Positions 1 through 64,000 of a stretch of 64,000 nucleotides of DNA are shown piece after piece; the first letter of the stretch is position 1; each line of letters opens with the position of its first letter. The notes under the pieces are model-generated. The model searched no databases and was not told the origin of the DNA. It worked only from the letters and a program-made list of their open reading frames with translations. The stretch is from Pirellulimonas nuda (GTDB lineage: Bacteria; Planctomycetota; Planctomycetia; Pirellulales; Lacipirellulaceae), in assembly GCF_007750855.1 (NCBI RefSeq), contig NZ_CP036291.1:4836001-4900000 (forward strand). Direction: 5' to 3'. The position numbers were made by a program, and so were the translations under genes.

Positions 1-1755
1 GGCAGGGCGGAAGGTGACTACCACGGGGCGGCGTGGAACGACGGCGACTTCTACAAGTGGATCGAGGCGGCCTGCGCGTCGCTGGCGGTCTCGCCCAACA
101 CGGACCTCGAGCAGGCCGTCGCCGAGTCGGTCGACGCCATCGCAGCGGCCCAGCGCGACGACGGCTACCTGCACACCCCGGTGCTCATCGCCCAGCGGAA
201 CGGCGACCCCTCCGCCCGTCCATTTGCCGATCGGCACGACTTCGAGGTGTACAACATGGGTCACCTGATGACGACCGGGTGCATCCACTTCCGCGCTACC
301 GGCAGTCGCGAACTGCTAGACGTAGCGGAGAAGGCGGCGGGCTTCCTCGAAGACGCCTTCGCCAACCCCACGCCCGAATTGGCCCGCAACGCGGTCTGTC
401 CCTCACACTACATGGGAGCGGTCGAGCTCTACCGCACCACCGGCGATTCCTGCTACCTGAGGTTGGCCGAGAAGTTTCTCAGCATGCGGAACCTTGTCAC
501 CGACGGCGGCGATGACAACCAGGACCGCATCCCCTTCCTCCAGCAGAACGAAGCGGTCGGCCACGCAGTGCGGGCCAACTACCTCTACACGGGAGCGGCC
601 GACCTTTATCTCGAAACGGGCGACCCAGAGCTTTGGGCGCCGCTCGAGGCGGTTTGGGAGAACGTGGTGGAGAAGAAACTCTACGTCACGGGCGCGTGCG
701 GCGCCTTGTACGATGGCGCATCACCGGATGGCTCCGAGGCCCAATCACAGATTAGCCGCATCCATCAGGCCTACGGCCGCAACTACCAGCTCCCCAACAC
801 GACCGCGCACAACGAGACCTGCGCCGCGATCGGCGCGCTGATGTGGAACTGGCGGATGTTCTCTGCCGCGGGCGAGGCCAAGTACATCGACTGGCTAGAG
901 CTGGCGCTCTACAACGCTGTCCTCTCTGGCGTCAGCCTTGAGGGGACCGAGTACTTCTACGTCAATCCGCTCCGACGCGTCGACCCTGAACCGACGGAGC
1001 TGCGTTGGTCGCGCACGCGTGAAAAGTTCATCGTGTCGTACTGCTGTCCTCCCAACGTCTTGAGAACGATCGCGGAGCTCGGCGCCTACGCCTACAGTAA
1101 GTCGGAAGTCGGCGTGTGGGTGAACCTGTACGGCAGCAGCTCCCTCAACACGCGTGTGCACGGCAATCTGCTGCGGATTACGCAAACGACCGACTACCCC
1201 TGGGACGGCGATGTTGGGCTGACGATCGACGCGTGGGAAGGAAAAGAGCTGACGCTCCACCTACGGGTCCCCGGCTGGGCATCCGGCGCCAAGATCCTTG
1301 TGAACGGCGAAGAAGTAACCTACGGCAAGGCCGGGGGCTACGCTGAGATCAAACGCCGCTGGCGTGCGGGAGACACGGTCCGGTTCAACCTGCCGATGCC
1401 GGTGGTGATGCTTGAGTCCCACCCCTTGGTGGAAGAAACACGCAACCAGGTTGCCCTGAAGCGTGGGCCGATCGTGTACTGTTTGGAGTCGACCGATCTA
1501 CCAGATGGCGTCGACCTCCCGACGGTGGCGCTCCCGCTGTCGTCACGGATCACGGCGACCTACAAGTCAGACAAGCTGGGCGGGGTTACCGTGCTGGAGG
1601 CAGAGCTGCTTGCCCGCGACCCAGAGTCTTGGAAATCACTTTACCGGCCGTTGAGCGGCCAAAAGCCGCGACCGCTGCGTGGCGAGTTTGTGCCCTACTT
1701 CGCGTGGGGCAATCGCGGCAAATCAGAGATGACGGTCTGGCTGCCGCGCGACTAG
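1..1755 (+). CDS. GH127 beta-L-arabinofuranosidase, 5' truncated by window
   Basis: The reading frame is open from base 1, so the true start lies outside the window and 584 codons are visible. The protein matches GH127 (DUF1680), retaining beta-L-arabinofuranosidases that remove terminal beta-L-Araf from plant glycans. The cysteine nucleophile and zinc-site pattern of the family is present: a Glu-x-Cys (NETCAAIG, codons at 814 and 820) and a Cys-Cys pair (YCCPPN, codons at 1042 and 1045). The N-terminal FYKWIEA segment, typical of the (alpha/alpha)6 barrel, confirms that the frame upstream of the first ATG at 181 is coding. The gene faces the minus-strand operon tail to tail, and the two stop codons share the bases CTAG. 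The exact substrate cannot be told from sequence. Confidence 0.9.
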   Translation, partial: GRAEGDYHGAAWNDGDFYKWIEAACASLAVSPNTDLEQAVAESVDAIAAAQRDDGYLHTPVLIAQRNGDPSARPFADRHDFEVYNMGHLMTTGCIHFRATGSRELLDVAEKAAGFLEDAFANPTPELARNAVCPSHYMGAVELYRTTGDSCYLRLAEKFLSMRNLVTDGGDDNQDRIPFLQQNEAVGHAVRANYLYTGAADLYLETGDPELWAPLEAVWENVVEKKLYVTGACGALYDGASPDGSEAQSQISRIHQAYGRNYQLPNTTAHNETCAAIGALMWNWRMFSAAGEAKYIDWLELALYNAVLSGVSLEGTEYFYVNPLRRVDPEPTELRWSRTREKFIVSYCCPPNVLRTIAELGAYAYSKSEVGVWVNLYGSSSLNTRVHGNLLRITQTTDYPWDGDVGLTIDAWEGKELTLHLRVPGWASGAKILVNGEEVTYGKAGGYAEIKRRWRAGDTVRFNLPMPVVMLESHPLVEETRNQVALKRGPIVYCLESTDLPDGVDLPTVALPLSSRITATYKSDKLGGVTVLEAELLARDPESWKSLYRPLSGQKPRPLRGEFVPYFAWGNRGKSEMTVWLPRD

Positions 1756-4700
1756 TCCTTCAGTGGCGTGATCCAAAGCACCGGCTCTTTAGGCCTTAGG
1801 CTCGTGCGGCCTGCCAGTCTTGCGGTTTCCTCGGTCGTCTGACCGCTCTTGGGATTGATCCACGTCAATCGATAATCTGCGGTCGTCCCGGGAAAGTCTA
1901 CCGCCAGCCGGTCGTTGCCGTTCAGTGCGTAGAGCAACCGGCTGCCCTTTGGTCCAACCAGTTGCAACACATATTCGTCATGCGACTCCAGGGGCCGCAT
2001 CCAAACGAGCTGCCGGGCAAGACCCTCCGGCAGCGGCGGCACATCGGCGAGCGATCCTCCCCCCATCAGGCTGGCCCAGCCATCGTTGTCGCTGCGGCAG
2101 TACATACCGGCGAAGTAGGTTACTGCCTTCTGGGGGTAGAGGATGCGGTACTCGCGGACGGCGCGGGCGATCGAAGCGGGGTCGGCCGGTTTGGGGTTCA
2201 TCTGCCGAAAGTGCTGCCGCGGGGCGAGGTTCACGCCCCCCGCCGGGGCGTACAGCCCCCCCTCTCGGTCGTAGCACCAGTAGCGGATGTCGATCACGTC
2301 CACGACACTCCGCCAAGGCTCGTGCTTCAGAAGTTCGTCCTGCACGTCTTTCGTAGCGGCCAGCGCGACCAGTGGCTCATTGCCCGTCTCGTCTTTCCAT
2401 TGCCGCACAACGTCGAGCCAGAACCGCGTAAACTCCAACGGGCCGGTGTACTCCGCGCCGATCGAGTGCAGCACGTTATTGCTGCCCGCAAGCGCTTCGA
2501 GGCCGTGACGGATCTGCCCCTCGTGGAGGGCGCGCCGGCGTTCGTCCGTGACGTCGTAGAACTGCTCGGCGAGGAAGATCCGCTTGTCGCCCACGTACGG
2601 GGGGGGCTCCGGTAGCCCCGTGTCGTTGACGTTGTTGGCGGGCCGCCAGGGACAGTCTGCCCAGTGGGCGCCCGCCTCCAGGATGTTGTGTTGAAAGTAG
2701 TGCTGGTGGATCAGCACCAGGCCGCGCTGGTCGCAAAGCTCGGCGAACCGCGCCAGCCGTCCCCAGTACCAAGGGTTGAACCTGGTCAGGTCGTACTTGC
2801 TGAGCCCATCCCAGGCGGTCCCTTCCCCGGTGCGGGCGAAAGGCTGCTCGAAGAACGGCGGCGTCACGGCGCCGTCCGCGCGGCGGACCATCAGGTGGTC
2901 GTCGCGGCGGCGGTCGTACCACAACCCGTAGTGGTGGTCGTACGCCACCTCGCCCCGCTCGGCCATCCGATCGGCGACCGATTCTAGCTCGTCGGTCAGC
3001 CCCTCTCCGTAGCGTCCCGGGGCAAACCGCGTGATCGACGGGCCAAACTCCGCCGCGTCCTGCGACCGGATCGTCCCGCGCCACCAGGTCGGGTTGACAT
3101 GCCCACCGGTCATCACCTTGCCACCGAGCGTCAGCCAGCCGTTCACCACACGGACCGCAGGCGGTGCTTCCGATTCTTTCTCAGCCGGCGTCGAACTTGG
3201 AATCGATTCTCCATGCGCGGCGTCTTCTATCTCGCTCCGATGGGCGCGCCGCATCCGTGCTTCGATCAGGCCTCGGAGGGTGGGGGTGCGGTGCGTTGAG
3301 CTCGCGACAAACTTTTCCGCCTGCTCGACGGTAGGGTTGGTTGACTCAACCGGGTCGAGCAAGAACGGCCCTGCCGCCTCGGCGCGTGCTTCTCCTAACC
3401 GGTCGCCGACCTGCGTCTGGTAGAGGCTCAACGGTTTGACGAACTCGCTTTGTCCAAGGAACACGGCGTCGCCAAAGGGTTCCGCCCAGTAGCCCAGCAC
3501 CCAGTTCTGCGCGGTCGGGGGGTTGAACGCACGGATCACCGAGGCCTGGCACTGCCAAAGCACGCAGTTGGCGGCCGACCAGCCCGCGCCGGCCGGCTGA
3601 CCCCAACGGTTGACGATGCACAAGTCGGCGCCGTCGATGCGCACGTTGTCAAAAAGCACGCCGCTCGCCCAGCTCTCTAGCGGGCCGCTGTCTCCCCTCG
3701 CACGCGCAGCGTAGCAGTTCACGAACGCGTTCGGACCGGGCGCACAGTGGCCCACGCCGAAGTCGTGAATGCCCTGTTCGGCGAAGCATCGCAAGAATAG
3801 CGTCAGGCCCCCGTTGGTCATGTAGTTGTGCCGACGGTACCCCCCCGGTTCCGAGACGGGTGACAACGCGAGGCAGTCCTCCACAGTGACGTGCCGAGTG
3901 GCGTCGCGCAACAGCACCGCCCCTCCGGCGAAGCCCTCAAACCTAACCCTGCGCACCCACAGGTCTTCGGCATGGTTGGCCACGACGCCGTACCAACTGT
4001 GTTCTTCGTCGCGGGGATTCGCCGCGTCGCAGTCGGAGCGTAGTGTCAGGTCTTCGATGCCTGCCCCCGTTACCCGATCGGTCGGAGCGTGCGTCTGGAT
4101 CGTGCCGCCGCCAAACCGTTCTTCGATCGCGGTGGTGATCGGCGCGTCTAAGGTTACGACTGCCCCATCCACCGATTTGATGATCCGCTCCCAACGGATG
4201 TCGCACCTCCCCGCGCGCCAACCGACGCCGGTAGCGCGGGCGCCGAGCGCAGCGATCCACGCGTCTGTGGAGGGCCGGACGACCACGACACGATCGCCGG
4301 TCTGAAGACCGTGGTTCTGTTCCAGCCGCAGCCGAGTGGCGCCAACCGGGACATAGGCGTCCGCAATCGCCACAGGCTTACCGCGAGAGCCGGATGCCTC
4401 CTGTGGGCCCTGACGCCCGATCCGGACAAGCGGGCGGCGGCCGACGCCCTTTGCGATGATCGTCGTCCCTCCCGCTGCTGCGCCTGCCCCCCGCAGCACC
4501 ACGCCGCTGGCTGTCAGACGCAGGTCGTCTGCGACTTGATACTCGCCGGCCCGAAGCAGCACGGCGCCCCGGAAACCGGCGTCGTCTGGCTGGAGTGCGG
4601 AGACGGAGTCGATCGCGGCTTGAATCCGTCGCCCGTCTTCTCTCGCTTCCGGCGATAGAAAAATCTTCACTGCGGGCGAAGGGATCGGCCGGTCGCCACC

Positions 4701-4880
4701 CGCGTAGCCGCAGGAAGAAAAATCGGGTACGCGGTTCCCCAGTTCATCGGTCGCGTACACCAGCTTGCCGTTGTCGTCTGGACGCACGGGCCAGTCCGGC
4801 GCGCACAGCGCTCCCTGCGATCGCATGAGGACCGTGATCAGGTAGCAGGCGAGTAGGGAATGCCGCCGGGAGTTCTTCAT
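1752..4880 (-). CDS. Secreted right-handed beta-helix plus TIM-barrel glycosidase-like fusion
   Basis: The chosen ATG at 4880 gives a signal peptide (MKNSRRHSLLACYLI...) and about 1042 residues. An in-frame ATG at 4916 would overlap the upstream gene. Residues about 50-540 look like a pectate-lyase-type right-handed beta-helix, with short repeated turns such as GVVLRGAGAAAGGT and VTVEDCLAL. Residues about 580-1040 look like a second catalytic module: NPWYWGRLARF, LVLIHQHYFQHN and IGAEYTGPLEF suggest a glycosidase TIM barrel. It ends in a small beta domain (WINPKSGQTTEETA) resembling the C-terminal domain after DUF4038 apiosidase-like barrels, and it may belong to DUF6298. It is the last gene of the operon, 10 bases after the BASS transporter gene. 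Substrate unknown; a plant-wall polysaccharide is likely. Confidence 0.75.
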   Translation of the reverse strand: MKNSRRHSLLACYLITVLMRSQGALCAPDWPVRPDDNGKLVYATDELGNRVPDFSSCGYAGGDRPIPSPAVKIFLSPEAREDGRRIQAAIDSVSALQPDDAGFRGAVLLRAGEYQVADDLRLTASGVVLRGAGAAAGGTTIIAKGVGRRPLVRIGRQGPQEASGSRGKPVAIADAYVPVGATRLRLEQNHGLQTGDRVVVVRPSTDAWIAALGARATGVGWRAGRCDIRWERIIKSVDGAVVTLDAPITTAIEERFGGGTIQTHAPTDRVTGAGIEDLTLRSDCDAANPRDEEHSWYGVVANHAEDLWVRRVRFEGFAGGAVLLRDATRHVTVEDCLALSPVSEPGGYRRHNYMTNGGLTLFLRCFAEQGIHDFGVGHCAPGPNAFVNCYAARARGDSGPLESWASGVLFDNVRIDGADLCIVNRWGQPAGAGWSAANCVLWQCQASVIRAFNPPTAQNWVLGYWAEPFGDAVFLGQSEFVKPLSLYQTQVGDRLGEARAEAAGPFLLDPVESTNPTVEQAEKFVASSTHRTPTLRGLIEARMRRAHRSEIEDAAHGESIPSSTPAEKESEAPPAVRVVNGWLTLGGKVMTGGHVNPTWWRGTIRSQDAAEFGPSITRFAPGRYGEGLTDELESVADRMAERGEVAYDHHYGLWYDRRRDDHLMVRRADGAVTPPFFEQPFARTGEGTAWDGLSKYDLTRFNPWYWGRLARFAELCDQRGLVLIHQHYFQHNILEAGAHWADCPWRPANNVNDTGLPEPPPYVGDKRIFLAEQFYDVTDERRRALHEGQIRHGLEALAGSNNVLHSIGAEYTGPLEFTRFWLDVVRQWKDETGNEPLVALAATKDVQDELLKHEPWRSVVDVIDIRYWCYDREGGLYAPAGGVNLAPRQHFRQMNPKPADPASIARAVREYRILYPQKAVTYFAGMYCRSDNDGWASLMGGGSLADVPPLPEGLARQLVWMRPLESHDEYVLQLVGPKGSRLLYALNGNDRLAVDFPGTTADYRLTWINPKSGQTTEETARLAGRTSLRPKEPVLWITPLKD

Positions 4881-4890
4881 GGGGTTCGTC

Positions 4891-6213
4891 CTATTGTGTC
4901 TCATCAGCCTCGACATCCGTTAGGCTTGGCGAAACGGGACGCCTTCGCCAGAAGTTCGCCAGCAACGATCCGGAGACGTTCATCCAAGCGATAAAGATCG
5001 CCGCCGGCAGTCCGAGCGAGCCGAGCTTCCCCATCGCTACGGCAAGCCCGGTAGCCATGCCGCCGTTCTGCATGCCCACCTCGAATGCGATGGTGCGGGC
5101 CGCCTGTCGGTCCATGCCTAGTGCGCGGCTCGCCCAGTACCCCAGCCCGAAGCCTAGCACGTTATGCAGCGCCGCGGCCGCGACAAGGGTCGCGCCGACC
5201 GCGAACAGGTACTCCCGGCCCTCCGCGGTGGTCATTCCGGTGACACAGATGATGCCCGCCATCGCTACCGCGGGCATCCAGCGGTCCAGCGACTCCCAGA
5301 CCAACGTCGCTCGATGGTAGAGCGTCCCAAAAGAGAACGCGCCAAGGACCCACATCAGCAGCTCAACGTACAGTGCGGAAGAGTTGGCCGTTCGGGGCCA
5401 GACGCCCGCATGCCAAGCGATCGGCGCTGCCACGCCCAGCAGCGCCAAGCCCCAGATGACGCGCCTGCCGGCGGGGCTGGCGTGCTTCAGGTAGTCGTGG
5501 ATCAGCGCCGCGCCGATCGGCACGGCCACGATCTTGATGATCGAGGCCATCATGCCTACGAAACTGACCACGACGGACGTCCCTTCGAGGAATGTGCTCG
5601 CGAGCGCCCACATCCAGAACGGAGTAACCACCGGCGCCAGCAGCGTGGCGATCGCGGTCAGAGTGATCGACAGCGCGAGGTCGGCGCGGGCTATGTAGGC
5701 CATCACGTTCGACGACAAACCGCTCGAGCAGGAACCGATCAGCACCATCCCTGCGGCCAGCTCTGGCGGAAGATCAAAGAGGATGGCCAGGCCGAATCCC
5801 ACCAGCGGCATGATGGTGAACTGACAAACGAGCCCCACCGCGACCGGCCACGGCTGCCGCGCCACTCCGGCGAAGTCGCGGAGGCTCATCTGCGTCCCCA
5901 TGCCGAACATCACCGCCTGAATCAACACTAACAGCAACAACTTGTAGTTGGCCGAGTCGGACGGGAACGGCCGAAACACCCAAGGCGCCAGCATGGCCGC
6001 GACCACGGCCGCAACGATCCATGCCGTGAACTGGAAGGGGCGCAAAGAGCGGATGGCGACGACCCCCACCGCAAAGGCGACCGCAGAACAGATCGCTGAG
6101 GTCCGCCACAACTCCGCGTTCTGAGTCGCGAACCCGACCGCGACGCCGATCACCGCGAGCAGAGCGCCGCCGAGGCAGACGCGTTCAAGCCGGTGGGTCC
6201 AATCAGGAATCAC
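4891..6213 (-). CDS. BASS family (bile acid:sodium symporter-like) transporter
   Basis: The protein has 440 residues and about ten hydrophobic segments, with the SBF/BASS fold. The family region from about residue 90 contains MFGMGTQMSLRDF, LIGSCSSGLSSNVMAYIARADLALS and FEVGMQNGGMATGLA. These correspond to the conserved Na+-site and crossover segments of the family. Members move organic anions (bile acids, pantoate, 2-keto acids) with sodium across the inner membrane. The GTG start overlaps the stop of the racemase-like gene by four bases (GTGA), so the two are translationally coupled. Its place after the sugar-acid enzymes suggests that it moves a small carboxylate, taken up as substrate or exported as product. 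This role is inferred. Confidence 0.85.
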   Translation of the reverse strand: MIPDWTHRLERVCLGGALLAVIGVAVGFATQNAELWRTSAICSAVAFAVGVVAIRSLRPFQFTAWIVAAVVAAMLAPWVFRPFPSDSANYKLLLLVLIQAVMFGMGTQMSLRDFAGVARQPWPVAVGLVCQFTIMPLVGFGLAILFDLPPELAAGMVLIGSCSSGLSSNVMAYIARADLALSITLTAIATLLAPVVTPFWMWALASTFLEGTSVVVSFVGMMASIIKIVAVPIGAALIHDYLKHASPAGRRVIWGLALLGVAAPIAWHAGVWPRTANSSALYVELLMWVLGAFSFGTLYHRATLVWESLDRWMPAVAMAGIICVTGMTTAEGREYLFAVGATLVAAAALHNVLGFGLGYWASRALGMDRQAARTIAFEVGMQNGGMATGLAVAMGKLGSLGLPAAIFIAWMNVSGSLLANFWRRRPVSPSLTDVEADETQ

Positions 6214-6869
6214 AGCACGCTCGCCAAGTAGTCGATCGCGATCGGAGGGCTGGTGAGGATTGGCGCCCGCCCGGCGTCTGGCGGCAGGCCCTCCGCGACC
6301 CGAGCCATCGACGCCTGCGCCAGCACGATGACGTCGACGCTGGTGGCGAGCTCTTTCAGCGCATCGGCGACCATTGCGTCGTGAGTTTCGGGGTCGCCCC
6401 CCATCAGCGCCTCGAAGGCGCCTTTACATAGTCGCGTTGTGAGATCGATCGTCGATCCCTGGGCCGCGGCGCGCCGCTGGATCAGATCGGCCGTGGGGCC
6501 GAGCGTGGTGGAGAGCGTGGCGGCGACCCCGATCCGGCCTGCGTGGCGGACCGCTTGATCGGCCATCGGCTGGTCGACCCGCAGCACCGGGACGCCGACG
6601 AGCTTTGCAGCGGACTCCACCGCCGAGCCGATCGACGAGCAAGTCACTAGCACGAAGTCCGCCCCCGCGGCCTCGGCCGCCTCGACGTGGCCCGCCACGC
6701 GGCGCGAGACGCTCGGCGTCAGCTCGCCACAGCGGATGACCTCTTTGATGAGGCTGTCGTCCGCGATGTTGAACACCTCCACGCCGGGCAGCTTGTCGCG
6801 GCACAACGCGGCGAACACCGGCACCAGCGTTGCCGAGGTATGGATCAATCCGAGGGTCTTCTTCGACAC
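6210..6869 (-). CDS. Asp/Glu/hydantoin racemase superfamily protein
   Basis: I chose the GTG at 6869, two bases after the kinase stop and preceded by AGAGGA. It gives 219 residues that begin directly with MSKKTLGLIHTSA. An ATG at 6902 would overlap the kinase gene. Both cysteines of the two-base racemase mechanism are visible, in LVTCSSIGS and TTRLCKGAFEAL. Family members racemise aspartate, glutamate or hydantoins, isomerise maleate or decarboxylate arylmalonates. The setting, between a DUF1537 kinase and a BASS transporter, argues against amino-acid metabolism and for an isomerase or decarboxylase acting on a small hydroxy or oxo acid. Family assignment is firm; substrate is unknown. Confidence 0.8.
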   Translation of the reverse strand: MSKKTLGLIHTSATLVPVFAALCRDKLPGVEVFNIADDSLIKEVIRCGELTPSVSRRVAGHVEAAEAAGADFVLVTCSSIGSAVESAAKLVGVPVLRVDQPMADQAVRHAGRIGVAATLSTTLGPTADLIQRRAAAQGSTIDLTTRLCKGAFEALMGGDPETHDAMVADALKELATSVDVIVLAQASMARVAEGLPPDAGRAPILTSPPIAIDYLASVL

Positions 6870-6870
6870 G

Positions 6871-8250
6871 CTAATCCTCTTCTGCTGGGGCGCCTTGAGC
6901 AAACGTCACGAAGTAATCGGGGCGACCAACCTGCCCCCCTTTGAAAGCCATCTCCAGCCCGTCCACGCCGGCCCGAGAGGCCCAAACGCGGCAGAGCGGC
7001 GCGCCGCGCGATTGCGATTCGATCATCTCCAGCGAAGTAATCCCCATCGCACGCGCCGCGTAGCTGGATGAGTCTCCCCCCGCGAGGCAGGCCCGACGGA
7101 CGCAAATCCTAGAAACGCAGCCGGCAAGCACCGTTCCCAGCGCACCGCCCAGGGTGCTGGCGACGCCCCCTTCCCGCGGCGAGACACCGTCCCCCTCTGC
7201 GTGCGGACCCCGCGTGGTGTGAACGATTACGCTACGCCCCGCTTGGAGTCCTGCCACGGCAACATCGATCACTCGATTGATCTCACCCTCGGCGCTCTGC
7301 TTGCACATTAGTCGCGGTGCGTTCATGGGCGCTTCAACAAACCCGTGGGTCAGAGCGAAGTCGATCTGCTGGGCGGCAACGGGCGAACGGCTGCCCGACG
7401 CGACCACTACCGGACCGCAGAGGGCGTTCTCAGCCCGGCTCACGGTACCGATGCGATTGCTGGTTGGACCCCATTGAGCAGCGAGCGCCGTCTCAATGCT
7501 CGAGGAGCCGACAGAGAAGCAGGGCGAAGAGTTGTCTGCGTAGGCGTCGATCAAGCGACCGATGGTTTCAATGTGCCGCTCGGTGAGGGCATCAAAGAGG
7601 ACGATCGACGGCCCCGTTCGCAGCAGGTCGCCGAGCGCCTTCGCCGCCTCGGGCCTGGGCAGATCAAGCTTGCGCATGTCGAACAGGCCGATCGCTTTGT
7701 CCGTTTGCCGGGCCAAGTGGCGCCGCAGATCGCTTTCATCCGCCGGCGTGGTTGGGTGCTGCCGCATCGCGGGGTGACGGTCGAGGCGGTGGACCTCCCC
7801 ACCGCTGCCGATGCCGACTTCAGCAAACAGGTTCCCGAAAACGCACCATCGCCCCAGCAGCGGCGCGCCAACGACCAAGGGCACAAAGGGCGAATCAAAC
7901 ACCCCGGCCGCGATGTCGATCACCCGGCCGATGCTCCCGATCTCGGGGGAGGAATCGAACGTAGAACAGACCTTGTAGTGGACGTGCCTTGGGTTGAGCT
8001 CGCGGAGCGCCGTGAGGACCGGCCGCACCTCTGCGTCCAGCTCACTTGTCGGCAGCGCCCGCGAGCGCCCCGCCACGCCGATCGCATCGAGCCCCGGCAT
8101 CGCGGCTAGTTGGTGTGTGGTGGGGGGATCGAGGAACAACCGCGTCCGCATCCCGGCGGTGGCGAGGCACTCCATCGCATCGGTCGAGCCGGTAAAGTCG
8201 TCGCCGTAGTAGGCGATCTTGAGCTCGGATTGTTGAGACGGTACAGACAA
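6871..8250 (-). CDS. DUF1537 four-carbon acid sugar kinase family protein (candidate 3-oxo-isoapionate-type kinase)
   Basis: The open frame extends to 8514, but everything above 8265 lies inside the RuBisCO-like gene. The family start (LKIAYYGDDFTGSTDA) lies just after a TTG at 8250, 14 bases past that gene's stop. I chose this TTG, giving 459 residues. The N-terminal GDDFTGS motif and the C-terminal EMAFKGGQVGRPDYF motif are the two DUF1537 signatures. These ATP-dependent kinases phosphorylate threonate, erythronate, 3-oxo-tetronates or 3-oxo-isoapionate. The gene directly follows a RuBisCO-like protein gene. That pairing is known from D-apionate catabolism, where the kinase makes 3-oxo-isoapionate 4-phosphate for the RuBisCO-like enzyme. 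Substrate is inferred. Confidence 0.85.
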   Translation of the reverse strand: MSVPSQQSELKIAYYGDDFTGSTDAMECLATAGMRTRLFLDPPTTHQLAAMPGLDAIGVAGRSRALPTSELDAEVRPVLTALRELNPRHVHYKVCSTFDSSPEIGSIGRVIDIAAGVFDSPFVPLVVGAPLLGRWCVFGNLFAEVGIGSGGEVHRLDRHPAMRQHPTTPADESDLRRHLARQTDKAIGLFDMRKLDLPRPEAAKALGDLLRTGPSIVLFDALTERHIETIGRLIDAYADNSSPCFSVGSSSIETALAAQWGPTSNRIGTVSRAENALCGPVVVASGSRSPVAAQQIDFALTHGFVEAPMNAPRLMCKQSAEGEINRVIDVAVAGLQAGRSVIVHTTRGPHAEGDGVSPREGGVASTLGGALGTVLAGCVSRICVRRACLAGGDSSSYAARAMGITSLEMIESQSRGAPLCRVWASRAGVDGLEMAFKGGQVGRPDYFVTFAQGAPAEED

Positions 8251-8264
8251 GGCCGTTAAGAACC

Positions 8265-9542
8265 CTAGGGTTTCCGTTCGGACGGCGTGCGCTTGGCCGC
8301 GCCGCCAAAAGCCGCGAGGGACTGGGCAAGCTCCGGGCTTCCCAACGCGGCTTCTTCTAATGATAGTCCGGCGACGGCCGCGTCCCACGCCTGATTCAGC
8401 GCGCGGACCCCGCTGGCCGGGCCGCCGGGGTGCGCCAGGACGCCCCCACCGGCCATGTAGAGCAGGTCGATCGTCCTGGTGCGGCGGTAGGTTTCCGGCG
8501 CTTGGCCACCCCACTGCCCCGAGCTGACTACCGGGAGCGCCTGGTAGCCGCCGAACATGGGTCGTCGGAGCGCTTCAATCGACCGCACCACCGAGTCGTC
8601 GGGCTCCCAGAACTTGTTCTGGATGCCATTGACGTGAAGCTGATCGACCCCCACCAACCGCCAGATCTTCTGATAGGCCGCGAAGTCCATCCCCAGCATG
8701 GGGCAACGATTGAGCATTCCCCAGCCGTTGCGGTGGCCGTGGATGGCGAGCTGACCGCGGTCGCATATACGCTTCGAGGCCACCGGGCCCACGCTATTCA
8801 GGCTAATCATCGCCGCGCTCCCGCCGGCCTGGACTACCGTGTCGTAGTGCCGCAGCATCGCGTCGAGCTCGTCCGTGATGTTGAAGGCGACCATCACCAG
8901 TTTGCCCGTGCGCTGCTGATGATCGCGGACCACCCGCATCACGGCGGCGACCCGATCGTCGAACGGTGAGTGCGGCGGGTTGGCCATCAGCTCGTCGTCC
9001 TTGATGAAGTCGATGCCGGCGTCGACGAGCGTCTGCACCAGCGCCGCCGTGTCGCTCGGCGAGAGTCCGACACTCGGCTTGATGATCGTGCCAATCAGCG
9101 GGCGATCTACCACGCCCGCCAGCCGCCGCGTCCCCGCGACCCCAAACCTCGGCCCCTGGTAGTGCTTCTGGTACTCGGAGGGGAACTCGAGATCGAGCAG
9201 CCGCAGGCCGGAAAACTGTGAAAGCTCGTAGAGGTTGCCCTGCACGGTTGAGATGAGCGTAGGGAGGTTGAAGCCGATGTTCTCTAGCGACCAGGAGACC
9301 TCGATCTCCGCCCGTTGAAACGCGCCGGCCCCCCCGCGACAGCCGGGCAGGCTTGGCTCGCCGACCGACTCCAAGAGCTCAATCTGCTCCACACGGGCCG
9401 AAAAACGCTGCTTCAGCGCATCGGTCTCGCCAGGGACTGCAACGAAGGTGCCCGACGATTGCTCGCCCGCAAGCACGGCCGCTGCGTCTTCGACCTTCAG
9501 CGGTGTTTCGACCAGGTAGCGGGCGTGCAGTCGATCGGTCAT
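8265..9542 (-). CDS. RuBisCO-like protein (form IV), candidate 3-oxo-isoapionate-4-phosphate decarboxylase or transcarboxylase/hydrolase
   Basis: This 425-residue protein has the RuBisCO large-subunit fold. Most catalytic positions are kept: Lys155 (GTIIKP), the carbamylation and metal motif Lys181-Asp182-Asp183-Glu184, His270-Arg271, His303, loop-6 Lys310 and the phosphate-binding GGG365-367. The position of RuBisCO Lys177 is Ser157, loop 6 reads NGIQNKFWEPDD, and the Asn-Ala-Thr strand reads FNITD. The proton-handling centre thus differs from carbon-fixing RuBisCO, and there is no small subunit or phosphoribulokinase nearby. Two RuBisCO-like enzymes are known to decarboxylate or hydrolyse 3-oxo-isoapionate 4-phosphate, working after a DUF1537 kinase, and such a kinase gene follows here. 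The ATG lies two bases after the permease stop. Confidence 0.87.
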   Translation of the reverse strand: MTDRLHARYLVETPLKVEDAAAVLAGEQSSGTFVAVPGETDALKQRFSARVEQIELLESVGEPSLPGCRGGAGAFQRAEIEVSWSLENIGFNLPTLISTVQGNLYELSQFSGLRLLDLEFPSEYQKHYQGPRFGVAGTRRLAGVVDRPLIGTIIKPSVGLSPSDTAALVQTLVDAGIDFIKDDELMANPPHSPFDDRVAAVMRVVRDHQQRTGKLVMVAFNITDELDAMLRHYDTVVQAGGSAAMISLNSVGPVASKRICDRGQLAIHGHRNGWGMLNRCPMLGMDFAAYQKIWRLVGVDQLHVNGIQNKFWEPDDSVVRSIEALRRPMFGGYQALPVVSSGQWGGQAPETYRRTRTIDLLYMAGGGVLAHPGGPASGVRALNQAWDAAVAGLSLEEAALGSPELAQSLAAFGGAAKRTPSERKP

Positions 9543-9544
9543 GG

Positions 9545-10516
9545 CTACTTTTCGCTCCTGCTTACACGGTCAATGGCTACGGCGACCAGGATCACGGCGC
9601 CCTTGATCACCTGCTGCCAATTGGGCGACACGTTTTCGAGGGCGAGGCCATTGTTGAGGATACCAATGATCAGGCACCCAAGGACGGTGCCGAGCACCGA
9701 GCCGCGTCCTCCAGACAGCGAGGCGCCGCCGATAACAACCGCGGCGATCGCGTCCAGCTCGTCTGCGACGCCGGCGTTGGGTGTCGCGGAATTGACACGG
9801 GCCGTCATTAACAGCCCCGCCACCCCGGCGAGCCCGCCGCAGGTGGTGTAGGCCAGCAGTTTCACCCGCCTGACGTCTACGCCGCTTAGTTCGGCCGCGC
9901 GCTCGGCGCCTCCGACGGCGTACAGGTGGCGACCGAACCGGGTGCGCATCGTTACAACCCAGAACAACAGCACCAGCCCCGCCGCGACCCACACCGGGAC
10001 CGGGACGCCGAGCAATCTCCCCGTGCCGAGCTGGGCAAAAGACTCGCCGAGCCCGGTGATCGGGTGACCGCCGGTCCACAGCATGGTGAGGCCACGTGCG
10101 ATGCTGAGCATGCCCAGCGTCGCGATAAACGGCGGGAGCCCGAACCGCGTGATGGCGAGCCCGTTGAAGCAGCCCGCCGCGGCCCCCACAAGCACGCCGG
10201 CGGTGATGGCCCCGGCGACGGTAAACGACACGTGCATCCCGATCGGCTCGAGGTCCAGACCAGTCTTTAGCAGCCCCGCCGCGACCGCGCCGGCAAGCGC
10301 CAGCACCGATCCGACCGAGAGGTCGATCCCCCCCGACAGGACCACCATGGTCATGCCGATCGACAGGCATAGGTTCACGGAGATCTGGCGGAGCACGGTC
10401 AGGCTATTGTCGACGGTCAGGAACCGGTCGTTGGCCAGCGTCAGCCACAGCACCAACAGGGCGAGCGCGATCAGCGATTGCAGCGGAGCGATGCGTTGCC
10501 GGATAGTTGTGGCCAT
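9545..10516 (-). CDS. Sugar ABC transporter permease (RbsC-like)
   Basis: The 323-residue protein is an inner-membrane permease of the BPD_transp_2 family with about eight to ten membrane segments. Recognisable stretches are GMTMVVLSGGIDLSVGSV in the N-terminal half and the coupling region GRHLYAVGGAERAAELSGV. It also has VIGGASLSGGRGSVLGT near the C-terminus, all typical of ribose and related pentose or branched-sugar exporter-fold importers. It sits two bases downstream of the ATPase gene and two bases upstream of the RuBisCO-like gene. Translation is therefore coupled, and uptake is co-expressed with catabolism. It would pair with the ATPase at 10519 and the binding protein at 12719. Confidence 0.93.
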   Translation of the reverse strand: MATTIRQRIAPLQSLIALALLVLWLTLANDRFLTVDNSLTVLRQISVNLCLSIGMTMVVLSGGIDLSVGSVLALAGAVAAGLLKTGLDLEPIGMHVSFTVAGAITAGVLVGAAAGCFNGLAITRFGLPPFIATLGMLSIARGLTMLWTGGHPITGLGESFAQLGTGRLLGVPVPVWVAAGLVLLFWVVTMRTRFGRHLYAVGGAERAAELSGVDVRRVKLLAYTTCGGLAGVAGLLMTARVNSATPNAGVADELDAIAAVVIGGASLSGGRGSVLGTVLGCLIIGILNNGLALENVSPNWQQVIKGAVILVAVAIDRVSRSEK

Positions 10517-10518
10517 GC

Positions 10519-12075
10519 CTAAGCCGGTTGTCGGGGTGTCGATTTGGGCAACGCGGCTTGAAGCAGCGCGTCTTCGGTTGCTTCTTCCCGCAAGAACTCG
10601 CCGGAGATCCGTCCTTCGCAGAGAATCAACACGCGGTCCGCCAACGCGAGCACCTCGGGGAGTTCGGACGAAACCAACACGACCGCTAGCCCCTGGGCGG
10701 CGAGGTCGCCGATGAGGCGGTAGATCTCTCCCTTGGCGCCGATGTCGATCCCGCGGGTGGGCTCGTCGAGCAACAGCACCTTAGGCCTGGCGGCAAGCCA
10801 CTTCGCCAGCACCACCTTTTGCTGATTGCCGCCGCTCAGGTTTCGCACCTTCTGGCGGAGCGATGGAGTCTTCACGGCCATCCGATCGGTGAACTCACGT
10901 GCTACGCGTTGCTCGCGGGCCGGACTCAGCAGCCCCACACCGTACCCGCGATCGCGTAGGGCCAGGCAGATGTTGTCGGTAACGCTCATACCCAGCACCA
11001 AGCCCTCGGACTTCCGGTCCTCGGGCGCTAGGGCCATCCCGGCGCGGATGGCGCTGCGGGGCGACCTGAGATCGATCTGTTTCCCGTCAACACAAACCAC
11101 GCCGGAGGCCCGTCGCGGATAGAGCCCAAACATGCACTGCAGCAGCTCCGTCCGGCCGGCTCCCATCAGCCCGAATAGGCCGACTACTTCACCCCGCACA
11201 ACCGAAAAACTGATGTCATCGAGACGTGGTAGCAGCGAGCGTCCGGTTCCGGACATGGCAAGACGTTTGACTGTGAGCAGCGGCGAAGACCCCATCGGCG
11301 CCGGGCTCTTGATGCTCGGAAGCGCGTCTCGACCCACCATCAACCGCACCAGTTCATCGTGCGTCGTGCCCGCGAAGGGCTTCGAAGCGATGAAGCGACC
11401 GTCGCGAAGAACAGTAATGTCGTCGGCAATTTTGGCGAGCTCCTCTAGGCGGTGCGTGATGTACACCAACCCAACACCGTCGTCCTTCAGGCAGCGGATC
11501 AGGCGGAAGAGCGCCGCGGATTCTTGACCGGTGAGCGCCGAGGTGGGCTCGTCGAGGATCAACACCCGTGAATCGCACGTCAGAGACCTTGCGATCTCAA
11601 TTACCTGTTGCGATGCAATCGAGAGCTGCTCAACGCGGGTACTAGGGTCGACTCTCAACCCAAGGCGGGCTAGCAGGGCCACGGCGTTGCGTCGCATCTT
11701 GCTGTAATCGACTAGCCCGAAGCGATTGAGCGGCTCGCGGCCGAGGAATAGATTCTCGGCAATCGAGAGCGATGGAACGAGCGTCAGCTCTTGGTGGATG
11801 ATCGACACCCCCGCGGCGTGCGCCTCGCGAGGGTTGCGGAACCGCACCGGCTGGCCGTCCAGCAGGACCTCGCCAGAATCGGCCTGAAAGACGCCGGCCA
11901 GTATGTTCATCAGCGTCGACTTGCCGGCGCCGTTCTCGCCGAGAACCGCGTTGAGCCTCCCCCGGCGGACCAGCAACCGAGCGCCGTCGAGGGCCCGCAC
12001 CCCGGGGAACGACTTGCAGATGCCACGCGCCTCAAGCACCGGCGGGGGTTCGTCGTTGGGGGCTGCTTGGGGCAC
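10519..12075 (-). CDS. Sugar ABC transporter ATP-binding protein, duplicated NBD (RbsA/MglA-like)
   Basis: This protein of 518 residues has two fused nucleotide-binding domains, as in RbsA and MglA. The first has a canonical Walker A (GENGAGKSTL) and Walker B (LILDEPTSAL). The second has a degenerate Walker A (GLMGAGRTELL) with an intact signature (LSGGNQQKV) and Walker B (LLLDEPTRGID). This asymmetry is normal for the family and means only one site hydrolyses ATP efficiently. Translation begins at a GTG eight bases after the DUF2291 gene. It energises uptake of the operon's sugar through the adjacent permease. The sequence does not reveal the sugar. Confidence 0.94.
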   Translation of the reverse strand: MPQAAPNDEPPPVLEARGICKSFPGVRALDGARLLVRRGRLNAVLGENGAGKSTLMNILAGVFQADSGEVLLDGQPVRFRNPREAHAAGVSIIHQELTLVPSLSIAENLFLGREPLNRFGLVDYSKMRRNAVALLARLGLRVDPSTRVEQLSIASQQVIEIARSLTCDSRVLILDEPTSALTGQESAALFRLIRCLKDDGVGLVYITHRLEELAKIADDITVLRDGRFIASKPFAGTTHDELVRLMVGRDALPSIKSPAPMGSSPLLTVKRLAMSGTGRSLLPRLDDISFSVVRGEVVGLFGLMGAGRTELLQCMFGLYPRRASGVVCVDGKQIDLRSPRSAIRAGMALAPEDRKSEGLVLGMSVTDNICLALRDRGYGVGLLSPAREQRVAREFTDRMAVKTPSLRQKVRNLSGGNQQKVVLAKWLAARPKVLLLDEPTRGIDIGAKGEIYRLIGDLAAQGLAVVLVSSELPEVLALADRVLILCEGRISGEFLREEATEDALLQAALPKSTPRQPA

Positions 12076-12083
12076 GGCGGCGG

Positions 12084-12716
12084 CTACTCAAGCTCGATTG
12101 AAACGGGGGCCGCCTTGAGCGGGCGTGCAAAGCGCTGGGGGTCTTTGACTTCGGCGCACGCGACGAAGCTCAGCCGCCTTCCCGGCCGGGCGCCTTCGGC
12201 AAGTGGGTAGGCCGCCTTCCGCTCCGCAATCCGGTTCAGCTCGGCCGACAGGTCGTTAAAATCCTGTGAGTTTGCGACTTCTTTCGCTTCAACCATTCCC
12301 GGAGCGTCACGGACCGCGTTGCCAAAGATCGGCCCGGTCTGCAGCACGATGTCGGCGGCGTCGCCGTCGCCGAACGCCACCGCTACGCCGGCGCGGTCGA
12401 CCGACACGATCCGTCCCCTGCCCTGCACGAACAGCATAAACCCGCGGCTTACACCAACGGTGCGGCCGATCGCCTCCCGTGCCTGGCCCGGGTCGCTCTC
12501 GATTGCGTCCAGCGCATCAGACGCCTCGTGGGCCCGAGCAAACCTGGGGGTCAGGGCTTCGGACCAAAGCCGCTCAGCGTAGGCACCGGCCTCGAACTCG
12601 CCGGATTTCTCATTGGACGCGCTGGCGTCGAGCCGCGTAATGTGGACCAGCGGCACAAGCCAAAGCAAAACGCCCAGCAGCGCAAGCCCGATCACCCAGC
12701 GAAGCACCTCCGCCAT
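12084..12716 (-). CDS. DUF2291 family protein, transporter-associated
   Basis: The 210-residue protein has one N-terminal membrane segment (VIGLALLGVLLWLVPL) followed by an extracytoplasmic domain of about 180 residues. The pattern matches DUF2291, a family of unknown function encoded almost exclusively inside RbsABC-type sugar ABC operons. It lies between the binding-protein gene (two bases upstream) and the ATPase gene (eight bases downstream). That is the usual place. A role as a transporter accessory subunit or periplasmic anchor is likely but inferred from context only. Confidence 0.8.
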   Translation of the reverse strand: MAEVLRWVIGLALLGVLLWLVPLVHITRLDASASNEKSGEFEAGAYAERLWSEALTPRFARAHEASDALDAIESDPGQAREAIGRTVGVSRGFMLFVQGRGRIVSVDRAGVAVAFGDGDAADIVLQTGPIFGNAVRDAPGMVEAKEVANSQDFNDLSAELNRIAERKAAYPLAEGARPGRRLSFVACAEVKDPQRFARPLKAAPVSIELE

Positions 12717-12718
12717 GC

Positions 12719-13711
12719 TTACTCCTTCGCTCCATAATCGCCGTAGCGAGAAACGTTCTCAGCGGTCACCAGCTCGACCGCGACGGGGATCGATTGTTCG
12801 AAGTCCCGCTTCCCTTTAAGCCACTGGTCCGCAAACTCGGCCGCCTGCTGGGCCATCTTCTTGGGGAACTGCATCGCCGTGGCGGAGATCTTTCCGTCGG
12901 CAATTGATCGGACGACGTCTTCGGCACCGTCGAACCCGAAAACCTTGATCTGGTCCTTCTTGCCGGCAGATTCAATCGCCTGGTAGGCGCCGAGCGCCAT
13001 CGCGTCGTTCCCACAGAACACGGCCCGGATGCCGGGGCTGCCCTGCAGGATGACCTCCATGACTTCGAGACCTTTGGTGCGATCGAAGTCGGCGCTCTGC
13101 TGGGCGACCATCTTCAATCCTTGATACCGATCGACAACGGAGTGAAACCCCTTGGATCGGGCGCTGGTGTTGTTGTCGCCGGTAAGACCCAACAACTCTG
13201 CGTACGTTCCCTCCTCGCCGACGACCTCTACAAAGTACTGGGCGAGTTCGACGCATCCGGCATAGTTGTCGGAGAGGATCTGCGCGGCCGCGGCGTCGGT
13301 CGCGTTGATCTCGCGGTCGATACAGAACACCGGGACGCCCTTGTCCTTGGCCGTTCGGACATTGGCGACCGAGGCTTCCGAGTCGACCGCGTTGAACAAG
13401 ATGGCGCCGTAGCCCGCAGAGAGGACGTTCTCGAAGGTGGCCGCCTCCTTAGCAACGTCGTTCTGAGAATCGTAGATCACCGCCTCGTGCCCCAGCTCTT
13501 CCGCGCGCGATTTGGCGGCCTCCGCCAGCACAACGAACCAAGGATTGTTGAGCGTCGAAACCACGACCGCGATACGGCCATGCTGCGCGTTCTCGGCGGC
13601 GCCGTGGTCGACGTCCATCGGCTTATCGCCCCCCCCGGGCTCAGCGCAGCCCGTGGTGACGACCATCAACCAAAGCAGCATAAATGCGGCAGGATATTGA
13701 AAAGTTTTCAT
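12719..13711 (-). CDS. Sugar ABC transporter substrate-binding lipoprotein (RbsB-like)
   Basis: This 330-residue protein begins with a lipoprotein signal ending in VVTTGC, so it is probably anchored at Cys22. The rest is a type I periplasmic binding protein. [18 protein letters not shown] and [22 protein letters not shown] form the first lobe, and [20 protein letters not shown] and [17 protein letters not shown] form the hinge and second lobe. This is the ribose/allose class. It would deliver the sugar to the adjacent permease and ATPase. D-apiose-binding proteins characterised by others belong to the same broad class. A 65-base gap upstream separates it from the kinase gene and is the widest gap inside this part of the operon. 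Confidence 0.93.
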
Positions 13712-13776
13712 TGTGAGATGTGCGGAGAAGACGGACGATTCTGGAAGAGCGGAAACAAATTGGTCTTATGATCGAC

Positions 13777-15267
13777 TTACAACACCCGAGCGACAGCGCG
13801 GCTCCAACCTTCGGTCAACTCCGCGACTTCACGCGCGTCACGGGTCGGAGAGAACTGACGCGTTGGACGGGGCATGCTACGCAGGGCGTTTAGTGAAGCC
13901 GCGGGGTCAGCCCCGGACAGGCCTAGACCGACCATCCCGGCCATGGCGGCGCCGAGCGCAGAGGACTGCGGCGTTCCCGAGACATGGACTTCCAGCCGGG
14001 TGATGTCGGCCACCATCTGCATCAACAGCCCATTGCGGGTCGGGCCGCCATCGACATTGAGCGAACGGGGCGCGACCCCGCTGGACTGCATCATCCCGAG
14101 CACGTCGTTTACTTGGTAGGCGATGGACTCAAGCGCAGCACGGACGACGTGCGCCCGATTGGTGTAGGCCGTCATGCCAACGATCGCCCCCCTTGCGTCG
14201 GGGCGCCAATAGGGGGCGCTCAGACCGGCGAACGCCGGAACCAGGTAGACTCCGCCGCAGTCCGCTACGCTAGACGCAATCTGCTCGGACTCTCCCGCGC
14301 TAGCGATTAAGCCCAACTGGTCCTTGAGCCAGGACAGCGTCGCCGCCGAGTTGCTGATGAGCCCTTCCCAAGCGTAGGTCGGCTTGCCATCGAGCACCCA
14401 GGCCAGCGCAGCGACGGCGCCGTTGTCCGGGAGCCGCGGCTCTGGGCCGATGTTCAACAGCACCGATGTGCCGGTGCCAAACGTGGCTTTGGCGTCCCCC
14501 GGCGAAAAGCAGCGTTGTGAGAAAAGCGACGCCTGCGAGTCTCCCATCACCCCACAGATCGGCGCCGGCGACTGCAAGGCGCCCGCGAAGTCACTGGCGC
14601 CAAAGTGTTCGCAACTTTCGCGAACGCCAGCCAGGGCGCAGGGTGGAACGCCGAACAACCCGCAAAGTTCGGGATCCCATGCCAGCGTCTTGATGTTGAA
14701 CAGAAGGGTGCGGCTAGCGTTCGTGTGGTCGGTCGCAAATATCCGCCCGGCGGTAAGGCGGTAGATCAGGTACGTATCGATCGTCCCGACTAGCGCCTCG
14801 CGGCTGCGAAGCTTGTTGGCGATGCCGGGACGCTCGCGGACGAGCCACGCAAGCTTCGAAGCAGAAAAATACGCGTCAAGCTTGAGGCCCGTCCGATCTT
14901 GAACAGAGGCCTCATGCCCGGCGTCCCTAAGCTCTTGACAGATCGCGTCGCTGCGGCGGCACTGCCACACGATGGCTGGCGTTAGCGGTTCACCGGTCGC
15001 CCGATCGAAGACGACGACCGTCTCGCGCTGGTTCGTGATGCTAACGCACTGCAGCCCTTGCAAGTGCTCCGTGTCGCGGTCGCACAAGCGTCGTACGACC
15101 AGCAGGACGTTCTGCCAGATCTCTTCACAGTCGTGCTCCACCCAACCCGGGCGTGGGTAGTGCTGGGCGTGTGGGAGCGATTCCGAATCGATCACCGCGC
15201 CGTCCATGCCAAACAGCAGCGCTTTGGTCGCCGACGTGCTCTGGTCGATGGCCAGGATACACTTCAT
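13777..15267 (-). CDS. FGGY family carbohydrate kinase (GlpK-like; candidate ketopentose/apulose kinase)
   Basis: The protein has 496 residues and two FGGY domains. AIDQSTSATKALLF is the N-terminal phosphate loop, and GLSAPYWRPDARGAIVG with AHVVRAALESIAYQ marks the C-terminal domain. By sequence it leans towards glycerol kinase (GWVEHD, SITNQRET), so an automatic pipeline may name it glpK. The neighbours argue otherwise: its start overlaps the transketolase subunit stop by four bases (ATGA), and a sugar isomerase gene starts the same series. An isomerase-kinase-transketolase order is what D-apiose to D-apulose to D-apulose 4-phosphate requires. Other unusual ketoses are possible. Confidence 0.88.
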   Translation of the reverse strand: MKCILAIDQSTSATKALLFGMDGAVIDSESLPHAQHYPRPGWVEHDCEEIWQNVLLVVRRLCDRDTEHLQGLQCVSITNQRETVVVFDRATGEPLTPAIVWQCRRSDAICQELRDAGHEASVQDRTGLKLDAYFSASKLAWLVRERPGIANKLRSREALVGTIDTYLIYRLTAGRIFATDHTNASRTLLFNIKTLAWDPELCGLFGVPPCALAGVRESCEHFGASDFAGALQSPAPICGVMGDSQASLFSQRCFSPGDAKATFGTGTSVLLNIGPEPRLPDNGAVAALAWVLDGKPTYAWEGLISNSAATLSWLKDQLGLIASAGESEQIASSVADCGGVYLVPAFAGLSAPYWRPDARGAIVGMTAYTNRAHVVRAALESIAYQVNDVLGMMQSSGVAPRSLNVDGGPTRNGLLMQMVADITRLEVHVSGTPQSSALGAAMAGMVGLGLSGADPAASLNALRSMPRPTRQFSPTRDAREVAELTEGWSRAVARVL

Positions 15268-16283
15268 CGTACGGCCTCCGCGCCTTCACATGCGCCTACT
15301 GCCGCGGCACAGATCCCTTCCATCGAGATCCCGTAGTGACGGAAGATGTCGGCCTGACTGCCTGTGACCGTGTCCTCGTCCGGCAGACCCATGATCTTCA
15401 ACAGCGGCGCGCCGCCCGCCTGCGCCAGCACGCCGGCGACCGCTTCCCCAAGCCCGCCGTGAACCGAGTGTTCTTCTGCGGTAACGATTGCGCGGCAGGA
15501 GCGGGTCGCGTCGAGCACAGCCTCGACGTCGAGCGGCTTGACGGTGTGCATGCTGAGCACGCGGCAGCTAAGCCCTGACTCTGCTTCTAGCTTTGCGGCG
15601 GCCAGCAGACAGTGCACAACCGTTTCGCCCGTGCCGATCAGGGCGACCTCATCCCCCTCTCGCAACGTCGCGGCTTGGCCCGGGCAGAAACCGCCGGTGG
15701 ACCGCGGGAGGCCGTACATCTTTGCCTTGCCGAATCGAAGGTAGACCGGCCTATCGTGCTCGGCGGCCCATTTCACGGCCTCGGAGGTCTCGTAGTTGTC
15801 TGCCGGCGCCAGGATTGTAATGTTGTGGATCGCCCGCAGCGCGGCGAAGTCGTGTAGGGAATGGTGGGTGCTTCCCAAGGCGCCGTAGCTGACCCCGGCG
15901 CTGATGCCGACAAGCGTTGCGGGGACATTTGAGTAGCAGACGTCGTTCTTGATCTGCTCGAGCGCCCGAGCCGTGAGAAAGCAGGCGGGCGACACGGCGA
16001 AGGCGCGTTTCCCGACCGACGCCAACCCGGCCGCGATTCCGACCAGGTTCTGCTCGGCGATGCCGACCTCGAAGAGCTGCTCCGGCAGCGCCTCGCCAAA
16101 CGGCTGCAGCTTGCCGCTGCCGCGCGAATCGCTGGTGACAGCCACAACGTTGCGGTCGCCACGGGCCAGGGCCAGGAGCGTGTCGGCGAATACATCCAGG
16201 TTCGCCCGCGCCATGGTTAGGCCGAGTCGCACCGCATAGGCCTGGGCTTCGGTTGAGTAGACGCTGGGGGCGGGGGCGCTCAT
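15264..16283 (-). CDS. Split transketolase, C-terminal subunit (pyrimidine-binding plus C-terminal domains)
   Basis: I chose the ATG at 16283, which overlaps the stop of the partner subunit by four bases. An in-frame start at 16373 would run into the partner gene. The 339 residues contain the transketolase pyrimidine-binding domain (ALARGDRNVVAVTSDSRGSG, FEVGIAEQNLVGIAAGLAS with the thiamine-activating Glu) and the C-terminal domain (VIGTGETVVHCLLAA-like, IVTAEEHSVHGGLGEAV). Together with the gene at 16280 it forms a two-chain transketolase. Two-subunit transketolases often serve special substrates, including apulose 4-phosphate in known D-apiose pathways and sulfo-sugars. The substrate here is inferred from the operon. 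Confidence 0.92.
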   Translation of the reverse strand: MSAPAPSVYSTEAQAYAVRLGLTMARANLDVFADTLLALARGDRNVVAVTSDSRGSGKLQPFGEALPEQLFEVGIAEQNLVGIAAGLASVGKRAFAVSPACFLTARALEQIKNDVCYSNVPATLVGISAGVSYGALGSTHHSLHDFAALRAIHNITILAPADNYETSEAVKWAAEHDRPVYLRFGKAKMYGLPRSTGGFCPGQAATLREGDEVALIGTGETVVHCLLAAAKLEAESGLSCRVLSMHTVKPLDVEAVLDATRSCRAIVTAEEHSVHGGLGEAVAGVLAQAGGAPLLKIMGLPDEDTVTGSQADIFRHYGISMEGICAAAVGACEGAEAVR

Positions 16284-17134
16284 CTCCTGGCCTCCAACAA
16301 GGCTTGCTCGGCAGCGGTCAGTTCGCGCATGGCGCCCTCGTACTCGTCCGGGGCCGGCACGCCGTGATGCCACTTCGCGACGTCTTCCATGAAACTGACG
16401 CCACGGCCCTTCACTGTGTTGGCGATCACGCAGGTCGGCTTGCCCGACCGGGCCGGCGCCGAAGCAGCGGCCGTGAGCCCGGCGAAATCGTGCCCATCGA
16501 CCCAGACCACCCCCCAGCCAAAGCTCGCGAACTTCTCGTCGATAGGCTCATTGCTGCAGACGTCGCGCGTCCGCCCAGAGATCTGCAGCGTGTTGTAGTC
16601 GATGATCGCGGTGAGGTTATCAAGCCCGTAGTGGGCCGCGGACATGGCCGCTTCCCAGTTAGAGCCTTCGGCCAGCTCACCGTCGCCGATCAGGGTAAAC
16701 ACCCGGAAAGGGGCGTTGTCGCGTTTGCCGCCGAGGGCCATGCCGACGGAGATCGGCAGCCCATGGCCGAGCGCGCCGGTGTTCATCTCGATCCCCGGCG
16801 ACTTGCGCGTGGGGTGGCCGATGAAGGGGGAGCGGTACTGGCAGAGGGTCTCAAGCCGCTCGATGGGGAAGAAGCCCCGATGGGCGAGAACGACGTACAG
16901 CGCCTCGACGGAATGCCCCTTGCTCTGGACGTACCTGTCGCGGTGCGGATCGCCAAAGGTCTCCGGCGAAACCCGCAAGACTCTGTTGTAGAGCACGTTC
17001 AGTATATCGACGCACGACAGGCTCCCCCCGGTATGCCCGGCGCCGGCGGCCGAGATGTACTTGAGCACGTCTTGTCGGCAGCGGACGCTGAGCAGTCGCA
17101 ATTCGTCGTCGGTCAACGCGTTCGATTCGGTCAT
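16280..17134 (-). CDS. Split transketolase, N-terminal thiamine-diphosphate-binding subunit
   Basis: This subunit of 284 residues carries the thiamine-diphosphate domain. GHTGGSLSCVDILNVLY, GHSVEALYVVLAHRGFF, TGALGHGLPISVGMALG and the metal-binding LIGDGELAEGSNWEAAMSA followed by IDYNTLQ are all in place. With the 15264-16283 subunit it would transfer a two-carbon ketol unit. Its start overlaps the isomerase stop (ATGA), and its stop overlaps the next start in the same way. Three enzyme genes are thus coupled by four-base overlaps, which suggests tightly matched production. A housekeeping transketolase would be a single long chain and would not need this setting. Confidence 0.92.
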   Translation of the reverse strand: MTESNALTDDELRLLSVRCRQDVLKYISAAGAGHTGGSLSCVDILNVLYNRVLRVSPETFGDPHRDRYVQSKGHSVEALYVVLAHRGFFPIERLETLCQYRSPFIGHPTRKSPGIEMNTGALGHGLPISVGMALGGKRDNAPFRVFTLIGDGELAEGSNWEAAMSAAHYGLDNLTAIIDYNTLQISGRTRDVCSNEPIDEKFASFGWGVVWVDGHDFAGLTAAASAPARSGKPTCVIANTVKGRGVSFMEDVAKWHHGVPAPDEYEGAMRELTAAEQALLEARR

Positions 17135-18543
17135 GAGTGGACGTAGGTCTCCACGTCGAGATAGGTCTCCATCGCCTCGGCAAAAATCGCGGCGGAGTGC
17201 GACATCGTCATCACCACATGGTGTTCGAACCCTTCTCGACAGACGCGCTTGAGCAGGTCTTGCAGCCGCGGCACACGGGCCACAGCACGGGTGCCGAACG
17301 TATCGAGCGCGTCGTTGGTGAGGTCTCCCTGGCCGACGTAGGCCCGGATTCGCCCTTCGGTATCGGCCGTGGTGAGTCGGCCGTAGGTCAGCGGGCCGGC
17401 CGGGGTGCGGCCCTCGAGGGCGCCGTAGGTGTTCTCAACCCCCAACGTGCTGCCCAGGATCGGGGCCGTGCCGATCTTAATGTCTGGGAGGAAGCTCTTC
17501 GCCCAGTTGCCGCAGTGAAACAGCGTGCACTTATCGTCGTCGTCGCCGTAGTTATTGTTCCAGTCCACCAGCGCCGCCGGCGAACCGGCCGCAAGCTGCA
17601 TCGCGTACATCGTCAGCACGCCGGTGACGTCGACCTCGCAGGCGCTCGGCATGTAGTTCTCGCTCATCATGCTCATCAGCGTGCAAACATTGCAGCCGAA
17701 GTTCTGCTGCACCGACGTCCAGCACTGGATAGCGGTAGCGTCGAGAGCGTTCTCTCGAATCCAGTCCGCCAGCACCACGCCGATCCTCGCCATCTGAACG
17801 AGCTTCTCACTGGGGACGCCGGGCGCGGGGGCGTAGCCGCGTATCTCGTCGAGCTTTGCCTTGACGGCCGGGTCGTCGTCCTTCAGCTTGCCGGCGGACG
17901 CAAGGAACTCCGACAGGTCGACCGTAGTTACGCTCACGCCGTAGCGCTCCAGGATCTTTTCGCTATAGCGCACGGTGTTAAAGGCTCCGGGTCGGGCGCC
18001 CACGGCGCCAAGCCGGACGCCGCGCAGGCCGTTCACGACGCGGCATACCCCAAGGAAGCGATCGAGGTCTGCACCGAACCCTTCCGAATGGGGGTGCGAA
18101 ACGTGCTTGGTTGTGAGCGAGAACGGGATTCCTGCTTGCACCAAGTTGTTGCAGACGGAGATCTTGCCGCAGAACGCGTCGCGACGCCGAGCGACCCCGA
18201 GCTGTCCGAGGTCGTCTGGGTAGCCCTGTACTAGGACCGGAACGCGAAGCGCCGCCAACTTCAGCGTGTCCGCCACCCCCTTCTCATCGCCGAAGTTGGG
18301 GAGCGAGACTAGCACGCCGTCGATCTCATCACGGCGCGCTTTGAAGAGGTCGGCGCATCGACGGGCTTCGGCGTGGGTCTCGACCCCCCCGAGCTTCGTC
18401 TCTTCGGGGCCAACCAAGATCGCCTTGACCCCTTTCTCCTCGAGCAGCGACAAAAGGTCTTTCCGCGCTTCCGACACCAACTGGTCTGGAAAGAAATCGC
18501 GGTTGCCGATGATCACGCCGAGCGTGGGAGGGCCTTTGGACAT
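17131..18543 (-). CDS. L-fucose/L-arabinose isomerase-like family protein (sugar isomerase)
   Basis: The 470-residue protein resembles the FucI/AraA C-terminal fold family: VIIGNRDFFPDQLVSEARKD at the start, DGVLVSLPNFGDEKGVAD and ALRVPVLVQGYPDDLG. Further on are IQCWTSVQQNFGCNVCTLMS, ACEVDVTGVLTMYAMQLAAG with the candidate metal ligand Glu, and CTLFHCGNWAKSF with a candidate metal His. Family members convert aldoses to ketoses with a divalent metal, although some homologues have other roles. It is the first catabolic enzyme of the series, directly before the two transketolase subunits and the kinase. A sugar aldose-ketose isomerase supplying that kinase is the natural reading. I am not certain which fold the characterised D-apiose isomerase has. 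Confidence 0.8.
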   Translation of the reverse strand: MSKGPPTLGVIIGNRDFFPDQLVSEARKDLLSLLEEKGVKAILVGPEETKLGGVETHAEARRCADLFKARRDEIDGVLVSLPNFGDEKGVADTLKLAALRVPVLVQGYPDDLGQLGVARRRDAFCGKISVCNNLVQAGIPFSLTTKHVSHPHSEGFGADLDRFLGVCRVVNGLRGVRLGAVGARPGAFNTVRYSEKILERYGVSVTTVDLSEFLASAGKLKDDDPAVKAKLDEIRGYAPAPGVPSEKLVQMARIGVVLADWIRENALDATAIQCWTSVQQNFGCNVCTLMSMMSENYMPSACEVDVTGVLTMYAMQLAAGSPAALVDWNNNYGDDDDKCTLFHCGNWAKSFLPDIKIGTAPILGSTLGVENTYGALEGRTPAGPLTYGRLTTADTEGRIRAYVGQGDLTNDALDTFGTRAVARVPRLQDLLKRVCREGFEHHVVMTMSHSAAIFAEAMETYLDVETYVHS

Positions 18544-18558
18544 GGGTGCTTCCGATCT

Positions 18559-21048
18559 CTATTGGTGTCCGATCTCTACCCGCAGCGCATGGGCGAAGGG
18601 GGTCGGTGGGTCGGAGGGGAGCGTCACTTCAAGCCCCCTCCGAGTCTGCTTCCAGGCGATTGGAGGGTCGCACCCCAAAAGTGAAACGCCCTTGATCGGC
18701 ACACTTCCCTCTTTCAACGAGCGAACGAGCAGCCTTCCGTTCGCGGGCCATTCCAGTGCGATCGCGTAGAGCAGGTCGCCATTGCGAGTGAAGCGGAAGT
18801 CCTCGCCGGTGAACTCAGTCGCCCGGCCGTCGGAAAAGGACCCCGATGCGGCCTCGGTCGGTCCTTCGCCGAAAGTCGTCCAAGGGCGTGTGCCGTAGAT
18901 GGCTTCGCCGTTTACGGCAAGCCACGCTCCGATCTGGCGGAGCATCCGTTGCTCGATCTCTGGAATGGTCCCGTCCGACTTGGGACCGATGTTCAGAAGC
19001 ATCACGCCGTTCTTGCTGACGATGTCGGCAAGGTCATCGATAATGCCGCCGACCTCTTTGTACTGATGATCGGCGATGTACCCCCATGAGTTTTTGGAAA
19101 CAGAGGTGCAGGTCTGCCACAACTCTGGTTGCGGCTCGGCGAACTTTCCGCGTTCGACGTCTAGCACCCCGGTGCCGCGGGGGTACGAGTAGCCTTCCCA
19201 CTCCTTGAAGTTGATCGCGACCGGCTGCCCCCACTCGGCGCCCCGGTTGTAGTAGTAGGCGGCGAACCGCTTGAGGTAGGGCTGAAAAACGGGTTGGCAG
19301 ATCCACCAATCGAAGTACACCACGCTGGGCCGATGCTTGTCGACAATCTCGCATGACCGCAGCAGCCAATCGTCCAGGAACGCTTGGTCGGGTTGCTCAG
19401 TTTGATTCTCCGAGACTCGCTTGTCGTGCGCCGGGCCGTAGAGCCCCGGCGCGGCGCCCGCACGCACATCCGATTCGACAAGCTTTCCTGGGCCAAAGAA
19501 CCACCAGTTCTCTGCCCGGTGCGAAGAAGCGCCAAAGACGATCCCCTCCTGCCGGAGGGCTGAGGCCAACTCGCCAATCACGTCGCGGTGCGGACCGTGC
19601 TTTGCGGCCGACCAATCGGTGAGGTCGCTGTCGTACATCGCAAAGCCATCGTGATGCTCGGCGACAGGGATCACGTACCGAGCGCCAGACTCCTTGAACA
19701 ACGCGGCCCACGCCTTGGGGTCGAAGTCTTGCGCCCTAAAGCGTGGGATAAAGTCCTTGTAGCCAAACCGGTCCTGCGGACCGTAGGTCTTCCGATGGTG
19801 CTCGTATTCCATCGAGCCTTCCACGTACATGTTCCGCGGGTACCATTCGCTGCCAAAGGCCGGAGTGCAGTAGGGCCCCCAGTGGATGAACAATCCAAAC
19901 TTTGCGTCCTGGTACCATTCCGGAACGCGGAACTCGTCAAGCGAGTCCCACGTCGGCTGGAAAGGCCCGCGGGCGATCGTCGCGTCGACTCTCGCGAGTC
20001 GCTTCTCGACAAAGTCTGCCGTCACCTGCGGGTCGAACGGCGAACCGATCCCGGGGCGTTGCTCGCTGCCGACTCGGATCAGGTACTCGAGTTCCGCCTG
20101 CGTAATCTCGATAAGCGTTCCGTGCTTGTGTCCTACAGGAAACGAAGTGCTGCCAGTTACGTCGCGGATTTCGGCAAAGTCCTTGGTGGCCGCCACGCCA
20201 TACCGCTTCTCGCCGTACGCGTCGTAGTAGATCAGCCACTCGCTTCCGATCTTCGCGACGGTTGGCCCCTCAGAGAGGTGGGCCGTAAAGGGCTCGCTAA
20301 TCTCCGTCCATGGCCCCAAGGGCGTGTCGCCTTTGGCGACGCGGAGCGCCCGCACTGGCCGGGTGTTGTCTTTGAGCACCAAGCGGTACTCGTCCTCGTA
20401 GGCGACGATCGTCGCGTCGATAACACTAAATCCGGGCTCACAGAAGAGCCGCGTCGGTGAGAACGACGAAAAGTCTTCTGTGGTCGTCGCGTACATCCGG
20501 TGGTTGTTATCGTGCGACTCCTGGCCGTCGGGGTAGCGTCCCGGGATCGTCGACGCCCAGCAGATGATGAACCGCTTCGAGGACGCGTCGTAGAAAAGTT
20601 CCGGCGCCCACACGTTCACCGCGTCGGACTCTTGCTGCATGGCGGGAACGAACTGCTGCGGCGACCAGTGCACCAAGTCGCGGGACCGCGCGTGCCCAAA
20701 GCCGGCGTCCCCGCGCCACGCGGTCGTCCAAACTAGATGGAACCACCCATCGGGGCCTCTGGCGAGGCTCGGGTCGCGCATCAGTTTTCCGGCGCCGACC
20801 TGGGGTCTCAGAAAGACGCCGGGGATCCTCTCCCAGGTCAGCCCGTCACGGCTGGAGAGGAGCCGCAGACCCGCGTCGGCTGGTTCCTCAAACGACGTGA
20901 ACAAGTAGACGGGTTGAACGACATCGCTGCTAGGCGGAGCGGCGGCCGTGAAGGACGCCATACCAAGCAGGCAGCCCAGCCAAGCGGCGCTCACCCAAGA
21001 CCGGGCCGCCCTACCCCTGCAGCTTCGGCCCGGGCAAGAAACCGCCAT
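18559..21048 (-). CDS. Secreted GH43-like / GH29 alpha-L-fucosidase fusion
   Basis: The ATG at 21048 opens a signal peptide (SWVSAAWLGCLLGMASFTAAA) and gives 829 residues. Upstream in-frame codons look non-coding. Residues about 45-330 resemble a five-bladed GH43-type propeller: MRDPSLARGPDGWFHLVWTT, DAVNVWAPELFYD and IDATIVAYEDEYRLVLKD supply candidate acidic residues. Residues about 360-730 are GH29: FGLFIHWGPYCTPAFGSEWY, HHDGFAMYDSDLTDWSA and VVYFDWWICQP, whose Asp is the likely nucleophile. A carbohydrate-binding beta domain ends the chain. It would release L-fucose, and possibly arabinose or xylose, outside the cell. It starts 59 bases after a prepilin-like gene and ends 15 bases before the isomerase gene, so it belongs to the same operon. 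Confidence 0.85.
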   Translation of the reverse strand: MAVSCPGRSCRGRAARSWVSAAWLGCLLGMASFTAAAPPSSDVVQPVYLFTSFEEPADAGLRLLSSRDGLTWERIPGVFLRPQVGAGKLMRDPSLARGPDGWFHLVWTTAWRGDAGFGHARSRDLVHWSPQQFVPAMQQESDAVNVWAPELFYDASSKRFIICWASTIPGRYPDGQESHDNNHRMYATTTEDFSSFSPTRLFCEPGFSVIDATIVAYEDEYRLVLKDNTRPVRALRVAKGDTPLGPWTEISEPFTAHLSEGPTVAKIGSEWLIYYDAYGEKRYGVAATKDFAEIRDVTGSTSFPVGHKHGTLIEITQAELEYLIRVGSEQRPGIGSPFDPQVTADFVEKRLARVDATIARGPFQPTWDSLDEFRVPEWYQDAKFGLFIHWGPYCTPAFGSEWYPRNMYVEGSMEYEHHRKTYGPQDRFGYKDFIPRFRAQDFDPKAWAALFKESGARYVIPVAEHHDGFAMYDSDLTDWSAAKHGPHRDVIGELASALRQEGIVFGASSHRAENWWFFGPGKLVESDVRAGAAPGLYGPAHDKRVSENQTEQPDQAFLDDWLLRSCEIVDKHRPSVVYFDWWICQPVFQPYLKRFAAYYYNRGAEWGQPVAINFKEWEGYSYPRGTGVLDVERGKFAEPQPELWQTCTSVSKNSWGYIADHQYKEVGGIIDDLADIVSKNGVMLLNIGPKSDGTIPEIEQRMLRQIGAWLAVNGEAIYGTRPWTTFGEGPTEAASGSFSDGRATEFTGEDFRFTRNGDLLYAIALEWPANGRLLVRSLKEGSVPIKGVSLLGCDPPIAWKQTRRGLEVTLPSDPPTPFAHALRVEIGHQ

Positions 21049-21081
21049 ACTCAAACCGCGCTGGATGAAGAGTGATTGCGA

Positions 21082-21098
21082 GGCAGCCCAAGGCTGCC
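21082..21098 (-). other. Intergenic hairpin between prepilin-like gene and GH43/GH29 gene
   Basis: The bases GGCAGCC and GGCTGCC flank a three-base loop, giving a perfect seven-pair stem in the 59-base gap of the minus-strand operon. No T-run follows on the minus strand, so this is not a standard terminator. It could stabilise or process the transcript between the first gene and the enzymes behind it. Functional relevance is a guess. Confidence 0.35.
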
Positions 21099-21107
21099 CC
21101 GATGCCG

Positions 21108-22163
21108 CTACTGAATCGGATCGTGCTCCTTCTCTCGACCGGTGTCCGCCCCGTTGCGCCGCGCGGCGGCGTTCCATGCTTCTGGATCGACGTCGAATGC
21201 GATTGTATGCACCGAACCGTCGCAGAATGCCATGTTCACCGCCGTATGCGGAGCGCCAAAGAGCGTGTCGCCATCGGACTTGGCAGTGGCGTTCGGCGAG
21301 GGCTCGTCCTGCCGGGGCAGAGCGGTTTGACTGCCAACCCGGATAGAATCGATGTCGTAGCCAACGTACATCGAGTTGTCGTCGCCGACATGATCGCCCG
21401 TTGTGTAGCGGTCGGTGTTGAGGAACTTCTCGCCGAGCAGCAGCGTCTTGGAAGAGCCGTCCGTAATCCTGCGCATCTGGACGCCCTGACGGTAACCGAC
21501 GACCCCGTCGAACTGCTTCATTCCGGCAACGCTAGTGTTCCAGGCACAGTTGGGGTATTGAAAGTAACAACTAGCAGGCGGCCCCTGCCCACGGCCGATC
21601 ATCCCACCGCCGCCGTTGGCCGCGTAGTCGGTTTTGGCGTACAAGCCGCTCGGCGACGGATCGGCGTTGTGCGGCGCTTGGTTTGGCTTTCCGCTGGAGT
21701 CCAACGACGGAAGCGGCGCGGGCGCCCTACGCGACGGGCAGTAGAACGGAGCCAGCGGGATGCCCATCGCTTGGCCGATGAGCGCCCGCTTCTGAGCGTC
21801 GGCGATGCTGCCGCCCGTGCCGCCCAAGCTGGCCGCGGCGGATTCTTCAATAAACGGCGAGATGGCGTAAATCCATCCACCGGGCTGTGCTGGGCCGTTG
21901 CCCCGATCGGGATCGGCAGTCCAGTAGAACCCCCAGCCGCCAGCGGGGAATGTCTTAAACGTGCTCTCGTGATTGAGACATGCGAGCGCCAGTTGCTTCA
22001 ACTGGCTCTTGCACTGTGTCCGCCGCGCGGCCTCCCGCGCGGCCTGCACCGCCGGAAGCAGCAGGGCTACCAGGATGCCAATGATCGCGATGACGACCAG
22101 TAGCTCAACTAAGGTAAAACCCAGACGTGGCTGAGAGTTATTCGATCGGTCGTGTCGCGTCAT
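21108..22163 (-). CDS. DUF1559 prepilin-type N-terminal cleavage/methylation protein
   Basis: This 351-residue protein starts with a type IV prepilin-like leader ([20 protein letters not shown]) followed by the DUF1559 pattern [20 protein letters not shown]. It ends with the H-X9-DG motif ([11 protein letters not shown]). Planctomycetes encode dozens of such pseudopilin-like proteins, with no firm function. They may form surface or secretion-related assemblies. It is the first gene of the long minus-strand catabolic operon. A close relative at 24804 occupies a matching place in the divergent plus-strand operon. Both share GGWGF and NHES stretches after the helix, so they likely form a pair with a common ancestor. 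Confidence 0.92.
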
Positions 22164-22193
22164 GGCGAGATGACTCCGGATGCGATAAGAGAG

Positions 22194-22223
22194 AAGATAC
22201 GGCGCATCGTGCCCTCAAACCAA
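22194..22223 (-). promoter_or_regulatory. Possible promoter of the minus-strand operon
   Basis: On the minus strand TTGGTT (22223-22218) and TATCTT (22199-22194) are separated by 18 bases and lie about 30 bases before the ATG at 22163. Spacing fits a housekeeping sigma-factor promoter but both boxes are imperfect. There is no other clear candidate in this 133-base gap, which precedes the first gene of the operon. Confidence 0.3.
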
Positions 22224-22296
22224 GGCGAAGAGATGCGTACTCGATTGTTCAACGTAGCGTCTTGCTAGGATCAACGTGGCCGCAGAGAGCCCTGTT

Positions 22297-22743
22297 TCAA
22301 GACACTCGGCGAAGCGAGAATCTTTGGGCATCCTCGCCCGACAATGCGTGTGCGGCGTGCTCGGCGCCGGTCGCCACCCTGGTCTGTTCTCTGTAGTCCG
22401 ATGGCGACAACCCTTCTTCTTTGAGAAACAAGAGTCGCATCCGTTCGCGGCTAGGAAATCCCGCTACGAACGAGATCGTCTTCACCAGCATGTCCGTCTC
22501 CGAAAGCAACTGCTTTGCGCGACTTATGCGGCACAGATTGATCTCTTCCAGCACAGAACGCCCGAGGCACGCCGCGAACCTGCGGTCCAACGTGCGACGA
22601 GTCACCGGCAGTTGCTGGGCGACTTCATTGACGTTCAGCGGGGCGTGCTGGAGACCATTCCAGATAATCTCCAGTGCCTTGGCGACAATCTCGTCTTGCT
22701 CTTCCTCCCGAGAGTGCGAATCAAACTGTGGCAAGCGGTCCAT
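22297..22743 (-). CDS. XylR-type AraC HTH domain protein lacking the sensor domain
   Basis: The region encodes a clear AraC-family double helix-turn-helix: NVNEVAQQLPVTRRTLDRRF for the first, and LCRISRAKQLLSETDM, VAGFPSRERMRLLF and GLSPSDYRE for the second. The stretch before it matches the linker that precedes the HTH in XylR-like regulators. The roughly 260-residue periplasmic-binding-like sensor domain is missing. The open frame continues up to 23052, but those extra 100 residues are rich in Pro, Arg and Ser and look non-coding. I therefore chose the ATG at 22743 (148 residues). It could be a constitutive DNA-binding protein or a decaying remnant. Its position between two divergent operons suggests a former or present local regulator. 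Confidence 0.55.
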   Translation of the reverse strand: MDRLPQFDSHSREEEQDEIVAKALEIIWNGLQHAPLNVNEVAQQLPVTRRTLDRRFAACLGRSVLEEINLCRISRAKQLLSETDMLVKTISFVAGFPSRERMRLLFLKEEGLSPSDYREQTRVATGAEHAAHALSGEDAQRFSLRRVS

Positions 22744-23222
22744 CGAAGGAACGCCCTGAGACGTCGGAGGCGAAGGGTCGCCCGAAGGGTAGCGGCGAAG
22801 ACCGCGGTCGCGGTCGGCCGGGGCCAATATGGCGGGTGAGACCGTACGAGCGCGTGAGTAGGGCGATGCGTGGCGCGTCTCGCGACCAGGCGTACGGGAA
22901 ACGCTGTGAAATGCAGGTGAAACGGTTGAGATCATGAGTTGCCTCGGAAGAGAAGGTTCGTCGCGGCGCCAGCCCGTCCGTGGCCGTGAAGGGGGCGGCT
23001 CCACAACAATTGCGCCGCAGCCCCACGCTGCCCCTTCATTTGACAATTGCAAAATCGGGTCGTCAACAACCGCGTAGATCCCGATTTTGCAAACGGACGG
23101 ACATTCCTCGCAACCGGTTCGAGAGTAGGTCTGGCCTCGGAGTGGCCGCTCGCTGAGCGGAGTGGAAAGTCGGCTTCGGCGGCGCTAACTTGAACAACTC
23201 ACGTCCACCCCAACTCAAGATC

Positions 23223-23364
23223 AACCACAAAGGCCACGGCGCAAAATACGTACGAAGGGATCGCGACCGACCGATCATCGATGGCAAGTTCGACCCGAGA
23301 TTCGCCTCCGTCCCTTGGTTATCGGACATTCTCCTCTTTGCTCTTCGTGTCCTTGGTGGTTGGT
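23223..23364. repeat. Inverted repeat with arms about 24-28 bases and a spacer near 90 bases
   Basis: The left arm (23223-23246) reads AACCACAAAGGCCACGGCGC and on into AAAA. The right arm (about 23336-23364) read on the minus strand begins AACCACCAAGGACACGAAGA and then GCAAAG. The arms agree at nearly all positions apart from two substitutions and a short indel. Sequences of the type AACCACaAAGGaCACgAAGa are familiar as a scattered repeat in planctomycete intergenic regions, so this may be a decayed copy of such an element. The unit is non-coding. Confidence 0.5.
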
Positions 23365-23522
23365 TTCTACGTGGGTGCACGTGTTCTCGATCCAGTGGCG
23401 AGCACGCCAAACGAAACCGCACCGCTCTACGCCACTGTCTGTCACGATCGAGAGAGCCAGCCGACCATCGGCTGTCTTGATTAGGGGCGCATTGCCAACG
23501 GTCCGCTGCTCGGGCGCGCCCG

Positions 23523-23528
23523 TATACT
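23523..23528 (+). promoter_or_regulatory. Possible -10 element upstream of sialidase-like gene
   Basis: TATACT occurs 130 bases before the chosen start codon, in the context CGTATACTAGTG. No good -35 box lies at the expected distance (TTGCCA at 23492 is 25 bases away), so the call is weak. It is the best-looking -10 in the gap before the plus-strand operon. Confidence 0.25.
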
Positions 23529-23657
23529 AGTGCTGGGCCTCTCTTCCGCTGGTAATTGCAGGCGACCGACGCCACTAGGTGCGCGTTGCTCAGGGGCGTT
23601 CGGTCCGGTTTCGCTGTAGGGAATTCTCCACACTCGGCGCGAGCTCACTTGAATCCG

Positions 23658-24779
23658 ATGGCTCCATTGATAAAGCAAGAACGCGGCGCACAACGGCGAC
23701 TCTACGTCGCCGTTCTGACCTACGTTCTGACCCCCGCCATAGCCGCGTTGGTCAGCTTGGGGGCCCATGCTTCAGGTGAGCCGGTGCGTAGCGAGTTCCT
23801 TTACGAGGTCGCGCCGTATCCCTCCTGCCACGCCTCGACAATCGTCGAGTCTGGCGGCGGCCTCGTCGCTGCCTGGTTCGGAGGGACACACGAGCGCCAC
23901 CCCGATGTAGGCGTCTGGGTATCACGCAAGGCGAAGGAGAAATGGAGCCGGCCGGTTGAAGTCGCCAATGGAGTGATAAATGACGAGACTCGGCTCCCGT
24001 GCTGGAACCCGGTCCTCTTTCAGCCGAACGAGGGACCGCTGATGCTCTTCTACAAGGTGGGGCCGACTCCGCGGGACTGGTGGGGGATGCTCAAGGTTTC
24101 CACGGACCATGGACGCACTTGGTCGGCCGCCAGGCGGCTGCCCGAGGGTATGGTTGGCCCCGTCAAGAACAAACCAATCGAGCTGGCAGGCGGCACGCTG
24201 CTCTGCCCTGCAAGCAGCGAAGACCAGGGGTGGCGGGTCCACTTCGAGTTCACCGACGCAACGGGCGAACGGTGGCGTCGCACCGGGCCGGTGAACGAAC
24301 CGGCGAAGATCCTCGCAATCCAGCCGAGCATCCTGACCCACGCCGATGGTCGCCTGCAAGCGATCGGAAGGACGCGTTCTAGCGGCGTCTTCAGCATCTG
24401 GTCCGACGATCGCGGCGAATCGTGGGGAGAGATGGATCGCCTCGACCTCCCCAACCCGAGTTCGGGGACTGATGCGGTCACGTTGTCCGATGGCCGGCAC
24501 CTGCTGGTCTACAACCACAGCCCAGCGAGCCGGAGCCCGCTCAACGTCGCCCTTTCAACCGACGGCGAGCAGTGGCAGGCGGCGTTGGTGCTGGAAGACG
24601 ACCCAGACGCCCCTAATGGGTTCTCGTACCCCGCGGTGATTCAATCTAGCGACGGCCTCGTGCACATCACCTACACCTGGAAGCGAGAACGGATCAAGCA
24701 CGTGGTGGTTGACCCCACCAAGCTCGACCTTGCTCCCATCGTGGATGGGCGATGGCCCGAAGACGTTACCAGCAAATAG
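23658..24779 (+). CDS. Secreted sialidase-fold (BNR-repeat) glycoside hydrolase-like protein
   Basis: I chose the ATG at 23658, which gives a signal-like N-terminus (LYVAVLTYVLTPAIAALVSLG) and 373 residues. An in-frame start at 23556 adds an implausible leader. The chain is a six-bladed propeller of the exo-sialidase type: FLYEVAPYPSCHASTIVE, GLVAAWFGGTHERHPDVGVW, the Asp-box-like blades STDHGRTWSA and SDDRGESWGE, and HLLVYNHSPASRSPLNVALS. Related planctomycete proteins are plentiful. GH33 enzymes act on sialic acids, and some act on other keto-sugars such as Kdo. In a pectin-rich setting a Kdo- or Dha-like substrate, or a lyase role, is conceivable. It heads the plus-strand operon. Confidence 0.8.
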   Translation: MAPLIKQERGAQRRLYVAVLTYVLTPAIAALVSLGAHASGEPVRSEFLYEVAPYPSCHASTIVESGGGLVAAWFGGTHERHPDVGVWVSRKAKEKWSRPVEVANGVINDETRLPCWNPVLFQPNEGPLMLFYKVGPTPRDWWGMLKVSTDHGRTWSAARRLPEGMVGPVKNKPIELAGGTLLCPASSEDQGWRVHFEFTDATGERWRRTGPVNEPAKILAIQPSILTHADGRLQAIGRTRSSGVFSIWSDDRGESWGEMDRLDLPNPSSGTDAVTLSDGRHLLVYNHSPASRSPLNVALSTDGEQWQAALVLEDDPDAPNGFSYPAVIQSSDGLVHITYTWKRERIKHVVVDPTKLDLAPIVDGRWPEDVTSK

Positions 24780-24803
24780 GGTACCCGGCCGACGGCACGA
24801 CCC

Positions 24804-25814
24804 ATGGCAAGACAGAACCCACAGGCCTTCACGCTCGTCGAGTTGCTGATCGTGATCGCCATCATCGGCGTTCTGGTCGCCCTCTTGCTACCAGCGGTTA
24901 ATGCAGCACGCGAGGCGGCGCGACGCACTCAGTGCAAGAATCAGCTCAAGCAGATCGCCATGGCGATGCTCAACCACGAATCGGCACACGGCTACCTGCC
25001 GACCGGCGGGTGGGGCTTCCGCTGGGTGGGGGACGCAGCTTCCGGCTACGGCAAAGACCAGCCCGGAAGCTGGGCCTTTAACATCCTCGAGTACATGGAG
25101 CACGGCGCCCAGCGTGTGCTGGCGGGCGACTTTCGCCGCGACCTGGGTTCGCCCGAATCGCAGCACAAGATGATGCAGCTCGTGTCCACCCCCCTGCCCG
25201 CGTTCTTGTGTCCTTCGCGACGGGGAGTTCAGGCCTTCCCCTTTATCGACAGCGCTTTCCCCTTCCTGGCCTACAACGCTTTCGCGTGTGAATCGGGGAA
25301 ATGCAATGTTGCTCGGGGCGACTACCGCGCCAACGCTGGGAACCGGAACCGTGGGGAAGAGATGGGCCCCCCCGCCGGCCTCATCGCCTCGCACAAGTTC
25401 AGGTCCGACATCGCCATCAGCGGCGGGTTCTACAACGGGGTCGTCTTCCAATGCAGCAGGGTTCCCTACGCCCGAATCACAGACGGCGCGACGAAGACCG
25501 CCCTGGTGGGTGAAAAGTCCATGACCCCCGCGCACTACACCTCGGGGATAAGCTCATCAGACGATCAATGCCTGTTCACCGGGCACGACCAAGACAACCA
25601 GGGGTTCACGGCCAGCGGTAGCGACCGGTTTCCCCCGTTGTTGGACACCCGGGCGAGCGCTACCGAGTCGAGGTGGCGTTTCGGAAGCGTCCATCCCGCT
25701 GGAGCGAACATGGCGATGTGTGACGGCTCGATCAATACGATCGCGTTCGATATCGATGAGACACAGTTCGCCCTGATGGGGGGGCGGAACGATGGCGATG
25801 AGTCCTTCAAGTAG
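24804..25814 (+). CDS. DUF1559 prepilin-type N-terminal cleavage/methylation protein
   Basis: The 336-residue protein has the pilin-like leader [20 protein letters not shown], then [20 protein letters not shown], and closes with the H-X9-DG motif ([12 protein letters not shown]). It closely resembles the protein at 21108 in the first 100 residues (NHES, GGWGF). It starts 24 bases after the sialidase-like gene and ends 12 bases before the PSCyt1/DUF1549 gene, so it is part of that operon. Function is unknown; location is probably the periplasm, anchored in the inner membrane. Confidence 0.92.
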
Positions 25815-25826
25815 CACCAAGATTCC

Positions 25827-28800
25827 ATGACAGGTTGCTGGCCACTTGTAATCCGTGCGTTACGTACAATCGCCGCTGAGCGGCGGCATTGGATCGCGCT
25901 CATCGCTTTGGCGTGCGGCGCTGTTGCGGAAACCTCTCTAGCGACAGGGATCGATTTTAATCGAGACGTGCGGCCGATCCTGTCCGACGCCTGCTTCCAC
26001 TGCCACGGCCGTGACCCTTCACATCGGGAAGCCGACCTTCGGATCGATCAATGGGAGCCCACGGCGGGCGCCCGTGGGGCCGAATCGGTGGTCGTTCCGG
26101 GCGACCCGGACCACAGCGAGCTCATCGCCCGCGTCGCTGCGCACAACGGCGGCTCGCAGATGCCGCCCGCGAGCTCGGGCAAGAAGCTAACGCACGAGCA
26201 GATCGGCGTCCTACGGGCGTGGGTCGCCGCTGGCGGAAAGTACGAAAAGCATTGGTCCTTCGTGGCGCCGCGAAGGCGCGCCGTCCCGCGCGTGGGAGAC
26301 TCAGGCTGGGTGAAGAATCCGATCGACGCGTTTGTCCTGAGCCGTCTCGAAGAGGAGGGGATTAGCCCTTCTCCGCAAGCCGATGCGGCGGCGTTGCTCC
26401 GCCGGCTCTCCATCGACCTGATCGGTCTGCCGCCCCAGAACGACGTGATCGCACCGCGGGACGCAATGGACGACCCCGGCCGCTACGATCGATCCGTTGA
26501 GGAGCTGCTCGCCTCGCCTCATTTCGGCGAGCGGTGGGGACGGTTGTGGCTGGACGCGGCTCGCTACGCAGACTCCAACGGGTTCGAGAAAGATCACCCA
26601 CGGGAGGTGTGGTTGTACCGCGACTGGGTCATCGACGCCTTGAATCACGACCTCCCCTACGACCAGTTCATCATTCAGCAAGTCGCGGGAGACTTGCTCC
26701 CGGAGAGAAGCCGCGAAGACCTGATCGCGACCGGCTTCTTGCGCAACTCGATGGTGAACGAAGAAGGAGGCATCGACCCAGAGCAGTTCCGAATGGAAGG
26801 GCTGTTCGATCGCGTGGACGCCATCGGAAAATCGATCCTTGGGTTGACGGTGCAGTGTGCGCAGTGCCATACGCACAAGTACGACCCCATCAGCCACGCC
26901 GAGTACTACGGGATGCTCGCGCTGCTCAACGACAGCTACGAAGCCCAAGCGACTTTCTACCCCGCGAAACAGCAGCAACAGCGGCGTGCCGTCCTCGGCC
27001 AGATCCGTCAGATCGAGCAGGGGCTCAAGGACCAGGACCCCGATTGGCGGCGCCGGGTGGCGGAATGGGAATCGACGCTCAGTCGGCCCGATCACCGATG
27101 GCAGGTCGTTCGGCCCGAGCTGGACGGAAGCGGGGGACAAAAGCACTACCTCCAGCCCGACGGCTCGGTGCTCGCCGAGGGCTACGCCCCCACGCAGACG
27201 ACGACGGAGTTCACGATTGTAACCGAGCTTCCGCGTATCGCCGCGGTAAGACTAGAGCTGCTCAACCACCCTACCCTGCCGCACGGAGGCCCGGGCCGGT
27301 CGTCCCACGGCACGTGCGCGTTGACGGAGTTTCAAGTTAGTGCCGCGACGCAAGGCGACTCCGAGACGCCAACGCCATGGGAGATTGCAAGGGCCACCGC
27401 CGACATAAACCCTCCTCGGAGGTCCCTTGGGGCTGAGTTTGACGACAGCGACCTGGGTTCTAGGTTCACCGGTCCGGTCGACTACGCGATCGACGGCGAC
27501 GAGAGTACTGCGTGGAGTATCGATATCGGTCCTGGCCGCAGCAATACTCCTAGACAAGCCGTCTTCACGTTGGCCAAGCCAATCGAATTGCCGGGGCCAA
27601 CTCGGATCACCTTCAAGCTGGTCCAGAAGCACGGCCAGAGCTATCACACGGACATCTACACCAACAATCTGGGGCGGTTCCGCTTCTCCCTTTCTGCCGA
27701 TCCTAACGCGGCCGCCGATCCGATCCCGGCCGCGGTGGGCGTGCTGCTCGCGAAGAAGCCGGACGAGCGATCGGCCGCCGAGACTGACCAGGTCTTCAGC
27801 TATTGGCGCGCCGCGGCGCCGCACTGGAGCGAGGCGAACGCAGCGATCGAGGAGCAGTGGCGTTCACATCCAAGCGGGACCTCACAACTGGTGCTCAAGC
27901 GGCTAGAAACGCCCCGGGAAACGCACCGGCTCGACCGCGGCGACTGGCTCAAGCCCGCCGAACGGGTCTCCGGGGGCGTTCCCGAGTTTCTTCACAAGCT
28001 CAACGCGCAGCAGCCCGACCGACTCGACTTCGCCCGTTGGTTGGCCGACAGGAGTTCGCCGACCACCGCCCGCGTTATCGTGAACCGCATCTGGCAGGCG
28101 TACTTCGGCCGGGGGCTGGTGGAGACGGCCGAGGACTTTGGCGTGCAAGGCGCCCCTCCCACGCACCCGGAGTTGCTCGACTGGCTCGCGGTTGAGTTGA
28201 TGGACAGCGGCTGGAGCCTGAAGCACATCCACCGTCTCATCGTCCAGTCGGCCACGTATCGGCAGTCGAGTGTGGTCTCCGCGAGTCTGCTGCATAAAGA
28301 CCCACAAAACCTGCTGCTGGCGCGTGGGGCGCGCTACCGCGTTGACGCCGAGGTCGTCCGTGACCTAGCGTTGTCTGCGAGCGGACTCCTCGAAAGGAAG
28401 GTCGGAGGCCCCGGGGTTTACCCGCCCGCGCCTGACTACCTGTTCAAGCCGCCGGCGAGCTATGCCCCGAAGCGGTGGGACTACGATCTCGGGCGGGACA
28501 AGTACCGCCGAGCCGTGTACACGTTCCGCTACCGGTCGACCCCTTACCCGGTGTTTCAGACTTTCGACGCCCCCTCCGGCGAGGTTGCCTGCGTCCGCCG
28601 CGGCCGCTCGAACACTCCGCTACAAGCGCTCGCCCTGCTCAACGAGGAGCTGTTCTTTGAGTGCGCACAGGAGCTTTCCGCGCTGACGATCAAGAACGCA
28701 GGGGCAGACCCGAAAGACCGGATCGAGTTCCTTTTCGATCGCTGCCTCTCTCGACGACCCTCGGCAAACGAACTGGACGTGCTGCAGAAGTTTGTCGCCA

Positions 28801-28982
28801 CGCAGCGCTCTCGATTGGAATCGGGCGAAATCGACGCTGGCGCCCTGGTGGGCGGAAGTAAGGCGGTAGATACTGAAGCCCGCCAATCCTCATCTCATCG
28901 CTTGGCGACCCAAGACTTAGCCGCGTGGACCGTCGCCGCCCGGGTCGTTCTCAGTCTGGACGAGGCCATCTCGCGCGAGTGA
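25827..28982 (+). CDS. PSCyt1/DUF1549/DUF1553 (PSD1) domain protein with cytochrome c motif
   Basis: The 1051-residue protein has an N-terminal membrane or signal segment ([19 protein letters not shown]). A Planctomycete cytochrome C domain follows, with one haem motif (CFHCH) and a later Met-containing stretch ([18 protein letters not shown]). DUF1549 is seen in [39 protein letters not shown] and [17 protein letters not shown]1553 covers the C-terminal part: [30 protein letters not shown] and [16 protein letters not shown]. The region around residues 470-640 carries a discoidin-like insertion ([14 protein letters not shown]), a possible carbohydrate-binding module. Such proteins are secreted, nearly confined to planctomycetes and relatives, and paired with DUF1501 proteins, as here four bases downstream. 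Confidence 0.95.
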
Positions 28983-28986
28983 TTCT

Positions 28987-30417
28987 ATGCAGTGCCAAGA
29001 CCACCTCCACCGCGGCAGCGACCCACGCGAACTCACGCGTCGCTGGTTCCTGCGCGATTGTGGCGTCGGGCTGGGATCGATCGCGCTTGCCGGACCTGCG
29101 TTCGGCAACGTCCTGTCAGGCGCGGAACCGCTTGCCCCCAAAGCGTCGCCACACCGTCCCAGAGCGAAGAACGTCATCTTCTTGTTCATGGCGGGCGCCC
29201 CCAGCCAGATCGACCTGTTCGACCACAAGCCAGAGCTGGCCCGCCACGACGGCTCCCCGCCCCCCGCAGGGCTCACCAAAGACTACCGTGCTGCGTTCAT
29301 CAACCCCAACTCGAAGCTGCTGGGGCCGCGATTCAAGTTCAAGCGCTACGGCCAGTGCGGCGCAGAGTTGTCTGAGCTGCTGCCGGGTCTGGGCGGCGTC
29401 GCGGACGACATCGCGATCGTCCGGTCGATGCACACGGACGCGTTCAACCACGCGCCGGGCCAACTGCTGATGAGCACCGGCTCGCAGCAGTTCGGCAAGC
29501 CGAGCCTGGGGGCTTGGACGCTGTACGGGCTCGGCAGCGAGTCGCAAAGCCTGCCGGGCTTCGTGGTCTTTAGCACCGGCAAGAAGGGTCCGAGCGGGGG
29601 CTACGCCAATTGGGGCAGCGGGTACCTACCGACCTACCACCAGGGGGTTCCTTTCCGCACCACCGGCGAACCCGTTCTCTACCTCACGAACCCCCCCGGG
29701 GTGGATCGCAGGTTGCAACGGGACTCGTTGGACGCCATCAACCGGCTCAACGGCCAGCGCCTCGACGCCGTGGGCGATCCCGAGATCGCCACCCGGATCA
29801 ACTCATTCGAGTTGGCGTACCGAATGCAGGCGAGCGCCCCCGAGGCGATGGACCTCTCCGATGAACCGGCACACATCACCGAGATGTACGGCGCAGAGCC
29901 GGGCAAGCCATCGTTCGGCACGACATGCCTGCTGGCCCGCCGGCTCGTGGAACGCGGCGTTAGGTTCGTTGAGATCTTCCACGAGGCGTGGGACCAGCAC
30001 GGCAACCTGGTCAACGACCTCCGGCTCAACTGCCAGCGAACCGACCAGGCCGCCGCCGCGCTCGTCAAAGACCTCAAGCAACGTGGGATGCTCGAGGAAA
30101 CGCTGGTGATCTGGGGGGGCGAATTTGGCCGCACCCCGATGGTGGAGGGGGGCGATGGCGACGGCCGCGACCATCACCCCAACGCCTTCACGATGTGGAT
30201 GGCCGGCGGCGGGGTCCGCCCCGGTTTGCAATACGGGCAGACGGACGAATTGGGGTTCAACGTAGCGGCCGACCCGGTACACGTCCGCGACCTGCACGCC
30301 ACCATCTTGCACCTCTTGGGGTTCGATCACCAACGGCTGACCTACAGCTTCCAGGGCTTGGACCAACGCCTCACCGGCGTCGAGCCGGCTCACGTCGTGA
30401 AGGGGTTGCTCGCGTAG
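28987..30417 (+). CDS. DUF1501 domain protein, Tat-exported sulfatase-fold partner of PSD1
   Basis: The 476-residue protein begins with a twin-arginine-type signal (LTRRWFLRDCGVGLGSIALA). It then shows the DUF1501 features KNVIFLFMAGAPSQIDLFDHKP, RSMHTDAFNHAPGQLLMSTG, GVRFVEIFHEAWDQHGNLVND and GGEFGRTPMVEGGDGDGRDHHP. The fold resembles alkaline phosphatase and sulfatases, but the catalytic Cys/Ser motif of sulfatases is absent. DUF1501 genes almost always follow DUF1549/DUF1553 genes, and here the gap is four bases. The pair's biochemical role is not established. Haem and sulfatase-like domains beside glycan enzymes suggest extracellular or periplasmic carbohydrate processing. Confidence 0.95.
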   Translation: MQCQDHLHRGSDPRELTRRWFLRDCGVGLGSIALAGPAFGNVLSGAEPLAPKASPHRPRAKNVIFLFMAGAPSQIDLFDHKPELARHDGSPPPAGLTKDYRAAFINPNSKLLGPRFKFKRYGQCGAELSELLPGLGGVADDIAIVRSMHTDAFNHAPGQLLMSTGSQQFGKPSLGAWTLYGLGSESQSLPGFVVFSTGKKGPSGGYANWGSGYLPTYHQGVPFRTTGEPVLYLTNPPGVDRRLQRDSLDAINRLNGQRLDAVGDPEIATRINSFELAYRMQASAPEAMDLSDEPAHITEMYGAEPGKPSFGTTCLLARRLVERGVRFVEIFHEAWDQHGNLVNDLRLNCQRTDQAAAALVKDLKQRGMLEETLVIWGGEFGRTPMVEGGDGDGRDHHPNAFTMWMAGGGVRPGLQYGQTDELGFNVAADPVHVRDLHATILHLLGFDHQRLTYSFQGLDQRLTGVEPAHVVKGLLA

Positions 30418-30492
30418 GGCGCCACACTTTTCTTTCCATCGGTTTCTCATAGAGCAAGTACCGATTTCAACCCAAAAAGGGGGCCGTAGGCC

Positions 30493-31542
30493 ATGCTTAG
30501 CAAAGGCGCATTCTGGACGATCGCGGTGGTAGCCGTCTTGGCGGCCGGGTGGTACCGACTGAACGCGGCGTCGGAGACGACGCCCCTGCCGTCCCCGGCG
30601 AAGATCGCCTTCGTCACGGGAGGGTCGGGAGACTACTGGGAGGCCTCTGCGGCCGGCGCGCGGGCAGCCGCCAAAGAGCTCGGCATTGAACTCGACGTAC
30701 GGATGCCCTCGCAGTCCGAAAACGTCGAGGAACAAATGAAGCTGCTGTCGGCGGTCGGCGCCGGCGGGGTCGACGGCGTGGCCGTCAGCCCACTCGACGC
30801 GGAAGGCCAAACGCCGCTGATCAACACCATCGCCAAGGACCGGCCAGTGGTGACTTTCGACTCGGACGCGCCGCTTTCGGCTCGCAACGGCTACGTCGGC
30901 ACCAGCAACTTTAGCGCAGGGCTCGTGGCCGGGACGCTGGTGAAGAAGGCGCTCCCCGACGGAGGGAAGGTAGTCGTGCTGATCGCGAACCTCACAAAGA
31001 ACAACCTGATCGACCGCAAGGTGGGGTTCAAGACGCGCATCGACGAGTCGCCCAACCCCGAGGCGGACGCGACCGACCCTCGCTACAAGGTCATCGGCTA
31101 CCTGGTCGACGACGGCGACGACAAGAAATGCGAAGAGAACATCCGCTCCGCTCTGGCCGAGAACGAAGACCTCGCTTGTTTCGTGGGGATGAACGCCCGT
31201 CACGCCCCGATCTTGCTGAGGGTGCTCAAGGAAGATGGATGGCTGAACAAGGTGAGGCTGGTGACCTTCGACACGCTCCCTGAAACCCTCGACGGGATCG
31301 AGCAGGGCTACATCAGCGCCACCGTGGCCCAGGACCCTTACAAGTACGGCTACGAAGCGGTGAACATGCTCAACTCGCTCTGCCGAGGAGACGTGCGGTT
31401 CATGCCGGTGGTCGGCCGGGGAGCGATCCACGTCAGCGTCGAGCCGATCACGAACGAGACCCTGCCTCAGTTCCGCGAGGCGATGAACACCCGCATGGCC
31501 CAATCGAAGGCCGAGGACGCCCCCGCAAAGACCAAGGGATAG
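30493..31542 (+). CDS. Orphan sugar-binding periplasmic protein (type I PBP)
   Basis: This 349-residue protein has an N-terminal membrane anchor or signal (GAFWTIAVVAVLAAGWY) and a type I periplasmic binding fold: KIAFVTGGSGDYWEASAAGA, GVDGVAVSPLDAEGQTPLIN, GYVGTSNFSAGLVAG and VRLVTFDTLPETLDGIEQGY. It belongs to the ribose/autoinducer-2 class of binding proteins. No permease or ATPase lies beside it. It is in the PSD1/DUF1501 operon, with a 75-base gap before and four bases after. It could feed the RbsC/RbsA transporter 18 kb away, or serve as a periplasmic sensor. Confidence 0.88.
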   Translation: MLSKGAFWTIAVVAVLAAGWYRLNAASETTPLPSPAKIAFVTGGSGDYWEASAAGARAAAKELGIELDVRMPSQSENVEEQMKLLSAVGAGGVDGVAVSPLDAEGQTPLINTIAKDRPVVTFDSDAPLSARNGYVGTSNFSAGLVAGTLVKKALPDGGKVVVLIANLTKNNLIDRKVGFKTRIDESPNPEADATDPRYKVIGYLVDDGDDKKCEENIRSALAENEDLACFVGMNARHAPILLRVLKEDGWLNKVRLVTFDTLPETLDGIEQGYISATVAQDPYKYGYEAVNMLNSLCRGDVRFMPVVGRGAIHVSVEPITNETLPQFREAMNTRMAQSKAEDAPAKTKG

Positions 31543-31546
31543 CACG

Positions 31547-33724
31547 GTGAAGGTGCGAACCACTCTCCGAGCATGGCTGGGACTGACGCTGCTGAGCGCG
31601 ACGCTTGGGCCAACGGCGGCCCAGGAATCGATGGTGACGGCCCAACCCGCAGACGCGCGCCTAGGGCCCCTTGTCCACCTGCGTCAACACGAGTTCCTCT
31701 TTGATCCGCCGGCGAGCGTGCTCGAGTGGCAGGAGCGCGCAGACCAAGTGAGGCGCCGGGTGAAGGTAGCCGCGGGCCTTTGGCCAGCGCCCCCACACAA
31801 AACGCCCAACGCGGTAGTTCATGGAAGAGTGGATCGAGATGCCTACACGGTAGAGAAGGTCTACCTAGAGAGCTACCCAGGACATTTTGTCACCGGCAAC
31901 CTCTACCGCCCCAAAGGCGCCGAAGGGCAGCGCCCCGGTGTGCTCTGCCCCTACGGCCACTGGCCGGGGGGCCGGTTTCAATCGTGGGACGACGACGAAC
32001 TAGAACGGCAGCTCGCCAGCGGCGCAGAGCGGTATGAAGTAGGAGGCCGGCGCCCGATCCAGGCGCGTTGCGTACAACTCGCGCGGATGGGTTGCGTGGT
32101 GTTTGTCTACGACATGCTTGGCTACGGCGATAGCCAGCAGATTGCGTTTGCAAGCGTCCACCAACCCTCGCAAGACACCATTGTCGATTCGCCCACCAAC
32201 TGGGGGTTCTACAGCACGCAAGCAGAACTGCGGATGCAAAGCCCACTGGGGGTGCAGACCTTCAATTCGCAGTGCGCCCTCGACTGGCTCGCGAGCCTGC
32301 CCGACGTCGATCCGAAACGGATTGGCGTGACCGGTGGAAGCAGCGGGGCCACCCAAACCTTGATGCTGGGCGCTGTCGACCCCCGCCCAGCGGTTTCGTT
32401 CCCGGTGGTGATGGTCTCGACCGCGATGCAGGGGGGGTGCGGCTGCGAGAACGCGTGCGGGCTGCGGGTGGGGACCGGCAACGTCGAATTGGCCGCGTTG
32501 TTCGCCCCCAAGCCACTCGGAATGGCGTCTGCCGACGACTGGACGCGGGAGTGCATCACCAAGGGCTTCCCGGAGCTGCAGCGTCTGTACACGCTGCTGG
32601 GCAAGCCCGATCGAGTGATGCTGGCCTCGCTCACTCAGTTCCCCCACAACTACAACTACGCCAGCCGGGCCGCCATGTACCCATGGATGAACCGCTGGCT
32701 CAAGATCGGCGCCCCCGAACCGATCGTGGAGCGCGACTTCGTCCCTCTTTCCGACGCCCAGATGCACGTATGGGACGCCGAGCACCCGGCGCCGCCGGCC
32801 GGACCCGAGGTCGAGCAAGAGCTCCTGCGCACCATCGATGCGATCTCCCAAGAACAACTGGCAAGCCTCGCCCCCCACGACTCGGCGGGCCTAGCGGAGT
32901 TCCGTCGCGTGGTCGGGGGCGCCTTTGAGGTGCTGTTGGCGTGGGAGAAGCCCAAGGCGACCCAGATCGAGTTTCAGGAGGCCCAATCCGCTAACCATCC
33001 CGACTACCGCCAACGCACCGGCGCGGTGCGCTCCAACTTGAACGGCGCCCGCCTCTCCACCGTTGTGCTGGAGCCCAAAGACTCCCACGGCGATGTCGTG
33101 CTGTGGGTCCACAGCGACGGCGAGCAGGGCATTCGTGATGGGGCGGGCGGCCTGCTGCCGGGAGTTCAGCGTCTGCTCGACTGCGGAGTCGCGGTCGTCG
33201 CTGCCGATCTGCTCTATCAAGGCGAGCCGCTCACCGAAACCCGCATGGTCGACGAGCGTTGGCCGGTGGCGCCGCTGACCTACGGGTACAATCGAACCGT
33301 CCTCGCGCAGCGGGCTTCGGATGTGCTGACGCTAGCGGCTGCCGCGCGCAAGCTGTATGCACCCGGCGCCAAGGTCCACGTCATCTCGACCGGCGGCTCG
33401 GCCCCGTACGTCGCGGCAGCCGGGGCGATTGGCGGCGACCTCATCGACTCGATTGCGATCGACACTCAAGGGTTCCGCTTCGTCGACCTCCGAAGCTGGC
33501 GCGACCCTCAGTTCCTTCCTGGCGCGGTGAAGTACGGCGATCTACCCGCGTTGCTAGCGCTCGGCGCCCCGCGGCGGCTGCTGCTCGGGGGCGAAGGAGC
33601 AGAAGCTCCGCCGCTGGTGAGGGACGCCTACAGCGCCACAAATGCGCAGGCAGAAGTCTCCATGCTCGACGGCGACGCGTTCTCGACCGGCGCTGCCGCT
33701 TGGCTGCTTGAGACGCACCCTTAG
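31547..33724 (+). CDS. Secreted double alpha/beta-hydrolase, acetyl-xylan-esterase-like
   Basis: The GTG at 31547 gives a signal peptide (AWLGLTLLSATLGPTAAQ) and 725 residues. The N-terminal half is an alpha/beta-hydrolase of the acetyl (xylan) esterase type. It has VTGGSSGATQTLM with a likely nucleophile Ser, an unusual cysteine-rich loop (MQGGCGCENACGL) and FPHNYNYASR with a likely catalytic His. The C-terminal half repeats the fold (GDVVLWVHSDGEQGIRDG, CGVAVVAADLLYQGEPL), but its elbow reads ISTGGSAPY and looks catalytically weak or dead. It would deacetylate pectic or xylan chains in the periplasm or outside. It is the last gene of its operon and faces the rhamnosidase gene tail to tail. 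Confidence 0.82.
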   Translation: MKVRTTLRAWLGLTLLSATLGPTAAQESMVTAQPADARLGPLVHLRQHEFLFDPPASVLEWQERADQVRRRVKVAAGLWPAPPHKTPNAVVHGRVDRDAYTVEKVYLESYPGHFVTGNLYRPKGAEGQRPGVLCPYGHWPGGRFQSWDDDELERQLASGAERYEVGGRRPIQARCVQLARMGCVVFVYDMLGYGDSQQIAFASVHQPSQDTIVDSPTNWGFYSTQAELRMQSPLGVQTFNSQCALDWLASLPDVDPKRIGVTGGSSGATQTLMLGAVDPRPAVSFPVVMVSTAMQGGCGCENACGLRVGTGNVELAALFAPKPLGMASADDWTRECITKGFPELQRLYTLLGKPDRVMLASLTQFPHNYNYASRAAMYPWMNRWLKIGAPEPIVERDFVPLSDAQMHVWDAEHPAPPAGPEVEQELLRTIDAISQEQLASLAPHDSAGLAEFRRVVGGAFEVLLAWEKPKATQIEFQEAQSANHPDYRQRTGAVRSNLNGARLSTVVLEPKDSHGDVVLWVHSDGEQGIRDGAGGLLPGVQRLLDCGVAVVAADLLYQGEPLTETRMVDERWPVAPLTYGYNRTVLAQRASDVLTLAAAARKLYAPGAKVHVISTGGSAPYVAAAGAIGGDLIDSIAIDTQGFRFVDLRSWRDPQFLPGAVKYGDLPALLALGAPRRLLLGGEGAEAPPLVRDAYSATNAQAEVSMLDGDAFSTGAAAWLLETHP

Positions 33725-33734
33725 TCGCAGTCCC

Positions 33735-36700
33735 CTAGTGGTCGTCTCGATGGTCGATCTCGAAGTCATAGCGGCCGCTCGCGACACGGACGACCAAACG
33801 ACCGGACCGAACGCCTAGAGGCGTCACACCCTCGGCTCGCTGGATCGGGACGCTAGACTCCGTCACTTGGGCTTCTCCCCGCGCCGGCAAGTAGAGCGTC
33901 GCGGTCGCGTTTGGCGGAACCACGACGCGCCAGGCCAGCCCCTGCTTAGTTCTCCGCCATTCGCTCTCGATCCATCCGTAGGGGGAGCGATGGGCCGCGA
34001 CGACGTAGTCGAGGCCCTCGACGGGCTGGGGCCGCATAAGAATCCGTTTGAACCCGGGCGCCGCCGGGTCGGGGGCGATCCCCGCGAGGTCTTCGTACAG
34101 CCACGTCAGCAGGTCGCCGATCAGCATCACGTGGTTGCCGGAGTTCATCGCCGGGTCGGCCGTGTCGCCATTCCACAGCTCCCAGATCGTCGTTGCGCCG
34201 CGCGACGCCATGTACCCCCAACTCGGGTAGTCCTCCTGTGCAGCGATCTGGTAGGCAAGGTCCGCCCTGCCGCCACGGGTAAGGGTTTGCAGTAGGTACT
34301 GGCCCCCAACGAGCCCGGTGGCGATGTGGCCGTGGTTCACTTTGGTGACGTTGCGCACCAGCCGGTCGAAGACCACCTCACGGCCTGCCGTTGGTACCAA
34401 ACCGAACGCAAGCGGGATGACGCAGGAAGTCTGAGTCCCATTGCCGTACGCCCCTTCGGCCGGGTCGAAGTAGCGGGCGTTGAGCGCCCGACTGATCTCG
34501 CTCGCACGTTCGGCAAACCACGCGGCGTCCGACGGACGGGCGAGCATCTCCGCGTAGCGCTGCATCCGCTCTAGATCGTGGGAAAAGAACGCCGAGGCTA
34601 GCAGCGCGGCGTCGGTCTTGCGGGTCGGGTCGTCTGAGTGGATTAGCAGCGGGTCTTCGGGTGGGACACACCAATCGCCGTAGCTGTCGCGTCCGATGAG
34701 TCCTTCCTCGACGTACTGGCTCATGTGGCGGATCCAGCCTTGGCTGCTCTGGTACTGACGCTCGATCGGCCGCTTGTCGCCGTACTGCTCGTGCAACATG
34801 CCGGGGAGAAGCACCGAGGCGCTCGGCCACACCACGTTGTCGGTGTAGGTCGGCCAGTGGGCAGGGGCGACGTCAGGAAGGCTCCCCGAGGGTTGCTGTG
34901 CGTCGCGGATATCGCGCAGCCACTTGGCGTAGAACGCCGCCACGTCAAACATGTAAGACTCGCCCCGGGCGATCTCCAGCCGGTCGCCCAGCCATCCCTG
35001 GCGCTCGTCGCGTTGAGGGCAGTCGGTTGGCACGCTGCGGTAGTTCCCTCGGAGCCCCCACACCGCGTTGCGGTAGACCTGATTCAGAATCGGGTTCGAG
35101 CACTCAAAGCGTCCGGTCGGCTGAAGATCGTCGTGGGCCACGCGTCCCTCAATCGCGCTGAGCGAAGGCGTGCCGGGATAGCCGGTCACCTCGACGTAGC
35201 GGAACCCATGCGTCGTGAAGCGCGGCTCCCAGACTTCCAAGCCGTCTCCCTTGAGCGTGTAAACGTCGGTGGCCTTCGCGGTGCGGAGATTGGCCAACGC
35301 CAGGTTCCCGTCGGGCAGAAGTGTTTCTGCGTGCCGGAGACGCACCCGAGCCCCCGCAGGTCCCCGAACCCGCAACCGACACCAGCCAACCATGTTCTGC
35401 CCTAGATCGAACACGTACGCCCCAGGGCGGGGTTGATGTACGCGCTTGGGTTGGATGGTTTCGGTAACACGGATCGGTTCGATCATCGGCGCCGACAGCT
35501 CACCGGCCGGGTGGCTCAGCACCTCCGCCGGCCGCCAAGCGGTGTCGTTGTAGTCGGCCTCTGACCAGCCCGTGAGCTCCTTGCGGGCGTCGTACTCCTC
35601 TCCGTCGTATTCGTTGTTCGCGACGATCGGGCCGTCATCGGTGAGCCTCCAAGAGCCGTCGGAAACCACAACCGTCCTCGATCCATCCGTGTGCTCCACC
35701 TCAAGTACGAGTCGAAGCATCGGCGATCCATAGGTCGGCATAGACGCGTAGACCTCGCTTCGCGGAGAGTAGAACCGTCCCGATCCCAGAACGACGCCGA
35801 TCGCGTTCTCGCCTTCGACCAGGGCGCCGGTGACGTCGCGCGTCACGTACGGGAGGCGTTTTGGGTACTCCATCATCGCCGGTGAGAGCACCTGGTCGCC
35901 GATCTTCCGGCCATTGACGTAGAGTTCAGAGAGCCCCAGCCCGCTGTAGGAAACCACCGTGCGGCGGATCGGCTTCGCCAGGTCGACGCGTTTGCGGAGG
36001 TAGCGGGCCGCGAGTCGACGGCTCTCGGCGTGACGCACGGGGCCCCATGGCGGCATGCCGACCTGCCCGAGCGTCTCGGCGGCGACCCATCCCGAGTCGT
36101 CAAGCCCTGGGGCGTTCCACCCGTGCGCCTCGGCTCTGCTCGTTAACCAAGCGCCGTCGCTAACCACCGTAAACTCGGCGCCGCTTACGAGCCGAGCCCG
36201 CAGCCAAGCTACTAGTCCCGAAGGGCTTGGCGCGTCGCCGTCGTTGGTCACGGCCACTGCGATCACGTTCCGGCCCGGCAGGAGCCGGTGCGTCACGTTG
36301 AGCTCCTTGGTCGAGCTGGGCCCGCTGCGGCTCCCCAAGTCTCGACCATTGAGAAAGATCGCGACGCGGTCATCGGCCGCGACGCGGAAGACGGCCGAAT
36401 CGACCTCGCCCTCGTCCGGCACTTCGAACGCCTTGCGAAAGTAGGTGACCCCCGCGGGAGCAGCGACCCCGGGCTCGTCGTCGGGCGCGGCAATCCAACT
36501 GGTCCCCGCGAGCGTCTCGATGCGAGTGGGAACCGCGAGCCCAATCCACTCTCCCGGCCAGGGGGAGGAACCAATCCGCCCCGTAAGCCATTCGGCCGGC
36601 TCGCTCCAAGCCGAGGGACCGCCCTCGCGGCCCCAAACTCGAACCTTCCAGACGCAACGCTCGTGCGAGGCAAGCAGTCGTCCGGCATACGGCACGAGGA

Positions 36701-36998
36701 CGCTGTCAGACGCGTCCACCCGCCCGCTGTCCCACAGGTCGGCTCGGCCGACCGCGAGCAACTCGGGGGTCGAGGCGGCCACGACCCGGTAGGCGGTCTG
36801 TCGCTCGCCGCGCTGGTCGGAAGCGAGCGTCCAGCTCAGCCGTGGCGCCGGCGTCTCGATCCCCTGCGGGTCTAGGAGTTGCTCGCAGCTCAATCGCTCA
36901 ACGCGGAGGCCGTCAGCGGCGTACGCCGTCCTGTCGCCTGTTCCCGGAAGAAAGGACGCGCAGACAGTCAGGGACGCCAGCCAAGGATGTGCGCGCAT
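33735..36998 (-). CDS. GH78 alpha-L-rhamnosidase, secreted
   Basis: The ATG at 36998 gives a signal peptide (PWLASLTVCASFLPG...AYA) and about 1087 residues. A GTG two codons earlier is also possible. The domain order is typical of large GH78 enzymes: a fibronectin-like N-terminal domain (LSWTLASDQRGERQTAYRVV), then a beta-sandwich with YFRKAFEVPDEGEVDSAVF and the Bac_rhamnosid_N region (VVSYSGLGLSELYVNGRKIG). An (alpha/alpha)6 catalytic barrel follows, with DCPQRDERQGWLGD near residue 660, whose acidic residues include the general acid. A C-terminal beta domain closes the chain. It cleaves terminal alpha-L-rhamnose, as found on rhamnogalacturonans. It is the last gene of the GH28-to-GH78 operon, 18 bases after the symporter gene. 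Confidence 0.93.
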   Translation of the reverse strand: MRAHPWLASLTVCASFLPGTGDRTAYAADGLRVERLSCEQLLDPQGIETPAPRLSWTLASDQRGERQTAYRVVAASTPELLAVGRADLWDSGRVDASDSVLVPYAGRLLASHERCVWKVRVWGREGGPSAWSEPAEWLTGRIGSSPWPGEWIGLAVPTRIETLAGTSWIAAPDDEPGVAAPAGVTYFRKAFEVPDEGEVDSAVFRVAADDRVAIFLNGRDLGSRSGPSSTKELNVTHRLLPGRNVIAVAVTNDGDAPSPSGLVAWLRARLVSGAEFTVVSDGAWLTSRAEAHGWNAPGLDDSGWVAAETLGQVGMPPWGPVRHAESRRLAARYLRKRVDLAKPIRRTVVSYSGLGLSELYVNGRKIGDQVLSPAMMEYPKRLPYVTRDVTGALVEGENAIGVVLGSGRFYSPRSEVYASMPTYGSPMLRLVLEVEHTDGSRTVVVSDGSWRLTDDGPIVANNEYDGEEYDARKELTGWSEADYNDTAWRPAEVLSHPAGELSAPMIEPIRVTETIQPKRVHQPRPGAYVFDLGQNMVGWCRLRVRGPAGARVRLRHAETLLPDGNLALANLRTAKATDVYTLKGDGLEVWEPRFTTHGFRYVEVTGYPGTPSLSAIEGRVAHDDLQPTGRFECSNPILNQVYRNAVWGLRGNYRSVPTDCPQRDERQGWLGDRLEIARGESYMFDVAAFYAKWLRDIRDAQQPSGSLPDVAPAHWPTYTDNVVWPSASVLLPGMLHEQYGDKRPIERQYQSSQGWIRHMSQYVEEGLIGRDSYGDWCVPPEDPLLIHSDDPTRKTDAALLASAFFSHDLERMQRYAEMLARPSDAAWFAERASEISRALNARYFDPAEGAYGNGTQTSCVIPLAFGLVPTAGREVVFDRLVRNVTKVNHGHIATGLVGGQYLLQTLTRGGRADLAYQIAAQEDYPSWGYMASRGATTIWELWNGDTADPAMNSGNHVMLIGDLLTWLYEDLAGIAPDPAAPGFKRILMRPQPVEGLDYVVAAHRSPYGWIESEWRRTKQGLAWRVVVPPNATATLYLPARGEAQVTESSVPIQRAEGVTPLGVRSGRLVVRVASGRYDFEIDHRDDH

Positions 36999-37022
36999 TC
37001 TCACGGTGGGCAGTCTCGCTAT

Positions 37023-38741
37023 TCAATTGATAAGCCATAAGAACCCGCCGATCAGCAGGCCGACCATCAGCCATCCTGCGATGAAGCCGACGACAGACGT
37101 CGCGGAGGGGACCGGGATTTCGAGCCCGCCGGCGGTCAGCAGCATGCGCCGCTTGGCCGGCTCGACCCCTTCGGGAAGCGTGCAGGGGGTGCGGACGACC
37201 TCCCCCTCGCGGATGGGCGTGCGGGTGAGGTCGTAGAATCGCTGCAGCCGTTCGGGTGGCGTCTTGCGCGTCACCAGGCTGACGGCGATGCACGCGGCGA
37301 CGCCGCAGGCCATGTAGGCGACGATGACCCAAGGCTCGCTGAGTTCCCAGGCGCCGGCATTCTTCTGGCTCGCCAGGTTGACGAAATCGGCATACCCGCG
37401 TTCGCCCAACCAGTTGGCGACCCTTGGGTGGGTAGCGGCGAACCACCCCGCGATCGCCGCTAGGGTGCCCGCCCAAGCGCCGAGCGGAGTGGCGCCCCGC
37501 CACAGCAGCCCGATCCAGAAGGCGATTCCGATGGTCGGAGAGACCTTGAACCAGAACTTCAGCGCCGCCACCACGTCGTCCTTGAACCAGAACGCGAACG
37601 CGACCCCACTGATCACCACGGCCAAGGAAACGAGGCGACCGACCGTGATGTAGTGCCGCTCGTCGCGGTCGGAGACGATCGGGCGGTAGACGTTTTCCGT
37701 GAACAGGGCGGCCGAAGAGATCATGATCGCGTCGCACGAGCTCATGATCGACGCCAACAGGCAGGCGAGAAACACCCCCAACAGGCCGGGCATCACGCCG
37801 GGGAGGAACGCCCGGGCGACGTCCCCATAGAGATGGTCCGGCGTGAGCGTCGCGAGGTCGGCGCCGCTGTTCAGGTACCACGCCACCGCGGCGAGCGCCG
37901 TGAGGCTCCAGGCGGCGGTGCAAACCCGTTTGAGGATGTTGCCGCACATGAAGCCGACCCGGCCGTCCATCTCCGTCCGCCCGGCGCCGCACACCCCCAT
38001 GATAAACGGGTACGCGACAATGCCGACCAGCGCCTGCAAGGAGTACATTACGACAAAGAATGCGTCGATCTTCCCCGGCGCCAGCAGGGAGAGCATGGCA
38101 GGGTTGTGCGCGGTGAGGGTCTGCCGGACCCCTTCGAGCCCCCCCGTGGCCTGCAAGACAAAAGGGAGTAGTAGGAAAGAGAACAAGACCGTCATGATCC
38201 CCTGCACAAAGTCGGTGACGATCGCCGCCGCAAGGCCCCCCGCCATCCCGTAAGTGACGAACAGCACCGTCACAATCGCGATCGCCCAGGTCGCGTCGAT
38301 GCTCCCTCCGGTGCAGGAGTCGACCATCGCCCCCACCCCGGTGAGCAGCAGACCGATCTTTGCAGCAAGGCTGACGACCCCGACCACAGCGAACAGCACG
38401 CCAACGCTACGGTCGTAACGCAGCGTGTAGACATCGGCCGTGGTGACGGCGCGGAACCGCCGCATGATGGGGGCGATGAGCCAATAGAAGGGGGTCGCCG
38501 GCAGCCACAGCCACTGCCACCAGATCGCCGAGACGCCGTTGGTAAGCGTCTGTGAGGCGACGCTTACGGCCTGGTCGCTGGAGGTTCCTGTGCCGAACGC
38601 GAACGTCAACATCATCATCTTGCCGAACCGCCGCGGCATAAAGAAGTCGCCGGACGTTTTCACCTTGCGCGCTGTCCACACACCCAGCAAGGTGATCCCT
38701 GCCAAGTAGATCGGCAGCACAGCCCAGTCAACGGGTTGCAT
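37023..38741 (-). CDS. Sodium:solute symporter (SSS/SLC5 family)
   Basis: The protein has 572 residues and about 13 membrane segments with the SSS pattern: AVLPIYLAGITLLGVWTARK, FGTGTSSDQAVSVASQTL, ADVYTLRYDRSVGVLFAVVG, YGMAGGLAAAIVTDFVQGI and LASIMSSCDAIMISSAALFT. Members couple Na+ entry to uptake of sugars, sugar acids or other solutes. Its gene stands between the rhamnosidase (18 bases downstream) and the PmoA-like gene (39 bases upstream) in one operon. Import of rhamnose, galacturonate or an oligosaccharide product is therefore plausible. The exact substrate cannot be read from sequence. Confidence 0.92.
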   Translation of the reverse strand: MQPVDWAVLPIYLAGITLLGVWTARKVKTSGDFFMPRRFGKMMMLTFAFGTGTSSDQAVSVASQTLTNGVSAIWWQWLWLPATPFYWLIAPIMRRFRAVTTADVYTLRYDRSVGVLFAVVGVVSLAAKIGLLLTGVGAMVDSCTGGSIDATWAIAIVTVLFVTYGMAGGLAAAIVTDFVQGIMTVLFSFLLLPFVLQATGGLEGVRQTLTAHNPAMLSLLAPGKIDAFFVVMYSLQALVGIVAYPFIMGVCGAGRTEMDGRVGFMCGNILKRVCTAAWSLTALAAVAWYLNSGADLATLTPDHLYGDVARAFLPGVMPGLLGVFLACLLASIMSSCDAIMISSAALFTENVYRPIVSDRDERHYITVGRLVSLAVVISGVAFAFWFKDDVVAALKFWFKVSPTIGIAFWIGLLWRGATPLGAWAGTLAAIAGWFAATHPRVANWLGERGYADFVNLASQKNAGAWELSEPWVIVAYMACGVAACIAVSLVTRKTPPERLQRFYDLTRTPIREGEVVRTPCTLPEGVEPAKRRMLLTAGGLEIPVPSATSVVGFIAGWLMVGLLIGGFLWLIN

Positions 38742-38780
38742 GGCAGCGCCTGGGTCGCGATGAGTAGTGGCCGGCTGCGT

Positions 38781-39761
38781 TCAAGGGGCCGCTGCTTGAA
38801 CGTAGTCCTCATACCTTGATTCCAGCGTATCGGGGCTTAGCGCCTCCCGCGAATGGAGGAGCACCCCGTAGCGTAGCCTCAGACTGGCGCCCGGATTTAC
38901 GACCGTCCGGCGTGGCGGACCGATATGAAACGCTGCGTCAGCGAACGGATTCGCGGCGATAAAGCCGTAGTCACGAGCGTGAAAGCGTGTGGGGCGGAAG
39001 TTCTGCGGGTGGCAGAATATCGCGATCCCTGCGGAGACGCCGTCAACCTTGCCGCGATAGTCAACCCACTTAGAGGCCTTGCCCCAAACCTCCGCGGCGT
39101 TGCGGCGCCCCTGGCTGTCAAGGATCACGCCGGTAGCCGCCGGCAGCCCCGCCGTTTTGGTCTCTACGCGCAATGGCGTCGCCACGCGGACGCCAAGGCC
39201 CATTTCTTCCTGGTCTCCAAAGGAGAACGCTTGGTCGCCGTAAAACGTCGAGTCAAGCGTTAGCAGATAGCCGTTGGGCATTGGCTGCAGCTCGTAGCGA
39301 CAACGCTCCTTGCAGATGACTTGCGGCGGGTCGTCCGCCGACAGGTAGAGGTTCTCAACCGCGAAGCCGATCCAGGCTTTCCGTGTCGTGGGCGCCTGCA
39401 GGAACCTGGCGTGGACGACCTTGGCCTGCAGACGCCAATTGTCCGCGCCGCTCAGGTCGCCGAACGCCAACCACAACCCAGGGTGGAAGGAGGGGTGATC
39501 GGCCTCGTCCTCGCCCTCGATCGGCGGGTGGTTGCGCGACACACCCACTCCCCCACGGCCGTGGAGGTTGGCGAAGTACGGGCGTGGGATCTCGGCGTCG
39601 TTGTAGACGTAGTCAGCCACTGGCTCCGCGCCGTCACGTAGCTCAATCGCGCCATCGCGGACTTCAGCGCTGAGTTGCGCTCCGGCGTAGTCTGCCCCGC
39701 CACACGTGATCGCAACGGCGCCGACAAGCAACAATCGTGATGTCTCGTGCGCAGTTCTCAT
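38781..39761 (-). CDS. PmoA-like (DUF6807) secreted protein
   Basis: This 326-residue protein begins with a signal peptide (LLLVGAVAITCGGADYAGA). It has the features of the PmoA-like/DUF6807 family that is common in planctomycetes and Bacteroidetes: VADYVYNDAEIPRPYFANLH, HPSFHPGLWLAFGDLSGADNW, WVDYRGKVDGVSAGIAIF and FHARDYGFIAANPF. Despite the family name it has nothing to do with methane oxidation. The His-rich HPSFHPG stretch could be a ligand or metal site. It overlaps the Gfo/Idh/MocA gene by four bases, so the two are co-translated. Function is unknown; a sugar-modifying or binding role is suggested by neighbours. Confidence 0.85.
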   Translation of the reverse strand: MRTAHETSRLLLVGAVAITCGGADYAGAQLSAEVRDGAIELRDGAEPVADYVYNDAEIPRPYFANLHGRGGVGVSRNHPPIEGEDEADHPSFHPGLWLAFGDLSGADNWRLQAKVVHARFLQAPTTRKAWIGFAVENLYLSADDPPQVICKERCRYELQPMPNGYLLTLDSTFYGDQAFSFGDQEEMGLGVRVATPLRVETKTAGLPAATGVILDSQGRRNAAEVWGKASKWVDYRGKVDGVSAGIAIFCHPQNFRPTRFHARDYGFIAANPFADAAFHIGPPRRTVVNPGASLRLRYGVLLHSREALSPDTLESRYEDYVQAAAP

Positions 39762-41050
39762 GCCGGTTGCATGCCCACGGGGGTCGCCCAGTGCCCCCCT
39801 TTGCGGTAGACGCGTTGCATCAGTCGGGAAGCGTCGTCGTCGCCCACCACCTGCTCTGCGACGGCGTCGAACTGGAGTGACCGTCCCACGCGGATCGCAG
39901 CGTTCGCCAGATGCGCCAGGGCGACGCTACGGTGCGCCTCGATCAGCGGCGCATTGAGCGGCGCCTCGCCACGGATGGCCGCCACGAAGTTGTCGATATG
40001 CGCCAGCGCGTTCTCTTCTCCGGGGCGTGAGTCGAGGATCTTCTCGTTCTGGGGCCCGACCACCTGCAGTTTGCCCCGCTTGCTCAGGAACATCCTTCCC
40101 TTGGTTCCGTAGAACTCGACCCCCGAGTCGCAGTTCATTGGGTAGTTTCTCGACCACAGCCGCATCTCGAACGAGAGTTGTCGCGGCGTGGCGCCCTGAT
40201 TGGCCGGGGCGTATTCGAACGCGCACGTGGCGGTGTCTGGGAACTGCTGGTCGTCGTCAAAAAAGTACTTGCCTCCCGTGGCGCTGACTTTGCACGGCAG
40301 CGCATCTACCCCGAGACCCCAGCGTGCGTAGTCCAGCTCGTGTGCGCCGTCATTGCCGATGTCGCCGGTGCCGAAATTGTGCCACCAGTGCCAGGCAGAA
40401 TGCAGCCGATTCGACTGGTGCGGCATCCATTCCGCGGGGCCGACCCATGTGTCGTAATCGATCTCACGGGGAGGGGGCGAAGCGTGCCGCTTGCCGATGC
40501 TATCGCGAAGCTGGACATTCCAGGCCTTGGCCGCCAGCACCTCGCCAATCGCCCCCTCGTGCAGCATCGCGATCGCGTCGCGCACGAACGGCCGCGAACG
40601 CTGCTGGGTGCCGTGCTGTACGACCACGTTCGCCCGCTGGGCCGCCCTGAGCAACAACCGGCTCTCTCGAAAGTTGTGTGAGACCGGCTTCTCTACATAG
40701 ACGTGCTTGCCCGCCTCGCACGCCAGGATGGCCGCCGGGGCGTGCCAGTGGTCGGGGGTCGCGATGATCACCGCGTCGATCGCAGGGTCGTCCAGCATCC
40801 GCCGCAGGTCGGTCATCGTCCGCCCCGACGCGATGCCCGCGGAACCGGCGAGCTGCCCCAACCTTGTTTGGTCGGGGTCGCAAAGCGACGTGGCGAGGGA
40901 CCCGAACGACCTGCCGCGAACGCCACACCCGATCAATCCAAACCTTACGCGTTCGCTCGCCCCAACGGCCCGGGCCCGTCGAGAGAGCGAAGCCCCAGCG
41001 ACGGCGGCGCCCGTCGTCATCAGGAAGGTTCGTCGAGTGAGTGTGCTCAT
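39758..41050 (-). CDS. Gfo/Idh/MocA family oxidoreductase with Tat signal
   Basis: The 430-residue protein starts with a twin-arginine signal (TRRTFLMTTGAAVAGASL), followed by a Rossmann fold (VRFGLIGCGVRGRSFGS), the family motif CEAGKHVYVEKPVSHNF with the EKP lysine, and WNVQLRDSIGKRHASPPP. Exported members of this family use a tightly bound NAD cofactor and act on glycan ends or sugars in the periplasm, as in CAZy GH109. Long planctomycete versions are common. It is translated between the beta-hydroxyacid dehydrogenase (eight bases upstream) and the PmoA-like gene (overlapping). Substrate not determined. Confidence 0.92.
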   Translation of the reverse strand: MSTLTRRTFLMTTGAAVAGASLSRRARAVGASERVRFGLIGCGVRGRSFGSLATSLCDPDQTRLGQLAGSAGIASGRTMTDLRRMLDDPAIDAVIIATPDHWHAPAAILACEAGKHVYVEKPVSHNFRESRLLLRAAQRANVVVQHGTQQRSRPFVRDAIAMLHEGAIGEVLAAKAWNVQLRDSIGKRHASPPPREIDYDTWVGPAEWMPHQSNRLHSAWHWWHNFGTGDIGNDGAHELDYARWGLGVDALPCKVSATGGKYFFDDDQQFPDTATCAFEYAPANQGATPRQLSFEMRLWSRNYPMNCDSGVEFYGTKGRMFLSKRGKLQVVGPQNEKILDSRPGEENALAHIDNFVAAIRGEAPLNAPLIEAHRSVALAHLANAAIRVGRSLQFDAVAEQVVGDDDASRLMQRVYRKGGHWATPVGMQPA

Positions 41051-41058
41051 TGTGCGGC

Positions 41059-41958
41059 CTAAGTCGCTTCTGAATGGCTCGAGTGCTGCGTCATGTTTGC
41101 GAACGTTTGAATGATGGCGCTGTTATCGCGCTCGCCCAGGCCTTCTTGTTCGGCCCGCTCCAACAACTCTAGATGCAAGGAGGTAAGAGGAAGCGGCCGA
41201 GCGTTGGATTTGGCCAGGCTCACTATCATGCGAACATCCTTTGCGTGCTGGCTCAGCTTGGCTTGCGGCGAGAAGTCGCCGTCGATCATCTTCTGGCCCT
41301 TGGTGTCCATCACCCCGGAATAGGCGTTGCCCTGTCGCAGCACCGCAAGAGCCGCTGCCGGGTCGAGACCGATCGATTCGGCGAAGCACAATCCCTCGGC
41401 GAGCGCAGCGCGGTTGAGCCCGAGAATCAGGTTGTTCACCAGCTTGGTCTTGGCTGCGTTCCCCCAGGCGCCCAGGTAATGAGCCCTGGCGACCATGGCG
41501 TGAAAGACGTCTCTGCAAGCGTCGAAAGCCGGCTCCCGGCCGGCGACCAGCGCTACCCCCTCGCCACGGCGGGTCTGATCGCTCGACGCTAGGATGGGCG
41601 ACTCCAAGTAGTCGACCCCACGATCCGAGAGCCGACGCCCCAACCGCGCCGTCGCCTCCGGCGAGCCCGTTGTGGCGTCAATCAGCACCTGCCCCGGTTG
41701 AAGCGATTGGTCGCAGCGGCCGAGCACCTCCTCGACAACCTCGGTCGTGTACAAACAGAACACGACGCGCCGGCAATCGGCGATGGGGTTCTCCGACCAG
41801 CGGGCGCCCCGCGCCACCAACGGAGCGGCTTTGTCAGGCTCGCGGTCGAAGACCAACAGTTCGAACCCCCCCGCCAGCAGCCGCTCGGCGAGCGCCGATC
41901 CGAGCAGCCCGAGGCCGACGACTCCGAGCGGCTGGGGAGTTCTCGATTGCGCTGGCAT
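41059..41958 (-). CDS. NAD(P)-dependent beta-hydroxyacid dehydrogenase (GarR/3-HIBADH family)
   Basis: This 299-residue protein has an N-terminal Rossmann fold (LGVVGLGLLGSALAERLL), DATTGSPEATARLG as substrate-binding segment, and the catalytic Lys in WGNAAKTKLVNNLI. An all-helical C-terminal domain follows. Family members reduce tartronate semialdehyde or oxidise 3-hydroxyisobutyrate and related acids. The usual PVSGG stretch reads PILASS here, which hints at a different substrate. The operon around it handles pectin products, so a uronate or sugar-acid intermediate is likely. D-apionate oxidoisomerase is also an NAD-dependent sugar-acid enzyme, but I have no sequence evidence to assign that activity. 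Confidence 0.88.
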   Translation of the reverse strand: MPAQSRTPQPLGVVGLGLLGSALAERLLAGGFELLVFDREPDKAAPLVARGARWSENPIADCRRVVFCLYTTEVVEEVLGRCDQSLQPGQVLIDATTGSPEATARLGRRLSDRGVDYLESPILASSDQTRRGEGVALVAGREPAFDACRDVFHAMVARAHYLGAWGNAAKTKLVNNLILGLNRAALAEGLCFAESIGLDPAAALAVLRQGNAYSGVMDTKGQKMIDGDFSPQAKLSQHAKDVRMIVSLAKSNARPLPLTSLHLELLERAEQEGLGERDNSAIIQTFANMTQHSSHSEAT

Positions 41959-42095
41959 GACGGGCTACGGACACTCAAGAGAGATGGAGGGGTGATCGCT
42001 GCAGTCATTGTGCGGCAATCTACCCGCTGGTGGCGACCGTGTCGCAAAAGCGGGCGGCAAATCGCGGTCGCAACTCGGAGGCTTGTGCCCCCAGG
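41959..42095 (-). other. Gap between GH28 and dehydrogenase genes
   Basis: 137 bases without a gene between two minus-strand genes. I saw no hairpin with a T-run and no convincing promoter, so the GH28 gene and the downstream genes may or may not be co-transcribed. Confidence 0.4.
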
Positions 42096-43460
42096 CTATT
42101 CGCGCGGCTGCGTCACTCGGGTCAGCCTCAGCTCTTCCACGTTCTCGATCACACTGGGCTGCGACGCGTTGCGGAACTCGCAGTCCCGGAGGTGCACCTG
42201 CCCGATGGCGCTATCGGGAAGGCCCACCAGGTACATGGGCCGCAGGCTCTTCTGCGAGACGACCCGTTCGAGAACGATGTTCCTGACGGTGGGGACGAAA
42301 TCGCCCGACTCGGGATGCCAGTACCGCAGATCGATCCTCAGCACGGCGTCGCTGACCTGCCCAACCTGAACGTCACGGACATACAGGTTCTCGAGAAAGC
42401 CCCCGCGCATCGAGTTGGACTTGAGCCGGATCGCACGCTCAAGATGGGGGCTGTCCATCTTGCAGTTCTCGACAAACACGTTGCGGATCCCACCGCTCAT
42501 CTCGCTCCCCAACACTACCCCGCCGTGGCCGTCCTTCATGACGCAGTTCCGGACAATGATGTCTTGGCTCGGAACAGCGACCCGTCGGCCGTCTGCGTTG
42601 CGTCCTGACTTGATCGCAATGCAGTCGTCCCCCGTGTCGAAGTAGCAGTCTTCGATAAGCACATACCGACAGCACTCCGGGTTGCAACCGTCGTTGTTGG
42701 GCCCATGCGTTTCAATCCGAACCCCGCGCACCGTCACGTTCTCACAGAGCACGGGATGGATCTCCCACATGGGAGACCGAACCACTTTGACCCCCTCAAC
42801 GAGCACGTTCTTGCAGCGGTAGAATTGAATAAAGCTGGGCCTCAGGTGATGCCCGGCGCCGAACACGCGATCGCCAGGGGGCACGCCCCGCTCAACCATG
42901 AGGCCGAGCCTTGCGATGTCCTTGGCCCAGTTGGGCTCCCAACCCCACCAGTGTTCATCGTCCGCCTGCCCGTCGATCGTCCCCTCCCCCGTAACGGCGA
43001 CGTTCTCCTGCTCGAAGGCGTAGACCAGCGGCGAGAAGTTCATCAGCTCGGTCCCCTCAAAGCGGGTAAACACCGCCGGTAGGTAGTCATCCGGAGCCGC
43101 GCTGAACAGGAGCGTCGCGCCGCGTTCCAGGTGCAGATTCACGTTGCTCTTGATCCGGACCGGTCCTCTCGACAACCACTTGCCGGGGCCTAGCACCACG
43201 CGTCCTCCCCCTTCCTCGCTGCACGCATCAATGGCCTTGGAGATCGCCGCTCGGAAATCGGCCTTGCCATCCGCGCTCCCCCCAGGGGGATCGACCCGGA
43301 AGTCACGGTCGGGGAACTCCGGCGGCACGATACGCTGGAGGATCGCGGGGACGGCGTCCCAACCGCTAGGCGGAGCATCGGCGCCGGAAGCTCGGGCCGC
43401 GTGTGTCGAGATGCCCAGGGCGACGAGCAGGATCGCGAGTGGGTTGTTGAGAGAGTGCAT
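42096..43460 (-). CDS. GH28 polygalacturonase family protein, secreted
   Basis: The ATG at 43460 starts a signal peptide (NPLAILLVALGISTHAARA) and gives 454 residues. The chain is a right-handed beta-helix with the GH28 signature set: NNDGCNPE (usually NTDG), TGDDCIAIKSGRN with the catalytic Asp pair, GHGGVVLGSEMSGG with the conserved His, and IRLKSNSMRGG (the usual RIK). It would hydrolyse galacturonan or rhamnogalacturonan outside the cytoplasm. The start is divergent from the XylR-type regulator gene, with two operator-like palindromes in the shared gap. It is therefore probably the first regulated gene of the minus-strand GH28-to-GH78 operon. Confidence 0.93.
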   Translation of the reverse strand: MHSLNNPLAILLVALGISTHAARASGADAPPSGWDAVPAILQRIVPPEFPDRDFRVDPPGGSADGKADFRAAISKAIDACSEEGGGRVVLGPGKWLSRGPVRIKSNVNLHLERGATLLFSAAPDDYLPAVFTRFEGTELMNFSPLVYAFEQENVAVTGEGTIDGQADDEHWWGWEPNWAKDIARLGLMVERGVPPGDRVFGAGHHLRPSFIQFYRCKNVLVEGVKVVRSPMWEIHPVLCENVTVRGVRIETHGPNNDGCNPECCRYVLIEDCYFDTGDDCIAIKSGRNADGRRVAVPSQDIIVRNCVMKDGHGGVVLGSEMSGGIRNVFVENCKMDSPHLERAIRLKSNSMRGGFLENLYVRDVQVGQVSDAVLRIDLRYWHPESGDFVPTVRNIVLERVVSQKSLRPMYLVGLPDSAIGQVHLRDCEFRNASQPSVIENVEELRLTRVTQPRE

Positions 43461-43561
43461 GGCGCCCTTGTCTATCCGTGTGTCGCATCCGATAGGTTCC
43501 CACGCGACGACTGTTGGTCGCGCGACCCGAGTCGTCCATTCTGAGGGACGAGGGCTCAAGA

Positions 43562-43602
43562 GAAACGTGTCGAACGCCTTGTTTCAAGACAAGAAACGTT
43601 TC
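43562..43602. promoter_or_regulatory. Paired operator-like palindromes GAAACGTGTC and GAAACGTTTC
   Basis: GAAACGTTTC (43593-43602) is a perfect ten-base palindrome with the central CG typical of LacI- and PBP-type operators. GAAACGTGTC (43562-43571) is a near copy. Their centres are 31 bases apart, about three helical turns, on one face of DNA. Between them GTTTC (43581) and GAAAC (43593) form a further dyad. They lie in the gap between GH28 and the XylR-type gene, 102-142 bases upstream of both starts. The likely binder is the regulator encoded at 43704, although I cannot test this. Confidence 0.55.
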
Positions 43603-43703
43603 ATGCCGCATCCCGCCCCCTTTTGCGTCATACGGCCCCATTTGTTCGCGGCAGCGTGTATGGTTTGCATTCTAGCGGGCTCGCGCACCGAACTCACACG
43701 AAC

Positions 43704-44969
43704 ATGCGGGCCCGCCACGCTGCTGCCCACGCTTCCGTAGAAAGCAATCAAAACCCACGGCCCCGACCCGTGTCGCGAACCCGCCAAATAGCGTTGGCCT
43801 TCCCCAGGGGGGCTCATCAAGAGCTCTTCATCGAGGGCGTCTGCCGGTACGCGGCCGAGAACGAATGCGACTGGGCATACACCGTATCCCCCGAGTCGCT
43901 CTCGCTCTCGCTTCTCGAACTCGACGGCTGGCCGGGCGACGGCGTGCTCGCCGCGGTCAACACACCGGAAGAGGCGCGGTGTGCGAGCATGTTTCCGATC
44001 CCGGTAGTCAACGTATCCAGCGCGCTGGCCGATTCGCCCGTAGCGCGTTCGATGGTAGACAACGAGACCATCGGCAAGCTCGCCGCCGAGCACTTGCTGA
44101 GCCGGGGGTTCAAGAACCTGGCCTTCTACGGGCTTACCGGCGTCGAGTTTTCCAAGCGACGCTGGATGGGATTCCTGTCGCACCTTGAGGAGAGCGGGTT
44201 CACCGGACTCTCGAGCGCCCAGCACCTAGCCGCCCCCACGTTCCGCTTCCACAGCAAAGCATGGCTGAAGCAGAATCAGCAGCTCTCCGAATGGCTTGTG
44301 TCGCTGCCCAAACCGTGCGGCGTCCTGGCGGTTTCGGACTACCGAGCCCGCTACGTCCTGGACGCCTGCCAGCAGGCCAAGATTGAGACGCCCGAGCAGA
44401 TATCCGTCATCGGCGTCGACAACGAGCCCTTCATCTGCGAACACGTCTCGCCCACGCTTACAAGCGTCGCCCGAAACAACATGATGGAAGGGTATCGCGC
44501 GGCGGAGATGCTGGACCAGCTAATCCGGGGCGACGAGTTGGAGTCCTTAGAGACCCGCGTGCCTCCGCTGGAAGTCGTTGAACGCCAGTCGACCGCGGCT
44601 TTTGCTGTCTCCGACCCCCGCCTGCGTATGGTGCTGGCCTACCTGCACGACTACCTTAAGGACCCGATCACGGTCGAGGAGATGGCGTCGCACGCCGGCG
44701 TTTCGCGGCGGTGGCTGGAGTACGCGTTCCGCGACGCCTTCGGAGAAACACCCTATCAGTACATCCGCCGCCAACGCCTGCAACAGGCTCGCCGCCTGCT
44801 GAGCGACGAGCCGCGGACGAAGATCATCAACGTGGCGCAGCGTACCGGGTTCGCTTCCGTCAAACAAATGCGTCTCGCATTCCTGCAGGCGTACGGCGCT
44901 ACGCCGGGCGAATGCCGGCGGCAGATGTTGGAGCACGAAGAGGCGGCGATCGAGCTTGAAACCGACTAA
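43704..44969 (+). CDS. XylR family transcriptional regulator (PBP-like sensor plus AraC HTH)
   Basis: The ATG at 43704 gives 421 residues. A GTG at 43770 lies closer to the conserved start (RQIALAFPRGAHQELF) and may be the true start. Residues about 30-300 form a LacI/PBP-type sugar-sensing domain: GVLAVSDYRARYVLDACQQA, ISVIGVDNEPFICEHVSPTL and EGYRAAEMLDQLIRGDE. The C-terminal 110 residues are an AraC double HTH (TVEEMASHAGVSRRWLEYAF, IINVAQRTGFASVKQMRLAF). XylR-type regulators activate sugar operons on binding their inducer. The gene sits between the divergent GH28 operon and the downstream TRAP and UxaE genes, so it probably controls both in response to a pectin-derived sugar. Confidence 0.92.
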   Translation: MRARHAAAHASVESNQNPRPRPVSRTRQIALAFPRGAHQELFIEGVCRYAAENECDWAYTVSPESLSLSLLELDGWPGDGVLAAVNTPEEARCASMFPIPVVNVSSALADSPVARSMVDNETIGKLAAEHLLSRGFKNLAFYGLTGVEFSKRRWMGFLSHLEESGFTGLSSAQHLAAPTFRFHSKAWLKQNQQLSEWLVSLPKPCGVLAVSDYRARYVLDACQQAKIETPEQISVIGVDNEPFICEHVSPTLTSVARNNMMEGYRAAEMLDQLIRGDELESLETRVPPLEVVERQSTAAFAVSDPRLRMVLAYLHDYLKDPITVEEMASHAGVSRRWLEYAFRDAFGETPYQYIRRQRLQQARRLLSDEPRTKIINVAQRTGFASVKQMRLAFLQAYGATPGECRRQMLEHEEAAIELETD

Positions 44970-45355
44970 CGGCCCGGTCTTCCCGTCCGGCTCTCGGCGG
45001 GTGACGCTTTGGTCCGAAAAAGGGGGCGGACTGCTCCATGCCTGGCAAGAAGCGGCTAGGTACGATGACGCCCCCTCGCTTGACGGCAAGTCGCCGGCGA
45101 CAGCGATCGTTGCGGGCCGCTGCTCGCTGTTCCCCACAATCACCGGCGTCGGCGGGGAGGCGCCAGGACGACCGTCCTTCCGCCGAGGCCCCCCGAAGAT
45201 TCGAGGTCGAGCGATCCGCGCTCGAAGGCCGCTGAGGGTCGCTTGCTACAAAGGGGTCCGGCAGGTCGCTACAATCAACACGCTTGCGGCCAAGCGTCGC
45301 TCTCGGACTCCTTCAAAGTGTCGCTTCGACGCGCAGAACTGCCTGTTAGGGCCCC
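44970..45355. other. 386-base gap between regulator and TRAP genes
   Basis: No convincing coding region. A short stem (GTCCG, ten-base loop, CGGAC at about 45012-45031) follows the regulator gene but has no T-run. The gap is long enough for a promoter of the TRAP operon, but I could not point to clear -35 and -10 boxes. Confidence 0.45.
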
Positions 45356-46399
45356 ATGACCGGCATCGTTCGGCTACGTACTAAAAAGGTGATCGTGGGA
45401 AAATCGACTTCTTTCTTGCTGCTCGGCCTGTTGGCCGTCACTCTGGCGGCAACCGCTGTCGCGGCTCTGGGGTTGGGGCAGGGAGTCCATTCCGGCCCGC
45501 TCGTGCTGAAGCTGGGCCATAGCCTCGACCAAAGCCACCCGGTCCATGTCGCGATGGAGCACATGGCGCAGAGGCTGGCGGAAAAGTCGGGCGGGACCAT
45601 GCTGCTGGAGATCGCGCCGAACGGTCAGCTCGGCTCGGAGACCGATTGCATCGAGTACCTACAACGGGGGGCGCTAGCGCTGGCGAAGACGTCAACCAGC
45701 CCCCTCGAGAGCTTCGTGCCCTCGATGGCGGTCTTTGGCGTGCCGTACGCCTTCCGAGATGAAGATCACTTTTGGAAGGTCATCGAGGGAGAGATTGGCG
45801 AGGAACTGCTCGCGGCAGGCGCCGACCACGGCGTTCACGGGCTGTGCTACTACGACGCCGGCGCCCGCAGCTTCTACACGGTGAACCGACCGATCCTGGC
45901 GCCAGACGACCTTAAGGGGCTCAAGATCCGCGTGCAAGAAAGCAAGACGTCCATCGCCATGCTGAAAGCCCTCGGCGGCTCCCCCACCCCGATGAGTTTC
46001 GGCGAGCTCTACTCTGCACTGCAGCAGCGGATCGTCGACGGCGCCGAGAACAATCCCCCCAGCTTTACGTCAACACGCCACTGCGAGGTATGCAAGGACT
46101 ACTCCCTCGACGAGCACTCTCGGACTCCCGACATCTTGTTGGTCAGCGAGCTCTGGTGGGACCGGCTGAACGCAGACCAGAAGCGTTGGCTCACCGAAGC
46201 GGCCGACGAGTCGACCACGGTCCAACGGCGACTATGGCGCGAAGAAACCAACAAGGCGCTCCGCACCGCGGAGTCCGAAGGGGTGCGGATCCACCGCCCC
46301 GACAAGAGCGCCTTCATTGAGAAGGTGGCGGAGATGCACGAGGCCTATGGCGACAGTGAAATCGGCGTGCTGCTAAGGCGAATCGAGGAGGTCCGGTAG
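45356..46399 (+). CDS. TRAP transporter solute-binding protein (DctP family)
   Basis: The 347-residue protein has a membrane signal (FLLLGLLAVTLAATAVAALG) and the DctP fold: LKLGHSLDQSHPVHVAMEHM, EIAPNGQLGSETDCIEYLQRG and LKGLKIRVQESKTSIAML. The segment between carries the usual Arg that pairs with a substrate carboxylate, and GELYSALQQRIVDGAENNPP follows. TRAP binding proteins of this class bind organic acids and uronates. It lies two bases before the DctQ gene, so all three TRAP parts are encoded together. With UxaE downstream, D-galacturonate or a related uronate is the most plausible ligand. Confidence 0.94.
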   Translation: MTGIVRLRTKKVIVGKSTSFLLLGLLAVTLAATAVAALGLGQGVHSGPLVLKLGHSLDQSHPVHVAMEHMAQRLAEKSGGTMLLEIAPNGQLGSETDCIEYLQRGALALAKTSTSPLESFVPSMAVFGVPYAFRDEDHFWKVIEGEIGEELLAAGADHGVHGLCYYDAGARSFYTVNRPILAPDDLKGLKIRVQESKTSIAMLKALGGSPTPMSFGELYSALQQRIVDGAENNPPSFTSTRHCEVCKDYSLDEHSRTPDILLVSELWWDRLNADQKRWLTEAADESTTVQRRLWREETNKALRTAESEGVRIHRPDKSAFIEKVAEMHEAYGDSEIGVLLRRIEEVR

Positions 46400-46401
46400 C
46401 C

Positions 46402-46947
46402 GTGATGATGCAGTCATTCTTCAAGCTTAGCGACGCCGTGCAGCGCCTGCTGGAACTGCTGGTGATCCTGCTTGTACTGACGCTCGTGGGCGACGTCTTG
46501 TGGGGCGTGGCTGCCCGGTTCGGCTCGCACTTTGGCCTTTCCCCCAGCCTGTGGACGGAGGAACTCGCCCGGCTGCTGTTGATCTGGGTTACGTTCCTCG
46601 GTGCGGCGGTCGGCTTCGCCCGCCGCGAGCACCTGGGGCTCGATTATTTCGCGAACAAGCTGCACCCCGACGCCCGTCGAACGCTTGCCTGCGTGAGCGA
46701 GTTGATCGTGATCGCGTTCGCCGCCACGGCGCTCGTGTACGGCGGCATGGTGCTGGTCCGCGAGACGCTGGGGGCGGGGCAGTTCACCCCGGCGTTGCAG
46801 CTCAAGATGGGTTACGTCTACCTTGCGGCCCCGATTGCCGGGGCGTGCATTATCCTGTTCGGTTTAAAGAGGCTCCTGGAGCTGATATTTCATCCGGCGC
46901 CGATGAGTCAGACGCACGACGTGGAAACCGCCGCAAGGCTAGACTGA
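46402..46947 (+). CDS. TRAP transporter small permease (DctQ family)
   Basis: This 181-residue membrane protein has four hydrophobic segments (LVILLVLTLVGDVLWGVA, LWTEELARLLLIWVTFLGAA, LIVIAFAATALVYGGMVL and VYLAAPIAGACIILFGLKRL) and the conserved DctQ stretch SLWTEELARLLLIW. Together with DctM it forms the membrane part of the Na+-driven transporter. It starts two bases after the dctP-type gene and is followed after 63 bases by dctM. Confidence 0.93.
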   Translation: MMMQSFFKLSDAVQRLLELLVILLVLTLVGDVLWGVAARFGSHFGLSPSLWTEELARLLLIWVTFLGAAVGFARREHLGLDYFANKLHPDARRTLACVSELIVIAFAATALVYGGMVLVRETLGAGQFTPALQLKMGYVYLAAPIAGACIILFGLKRLLELIFHPAPMSQTHDVETAARLD

Positions 46948-47010
46948 CGCCGACGCCGGCCGCTTCCCTGCCGATCCCCCACCCCACTTCTGCCGACGGA
47001 CCAATCAAGC

Positions 47011-48333
47011 GTGGAGCCACAGGTTGTCATCCTTGTTCTTTCGTTTCTTGTCCTCTTGGTCATGGACGTTCCGATCTCGGTCGGCCTGGGGCTCAGCGCG
47101 CTGCTGACCCTGATGTCGATCCCAGGAATGCCGGCAAGCTACCTCGTCGCTCAAAAGATGAGCACGGGCGTAGCGAGCTTTAATCTGCTGGCGATCCCGT
47201 TCTTCATCTTGGCGGGCATCCTGATGGGCGAGGGGGGGATGGCCCGCAGGCTGATGGACTTCGCCGCCGCGATCGTGGGACGCACGACGGGCGGGCTGGC
47301 CTACGTCTGCACGATCACCTGCATGCTCTTCGGCGCCATCTCGGGGTCCGCCACCGCCGCCGTCTCTTCCGTCGGAGGGACGATCCTGCCCGAGATGGAG
47401 CGGAACGGCTACGACCGCCGCTTCAGCGTGGCGCTCACCACGGTCTCGGCGACCACCGGGCTCGTCATCCCACCGAGCAATATTATGATCGTCTACGCCG
47501 TTGTGGCGGGCAACGTGTCCGTGGCGGCGATGTTCCTTGCCGGCGTGCTGCCGGGCGTCTTGCTCGGGCTGGCCATCATGGCGGTAAGCTGGCTGAGGGC
47601 CTCCACGCACCCGCCGGCGACTTCTAGCCGCGAGGACGCCACGACAGACGGTTCGAGCTGGGGCGGCCAAGTGATTTATTCGGGGCTCCGCGCTCTGCCT
47701 AGCCTGGCGCTGGTGGTGATCGTTCTGGCCGGCATCCTCGTGGGTCTCTTCTCGCCTACCGAAGCGGCGGCCATTGCCGTGCTCTACGCCTTCCTGCTGG
47801 CGGTTTGCGTCTACCGCGAGATCCGGTTGCGCGACCTACCGAACATCTGCTTGCGAACAGGGATTACCACAGCGGTCGTGTTCCTGCTGATCGCGGCGAG
47901 CCAGGCAACCAGTTGGGCGCTTTCCTACGAGAACATCCCGCAGCAGGTGGGGCAGGCGATGCTCACCCTGTCCGACAACTGGATCGTGCTGCTGCTGTTG
48001 ATCAACGTGCTGCTTCTGTTTGTCGGCACGTTCATGGACATGACGCCTGCGGTGCTGATCTTCGTGCCTATCTTTCTGCCGGTAGCGGCGCAGATGGGGC
48101 TACACCCCGTGCATTTCGGCGTGTTGATGATCGTGAACCTGTGTATCGGGCTGTGCACTCCGCCGGTCGGAACCTGCCTGTTTGTCGGTTGCGGGGTCGG
48201 CAAGACGACGATCTCCGAGCTCGTCCGACCGCTGCTCCCTTTCCTAGCGGCGATGATCGCGGCCCTGATGTTAGTAACCTACCTGCCAGAGTTGTCGCTC
48301 TGGCTGCCCAGGCAGGCAGGACTCTTGGACTAG
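47011..48333 (+). CDS. TRAP transporter large permease (DctM family)
   Basis: The GTG at 47011 opens 440 residues with about 12 membrane segments. Conserved DctM stretches are present: LAIPFFILAGILMGEGGMAR, CMLFGAISGSATAAVSSVGG, SATTGLVIPPSNIMIVYAV and FVGTFMDMTPAVLIFVPIFL. This subunit forms the substrate and Na+ pathway. The loop around residues 205-225 (ASTHPPATSSREDATTDG) is longer and more polar than usual but is in a normal cytoplasmic position. With the DctP and DctQ genes it forms a complete TRAP system. Confidence 0.95.
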   Translation: MEPQVVILVLSFLVLLVMDVPISVGLGLSALLTLMSIPGMPASYLVAQKMSTGVASFNLLAIPFFILAGILMGEGGMARRLMDFAAAIVGRTTGGLAYVCTITCMLFGAISGSATAAVSSVGGTILPEMERNGYDRRFSVALTTVSATTGLVIPPSNIMIVYAVVAGNVSVAAMFLAGVLPGVLLGLAIMAVSWLRASTHPPATSSREDATTDGSSWGGQVIYSGLRALPSLALVVIVLAGILVGLFSPTEAAAIAVLYAFLLAVCVYREIRLRDLPNICLRTGITTAVVFLLIAASQATSWALSYENIPQQVGQAMLTLSDNWIVLLLLINVLLLFVGTFMDMTPAVLIFVPIFLPVAAQMGLHPVHFGVLMIVNLCIGLCTPPVGTCLFVGCGVGKTTISELVRPLLPFLAAMIAALMLVTYLPELSLWLPRQAGLLD

Positions 48334-48405
48334 CCCCAGGTTCGGTTTCATCGCCGGGCCCCAGTTGGTGTAGGGCGCCGGACGGAAGGCCTCCAGAACG
48401 TCCAC

Positions 48406-48433
48406 CTGCCTGCGAATCTAGGCAGATTTCTCT
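48406..48433 (+). terminator. Possible intrinsic terminator after TRAP genes
   Basis: CTGCCT and AGGCAG form a six-pair stem with an eight-base loop, followed by the T-rich run ATTTCTCT, 72 bases after the dctM stop. The stem is short and the tract is interrupted by C, so strength is uncertain. It would separate the TRAP genes from the Gfo/Idh/MocA gene. Confidence 0.4.
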
Positions 48434-48614
48434 CCGGCTTCGGGCCGTTGCTCACGATTGTCTCATTTCGGGGCAGAAAGCGAGTTGCGGCATTTCGGCT
48501 CGGCCCTGCATACTGACGGTCGGGGAGCAGTGCTGTCGGTGCGACGGCGCCGCGCCTCCGCCGTTTGCGCCTGCCAGACGCCGTGCGTGTCCGCCGAAAG
48601 AACCGCGAGATAAG

Positions 48615-49937
48615 ATGTCACTCCCTCGTCTGTTGATGGTCGGCACGGGCGAGTACACGACGGGCTATGTCCGCGACGGGGCGAGCGGTTCGGACAAGAG
48701 CGCAGGCGTGGTGGCGCTTACCTGCTTCGACCTGCGTGACCGGGGGCGGCTGGGTGACCTGAGCATGGCGGGCGCCAACGGCGCCAAGTTCCCCGCCATC
48801 CGCCGCCACCTGCAGGATCTGGTCGGCGACAAGTACAGCGGCCTCGACGTGTCGTTCCGCAGCTTCCCCGCGGACGACACGCCCCGCGACCCGCTGGCCT
48901 ACCTGGCGGCGCTCGACGCGTTGGAGCCGGGCGACCTGGTGACGGTCTTCACGCCGGACGACACGCACTTCGAGATCGCCATGCGGGCGGTCGAGCGGGG
49001 CATGCACGTGCTGGTCGCCAAGCCGATCGTGAAGAACCTGCGGGAACACCTCCTGCTCGCGGCCGCCGCCCGCCGCCACGGGGTGCTGGTGGCGATGGAG
49101 GTGCACAAGCGATGGGACCCGCTCTACGCCGACGCCCGCGACCGCATCCGCGAGCTGGGCGCCTTCAGCTTCTTTAGCTCGTACATGAGCCAGCCGAAGA
49201 GCCAGCTCGGCACGTTCCGGGCGTGGGCGGGCAAGTCGAGCGACATCAGCTTCTACCTGAACGCGCACCACGTCGACTTCAACAACTGGGTCGTCGAGCA
49301 CTGCGCGCGGCCGTTGGCGGTCTCCGCCATCGCGTCGACCGGCGTGGCGGCGGCGGCGGGGCTCGACACCGAAGACACGATCACGCTCTGCGTCGAGTGG
49401 GAGAACCTGGCGGACCGCTCCCGCGCGTCGGCCCTGTACACCTCGTCGTGGATTGCGCCGCAGAGCGACGTCCACTCGCAGCAGCGGTTCTTCTACATGG
49501 GGCACAAGGGGGAGCTGAACATCGACCAGGCCCACCGGGGCTACGCGCTGGCGACCGACACGGCGGGCTACGCCTCTCCCAACCCGCTGTTCATGAAGTA
49601 CGCCCCCGACGCACGGGGGCGGTTCGCCGGCCAGCACGGCTACGGCTACCGCAGCATCGAGGCGTTCGTCGAGGCGGCCCAGGCGGTCCGCACGGGCAAA
49701 GCGGCCTGCGACGACTTCAACGGCCGCTTGGCCACGGTCCACGACACGACGCGTGTGACGGCCATCCTCGACGCCGGCCGCCGGAGCCTCGACGCCGGGG
49801 GGCAGCGGTTCGAACTCGAGTACGACGCCGCCGGGCAGGTCTGGGCCATCAACACGCCCACGCCGGCCGGCCCGGAAGGCCCCCACTGGACCACCCGCGC
49901 CCCAACCGGTGGGAAGGCCGTGATCGGTCAGGCGTAA
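48615..49937 (+). CDS. Gfo/Idh/MocA family oxidoreductase, cytoplasmic
   Basis: The ATG at 48615 begins directly with a Rossmann strand (RLLMVGTGEYTTGYV), giving 440 residues. The open frame runs back to 47805 inside the dctM gene, but that part is not coding. The family pattern is seen in DLVTVFTPDDTHFEIAMRAV, GMHVLVAKPIVKNL (the EKP motif is AKP here) and VAMEVHKRWDPLYADARDRI. The replacement of Glu in EKP is notable. Codon third positions are almost all G or C, more extreme than in the neighbouring genes. It lies before the UxaE gene and may oxidise or reduce a uronate-derived sugar. Function unknown. Confidence 0.88.
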   Translation: MSLPRLLMVGTGEYTTGYVRDGASGSDKSAGVVALTCFDLRDRGRLGDLSMAGANGAKFPAIRRHLQDLVGDKYSGLDVSFRSFPADDTPRDPLAYLAALDALEPGDLVTVFTPDDTHFEIAMRAVERGMHVLVAKPIVKNLREHLLLAAAARRHGVLVAMEVHKRWDPLYADARDRIRELGAFSFFSSYMSQPKSQLGTFRAWAGKSSDISFYLNAHHVDFNNWVVEHCARPLAVSAIASTGVAAAAGLDTEDTITLCVEWENLADRSRASALYTSSWIAPQSDVHSQQRFFYMGHKGELNIDQAHRGYALATDTAGYASPNPLFMKYAPDARGRFAGQHGYGYRSIEAFVEAAQAVRTGKAACDDFNGRLATVHDTTRVTAILDAGRRSLDAGGQRFELEYDAAGQVWAINTPTPAGPEGPHWTTRAPTGGKAVIGQA

Positions 49938-50042
49938 GGGCTGCTAGAAAGCCTGCGCGTGATTCATTCTAATTGCGGGCCGATTGGAACGGTCCAAGAT
50001 CGTTTGGCCAACGAACACCACAACGCCCTCCAGCGGTTCAGG

Positions 50043-51317
50043 ATGAGTACCCCACAGCCCACTCCCCTCGGCCTCGCTCCTTCCTTCGGTTTTGGCGACC
50101 GCATCGGACTGGCAACCCCTGGCCACATCGCGGCGGCGCGTCGCGCGGGGGGCGGCATCGCACCGATGTTCGCCCAGCAGTCGATCCGAGAGATGACGCG
50201 CACCAATCGCACCCCCCCGGGCGTGATGGAAGACGCGATGAACGCCTGCCGCGCCGCCGGCTGGAGCCAACCGCACGGCGCCGACGCGGACCACCTGAAG
50301 ACCCCCGCGGACGTTAGCGTCACCGCCGAGGCCGGTTTCACCTTCTTCACTATCGACCCTTCCGGCATCGTCGACCAACAGGCCGACGACTACAGCGAAG
50401 CGCGCGTCCGTGAGTTGTTCACGGAAGCCGCGGGAGCAGCGCCGTGGGTAAACGGGTACCGGGGCAAGACGGTGAAGCTCCCGACGGGGTCGACCATCGT
50501 CTTCGATGAGCCCGCTCTGCTCAAGGCCGCGGTCAAGTACGGTCGGGCCATCGAGGCGGCGGTGTCGCTCGCCACGACCATCCGGCAGGTACAGCAGGCG
50601 GCGGGGCGTGATTACGAGATCGAACTAAGCGTTGACGAAACCGAGCAGCCCACCACGCTCGCAGAGCACTACATCGTCGCCGATCAATGCCTGCAAAGCG
50701 GCATGAAGCTCGTGTCGCTAGCGCCTCGGTTCATCGGCGAGCTGGAGAAGGGCGTCGACTACATCGGCGATGTGCAGGCGCTGGAGACGAGCCTGCGCGA
50801 CCACGCCGCAATCGCGCACGTGCTTGGCCCCTACAAGCTGAGCCTGCACTCCGGTTCCGACAAGCTCTCGATGTACCCCGCCCTCGCGCGGGCTACCGGC
50901 GGGATGTTCCACGTGAAGACGGCCGGCACCTCCTACCTAGAAGCGCTGCGCGTGGCGGCCCAGGAAGAGCCAGAGTTGTTCCGCGAGCTCTGCGTCTTCT
51001 CGCGGACCCGCTACGACGCCGATCGCGCCACGTATCACGTCCACGCCACGCTCGACGCCGTTCCACCTCCCGAGCACTTGAAGAGCGACCTCGAGCTTCA
51101 AGAGTGCTACCTGGGACGGTGGGAAACGACGCCCCAGGGGGACGGATTCACCCAGGCCGGCCGGCAGATCTTGCACTGCACATTCGGGTCGGTGCTGACC
51201 GACAAGCGGCTCGGCCCCGCGCTCCGAGCCTGCCTGGTCGAGCACCCCGCCGTGTACGAAGAGGTCCTCGCGGTGCATTTTGAGAAGCACCTCTCGGCTC
51301 TGCGGGCAGGCATGTAA
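50043..51317 (+). CDS. uxaE: D-tagaturonate 3-epimerase (UxaE family)
   Basis: The ATG at 50043 is followed by the family N-terminus LGLAPSFGFGDRIGLATPGH, giving 424 residues. Other family stretches are QQSIREMTRTNRTP, ADHLKTPADV, TFFTIDPSGIVDQQADD, ELSVDETEQPTTLAEHYIVA, LGPYKLSLHSGSDKLSMYP and FHVKTAGTSYLEALR. The His and Asp residues in these stretches are candidate metal and catalytic ligands. UxaE interconverts D-tagaturonate and D-fructuronate and lets an organism route galacturonate into the glucuronate branch without a tagaturonate reductase. It stands beside a TRAP transporter and a dehydrogenase gene, a coherent galacturonate module. Confidence 0.87.
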   Translation: MSTPQPTPLGLAPSFGFGDRIGLATPGHIAAARRAGGGIAPMFAQQSIREMTRTNRTPPGVMEDAMNACRAAGWSQPHGADADHLKTPADVSVTAEAGFTFFTIDPSGIVDQQADDYSEARVRELFTEAAGAAPWVNGYRGKTVKLPTGSTIVFDEPALLKAAVKYGRAIEAAVSLATTIRQVQQAAGRDYEIELSVDETEQPTTLAEHYIVADQCLQSGMKLVSLAPRFIGELEKGVDYIGDVQALETSLRDHAAIAHVLGPYKLSLHSGSDKLSMYPALARATGGMFHVKTAGTSYLEALRVAAQEEPELFRELCVFSRTRYDADRATYHVHATLDAVPPPEHLKSDLELQECYLGRWETTPQGDGFTQAGRQILHCTFGSVLTDKRLGPALRACLVEHPAVYEEVLAVHFEKHLSALRAGM

Positions 51318-51443
51318 CCCACGCTGAAGCGAGCCGCTGGGCAGGAACAAGGCCGGAGCCGATTCGTCTAGCGTCGGCCCAACGCAAAGGCCTGCTTGGT
51401 TGTCGGAACGGATAAGGCTGAGTACGCGACTGATCGGGACTCT

Positions 51444-51449
51444 TATAAT
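51444..51449 (+). promoter_or_regulatory. Possible -10 element (TATAAT) before the dehydrogenase gene
   Basis: A perfect TATAAT lies 12 bases before the ATG at 51462. No good -35 box sits at the normal spacing. If used, the transcript would carry almost no leader. It may be chance. Confidence 0.25.
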
Positions 51450-51461
51450 CAAGGTTGTTCG

Positions 51462-52499
51462 ATGAAGGCTTTGGAAATCACCGCGCCGGGGGAGTGCCGG
51501 CTTACTGAAGTGCCAACGCCCCAGCCGGGCGCCGGCGAGGTGCTGCTGCGCGTTCGCACGGTCGGCTTTTGCGGCAGCGACCTGAACACCTTCCGCGGGC
51601 TCAATCCGCTGGTCTCGTACCCCCGCGTGCCGGGCCACGAGATCGCGGCCACGATCGAGCAGTTGGGCGAGGGGGTCGACGGATGGTCGGTCGGGACTCC
51701 CGTGCTTGTGTTCCCCTACACCGAGTGCGGCAAATGCAGCGCGTGCCGGGCCGATCGCCCCAACTGCTGCCGCTACAACCAAACCCTCGGCGTGCAACGC
51801 GAGGGCGCCATGTCGGAGTTCTTCGCGATCAGTGCAGAGAAGATCATCAGCGCCGAAGGGCTGTCGTTCTCTGAACTCGCCCTCGTCGAGCCACTGACGG
51901 TGGGGTTCCATGCCGCCGCCCGGGGCCAAGTCCGCGACGGCGACACGGTTGCCGTGTTCGGGGCGGGCGCCATCGGCTTGGGGGCCATCGCGGGCGCCGC
52001 TTTCCGCGGGGCGCGTGTGATCGCCATTGACGTAGACGACGCAAAGCTCGAGCTGGCCACCGCCTGCGGCGCCGCTGAGGCCATTAACTCGCGGACCATG
52101 CCGCTCCATGATCGGCTGCAAGAGTTGACCGACGGGCACGGCCCGGATGTGGTCATCGAAGCCGTGGGGTTGGCGGAGACCTTTGTCGCCGCGGTAGAAG
52201 AAGTCGCTTTCGCCGGGCGGGTCGTCTACATCGGCTACGCCAAAGCAGCCGTGGCGTACGAGACGAAGCTGTTTGTGATGAAGGAGCTCGACATCCGCGG
52301 GTCTCGGAATGCGCTCAAGGGCGACTTCGAGAACGTCATCAAGATGCTCTCTTCCGGAGGGTTCCCGAGCGACCGCATCGTCTCACACCAATCTACGCTG
52401 GACGACGCGGGAGAAACACTCGCCGCCTGGGGGCAGAACCCGCAGGCGTTTACGAAGATCCACGTTGATTTCCCCCTGGGGGATTCGCTGTCTTCGTGA
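51462..52499 (+). CDS. Zinc-type alcohol dehydrogenase, RspB-like (sugar-acid dehydrogenase)
   Basis: The ATG at 51462 gives 345 residues in the medium-chain dehydrogenase family. Zinc-binding residues are visible: Cys in [11 protein letters not shown], His-Glu in [11 protein letters not shown], and the structural zinc cysteines in [16 protein letters not shown]. The cofactor site is [20 protein letters not shown]. The sequence leans towards the RspB/L-galactonate-dehydrogenase group, and it ends with [10 protein letters not shown] as in that group. After UxaE makes fructuronate, such an enzyme could reduce it to mannonate, or oxidise L-galactonate. The role is inferred from position, 144 bases after uxaE. 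A downstream 500-base gap separates it from the nitrate genes. Confidence 0.88.
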
Positions 52500-53008
52500 C
52501 AGGCTGCCTCGGATCGGGCCAGAGCGGGGCGTTCGGGCGCTGGCCCGCGGGCCATGGTTCGTGCAGGGTCGGTAGAGCCAGGGCCTGCCGCGGTCGCACC
52601 CGCCCCGTGGGACCGCGTTGACCTGCGGCCCAGAGAGATCCTGCCCCAGGGCCAAGCTCAATGGCGTTGTGCACTGGCGCCGGACGCGATTGTGGGCGCG
52701 CACCAAGTAGCAGCCGCAGTCTTCCCGGCTTGCTTCGCCGCCCCCCAGAGTCGCTCTAGCCCACGCCCTCCCCCGAGACGCTGGCCGGCGCCGTGGAATC
52801 GTGCGTTGCTGCGCAGAGTACGGGCACGCCGATGGCAAGCTAGGAGGGGATGGCAACGAATTGTCCCACGGTGGATCCGCAGAGCGCACAGGGGGGGCAC
52901 GTTGGGACCCCCTAAGCTCAGCAAGCAAAGCGGCGCCGGCTTTGCATTGCCGGCTGCGTACTGACATCCATCAGCACCTATGCAGCTAAAAAGCCGGCCC
53001 GCCCAGCT
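52500..53008. other. 509-base gap before the nitrate operon
   Basis: No coding region or RNA gene is recognisable. A GCCGGC pair (about 52936-52955) forms a small stem. Near the 3' end lies a sigma-54-like -24/-12 element at 52931-52947. Farther upstream a TGCACT (52670) and a GCGCACCA (52698) resemble enhancer half-sites but do not form a clean dyad. The promoter of the nitrate operon must lie here. Confidence 0.5.
52931..52947 (+). promoter_or_regulatory. Candidate sigma-54 promoter of the nitrate operon
   Basis: The bases CGGCGC, five bases, TTGCA place GG at 52932-52933 and GC at 52944-52945 with exactly ten bases between. That is the spacing essential for sigma-54 promoters. The -12 half (TTTGCA) is a perfect match and the -24 half (CGGCGC for TGGCAC) is partial. 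The start of transcription would be near 52957, about 50 bases before the nrtA-like ATG. Sigma-54 is the usual sigma factor for nitrogen genes in many bacteria. Confidence 0.4.
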
Positions 53009-54475
53009 ATGCCGAACTCCCTGCGTTTCGCGACCCCGCTCTTCTGCCTGCTCCTGGCATGCTGCCAAGGGTGCGGGACAAAGCCAGCAGAGGTCGATCT
53101 GAGCGTGCTGGCGGACCTCGAGAAGGAACTGGCCCAGGGCCCGGCCGGAGCGACCGCCGCCGAGCCCACGTCTCTTTCAACGAGGAAGCAGCAAAGAACG
53201 CTGGACCTGGAGAAGGACGCCCTCAAGCTGGGGTTCATCAAGCTTACCGACTGCGCTCCGATCGTGATCGCCAAGGAGAAGGGCTTCTTCGGCGACGAGG
53301 GGTTGCAGGTAGAAGTGATCGCCCAACCCAACTGGCAGACCCTGCTCGACAACGTCATCAGCGGCGAGCTCGATGGCGCCCACATGCTCTCGGGCCAGCC
53401 GATCGCCGCCACGATCGGCATCGGCAAACAAGAAGACATCTTCACTGCGTTCACGATGGACCTCAACGGCAACGCGGTCACCGTTTCGAACGCCATCTGG
53501 GAGCAGATGCAAGAGAACGAGCCGCGGCTCAAGCAGCCGCGGCCGGAGCATCCGATCTCCGCAGACTCGCTCCGGCCGATCGTCGAAGACATGCTTGCCG
53601 CGGGGCAGAAACTACAGATGGGGATGGTGTTCCCTGTTTCTACGCACAATTACGAGCTGCGCTACTGGCTCGCCGCGTCTGGGATCAACCCCGGGATGTA
53701 CTCACCCAGCGATATCGCGGGGCGGACGGACGCCCAGGTCGAGCTGTCGGTCACGCCGCCGCCGATGATGCCGGCGACGCTCGAAGCGGGCAACATCCAG
53801 GGGTACTGCGTCGGCGAGCCTTGGAACCAGCAGGCGGTGGCCAAAGGGATCGGCGTTCCGGTCACGACGAACTACGACATCTGGAAGAACAACCCAGAGA
53901 AGGTGTTCGGCGTGAGCAAGAGGTGGTCCGACGAGAATCCAAACACCCATGTGGCGGTCGTCAAAGCGTTGATCCGCGCAGGCCAATGGCTAGACGCCGT
54001 CGACCCGTCCGGCGACCTCGTCAACCGCGAAGAGGCGGCCCGCATCCTCTCGCGGCCCGACTACGTCGGCGCCGACTTTGCCGTAATCAAGAACTCGATG
54101 ACGGGCCACTTCTACTTTCAGAAGTCCGACAAGCGGGCGATGCCCGACTTCAATGTCTTCTACAAGCACCACTGCACCTACCCATGGTACAGCGACGGCG
54201 TGTGGTTTCTGACCCAGATGCGAAGGTGGGGACAGATCGCCGAACCCAAGCCGGCTCAGTGGTACGAGGAAACTGCCAGAAAGGTGTACAAGCCCGAGGT
54301 CTACCTGAAGGCGGCGCGGATCCTGGCCGACCAGGGCCTGATCCAAGAGGCCGACGTTCCCTGGGAGACCGACGGCTACAAGCCCCCCACCGATGAGTTC
54401 ATCGACGGCGTGACCTACGACGGCCGCAAGCCGCTTGAGTACCTCAAGGCCCACCAGATCGGCAACCAGGACTAG
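53009..54475 (+). CDS. nrtA: Nitrate ABC transporter substrate-binding lipoprotein (NrtA-like)
   Basis: This 488-residue protein has a lipoprotein-type signal with cysteines at LLACCQGC, a low-complexity linker with a short helix ([14 protein letters not shown]), then the NrtA/CmpA binding fold. It has [57 protein letters not shown] and [14 protein letters not shown]. These are conserved in nitrate- and bicarbonate-binding members. Because the same operon encodes nitrate reductase and nitrite reductase, nitrate or nitrite is the likely ligand. It is the first gene of the operon, after a candidate sigma-54 promoter. Confidence 0.92.
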
Positions 54476-54545
54476 CGCCCCCCGCCTCCTCGCCGCCCCC
54501 TCTGGCGAAAGCCCCCTTCCCACGCAAACCCAACGCCCCAGGCCG

Positions 54546-56150
54546 ATGAAGTACACGCTGATCAAGGCGATCGACGTCGCAGGGCTCAACTTCCTGACCC
54601 CCGTGGTGCTGCTGTGCTACGGGGAGGAACCGGCGAAGCAGCTCAGGGAGATCGGGCGGTACATCGTGCTCCCCCTGTTGGCCGTAGCCGTGGCCGTTGG
54701 CGTGTGGGTCCTGGTTGCCGAGCGCATCCAGACCAAATCGGGCAAGCTCCCGAACCCGGCCCAGACGTGGTCGGCCGCGTCCGCTATCTGGACGTTCCAC
54801 CTCCGCGAAGAAGACAAGGCCGACGCCTACCTGGCAGAGGGGAGCAACCGAGCGCAGATGCTTGACGAGACCGAAGCGCGGCTGGCCAAGCTCGAAGCCG
54901 CCGCGGGCATCATCGAATCCAAGTTAAGCAGCTCGCAGGCAGACGCATCCGCCGCGGTCGACGCAAAACAATCGCCGGCGGAGGCGCGTGTCGCCAAGGC
55001 GACCGCGGAAATCACTCGCGCCCGGTCGCGACGCGAAGAGGCGCTGCTGCGTCTCGCCCAGAAGCTCCCGGCCGGCTCGCCGGAGGGGAAAGAGCAGCTC
55101 GTCGGCTACGTCCGCGCGCACGAGGCGAAGAAGCAACTCGAGCGCGAAGAGCTTAAGGCGCTCCGCGACCAGCTTGCAGCGCAGCAGGCTGGCGCCAAGC
55201 CTGAGGTTGAGCGGTGGACCCGCCTCCAATCGTCCGTCGCCGAGGAGCAGCAGTACCTGGCGAAGAAGGCCGACCTGCTTGCGGGCGCCAACCGAGCCGC
55301 GAGACTCGACCGGGAGAAGGCCCAACTGACCGAGGCAGAGCAGGAGCTGCTCGCCGCAACGGGCGCAGACGCCCTGGCGGCGGCCAGGCGGGTCGAGCGC
55401 GCCGAGGGCCGGATCGCGTCGGTCGCCCAGTCGGCCTACGCCCAGCCGGCGACGCTGCCATTCCAGACCAAGCGGAGCGTGCTCTGTGTCTTCTGCGGGT
55501 TCCTGCTTGGGTCGGCGATCGCGATCCCCATCGGGATCCTGTGCGGCCTCTCCAAGACCGTCATGGCGATGGCGACCCCCTTTATCGCGTTGCTCAAGCC
55601 GGTCTCTCCCATCGTCTGGCTGCCGGTAGCGCTGATTATCGTCAGCGGGTTCATCCCGGACCCCGACAAGAACCCGCTCGTCCAGAAGCTGTGGGCGCTG
55701 CCCTGGATGGGCGACTACAAGATCAATCCGGCGTTCATCGCTTCGGCGATCACCGTGGCGCTTTGCTCGCTGTGGGCGACCATGACCAACACCGCCCTGG
55801 GCGTCGCGTCGGTTGACAAAGACCACCTCAACGTCGCCCGGGTGCTGCGGCTTGGGTTCTGGGACCGGCTCTTCAAGATCGTGCTGCCTTCGGCGCTGCC
55901 GCTGATGTTCGCCGGGCTGCGTATCTCGCTCGGGGTCGGCTGGATGGTGCTGATCGCCGCGGAGCTGCTCAGCTCGTCCGAGGGGATCGGCAAGTTTGTA
56001 TGGGACCAGTTCAACAACGGCGCCAGCGACTCGTTCGCCAAGATGGTGGTCGTGGTGTTTGAGGTGGGCGTGGTCGGCTTGCTGCTGGACCGTGTGATGA
56101 TCGTCTTCCAACGCCTCGTGAGCTTCGACGGCGCACCGGCAGCGATCTAG
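54546..56150 (+). CDS. nrtB: Nitrate ABC transporter permease (NrtB-like) with large coiled-coil insertion
   Basis: The ATG at 54546 gives 534 residues. The frame continues upstream to 54435 but overlaps nrtA there. Residues 35-60 form a first membrane helix. Residues about 88-297 are a charged alpha-helical stretch rich in Ala, Glu, Lys, Arg and Gln with heptad-like patterns ([33 protein letters not shown]), which is not part of normal NrtB proteins of about 280 residues. The permease domain follows: [59 protein letters not shown] and [13 protein letters not shown]. It sits in the inner membrane and serves the ATPases downstream. Confidence 0.92.
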
Positions 56151-56206
56151 CAAAACAGTAGACCACCGACACACAGTCACACAATCAGAGGGGGTGAGGT
56201 CGTTCG

Positions 56207-57064
56207 ATGGCGTTTCTAGAACTCGACAACGTGACATTCGCCTACGGCTCTGGCTCAAGCCGGTACGAGGTGTTCCAGGGCGCGGACCTGCGGGTCCAGG
56301 AGAACGAGTTTGTCGCGGTGCTCGGCTTCTCAGGGAGCGGAAAAAGCACGCTGATCTCGCTGCTGGCCGGCCTAGAGAAGCCAACCCTGGGCGGGGCTCG
56401 CTTGCGGGGCGAACCGATCGCCGGCCCGGGTCCCGACAAGGGGGTCGTGTTCCAGAACTACTCGTTGCTCCCGTGGCTGACGTGCGTCGGCAACATCGAC
56501 CTCGCGGTCCGCCGGGTGATGCCGGGGCTCAAGGGCCCAGAACGACGCGCCTACGTGCAAACGTATCTCGACCTGGTCAGCCTCACCGGCGCCGAAGAAA
56601 AGAAGCCGCAAGAGCTATCGGGCGGGATGCGGCAGCGGCTGTCGCTGGCTCGCACCCTCGCGATGAGGCCCGAGGTGCTGCTGCTGGACGAACCGCTTAG
56701 CGCGCTAGACGCCCTTACTCGGGCTGTGCTGCAGGACGAGATCATCCGCATCTGGGAAGAGGACCGCCGCACGGTTGTGATGATCACCAACGACGTCGAC
56801 GAGGCGGTCTTGATGGCCGACCGCATCGTGCCGATGACCCCCGGCCCTTCGGCATCGCTTGGCGACAGCTTCTGCGTTTCTCTCCCGCGACCGAGGGACC
56901 GCGCCACGCTCAACTTCGACCCAGACTTCAAGCGGCTGCGGAACGACGTGACCCGGGCCATGCTGCGGATGAGCAGCGACGCAAAGGAGCTTGCGCCGGT
57001 GCTCGATTATCCCCTCCCCGACCTAGAACCGGTCATCCCCGGACGCCCGTTGAGCGTAGCGTGA
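56207..57064 (+). CDS. Nitrate ABC transporter ATP-binding protein (NrtC/NrtD-like), first copy
   Basis: The protein has 285 residues in one nucleotide-binding domain. Walker A is [10 protein letters not shown], the signature is [16 protein letters not shown], and Walker B is [12 protein letters not shown]. The D-loop and switch His region reads [17 protein letters not shown], where the usual switch His is Asn. It belongs to the nitrate/taurine/sulfonate group. The gene begins 56 bases after nrtB and ends 59 bases before the second ATPase gene. The two ATPases would form a heterodimer as in the cyanobacterial NrtABCD system, although the solute-binding domain fused to NrtC there is absent here. 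Confidence 0.92.
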
Positions 57065-57123
57065 TCGAGCCCCCGAACGCCGAACCCCGCTCTCAGCGAC
57101 CCAAGAATCCTTAAGGACCTTGC

Positions 57124-58047
57124 GTGACTTCCTATCACGACAAACGCTTCGTCGAGATCTTCCAGCTCACCAAGGCCTACCCCAACCGGTACGCCGACGA
57201 CGTGAAGGTGGTGGACGGATTCGATCTGGTCATGCAGCGCGGCGACGTAGTGAGCGTGATCGGACACTCGGGGTGCGGCAAGAGCACCGTGCTGACGATG
57301 CTCGCCGGGCTCAACCCCGCCACGTCGGGCAGCATCGCGGTCAACGGCCGCGAGATCGACGGCCCCGGCCCCGACCGGGCAGTGGTGTTTCAGTCTCCCT
57401 GCCTGCTGCCGTGGCTCACCACGCTGGGCAACGTGATGTTGGGAGTCGAGAAAGTGTACCCGCACGGTTCCAAGACCCAACGGCGGCAGATCTGCGAACA
57501 CTATCTCGCGGCCGTCGGCCTGGCGGACTCCATGCACAAGTACCCGCGCGAGATGTCTGGCGGGATGCAGCAGCGGGTCGGCATCGCTCGGGCCATCGCC
57601 CTGAAGCCGCAGGTGCTGCTGCTCGACGAACCGTTCGGCCGACTCGACTCGCTCACTCGGATGGAGCTGCAAGACGTGGTGCTGCGGGTCCTCGATACCG
57701 ACCGGATCACGACCATGATCATCACCCACGACGTCGATGAAGCGATCTACATATCCGACCGCGTCTGCATGATGACCAGCGGGCCGCGGGCGCACGTTGG
57801 GCAGATCTTGGAGATCCCCTTTGCACGCCCCCGCCAACGCGCGGACGTGCTCGAACACCCCCTCTACTACGACCTCCGCGGCTGCTTGATCTCGTTCTTG
57901 GAGCAGCAAGACCACTCGGATGACAAGAGCGGGGTCCACGACGACGCATCGGCGACGATGCAACGCGTCGAGGCGCTCTACGACACCACGCACGGACGCG
58001 TGGGTGTCGACGCCGCCGACCTCGCCCTCCCCGTCGGCGCCGCCTAA
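57124..58047 (+). CDS. Nitrate ABC transporter ATP-binding protein (NrtC/NrtD-like), second copy
   Basis: The GTG at 57124 opens 307 residues. Walker A is [11 protein letters not shown], the signature is [16 protein letters not shown], Walker B is [12 protein letters not shown], and the switch region [17 protein letters not shown] keeps the catalytic His. A C-terminal tail of about 50 residues ([20 protein letters not shown]) is variable and charged. This copy has the full set of catalytic residues, unlike the first. The TAA stop is embedded in the AAGGAGG ribosome site of the following GAF gene, so translation is probably coupled. Confidence 0.93.
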
Positions 58048-58060
58048 GGAGGCTCGTTTG

Positions 58061-59032
58061 ATGACACTTACCTCAGCTCCGCCGAAGGCCAAGTTGGTTC
58101 GCGCCATCGAGGTTTGGCGCTGCGACGACTCCGGTCAGCGGCTCACGCTGGCCTCGGGCGCCTACGGAGACGACGACGAGCTTCGCTCCGGCAGCGAGTC
58201 GATGAGCTTCTGCCTCGGCGAGGGCCTGCCCGGGATGGCTTGGCGCGACCGATCGCCGGTCGTTATGCACGACTTGCAGGCGGGCGAGTTCCTACGGGCC
58301 GAGCTCGCGGAACGGGTCGGCCTCTCGAGCGGCATCGCGGTCCCTTGCTTGCATCGGCAGCAGGTCGCCGGGGTAGTCACGTTCTTGTGCGACCACGGGC
58401 AGGACGCAGAAGGCGCGTTCGAAGTTTGGCGCCGGAACCAGCGAGACGAGCTCGCCTTGTCCGGCAGCTACTACGCGAACCTCGACCGCTTTGGCCTGAT
58501 CAGCCAGTACGTCAAGTTTCCAAAGCGTGCAGGCCTGCCCGGCAAGGTGTGGAGCGAACAATCTCCCAAGCTGGTCGGGAACCTCGGGTCTTCCAAGGAG
58601 TTTATGCGCGCCGCCGGCGCACGGGCCGAAGGGCTGAACGCCGCGCTGGGCCTGCCCATCTTCTCTTCGCCGCTCGAGATCGACTCGGTCGTTTGCCTGC
58701 TCTCGTCCGCCCGGTCGCCGATCGCATCGGTGATTGAGGTATGGACGCCGGCAGAGCCAGATGACGAAGGGACCGATTCGCTCACGCTGCGGTCGGCCTT
58801 CTACGGCCCGTACGTCGACCTGGCGCCCGCGGCGAGCCAAAGGCGTTTGTCACGGGGCGAAGGACTGGCCGGACGCGCGTGGCAAGAGATGGCCCCCGTA
58901 GCGACCGACGACGCCCCCGCCTTTGAGACCGCGCGTGGCCGCAGGCTGAGCGAGTACGGGCTGTCCACGGGCCTGGGATTCCCCGTCTTTGTCGGTGAGC
59001 GCCTTGCCGCCGTGGTCACCCTGATTGGATGA
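58061..59032 (+). CDS. Triple-repeat GAF-domain protein of the nitrate operon
   Basis: The ATG at 58061 has an ideal ribosome site (AAGGAGG at 58046-58052) and gives 323 residues. The chain consists of three tandem GAF-like repeats of about 97 residues: 15-110, 119-215 and 224-323. Each has an EVW start, a GLPG or GLAG followed by a W, and a C-terminal LP/FPVF core (AIEVWRCDD, AFEVWRRNQ and VIEVWTPAE). No kinase, output or DNA-binding domain is present, and there is no membrane segment. GAF domains bind small ligands. Here the protein could sense nitrate, nitrite or redox state, or regulate the transporter or reductase. Function is unknown. Confidence 0.82.
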   Translation: MTLTSAPPKAKLVRAIEVWRCDDSGQRLTLASGAYGDDDELRSGSESMSFCLGEGLPGMAWRDRSPVVMHDLQAGEFLRAELAERVGLSSGIAVPCLHRQQVAGVVTFLCDHGQDAEGAFEVWRRNQRDELALSGSYYANLDRFGLISQYVKFPKRAGLPGKVWSEQSPKLVGNLGSSKEFMRAAGARAEGLNAALGLPIFSSPLEIDSVVCLLSSARSPIASVIEVWTPAEPDDEGTDSLTLRSAFYGPYVDLAPAASQRRLSRGEGLAGRAWQEMAPVATDDAPAFETARGRRLSEYGLSTGLGFPVFVGERLAAVVTLIG

Positions 59033-59039
59033 ATCTGCC

Positions 59040-60713
59040 GTGACTGTCCTCGCCAAACCGCCGATCGCCCCAGCAAGCCCGCACAACGGCGCCGCGCCGG
59101 CGGGCGACTTTGTCACCCGCCTGCTGGCCGAGCAACGCGACCTGACCGCGGTAGAACGGTTTGCGCGGGTGCACGAAGCAGACTCCCCGCCGGCTCAAGC
59201 GAAGTACTACCGCGACCTGATCCCGCTAACGACCCCGGGCGCCGGCGAGCAGTACGCGTTCGAGGTCGACCTCGACGCCTGCACGGGCTGCAAGGCGTGC
59301 GTCAGCGCTTGCCACAGCATGAACGGGCTTGAGCCTACCGAGACGTGGCGGGCGGTCGGTTTGCTACAAGGTACAGACGACCAGTTCCCTATTCTCCAAC
59401 ACGTCACCACCGCTTGCCACCACTGCCTGGAACCGGCCTGCCTGGCCGGCTGCCCCACCAACGCTTACGAGAAAGACCCCATCACGGGCGTCGTTTCGCA
59501 CCTCGACGACCAGTGCTTTGGCTGCCAGTACTGCACCATGGCATGCCCCTATGAGGTTCCCCAGTACAGCAAGACGAAGGGGATCGTCCGCAAGTGCGAC
59601 ATGTGCCACGGCCGGCTCGCCGCGGGCGAGGCGCCAGCCTGTGTGCAGGCCTGCCCCAGCCAGGCGATCCGCATCAGGATCACGCCGCGTGAGCTGACCA
59701 AAGCGGAGGCGTCCGGTCGAGGCTTGTTGCCTGGCGCCCCCGACAGCGAGTTCACGAAGCCCACCACACGCTACCTAGGCGCAGATCGGCTGCCGGCCGG
59801 AACCGCGCCCGCCGACGCGGCTCACGCGTCGCCGCAGCACGCCCACTGGCCGCTGATCATCATGCTCACGCTCATCCAGATGGGGGTCGGCGCCTTTGCG
59901 GTTCTCTCGCCGCTGCGTTGGTGGGCCGGCGGAGGAGAGGCCTTCGTGGCGCTCGCGGCGCTCACCGCCATGGGCGCCACCGGCGTGGCCCTGGCGGCGA
60001 GCACGCTCCACCTGGGTCGACCGACGTACGCGTTCCGGGCGGTGCTAGGATGGCGCCACTCGTGGCTCAGCCGCGAAGCGATCGCCTTCGGCGCCTTTGC
60101 CGGCCCGGCGTCGGCCGTGACCGCGTACGCCCTGCTGCCCTATTTGCCGTTCCAACCGCCGCTCGAGCCCCCGCAGGCGCTCCGTGTGCCGCTCGAGGCG
60201 TTTACCCCGATCGCGGGTGCGGTCGGCGTCTACTGCTCGATCCGCATCTATCAGTTCACCCGCCGAGTCTTCTGGATCGGCCTAGGGACCGCCTCGCGGT
60301 TCTGGCTAACCTCCGCCGTGCTGGGGCCGGCCCTCGTGCTTGCCTGCTGGTCGCTCACCCAGAACGCCGGCGCAGTTTCACACGGCCTGGCGGCATGGAT
60401 CATCTTGGCCGCGACGACCAAGCTGCTGTTTGAAGCATCTATCCTCCGACCGTCGGCCGAGACGCACCCTTCGCAACGGCTCACCGGGCAACTGATGACG
60501 GGGCCACTCGCCGCGGTCACGGGCGCCAGGTTCGCGGCCGGCGTGTTGGGGGGCGTGGTCTTGCCGTTAGCCGGGTTGGCTGCGGGGGGCGCCGTCGCGG
60601 CTGCAATCTCCTGTACTTCTCTCGGCTTGCTGGTGGTCGGCGAGCTGGCAGAGCGGACGCTGTTCTTTGGAGCGGTCATCCCGCTCCGCATGCCGGGGGG
60701 GATCAAACCATGA
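59040..60713 (+). CDS. Fused DmsB-like [4Fe-4S] electron-transfer and DmsC-like membrane protein
   Basis: I chose the GTG at 59040, seven bases after the GAF stop. A TTG at 59025 in frame is the alternative. The 557 residues begin with a four-cluster ferredoxin domain like DmsB ([39 protein letters not shown] and [21 protein letters not shown]). They continue after residue about 270 with about eight membrane helices of the DmsC/NrfD kind. In dimethyl-sulfoxide and related reductases these are two proteins that take electrons from quinol and pass them to the molybdenum subunit. Here they are fused, and the nitrate reductase gene overlaps by four bases (ATGA). A membrane quinol donor for the reductase is the natural reading. 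Confidence 0.9.
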
Positions 60714-63025
60714 CCGAGCCCGTTTTGAAGGCCAAGCCGAGGCGCACGGCGCCCAAGCTCGTCGGACAGGTCCGCAACCTGATCCACCAGCGCGACGGCG
60801 TGCTGACGCACGACTTGGTGCGGGCGCCGGGAGAGTTCGGCCTAGGCCAGGTCCCCGCCAAGCTGAAGCCAGACGCCACAACGACCATGACCTGTGGGTT
60901 CTGCTCGACCGGCTGCGGGCTGAACATCCACCTGCGCGACGGCCAAGCGGTAAACCTCTCGCCGGCGACCGAGTACCCGGTCAACCTTGGCATGGCCTGC
61001 CCAAAAGGCTGGGAGGCACTCAATGTGCTCGACGCCCCCGACCGGGCCACAACGCCGCTGCTCCGCGGCGCGGACGGTCGGCTGTCTCCGACGAGCTGGG
61101 ACACAGCCATGTCGACCTTCTGTGATCGCATGCAGGCGATCCAGCGCCAGCACGGGCCCGAGTCCGTGGCTTTCCTCAGCACGGGACAGATGCCCACCGA
61201 AGAACAGGCGCTGCTGGGCGCGCTGGCGAAGTTCGGCATGGGGATGGTCCACGGCGACGGCAACACGCGTCAATGTATGGCCACCGCGGCGACGGCCTAT
61301 AAGCAGTCGTTCGGGTACGACGCCCCGCCGTTTACGTACCAGGACTTCGAAGAGTCGGACGTGATCGTGCTGGTCGGCTCGAACCTCTGTATCGCCCACC
61401 CCATCATGTGGGAGCGTGTGCTGCGCAACCGCAACCGGCCGAAGATCATCGTCATCGATCCACGCTCGACCGAAACAGCGATGGCGGCGTCGAAGCACTT
61501 GCCCCTCAAGCCCAAGGGCGACCTAGCGCTCTTCTACGCGATCGCCCACGTGCTAGCGCGTCAGGGCTGGATCGACCGCGACTTCCTCGACGCGCACACA
61601 ACAGGGTACGACGGCTTCGCACAGCACCTTCAAGCCTACGCGCCCAACGCCGTGGCGGCGCGTACCGGCATCGCCCCCGCCCTGGTCGAAGAAGTAGCAG
61701 ACGTCATCCACCGTGGAGAACGGGTCTCTTTCTGGTGGACCATGGGGGTGAACCAAAGCTACGAGGGGACCCGCGTGGCGCAAAGCCTCATCAACCTGGC
61801 CTTGATGACCGGCAACATCGGGCGGCCTGGAACTGGGGCGAACTCGATTACCGGCCAGGCCAACGCCATGGGGTCGCGGCTGTTCAGCAACACCACCTGC
61901 TTGTACGGGGGCAGAGACTTTGAGAACCGGGCCGACCGCGAGCACGTGGCGGGGGTGCTGGGCATCGACGGGGCTCGCATCCCGACCCAGAACAGCCTTC
62001 CCTACCACCAGATCTTGGAGCGGGTCCGCGCCGGCAAGATCCGTGGGCTGTGGTTCATCTGCACCAACCCGGCGCACTCCTGGAGCCAGCAAGCCGACGC
62101 CAGGGCGCTGCTGAAGAGCCTCGACTTCTTGGCGGTGCAGGACATGTACCACTCGGCCGACACCGCGGCGCTAGCCGACCTGGTACTGCCGGCCGCGGGC
62201 TGGGGTGAGAAGGAGGGGACCTTCATCAACAGCGAACGCCGGCTGGGGGTGATCAAGAAGGTGAAACAGGCGCCGGGCGAGGCGCTCTCGGACTTCAGCA
62301 TCTTCCGCCTGATCGCGGACCGTTGGGGCTGCGGAGAGATGCTGTCCGAATGGAGCAGCCCCGAAGCCGCCTTTGAGATCCTCAAGCGGCTCTCGGTCGG
62401 CACGCCGTGCGATTTCTCGGGGATCGAGAACTACCTGCACCTCGACCGCAACGGAGGCATCCAGTGGCCCTGCCCCGCCCCCGCCGAGGGGGTCGCCGGG
62501 CAGAGACGGCTGTTCGAGGATGGCCGCTTCTACCATGCCGATGGCCGAGCAAGGTTTCTGTTCGACCCGCCCACGGACATGCCGGAACCCCCCGACCGAG
62601 ACTACCCCTACCTGCTGCTCACGGGCCGGGGCACGGCGTCGCAGTGGCACACACAAACACGCACGTCCAAGTCGGCGGTGCTGCGGAAACTCTACCCGGC
62701 GGGAGTCTATGTCGAGGTCAACCCCGGCGACGCCCGCCGCGAAGGGGTCCGCCCCCAGCAGCGTGTGTGGGTCGCCTCCCGCCGGGGCAGGGTCGCGGCG
62801 ACCGCCTACGTCACGCCGACGATCCGGCCCGGCCAGCTCTTCATGCCGATGCACTACCCCGAAACGAACCGACTAACGCTTTCGCACTTCGATCCCCATT
62901 CGCACCAACCTTCCTATAAGGACTGCGCGGTACGGATTGAGGCGATCCGCGGCGCGGAACAACGCAGCCCGCAAAAAACAGCCACCGAGGCCCCATCGGT
63001 GAGCAGGAGCACCTATGGCGACTAA
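60710..63025 (+). CDS. Molybdopterin nitrate reductase catalytic subunit (assimilatory, NasA/NarB-like)
   Basis: This 771-residue protein has an N-terminal [4Fe-4S] site (CGFCSTGC and, further on, ACPKGW). The molybdopterin domains follow, with [20 protein letters not shown] carrying a candidate Mo-ligand Cys, [55 protein letters not shown] and [20 protein letters not shown]. It resembles NarB/NasA more than the periplasmic NapA, because there is no Tat signal: the chain begins [17 protein letters not shown]. It would be cytoplasmic. The C-terminal extra [2Fe-2S] domain of some NasA proteins is absent. It overlaps the DmsBC-like gene and is followed by the nitrite reductase. Confidence 0.92.
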
Positions 63026-63145
63026 CCCGCTGACGCCCGCGGATGCCCGCGATTCTCCCAGCGGCGTCGCACGCTGATTTTCGTCCGCCCTCCTCTCGAG
63101 CCCCTGTCGGGGTTCGGTGGCCAACCGAAGAAGTCGAGTAACCCC
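63026..63145 (+). other. Gap before nitrite reductase gene
   Basis: 120 bases with no gene. It contains short GC-rich repeats (GCCCGCGGATGCCCGCG) but no T-run, so I see no terminator and the nitrite reductase is probably read with the operon. Confidence 0.4.
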
Positions 63146-64000
63146 ATGCCTAGCGGATTCAGCTCCGAACAACAAAGCTACATCCAAGGGCTCGCCATCG
63201 GCGCCGATGTGGCTCGCAGCGTGCGCGGGCTGCCTGTCTTCGCCAGCAGCGGCACGACCGTGTCGATCGGTGGCGCCCCCGCCACGCCGCGCGGGGGCCC
63301 CCACCGGCCCGACCAGCTTCACTACGACGCTCAGGACCGCCAGTCGGCTGCGGGGGGCAAGCTGGTCGCGGAAGAGCGGGCCAAGCGCGAGAAAAACCCG
63401 CTCGACCAGTGGGACGAGATCGAGGCCCGCGCCGCCCGGGGGGAGTTCCCCAAAGGGATCGACGTCTTCCTGACCAAGTACCACGGGTTGTTCTACGTCA
63501 CCCCGGCGCAAGACGCGTTCATGTGCCGCCTGCGTTTCCCCGGCGGCGCTGTACGCAGCTACCAGCTCGCCGGGCTGGCGGACCTGGCGCTCGCCCACGC
63601 CGGCGGCTACGCAGACGTCACCACGCGTTCCAACCTGCAGCTCCGCGAGATCCCGGCTGCCGCGCCCGCCAAGGTGATGGTCGGCCTGCGGAACCTGGGC
63701 ATCGTCAACACCGGCGCCGGCGCCGACAACATCCGCAACGTAACCGCCAGCCCGCTCAGCGGGCTCGACCCGCACGAGCTGATCGAGACGCTGCCGCTGG
63801 CGCAGGAGCTGAATCAATACATCCTGAACCGTCGCGAGTTGTTCGGGCTCCCGCGGAAGTTTAACGTCGCCTTCGACGGAGGGGGCCGCGTGAGCGCGCT
63901 GGAAGACACCAACGACATCGGCCTGCACGCGGTGCGCCTCGAAGAGCCCAGCGGAGACTCGGCTGCTGGCGTCTACTTTCAGCTCGCGCTGGGCGGCATC
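63146..64000 (+). CDS. Nitrite/sulfite reductase-like protein (NirA type), 3' truncated by window
   Basis: From the ATG at 63146 the frame stays open to the window end, giving 285 codons. The sequence matches the N-terminal half of ferredoxin-type assimilatory nitrite reductases: KNPLDQWDEIEARAARGEFP, YHGLFYVTPAQDAFMCRLRF, GYADVTTRSNLQLREIPA and TGAGADNIRNVTASPLSGLD. In nitrite/sulfite reductases the first ferredoxin-like half includes these Arg-rich stretches that bind sirohaem. The Cys residues that hold the [4Fe-4S] cluster lie beyond the window. The first about 80 residues are a less conserved extension. With the nitrate reductase it completes nitrate to ammonium reduction. Confidence 0.87.
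   Translation, partial: MPSGFSSEQQSYIQGLAIGADVARSVRGLPVFASSGTTVSIGGAPATPRGGPHRPDQLHYDAQDRQSAAGGKLVAEERAKREKNPLDQWDEIEARAARGEFPKGIDVFLTKYHGLFYVTPAQDAFMCRLRFPGGAVRSYQLAGLADLALAHAGGYADVTTRSNLQLREIPAAAPAKVMVGLRNLGIVNTGAGADNIRNVTASPLSGLDPHELIETLPLAQELNQYILNRRELFGLPRKFNVAFDGGGRVSALEDTNDIGLHAVRLEEPSGDSAAGVYFQLALGGI

Follow-up and report, generated by a model that had tools for sequence, protein, structure and literature searches.

A four-gene cassette of Pirellulimonas nuda, encoding an SBF-type symporter, a protein of the Asp/Glu racemase fold (AGR), a DUF1537 kinase and a RuBisCO-like protein (RLP), probably catabolises L-aceric acid, which would be imported, isomerised, phosphorylated at position 1 and then cleaved or decarboxylated by the RLP. 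L-aceric acid (3-C-carboxy-5-deoxy-L-xylose), a branched sugar that is rare, occurs in side chain B of the pectin domain RG-II. The cassette lies in a stretch of 64,000 nucleotides, hereafter the window, and we infer all substrates and reactions from gene content, gene order, co-occurrence and family membership. Among the literature matches listed, no paper describes the metabolism of aceric acid in any organism, although the enzyme that releases it is known.

The RLP (425 aa; 8265..9542, minus strand) matches the Pfam families PF00016 RuBisCO_large (215.5 bits) and PF02788 RuBisCO_large_N (34.2 bits), and is the single RuBisCO_large match in the source genome, one contig of 6.62 Mb. The kinase gene (6871..8250, minus strand, TTG start) follows head to tail, 14 bases after the RLP stop, as noted in the preliminary description of this DNA; its product belongs to the DUF1537, or four-carbon acid sugar kinase, family (PF07005 SBD_N, 187.5 bits; PF17042 NBD_C, 87.6 bits). 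The RLP residues listed in that description (K155, K181-D-D-E184, H270-R271, H303 and K310) are all found at their positions. It had also pointed to a serine in place of RuBisCO Lys177. This residue is indeed present as Ser157, the K-P-K of the Pyrococcus RuBisCO aligning to K-P-S, and with the PF00016 match it places the protein in form IV (RuBisCO-like). It is not peculiar to the window, being the norm in the RLP family (33/33 type A RLPs of the window clade and 22/23 type B RLPs, the two types being defined below).

The best named families are NCBIfam OiaX for the RLP (NF042437, 530.3 bits) and OiaK for the kinase (NF042436, 388.8 bits), with the curated cut-off of 700 missed in both cases. 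The RLP also stays below the cut-offs of the MtnW model TIGR03332 (116.5 bits, cut-off 513.6) and of the model for carboxylating form III RuBisCO, TIGR03326 (229.7 bits, cut-off 497.45); the earlier expectation that it is not of the MtnW type thus agrees with these scores. NCBIfam was dropped as a means of choosing between a decarboxylase and a transcarboxylase/hydrolase: the one model found is named OiaX, yet is described as a decarboxylase.

The two other cassette genes were absent from the preliminary description. One base separates the kinase gene from that of the AGR (6210..6869, minus strand; PF01177, 81.5 bits), which overlaps by 4 bases the gene of a PanS-like sodium symporter of the SBF/BASS family (4891..6213, minus strand; PF01758, 130.4 bits; TIGR00841, 203.5 bits, and PanS, 201 bits, each short of its cut-off). 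The AlphaFold2 model of the AGR (pLDDT 95.1) has as its best PDB match the aspartate racemase 1jfl (Z 21.3, rmsd 2.5, 208 aligned), and Foldseek matches include arylmalonate decarboxylase; absence of a family from these structure-match lists does not count as exclusion. The AGR thus shares the fold of the Asp/Glu/hydantoin racemase superfamily, which includes arylmalonate decarboxylase and maleate isomerase, and keeps the first catalytic cysteine (Cys77). In contrast to the two-cysteine Asp/Glu racemases, it has Gln185 at the position of the second, where the catalytic cysteine of 1b73 aligns. Both residues are invariant in 32/32 alignment rows, and the one-cysteine motif was found in 46/46 AGR frames. 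A further difference from the superfamily is the RLP partner, present in 16/16 AGR genomes of the 195-genome set described below.

Comparison of the loci of the best 80 of 557 relatives yields two types: type A, that of the window, has an AGR and mostly an SBF symporter, and type B has an ApnO-like PGDH_C dehydrogenase (PF16896). We take PGDH_C to be the D-apionate oxidoisomerase ApnO; an NCBIfam scan of a Cupriavidus PGDH_C protein named no family at E 1e-30. A DUF1537 relative occurs in 79/87 loci examined. Flanks of 5 kb to either side are available for 67 of the 86 RLP-bearing loci, the window left out; among these, SBF is present in 26/38 with AGR versus 0/29 without; the 12 other AGR loci have no SBF within the available stretch. 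Two loci (L092 and L094) carry AGR and PGDH_C together, and two of the window clade with full flanks (L048 and L077) have no kinase, AGR or SBF nearby.

PGDH_C gave 0 matches at E 1 in the single-contig source genome, and was absent from 10/10 type A genomes searched and present in 10/10 type B genomes in the same kind of search, which served as positive control; in the first type A search the controls also gave no match. A weak match in a separate search covers the NAD-binding half only. With PGDH_C missing from this genome and both 700-bit cut-offs missed, the earlier proposal that P. nuda runs the known D-apionate step, on 3-oxo-isoapionate, finds no support, and the evidence favours its fallback, a variant acting on another branched sugar acid. 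The accompanying remark that Planctomycetota lack a described route of this kind may be correct as regards published work, but other species of the phylum seem to have the genes: a planctomycete (G200) and a member of the Phycisphaerales (L080) have RLP, DUF1537, PGDH_C and a Gfo/Idh dehydrogenase in a canonical-looking arrangement. A survey of 392 sampled genomes of the phylum gave RLP matches at E 1e-20 in 23, of which only two, the window's own and G200, reach an identity of at least 60%.

In phylogeny, the window RLP falls in a group of 37 rows, 33 of them type A, set off by a branch with an SH-aLRT of 100. In the first RLP tree, where long branches made outgroup rooting fail, the two types are intermingled beyond the window clade. 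The catalytic residues are identical in both types. At the 25 alignment columns that separate the 33 window-clade RLPs from 23 type B RLPs, type A rows from Chloroflexota and Sphingomonadales/Acidobacteriota mostly follow type B, and no convergent signature of a substrate switch emerged. The RLP alignment hence reveals no such switch, because the separating residues are mostly not common to the other type A lineages.

The link to aceric acid comes from a neighbouring glycoside hydrolase of family GH127 (1..1755, plus strand, starting to the left of the window; PF07944, 275.2 bits). Read across the window edge, it has 678 aa and an N-terminus that by eye resembles a signal peptide. Its best PDB match is 5mqo, titled 'Glycoside hydrolase BT_1003', at 575.3 bits versus 344.7 for the next structure, so that it is closer to BT_1003 than to beta-L-arabinofuranosidases (575 versus 345 bits). 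The same holds for the GH127 of a Bacteroidota locus from Terrimonas, L050 (823 versus 394 bits for the next), and of a Chloroflexota locus, L079 (775 versus 407 bits), and the model of the former superimposes on 5mqo with 52% identity (Z 49.0, rmsd 2.2, 589 aligned). Two papers give BT1003, an enzyme acting on RG-II pectin, as the aceric acid hydrolase (PMC10850190, PMC5698469). GH127 relatives can act on other sugars, those of Zobellia being placed in a carrageenan locus by the latter paper. A large DUF6298-domain protein is encoded next to the window GH127 (1752..4916, minus strand; 624.9 bits), and one also adjoins the cassette in Bythopirellula (L034).

In the 67 loci, with kinship uncorrected, a BT_1003-class GH127 occurs in 16/38 loci with AGR, 1/29 without AGR and 0/20 with PGDH_C; in the other 22 of the 38 AGR loci none lies within the available stretch. 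When it is present it is often close to the RLP: in 12/19 non-window loci it is on the RLP strand and ends no more than 120 bases from the RLP start, with one of the 12 overlapping it. It directly precedes the RLP in Bacteroidota, in Balneolota and in Chloroflexota L079, whose RLP is outside the window clade. Type A loci of Sphingomonadales and Acidobacteriota have another GH127-like class; for L099, the single member tested, the nearest structure belongs to GH146. Corrected for ancestry on a quick RLP tree, the association between GH127 and AGR is not significant, in an underpowered test: the supported branches yield only six independent pairs that contrast in AGR, and GH127 shifts in parallel in 0 to 2 of them and never in the opposite direction.

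We also surveyed 195 genomes of one Bacteroidota family, chosen around a cassette-bearing genome. AGR is present in 16 of them, and exactly these 16 also have the RLP. A BT_1003-class GH127 is found in 16/16 of these genomes and in 19/179 others (kinship uncorrected), and, among genomes with at least three GH28 matches, in 16/16 with AGR versus 15/43 without. The cassette of L050 and L061 follows the GH127 gene and has a GH2 gene on its other side; the glycosidase locus around it also encodes GH141, a Gfo/Idh protein, an SSF symporter and a rhamnosidase-like enzyme. Of ten fetched genomes with GH127 and without AGR, eight show GH127 paired with GH2 in the absence of the cassette; L052 and L054 have a gene other than GH2 following the cassette. 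The BT_1003-type GH127, GH141, rhamnosidase-like and GH2 enzymes around the Bacteroidota cassettes recall RG-II degradation by Bacteroides thetaiotaomicron, to which these loci add a putative dedicated cassette for the released sugar.

Upstream of the RLP, on the same minus strand, are further genes missed in the preliminary description. They encode an RbsC-like permease (9545..10516; NF007067, 296.8 bits, cut-off 398), an ABC ATPase that by eye is RbsA-like (open frame 10519..12075), a DUF2291 lipoprotein (12084..12716; PF10054), an RbsB-like sugar-binding protein (12719..13711; NF007936, 231.4 bits, cut-off 337; best PDB match 2fn8, 352.8 bits), a glycerol-kinase-like FGGY kinase (13777..15267; PF00370/PF02782; PRK00047, 527.7 bits, cut-off 498), the C-terminal (15264..16289; NF004559, 208.7 bits) and N-terminal (16280..17134; NF004559, 268.6 bits) halves of a split transketolase, and a protein of the L-fucose isomerase (FucI) family (17131..18543; PF02952, 92.5 bits), for which PDB sequences gave no match at E 0.001. 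Isomerase, FGGY kinase and split transketolase reportedly make up the non-oxidative D-apiose route of Carter et al. 2018, and all three families are present here as profile matches. These genes, with RbsABC, may form such a route, the FucI-family protein being the candidate D-apiose isomerase. RbsB was discarded as an apiose-specific indicator, its best structures being named ribose-binding proteins. FucI-like genes occur in 7/46 AGR loci, six of these with both transketolase halves. Apiose, according to an excerpt of PMC8218411, is a branched sugar of the same RG-II side chain as aceric acid.

In the pathway that we propose, the secreted BT_1003-like GH127 would free aceric acid from side chain B and the SBF symporter would import its anion. 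Isomerisation must precede phosphorylation, because aceric acid has no primary hydroxyl, and we assign this role to the AGR, the one cassette enzyme without another placement: by a single-cysteine 1,2-proton shift it would turn the aldose into the 2-ketose 3-C-carboxy-5-deoxy-L-xylulose. We know of no aldose-isomerising enzyme of the Asp/Glu racemase fold. The DUF1537 kinase would then phosphorylate O1 of the ketose to give POCH2-C(=O)-C(OH)(COO-)-CHOH-CH3, a homologue of 3-oxo-isoapionate 4-phosphate, POCH2-C(=O)-C(OH)(COO-)-CH2OH, with 1-hydroxyethyl for hydroxymethyl. From there the RLP could either move the carboxylate and hydrolyse the product, yielding 3-phosphoglycerate and L-lactate, or decarboxylate its substrate to a 5-deoxypentulose 1-phosphate. 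A fully redox-neutral pathway, in which the one-cysteine AGR is the aldose-ketose isomerase and the RLP gives 3-phosphoglycerate and L-lactate by RuBisCO-type chemistry, is a tentative suggestion; the intermediate after carboxyl transfer, which the RLP would hydrolyse, would be the 5-deoxy, 5-dephospho analogue of the six-carbon intermediate of RuBisCO.

Other readings account for part of these observations. We consider it unlikely that the pair belongs to D-apionate catabolism, the kinase using 3-oxo-isoapionate and the RLP its 4-phosphate, with an unrelated enzyme as oxidoisomerase. The nearest named families, the active-site residues shared with PGDH_C-linked RLPs, the interleaving of the two types outside the window clade and the occurrence of apiose in the same side chain all fit that proposal, and a gene of the 3-hydroxyisobutyrate dehydrogenase family lies at 41059-41958. 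On the other hand, PGDH_C is absent from the source genome and ten type A genomes, the cassette has no redox enzyme, AGR and SBF would be left without a role, the aceric-acid-hydrolase-type GH127 is in none of the 20 PGDH_C loci, and the same operon has an apparently self-sufficient non-oxidative pentose route. It is still less probable that aceric acid is the substrate but the ketose is made by the FucI-family protein or another isomerase, the AGR acting further down the route or on a by-product, as an epimerase or a decarboxylase. Proteins of the FucI family are sugar isomerases, one is in the window operon, and the racemase fold and the arylmalonate decarboxylase match would suit such an AGR; yet FucI-like genes are in a small part of the AGR loci, while in the 195-genome set RLP and AGR coincide in all 16 genomes that have either, and the AGR lacks the second cysteine of two-base racemases.

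That the cassette serves a third branched sugar acid from plant cell walls, distinct from both apionate and aceric acid, appears very improbable to us. Further unusual acids are present in plants, and the 22 type A loci without a BT_1003-type GH127, some with another GH127-like class, would be explained. Against this stand the three lineages in which that enzyme directly precedes the RLP and the fact that, to our knowledge, apiose and aceric acid are the only branched ones among the unusual sugars of RG-II. We see hardly any chance that the RLP acts as an enolase or isomerase in the manner of MtnW or the photosynthetic RLPs and is paired with the kinase only incidentally: MtnW models do match and the fold is common to both, but the score is far under the MtnW cut-off, and nearly all loci examined have the DUF1537 relative.

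Catabolism of aceric acid, the reading that we prefer, is related to known systems. Oxidative D-apiose/D-apionate pathways, reportedly described by Carter et al. 2018, employ OiaK together with two RLPs, OiaC and OiaX. The window cassette resembles these in its DUF1537 kinase and RLP, its nearest NCBIfam models, its catalytic residues and a proposed substrate that would be a phosphorylated branched beta-oxo acid; it differs in having AGR and SBF instead of PGDH_C or any redox enzyme, in its BT_1003-type GH127 neighbours and in missing the OiaX and OiaK cut-offs. The 3-oxo-tetronate/threonate pathways (OtnK, DtnK) share the kinase superfamily (NF043035, 160.8 bits, below the cut-off of 350), but there the partner is an aldolase-type decarboxylase or a PdxA-like dehydrogenase, whereas the window kinase is paired with an RLP. 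The two RLP reactions of the D-apionate pathways, of OiaC and OiaX, are given in an excerpt of PMC6302742, and the RG-II domain of pectin is described as conserved across plants in an excerpt of PMC12168206. If our proposal is true, the AGR would bring a new reaction to the Asp/Glu racemase fold, a missing link would be supplied in the flow of carbon out of the most complex of plant polysaccharides, and a large RLP clade across Bacteroidota, Verrucomicrobiota and Planctomycetota would gain a physiological role.

Pfam confirms that the RuBisCO-like protein (RLP; 9542-8265, minus strand) and the DUF1537 kinase (8250-6871, minus strand) paired in the preliminary description are both genuine, with 14 bases between them. 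An Asp/Glu-racemase-family protein (AGR) follows the kinase after a 1-base gap and is overlapped by 4 bases by an SBF symporter (both minus strand, by Pfam). The RLP is the single RuBisCO_large match in the whole Pirellulimonas nuda genome (6.62 Mb, one contig, completeness estimate 95.87), of which the window spans 4,836,001-4,900,000, and the residues previously named in it are all in place. The serine reported at the position of RuBisCO Lys177 does align, as Ser157, with the second Lys of the Pyrococcus RuBisCO K-P-K. It is not peculiar to this RLP, however: Ser157 is common to 33/33 RLPs of the window clade and to 22/23 relatives from loci with a PGDH_C dehydrogenase (type B), and therefore marks the RLP family rather than the window protein.

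A contig scan yielded 80 loci, the best 80 of 557 relatives; adding the window, five plasmid loci and the planctomycete genome G200 brought the number examined to 87. In this set, built on the best 80 of 557 relatives, AGR was present in 46/87 loci (type A, the type of the window), PGDH_C, which we take to be the D-apionate oxidoisomerase, in 25/87, and both together in 2/87. These two, L092 and L094 from Acidobacteriota, are the sole exceptions to mutual exclusion among the 87. When the set, again based on the best 80 of 557, was restricted to the 67 loci flanked by at least 5 kb at either end, leaving out the window, AGR stood alone in 36 and PGDH_C in 18, both were present in 2, and 11 lacked the two; a Gfo/Idh dehydrogenase resembling the one of G200 was found in 10/29 loci without AGR versus 1/38 with it. 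The split does not simply follow taxonomy, since both kinds of locus are found inside Bacteroidota, Verrucomicrobiota, Planctomycetota, Acidobacteriota, Chloroflexota and Pseudomonadota.

The PGDH_C loci look like the route from D-apiose to D-apionate, for which excerpts of a genome paper (PMC11747546) name a lactonase, a dehydrogenase, an oxidoisomerase, a kinase and a decarboxylase. Canonical-looking clusters of this type, with RLP, DUF1537, PGDH_C and Gfo/Idh genes, are present in the planctomycete phylum, in G200 (L030, 884-5340) and at L080. In the Pirellulimonas nuda genome the 3-oxo-isoapionate 4-phosphate step first proposed is nevertheless unlikely: a search with PF16896 (PGDH_C) gave no match there, and a separate search gave just a 29% match confined to the NAD-binding half. 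The same PF16896 search was positive in 10/10 type B genomes; it gave no match in 10 genomes of type A and in 2 others, in a run where no control was positive either. The reading finally favoured is the alternative already offered in the preliminary description, another branched sugar acid.

In the RLP tree, a branch with an SH-aLRT of 100 sets off 37 rows that include the window protein. AGR accompanies 33 of these rows and is lacking from the stretch examined in four. In L036 and L074 the RLP lies at the extreme end of a short contig; L048 and L077 are complete on both flanks and count as genuine exceptions. AGR loci of Sphingomonadales, Acidobacteriota, Chloroflexota, Cohnella and a haloarchaeal plasmid fall elsewhere, among the PGDH_C rows, and the first tree requires at least six changes between types. 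The haloarchaeal locus (L027, Natronosalvus rutilus plasmid, 5848-12695) encodes an RLP, a DUF1537 kinase and, close to them, AGR, an SDR and an alpha/beta hydrolase, and is an archaeal version of the RLP/DUF1537/AGR system. Two type A loci of Phycisphaerae (L053, L057) have AGR and no SBF in the stretch examined, so another transporter must serve there.

The GH127 protein at the left window edge points to L-aceric acid of RG-II pectin as the substrate. It scores 575 bits to structure 5mqo (BT_1003) versus 345 to the next-best structure, and the GH127 proteins of both other type A loci tested (L050 of Terrimonas, L079 of Chloroflexota) are likewise far nearest 5mqo; the L050 model matches this "Glycoside hydrolase BT_1003" with 52% identity and a Z of 49.0. 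BT1003 is an aceric acid hydrolase in the excerpts of PMC10850190 and PMC5698469, the latter also placing GH127 relatives of Zobellia in a carrageenan locus. Taking at least 45% identity to the window GH127 as the BT_1003-type class, we found it in 16/38 AGR loci, 1/29 others and 0/20 PGDH_C loci (67 full-flank loci, best-80-of-557 basis). Where the class is present, the gene lies on the same strand and ends at most 120 bases upstream of the RLP in 12/19 loci of the best-80-of-557-based set. A different GH127-like protein, with 25-27% identity to that of the window, directly precedes the RLP at L028, L078, L081, L087, L099, L106 and L108, in Sphingomonadales, Acidobacteriota and one proteobacterium; this second class possibly acts on another sugar, or is another aceric acid hydrolase.

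Two surveys did not start from RLP matches. The first covered 195 genomes of the family to which Terrimonas L050, a cassette genome, belongs: 16 of them have AGR, and the RLP is found in these same 16; GH127 occurs in 35, comprising 16/16 AGR-positive and 19/179 other genomes, figures that ignore ancestry. In GH28-positive genomes, taken as the pectin degraders, GH127 was found in 16/16 with AGR versus 19/90 without, with at least three GH28 matches in 16/16 versus 15/43, and with at least five in 12/12 versus 12/21 (p 0.012, ancestry ignored). Across 295 genomes of the class, ancestry again ignored, AGR is present in 4 and GH127 in 12, including those 4. The single test corrected for ancestry, which used the RLP tree, offered too few pairs for a decision.

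The L050 order is GH141 (two frames), Gfo/Idh, SSF symporter, rhamnosidase-like gene, GH127, RLP, DUF1537, AGR, SBF and GH2. L061 repeats it apart from two extra genes, which precede the rhamnosidase-like gene and GH2 respectively; L052 and L054 share the left side and have a different gene after the cassette. We compared 10 of the 19 family genomes with GH127 and without AGR: none of the 10 GH127 stretches contains RLP, DUF1537, AGR or SBF, all 10 genomes have the rhamnosidase-like gene, and in 8/10 the same GH2 gene lies beside GH127, the extra gene of L061 intervening in two. The cassette thus fits into a glycosidase locus that is conserved in other respects, directly after the GH127 gene. 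The sugars of side chain B of RG-II include aceric acid, galactose, rhamnose, methylfucose, arabinose and apiose (excerpts of PMC8218411).

Pectin-type enzymes are abundant around the window cassette: besides GH127 there are a GH43/GH29 protein (18559-21177), a GH78-type rhamnosidase (33735-37004) and a GH28 protein (42096-43559). GH95 and an apiosidase-like PF13204 protein lie left of the window, the latter immediately preceding GH127. In the GH43/GH29 protein, a GH43-like N-terminal part, under the Pfam GH43 cut-off and over that of a BT_3657-like domain, is fused to a GH29 alpha-L-fucosidase. Upstream of the RLP, in a single run with its cassette (9545-18543, minus strand), are RbsC, RbsA, DUF2291, RbsB, an FGGY kinase, a transketolase split in two and a protein of the L-fucose isomerase (FucI) family. 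Together they probably provide for non-oxidative use of D-apiose, and some of them are found again close to the RLP at L058, L063, L071, L044, L060, L086 and L089. Adjoining the cassette, a 1054-aa protein (1752-4916) carries DUF6298, a domain of unknown function, and has relatives of 50% at the corresponding position in Bythopirellula (L034) and of 39% at L059. A 3-hydroxyisobutyrate-dehydrogenase-family protein (41059-41958), adjoining GH28 and Gfo/Idh genes, could conceivably be a sugar-acid dehydrogenase.

Alongside the observed gene content, order, families and co-occurrence, we infer the following substrates and reactions for the cassette. Aceric acid is 3-C-carboxy-5-deoxy-L-xylose (excerpts of PMC8218411); its C1 is an aldehyde and its C5 a methyl, so it offers no primary hydroxyl for phosphorylation and an isomerase is needed ahead of the kinase. 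Isomerization would give a 2-ketose, which has a primary hydroxyl, and the kinase would then form a ketose 1-phosphate, the one-carbon homologue of 3-oxo-isoapionate 4-phosphate. The putative isomerase is AGR, the one cassette enzyme without another assigned place. Its model has the Asp racemase fold (1jfl, Z 21.3, rmsd 2.5, 208 aligned), and the first catalytic Cys is kept and the second is Gln in 46/46 frames from loci built on the best 80 of 557 relatives, which suits a one-base proton shift over racemization. OiaX is a transcarboxylase/hydrolase and OiaC a decarboxylase; NCBIfam NF042437 bears the name OiaX and a description as decarboxylase. For 3-oxo-isoapionate 4-phosphate, RLP decarboxylation and transcarboxylation/hydrolysis are both reported (excerpts of PMC6302742, citing Carter et al. 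2018). The RLP could decarboxylate the ketose 1-phosphate from aceric acid, or hydrolyse it to 3-phosphoglycerate and L-lactate; hydrolysis is favoured because the cassette has no aldolase.

Among the matches listed from the open-licence PMC literature, titles and abstract starts held no aceric acid catabolic pathway and no link of an RLP to aceric acid. The parts of the cassette are of known kinds; their combination, the substrate and the role of AGR as an isomerase would be new.
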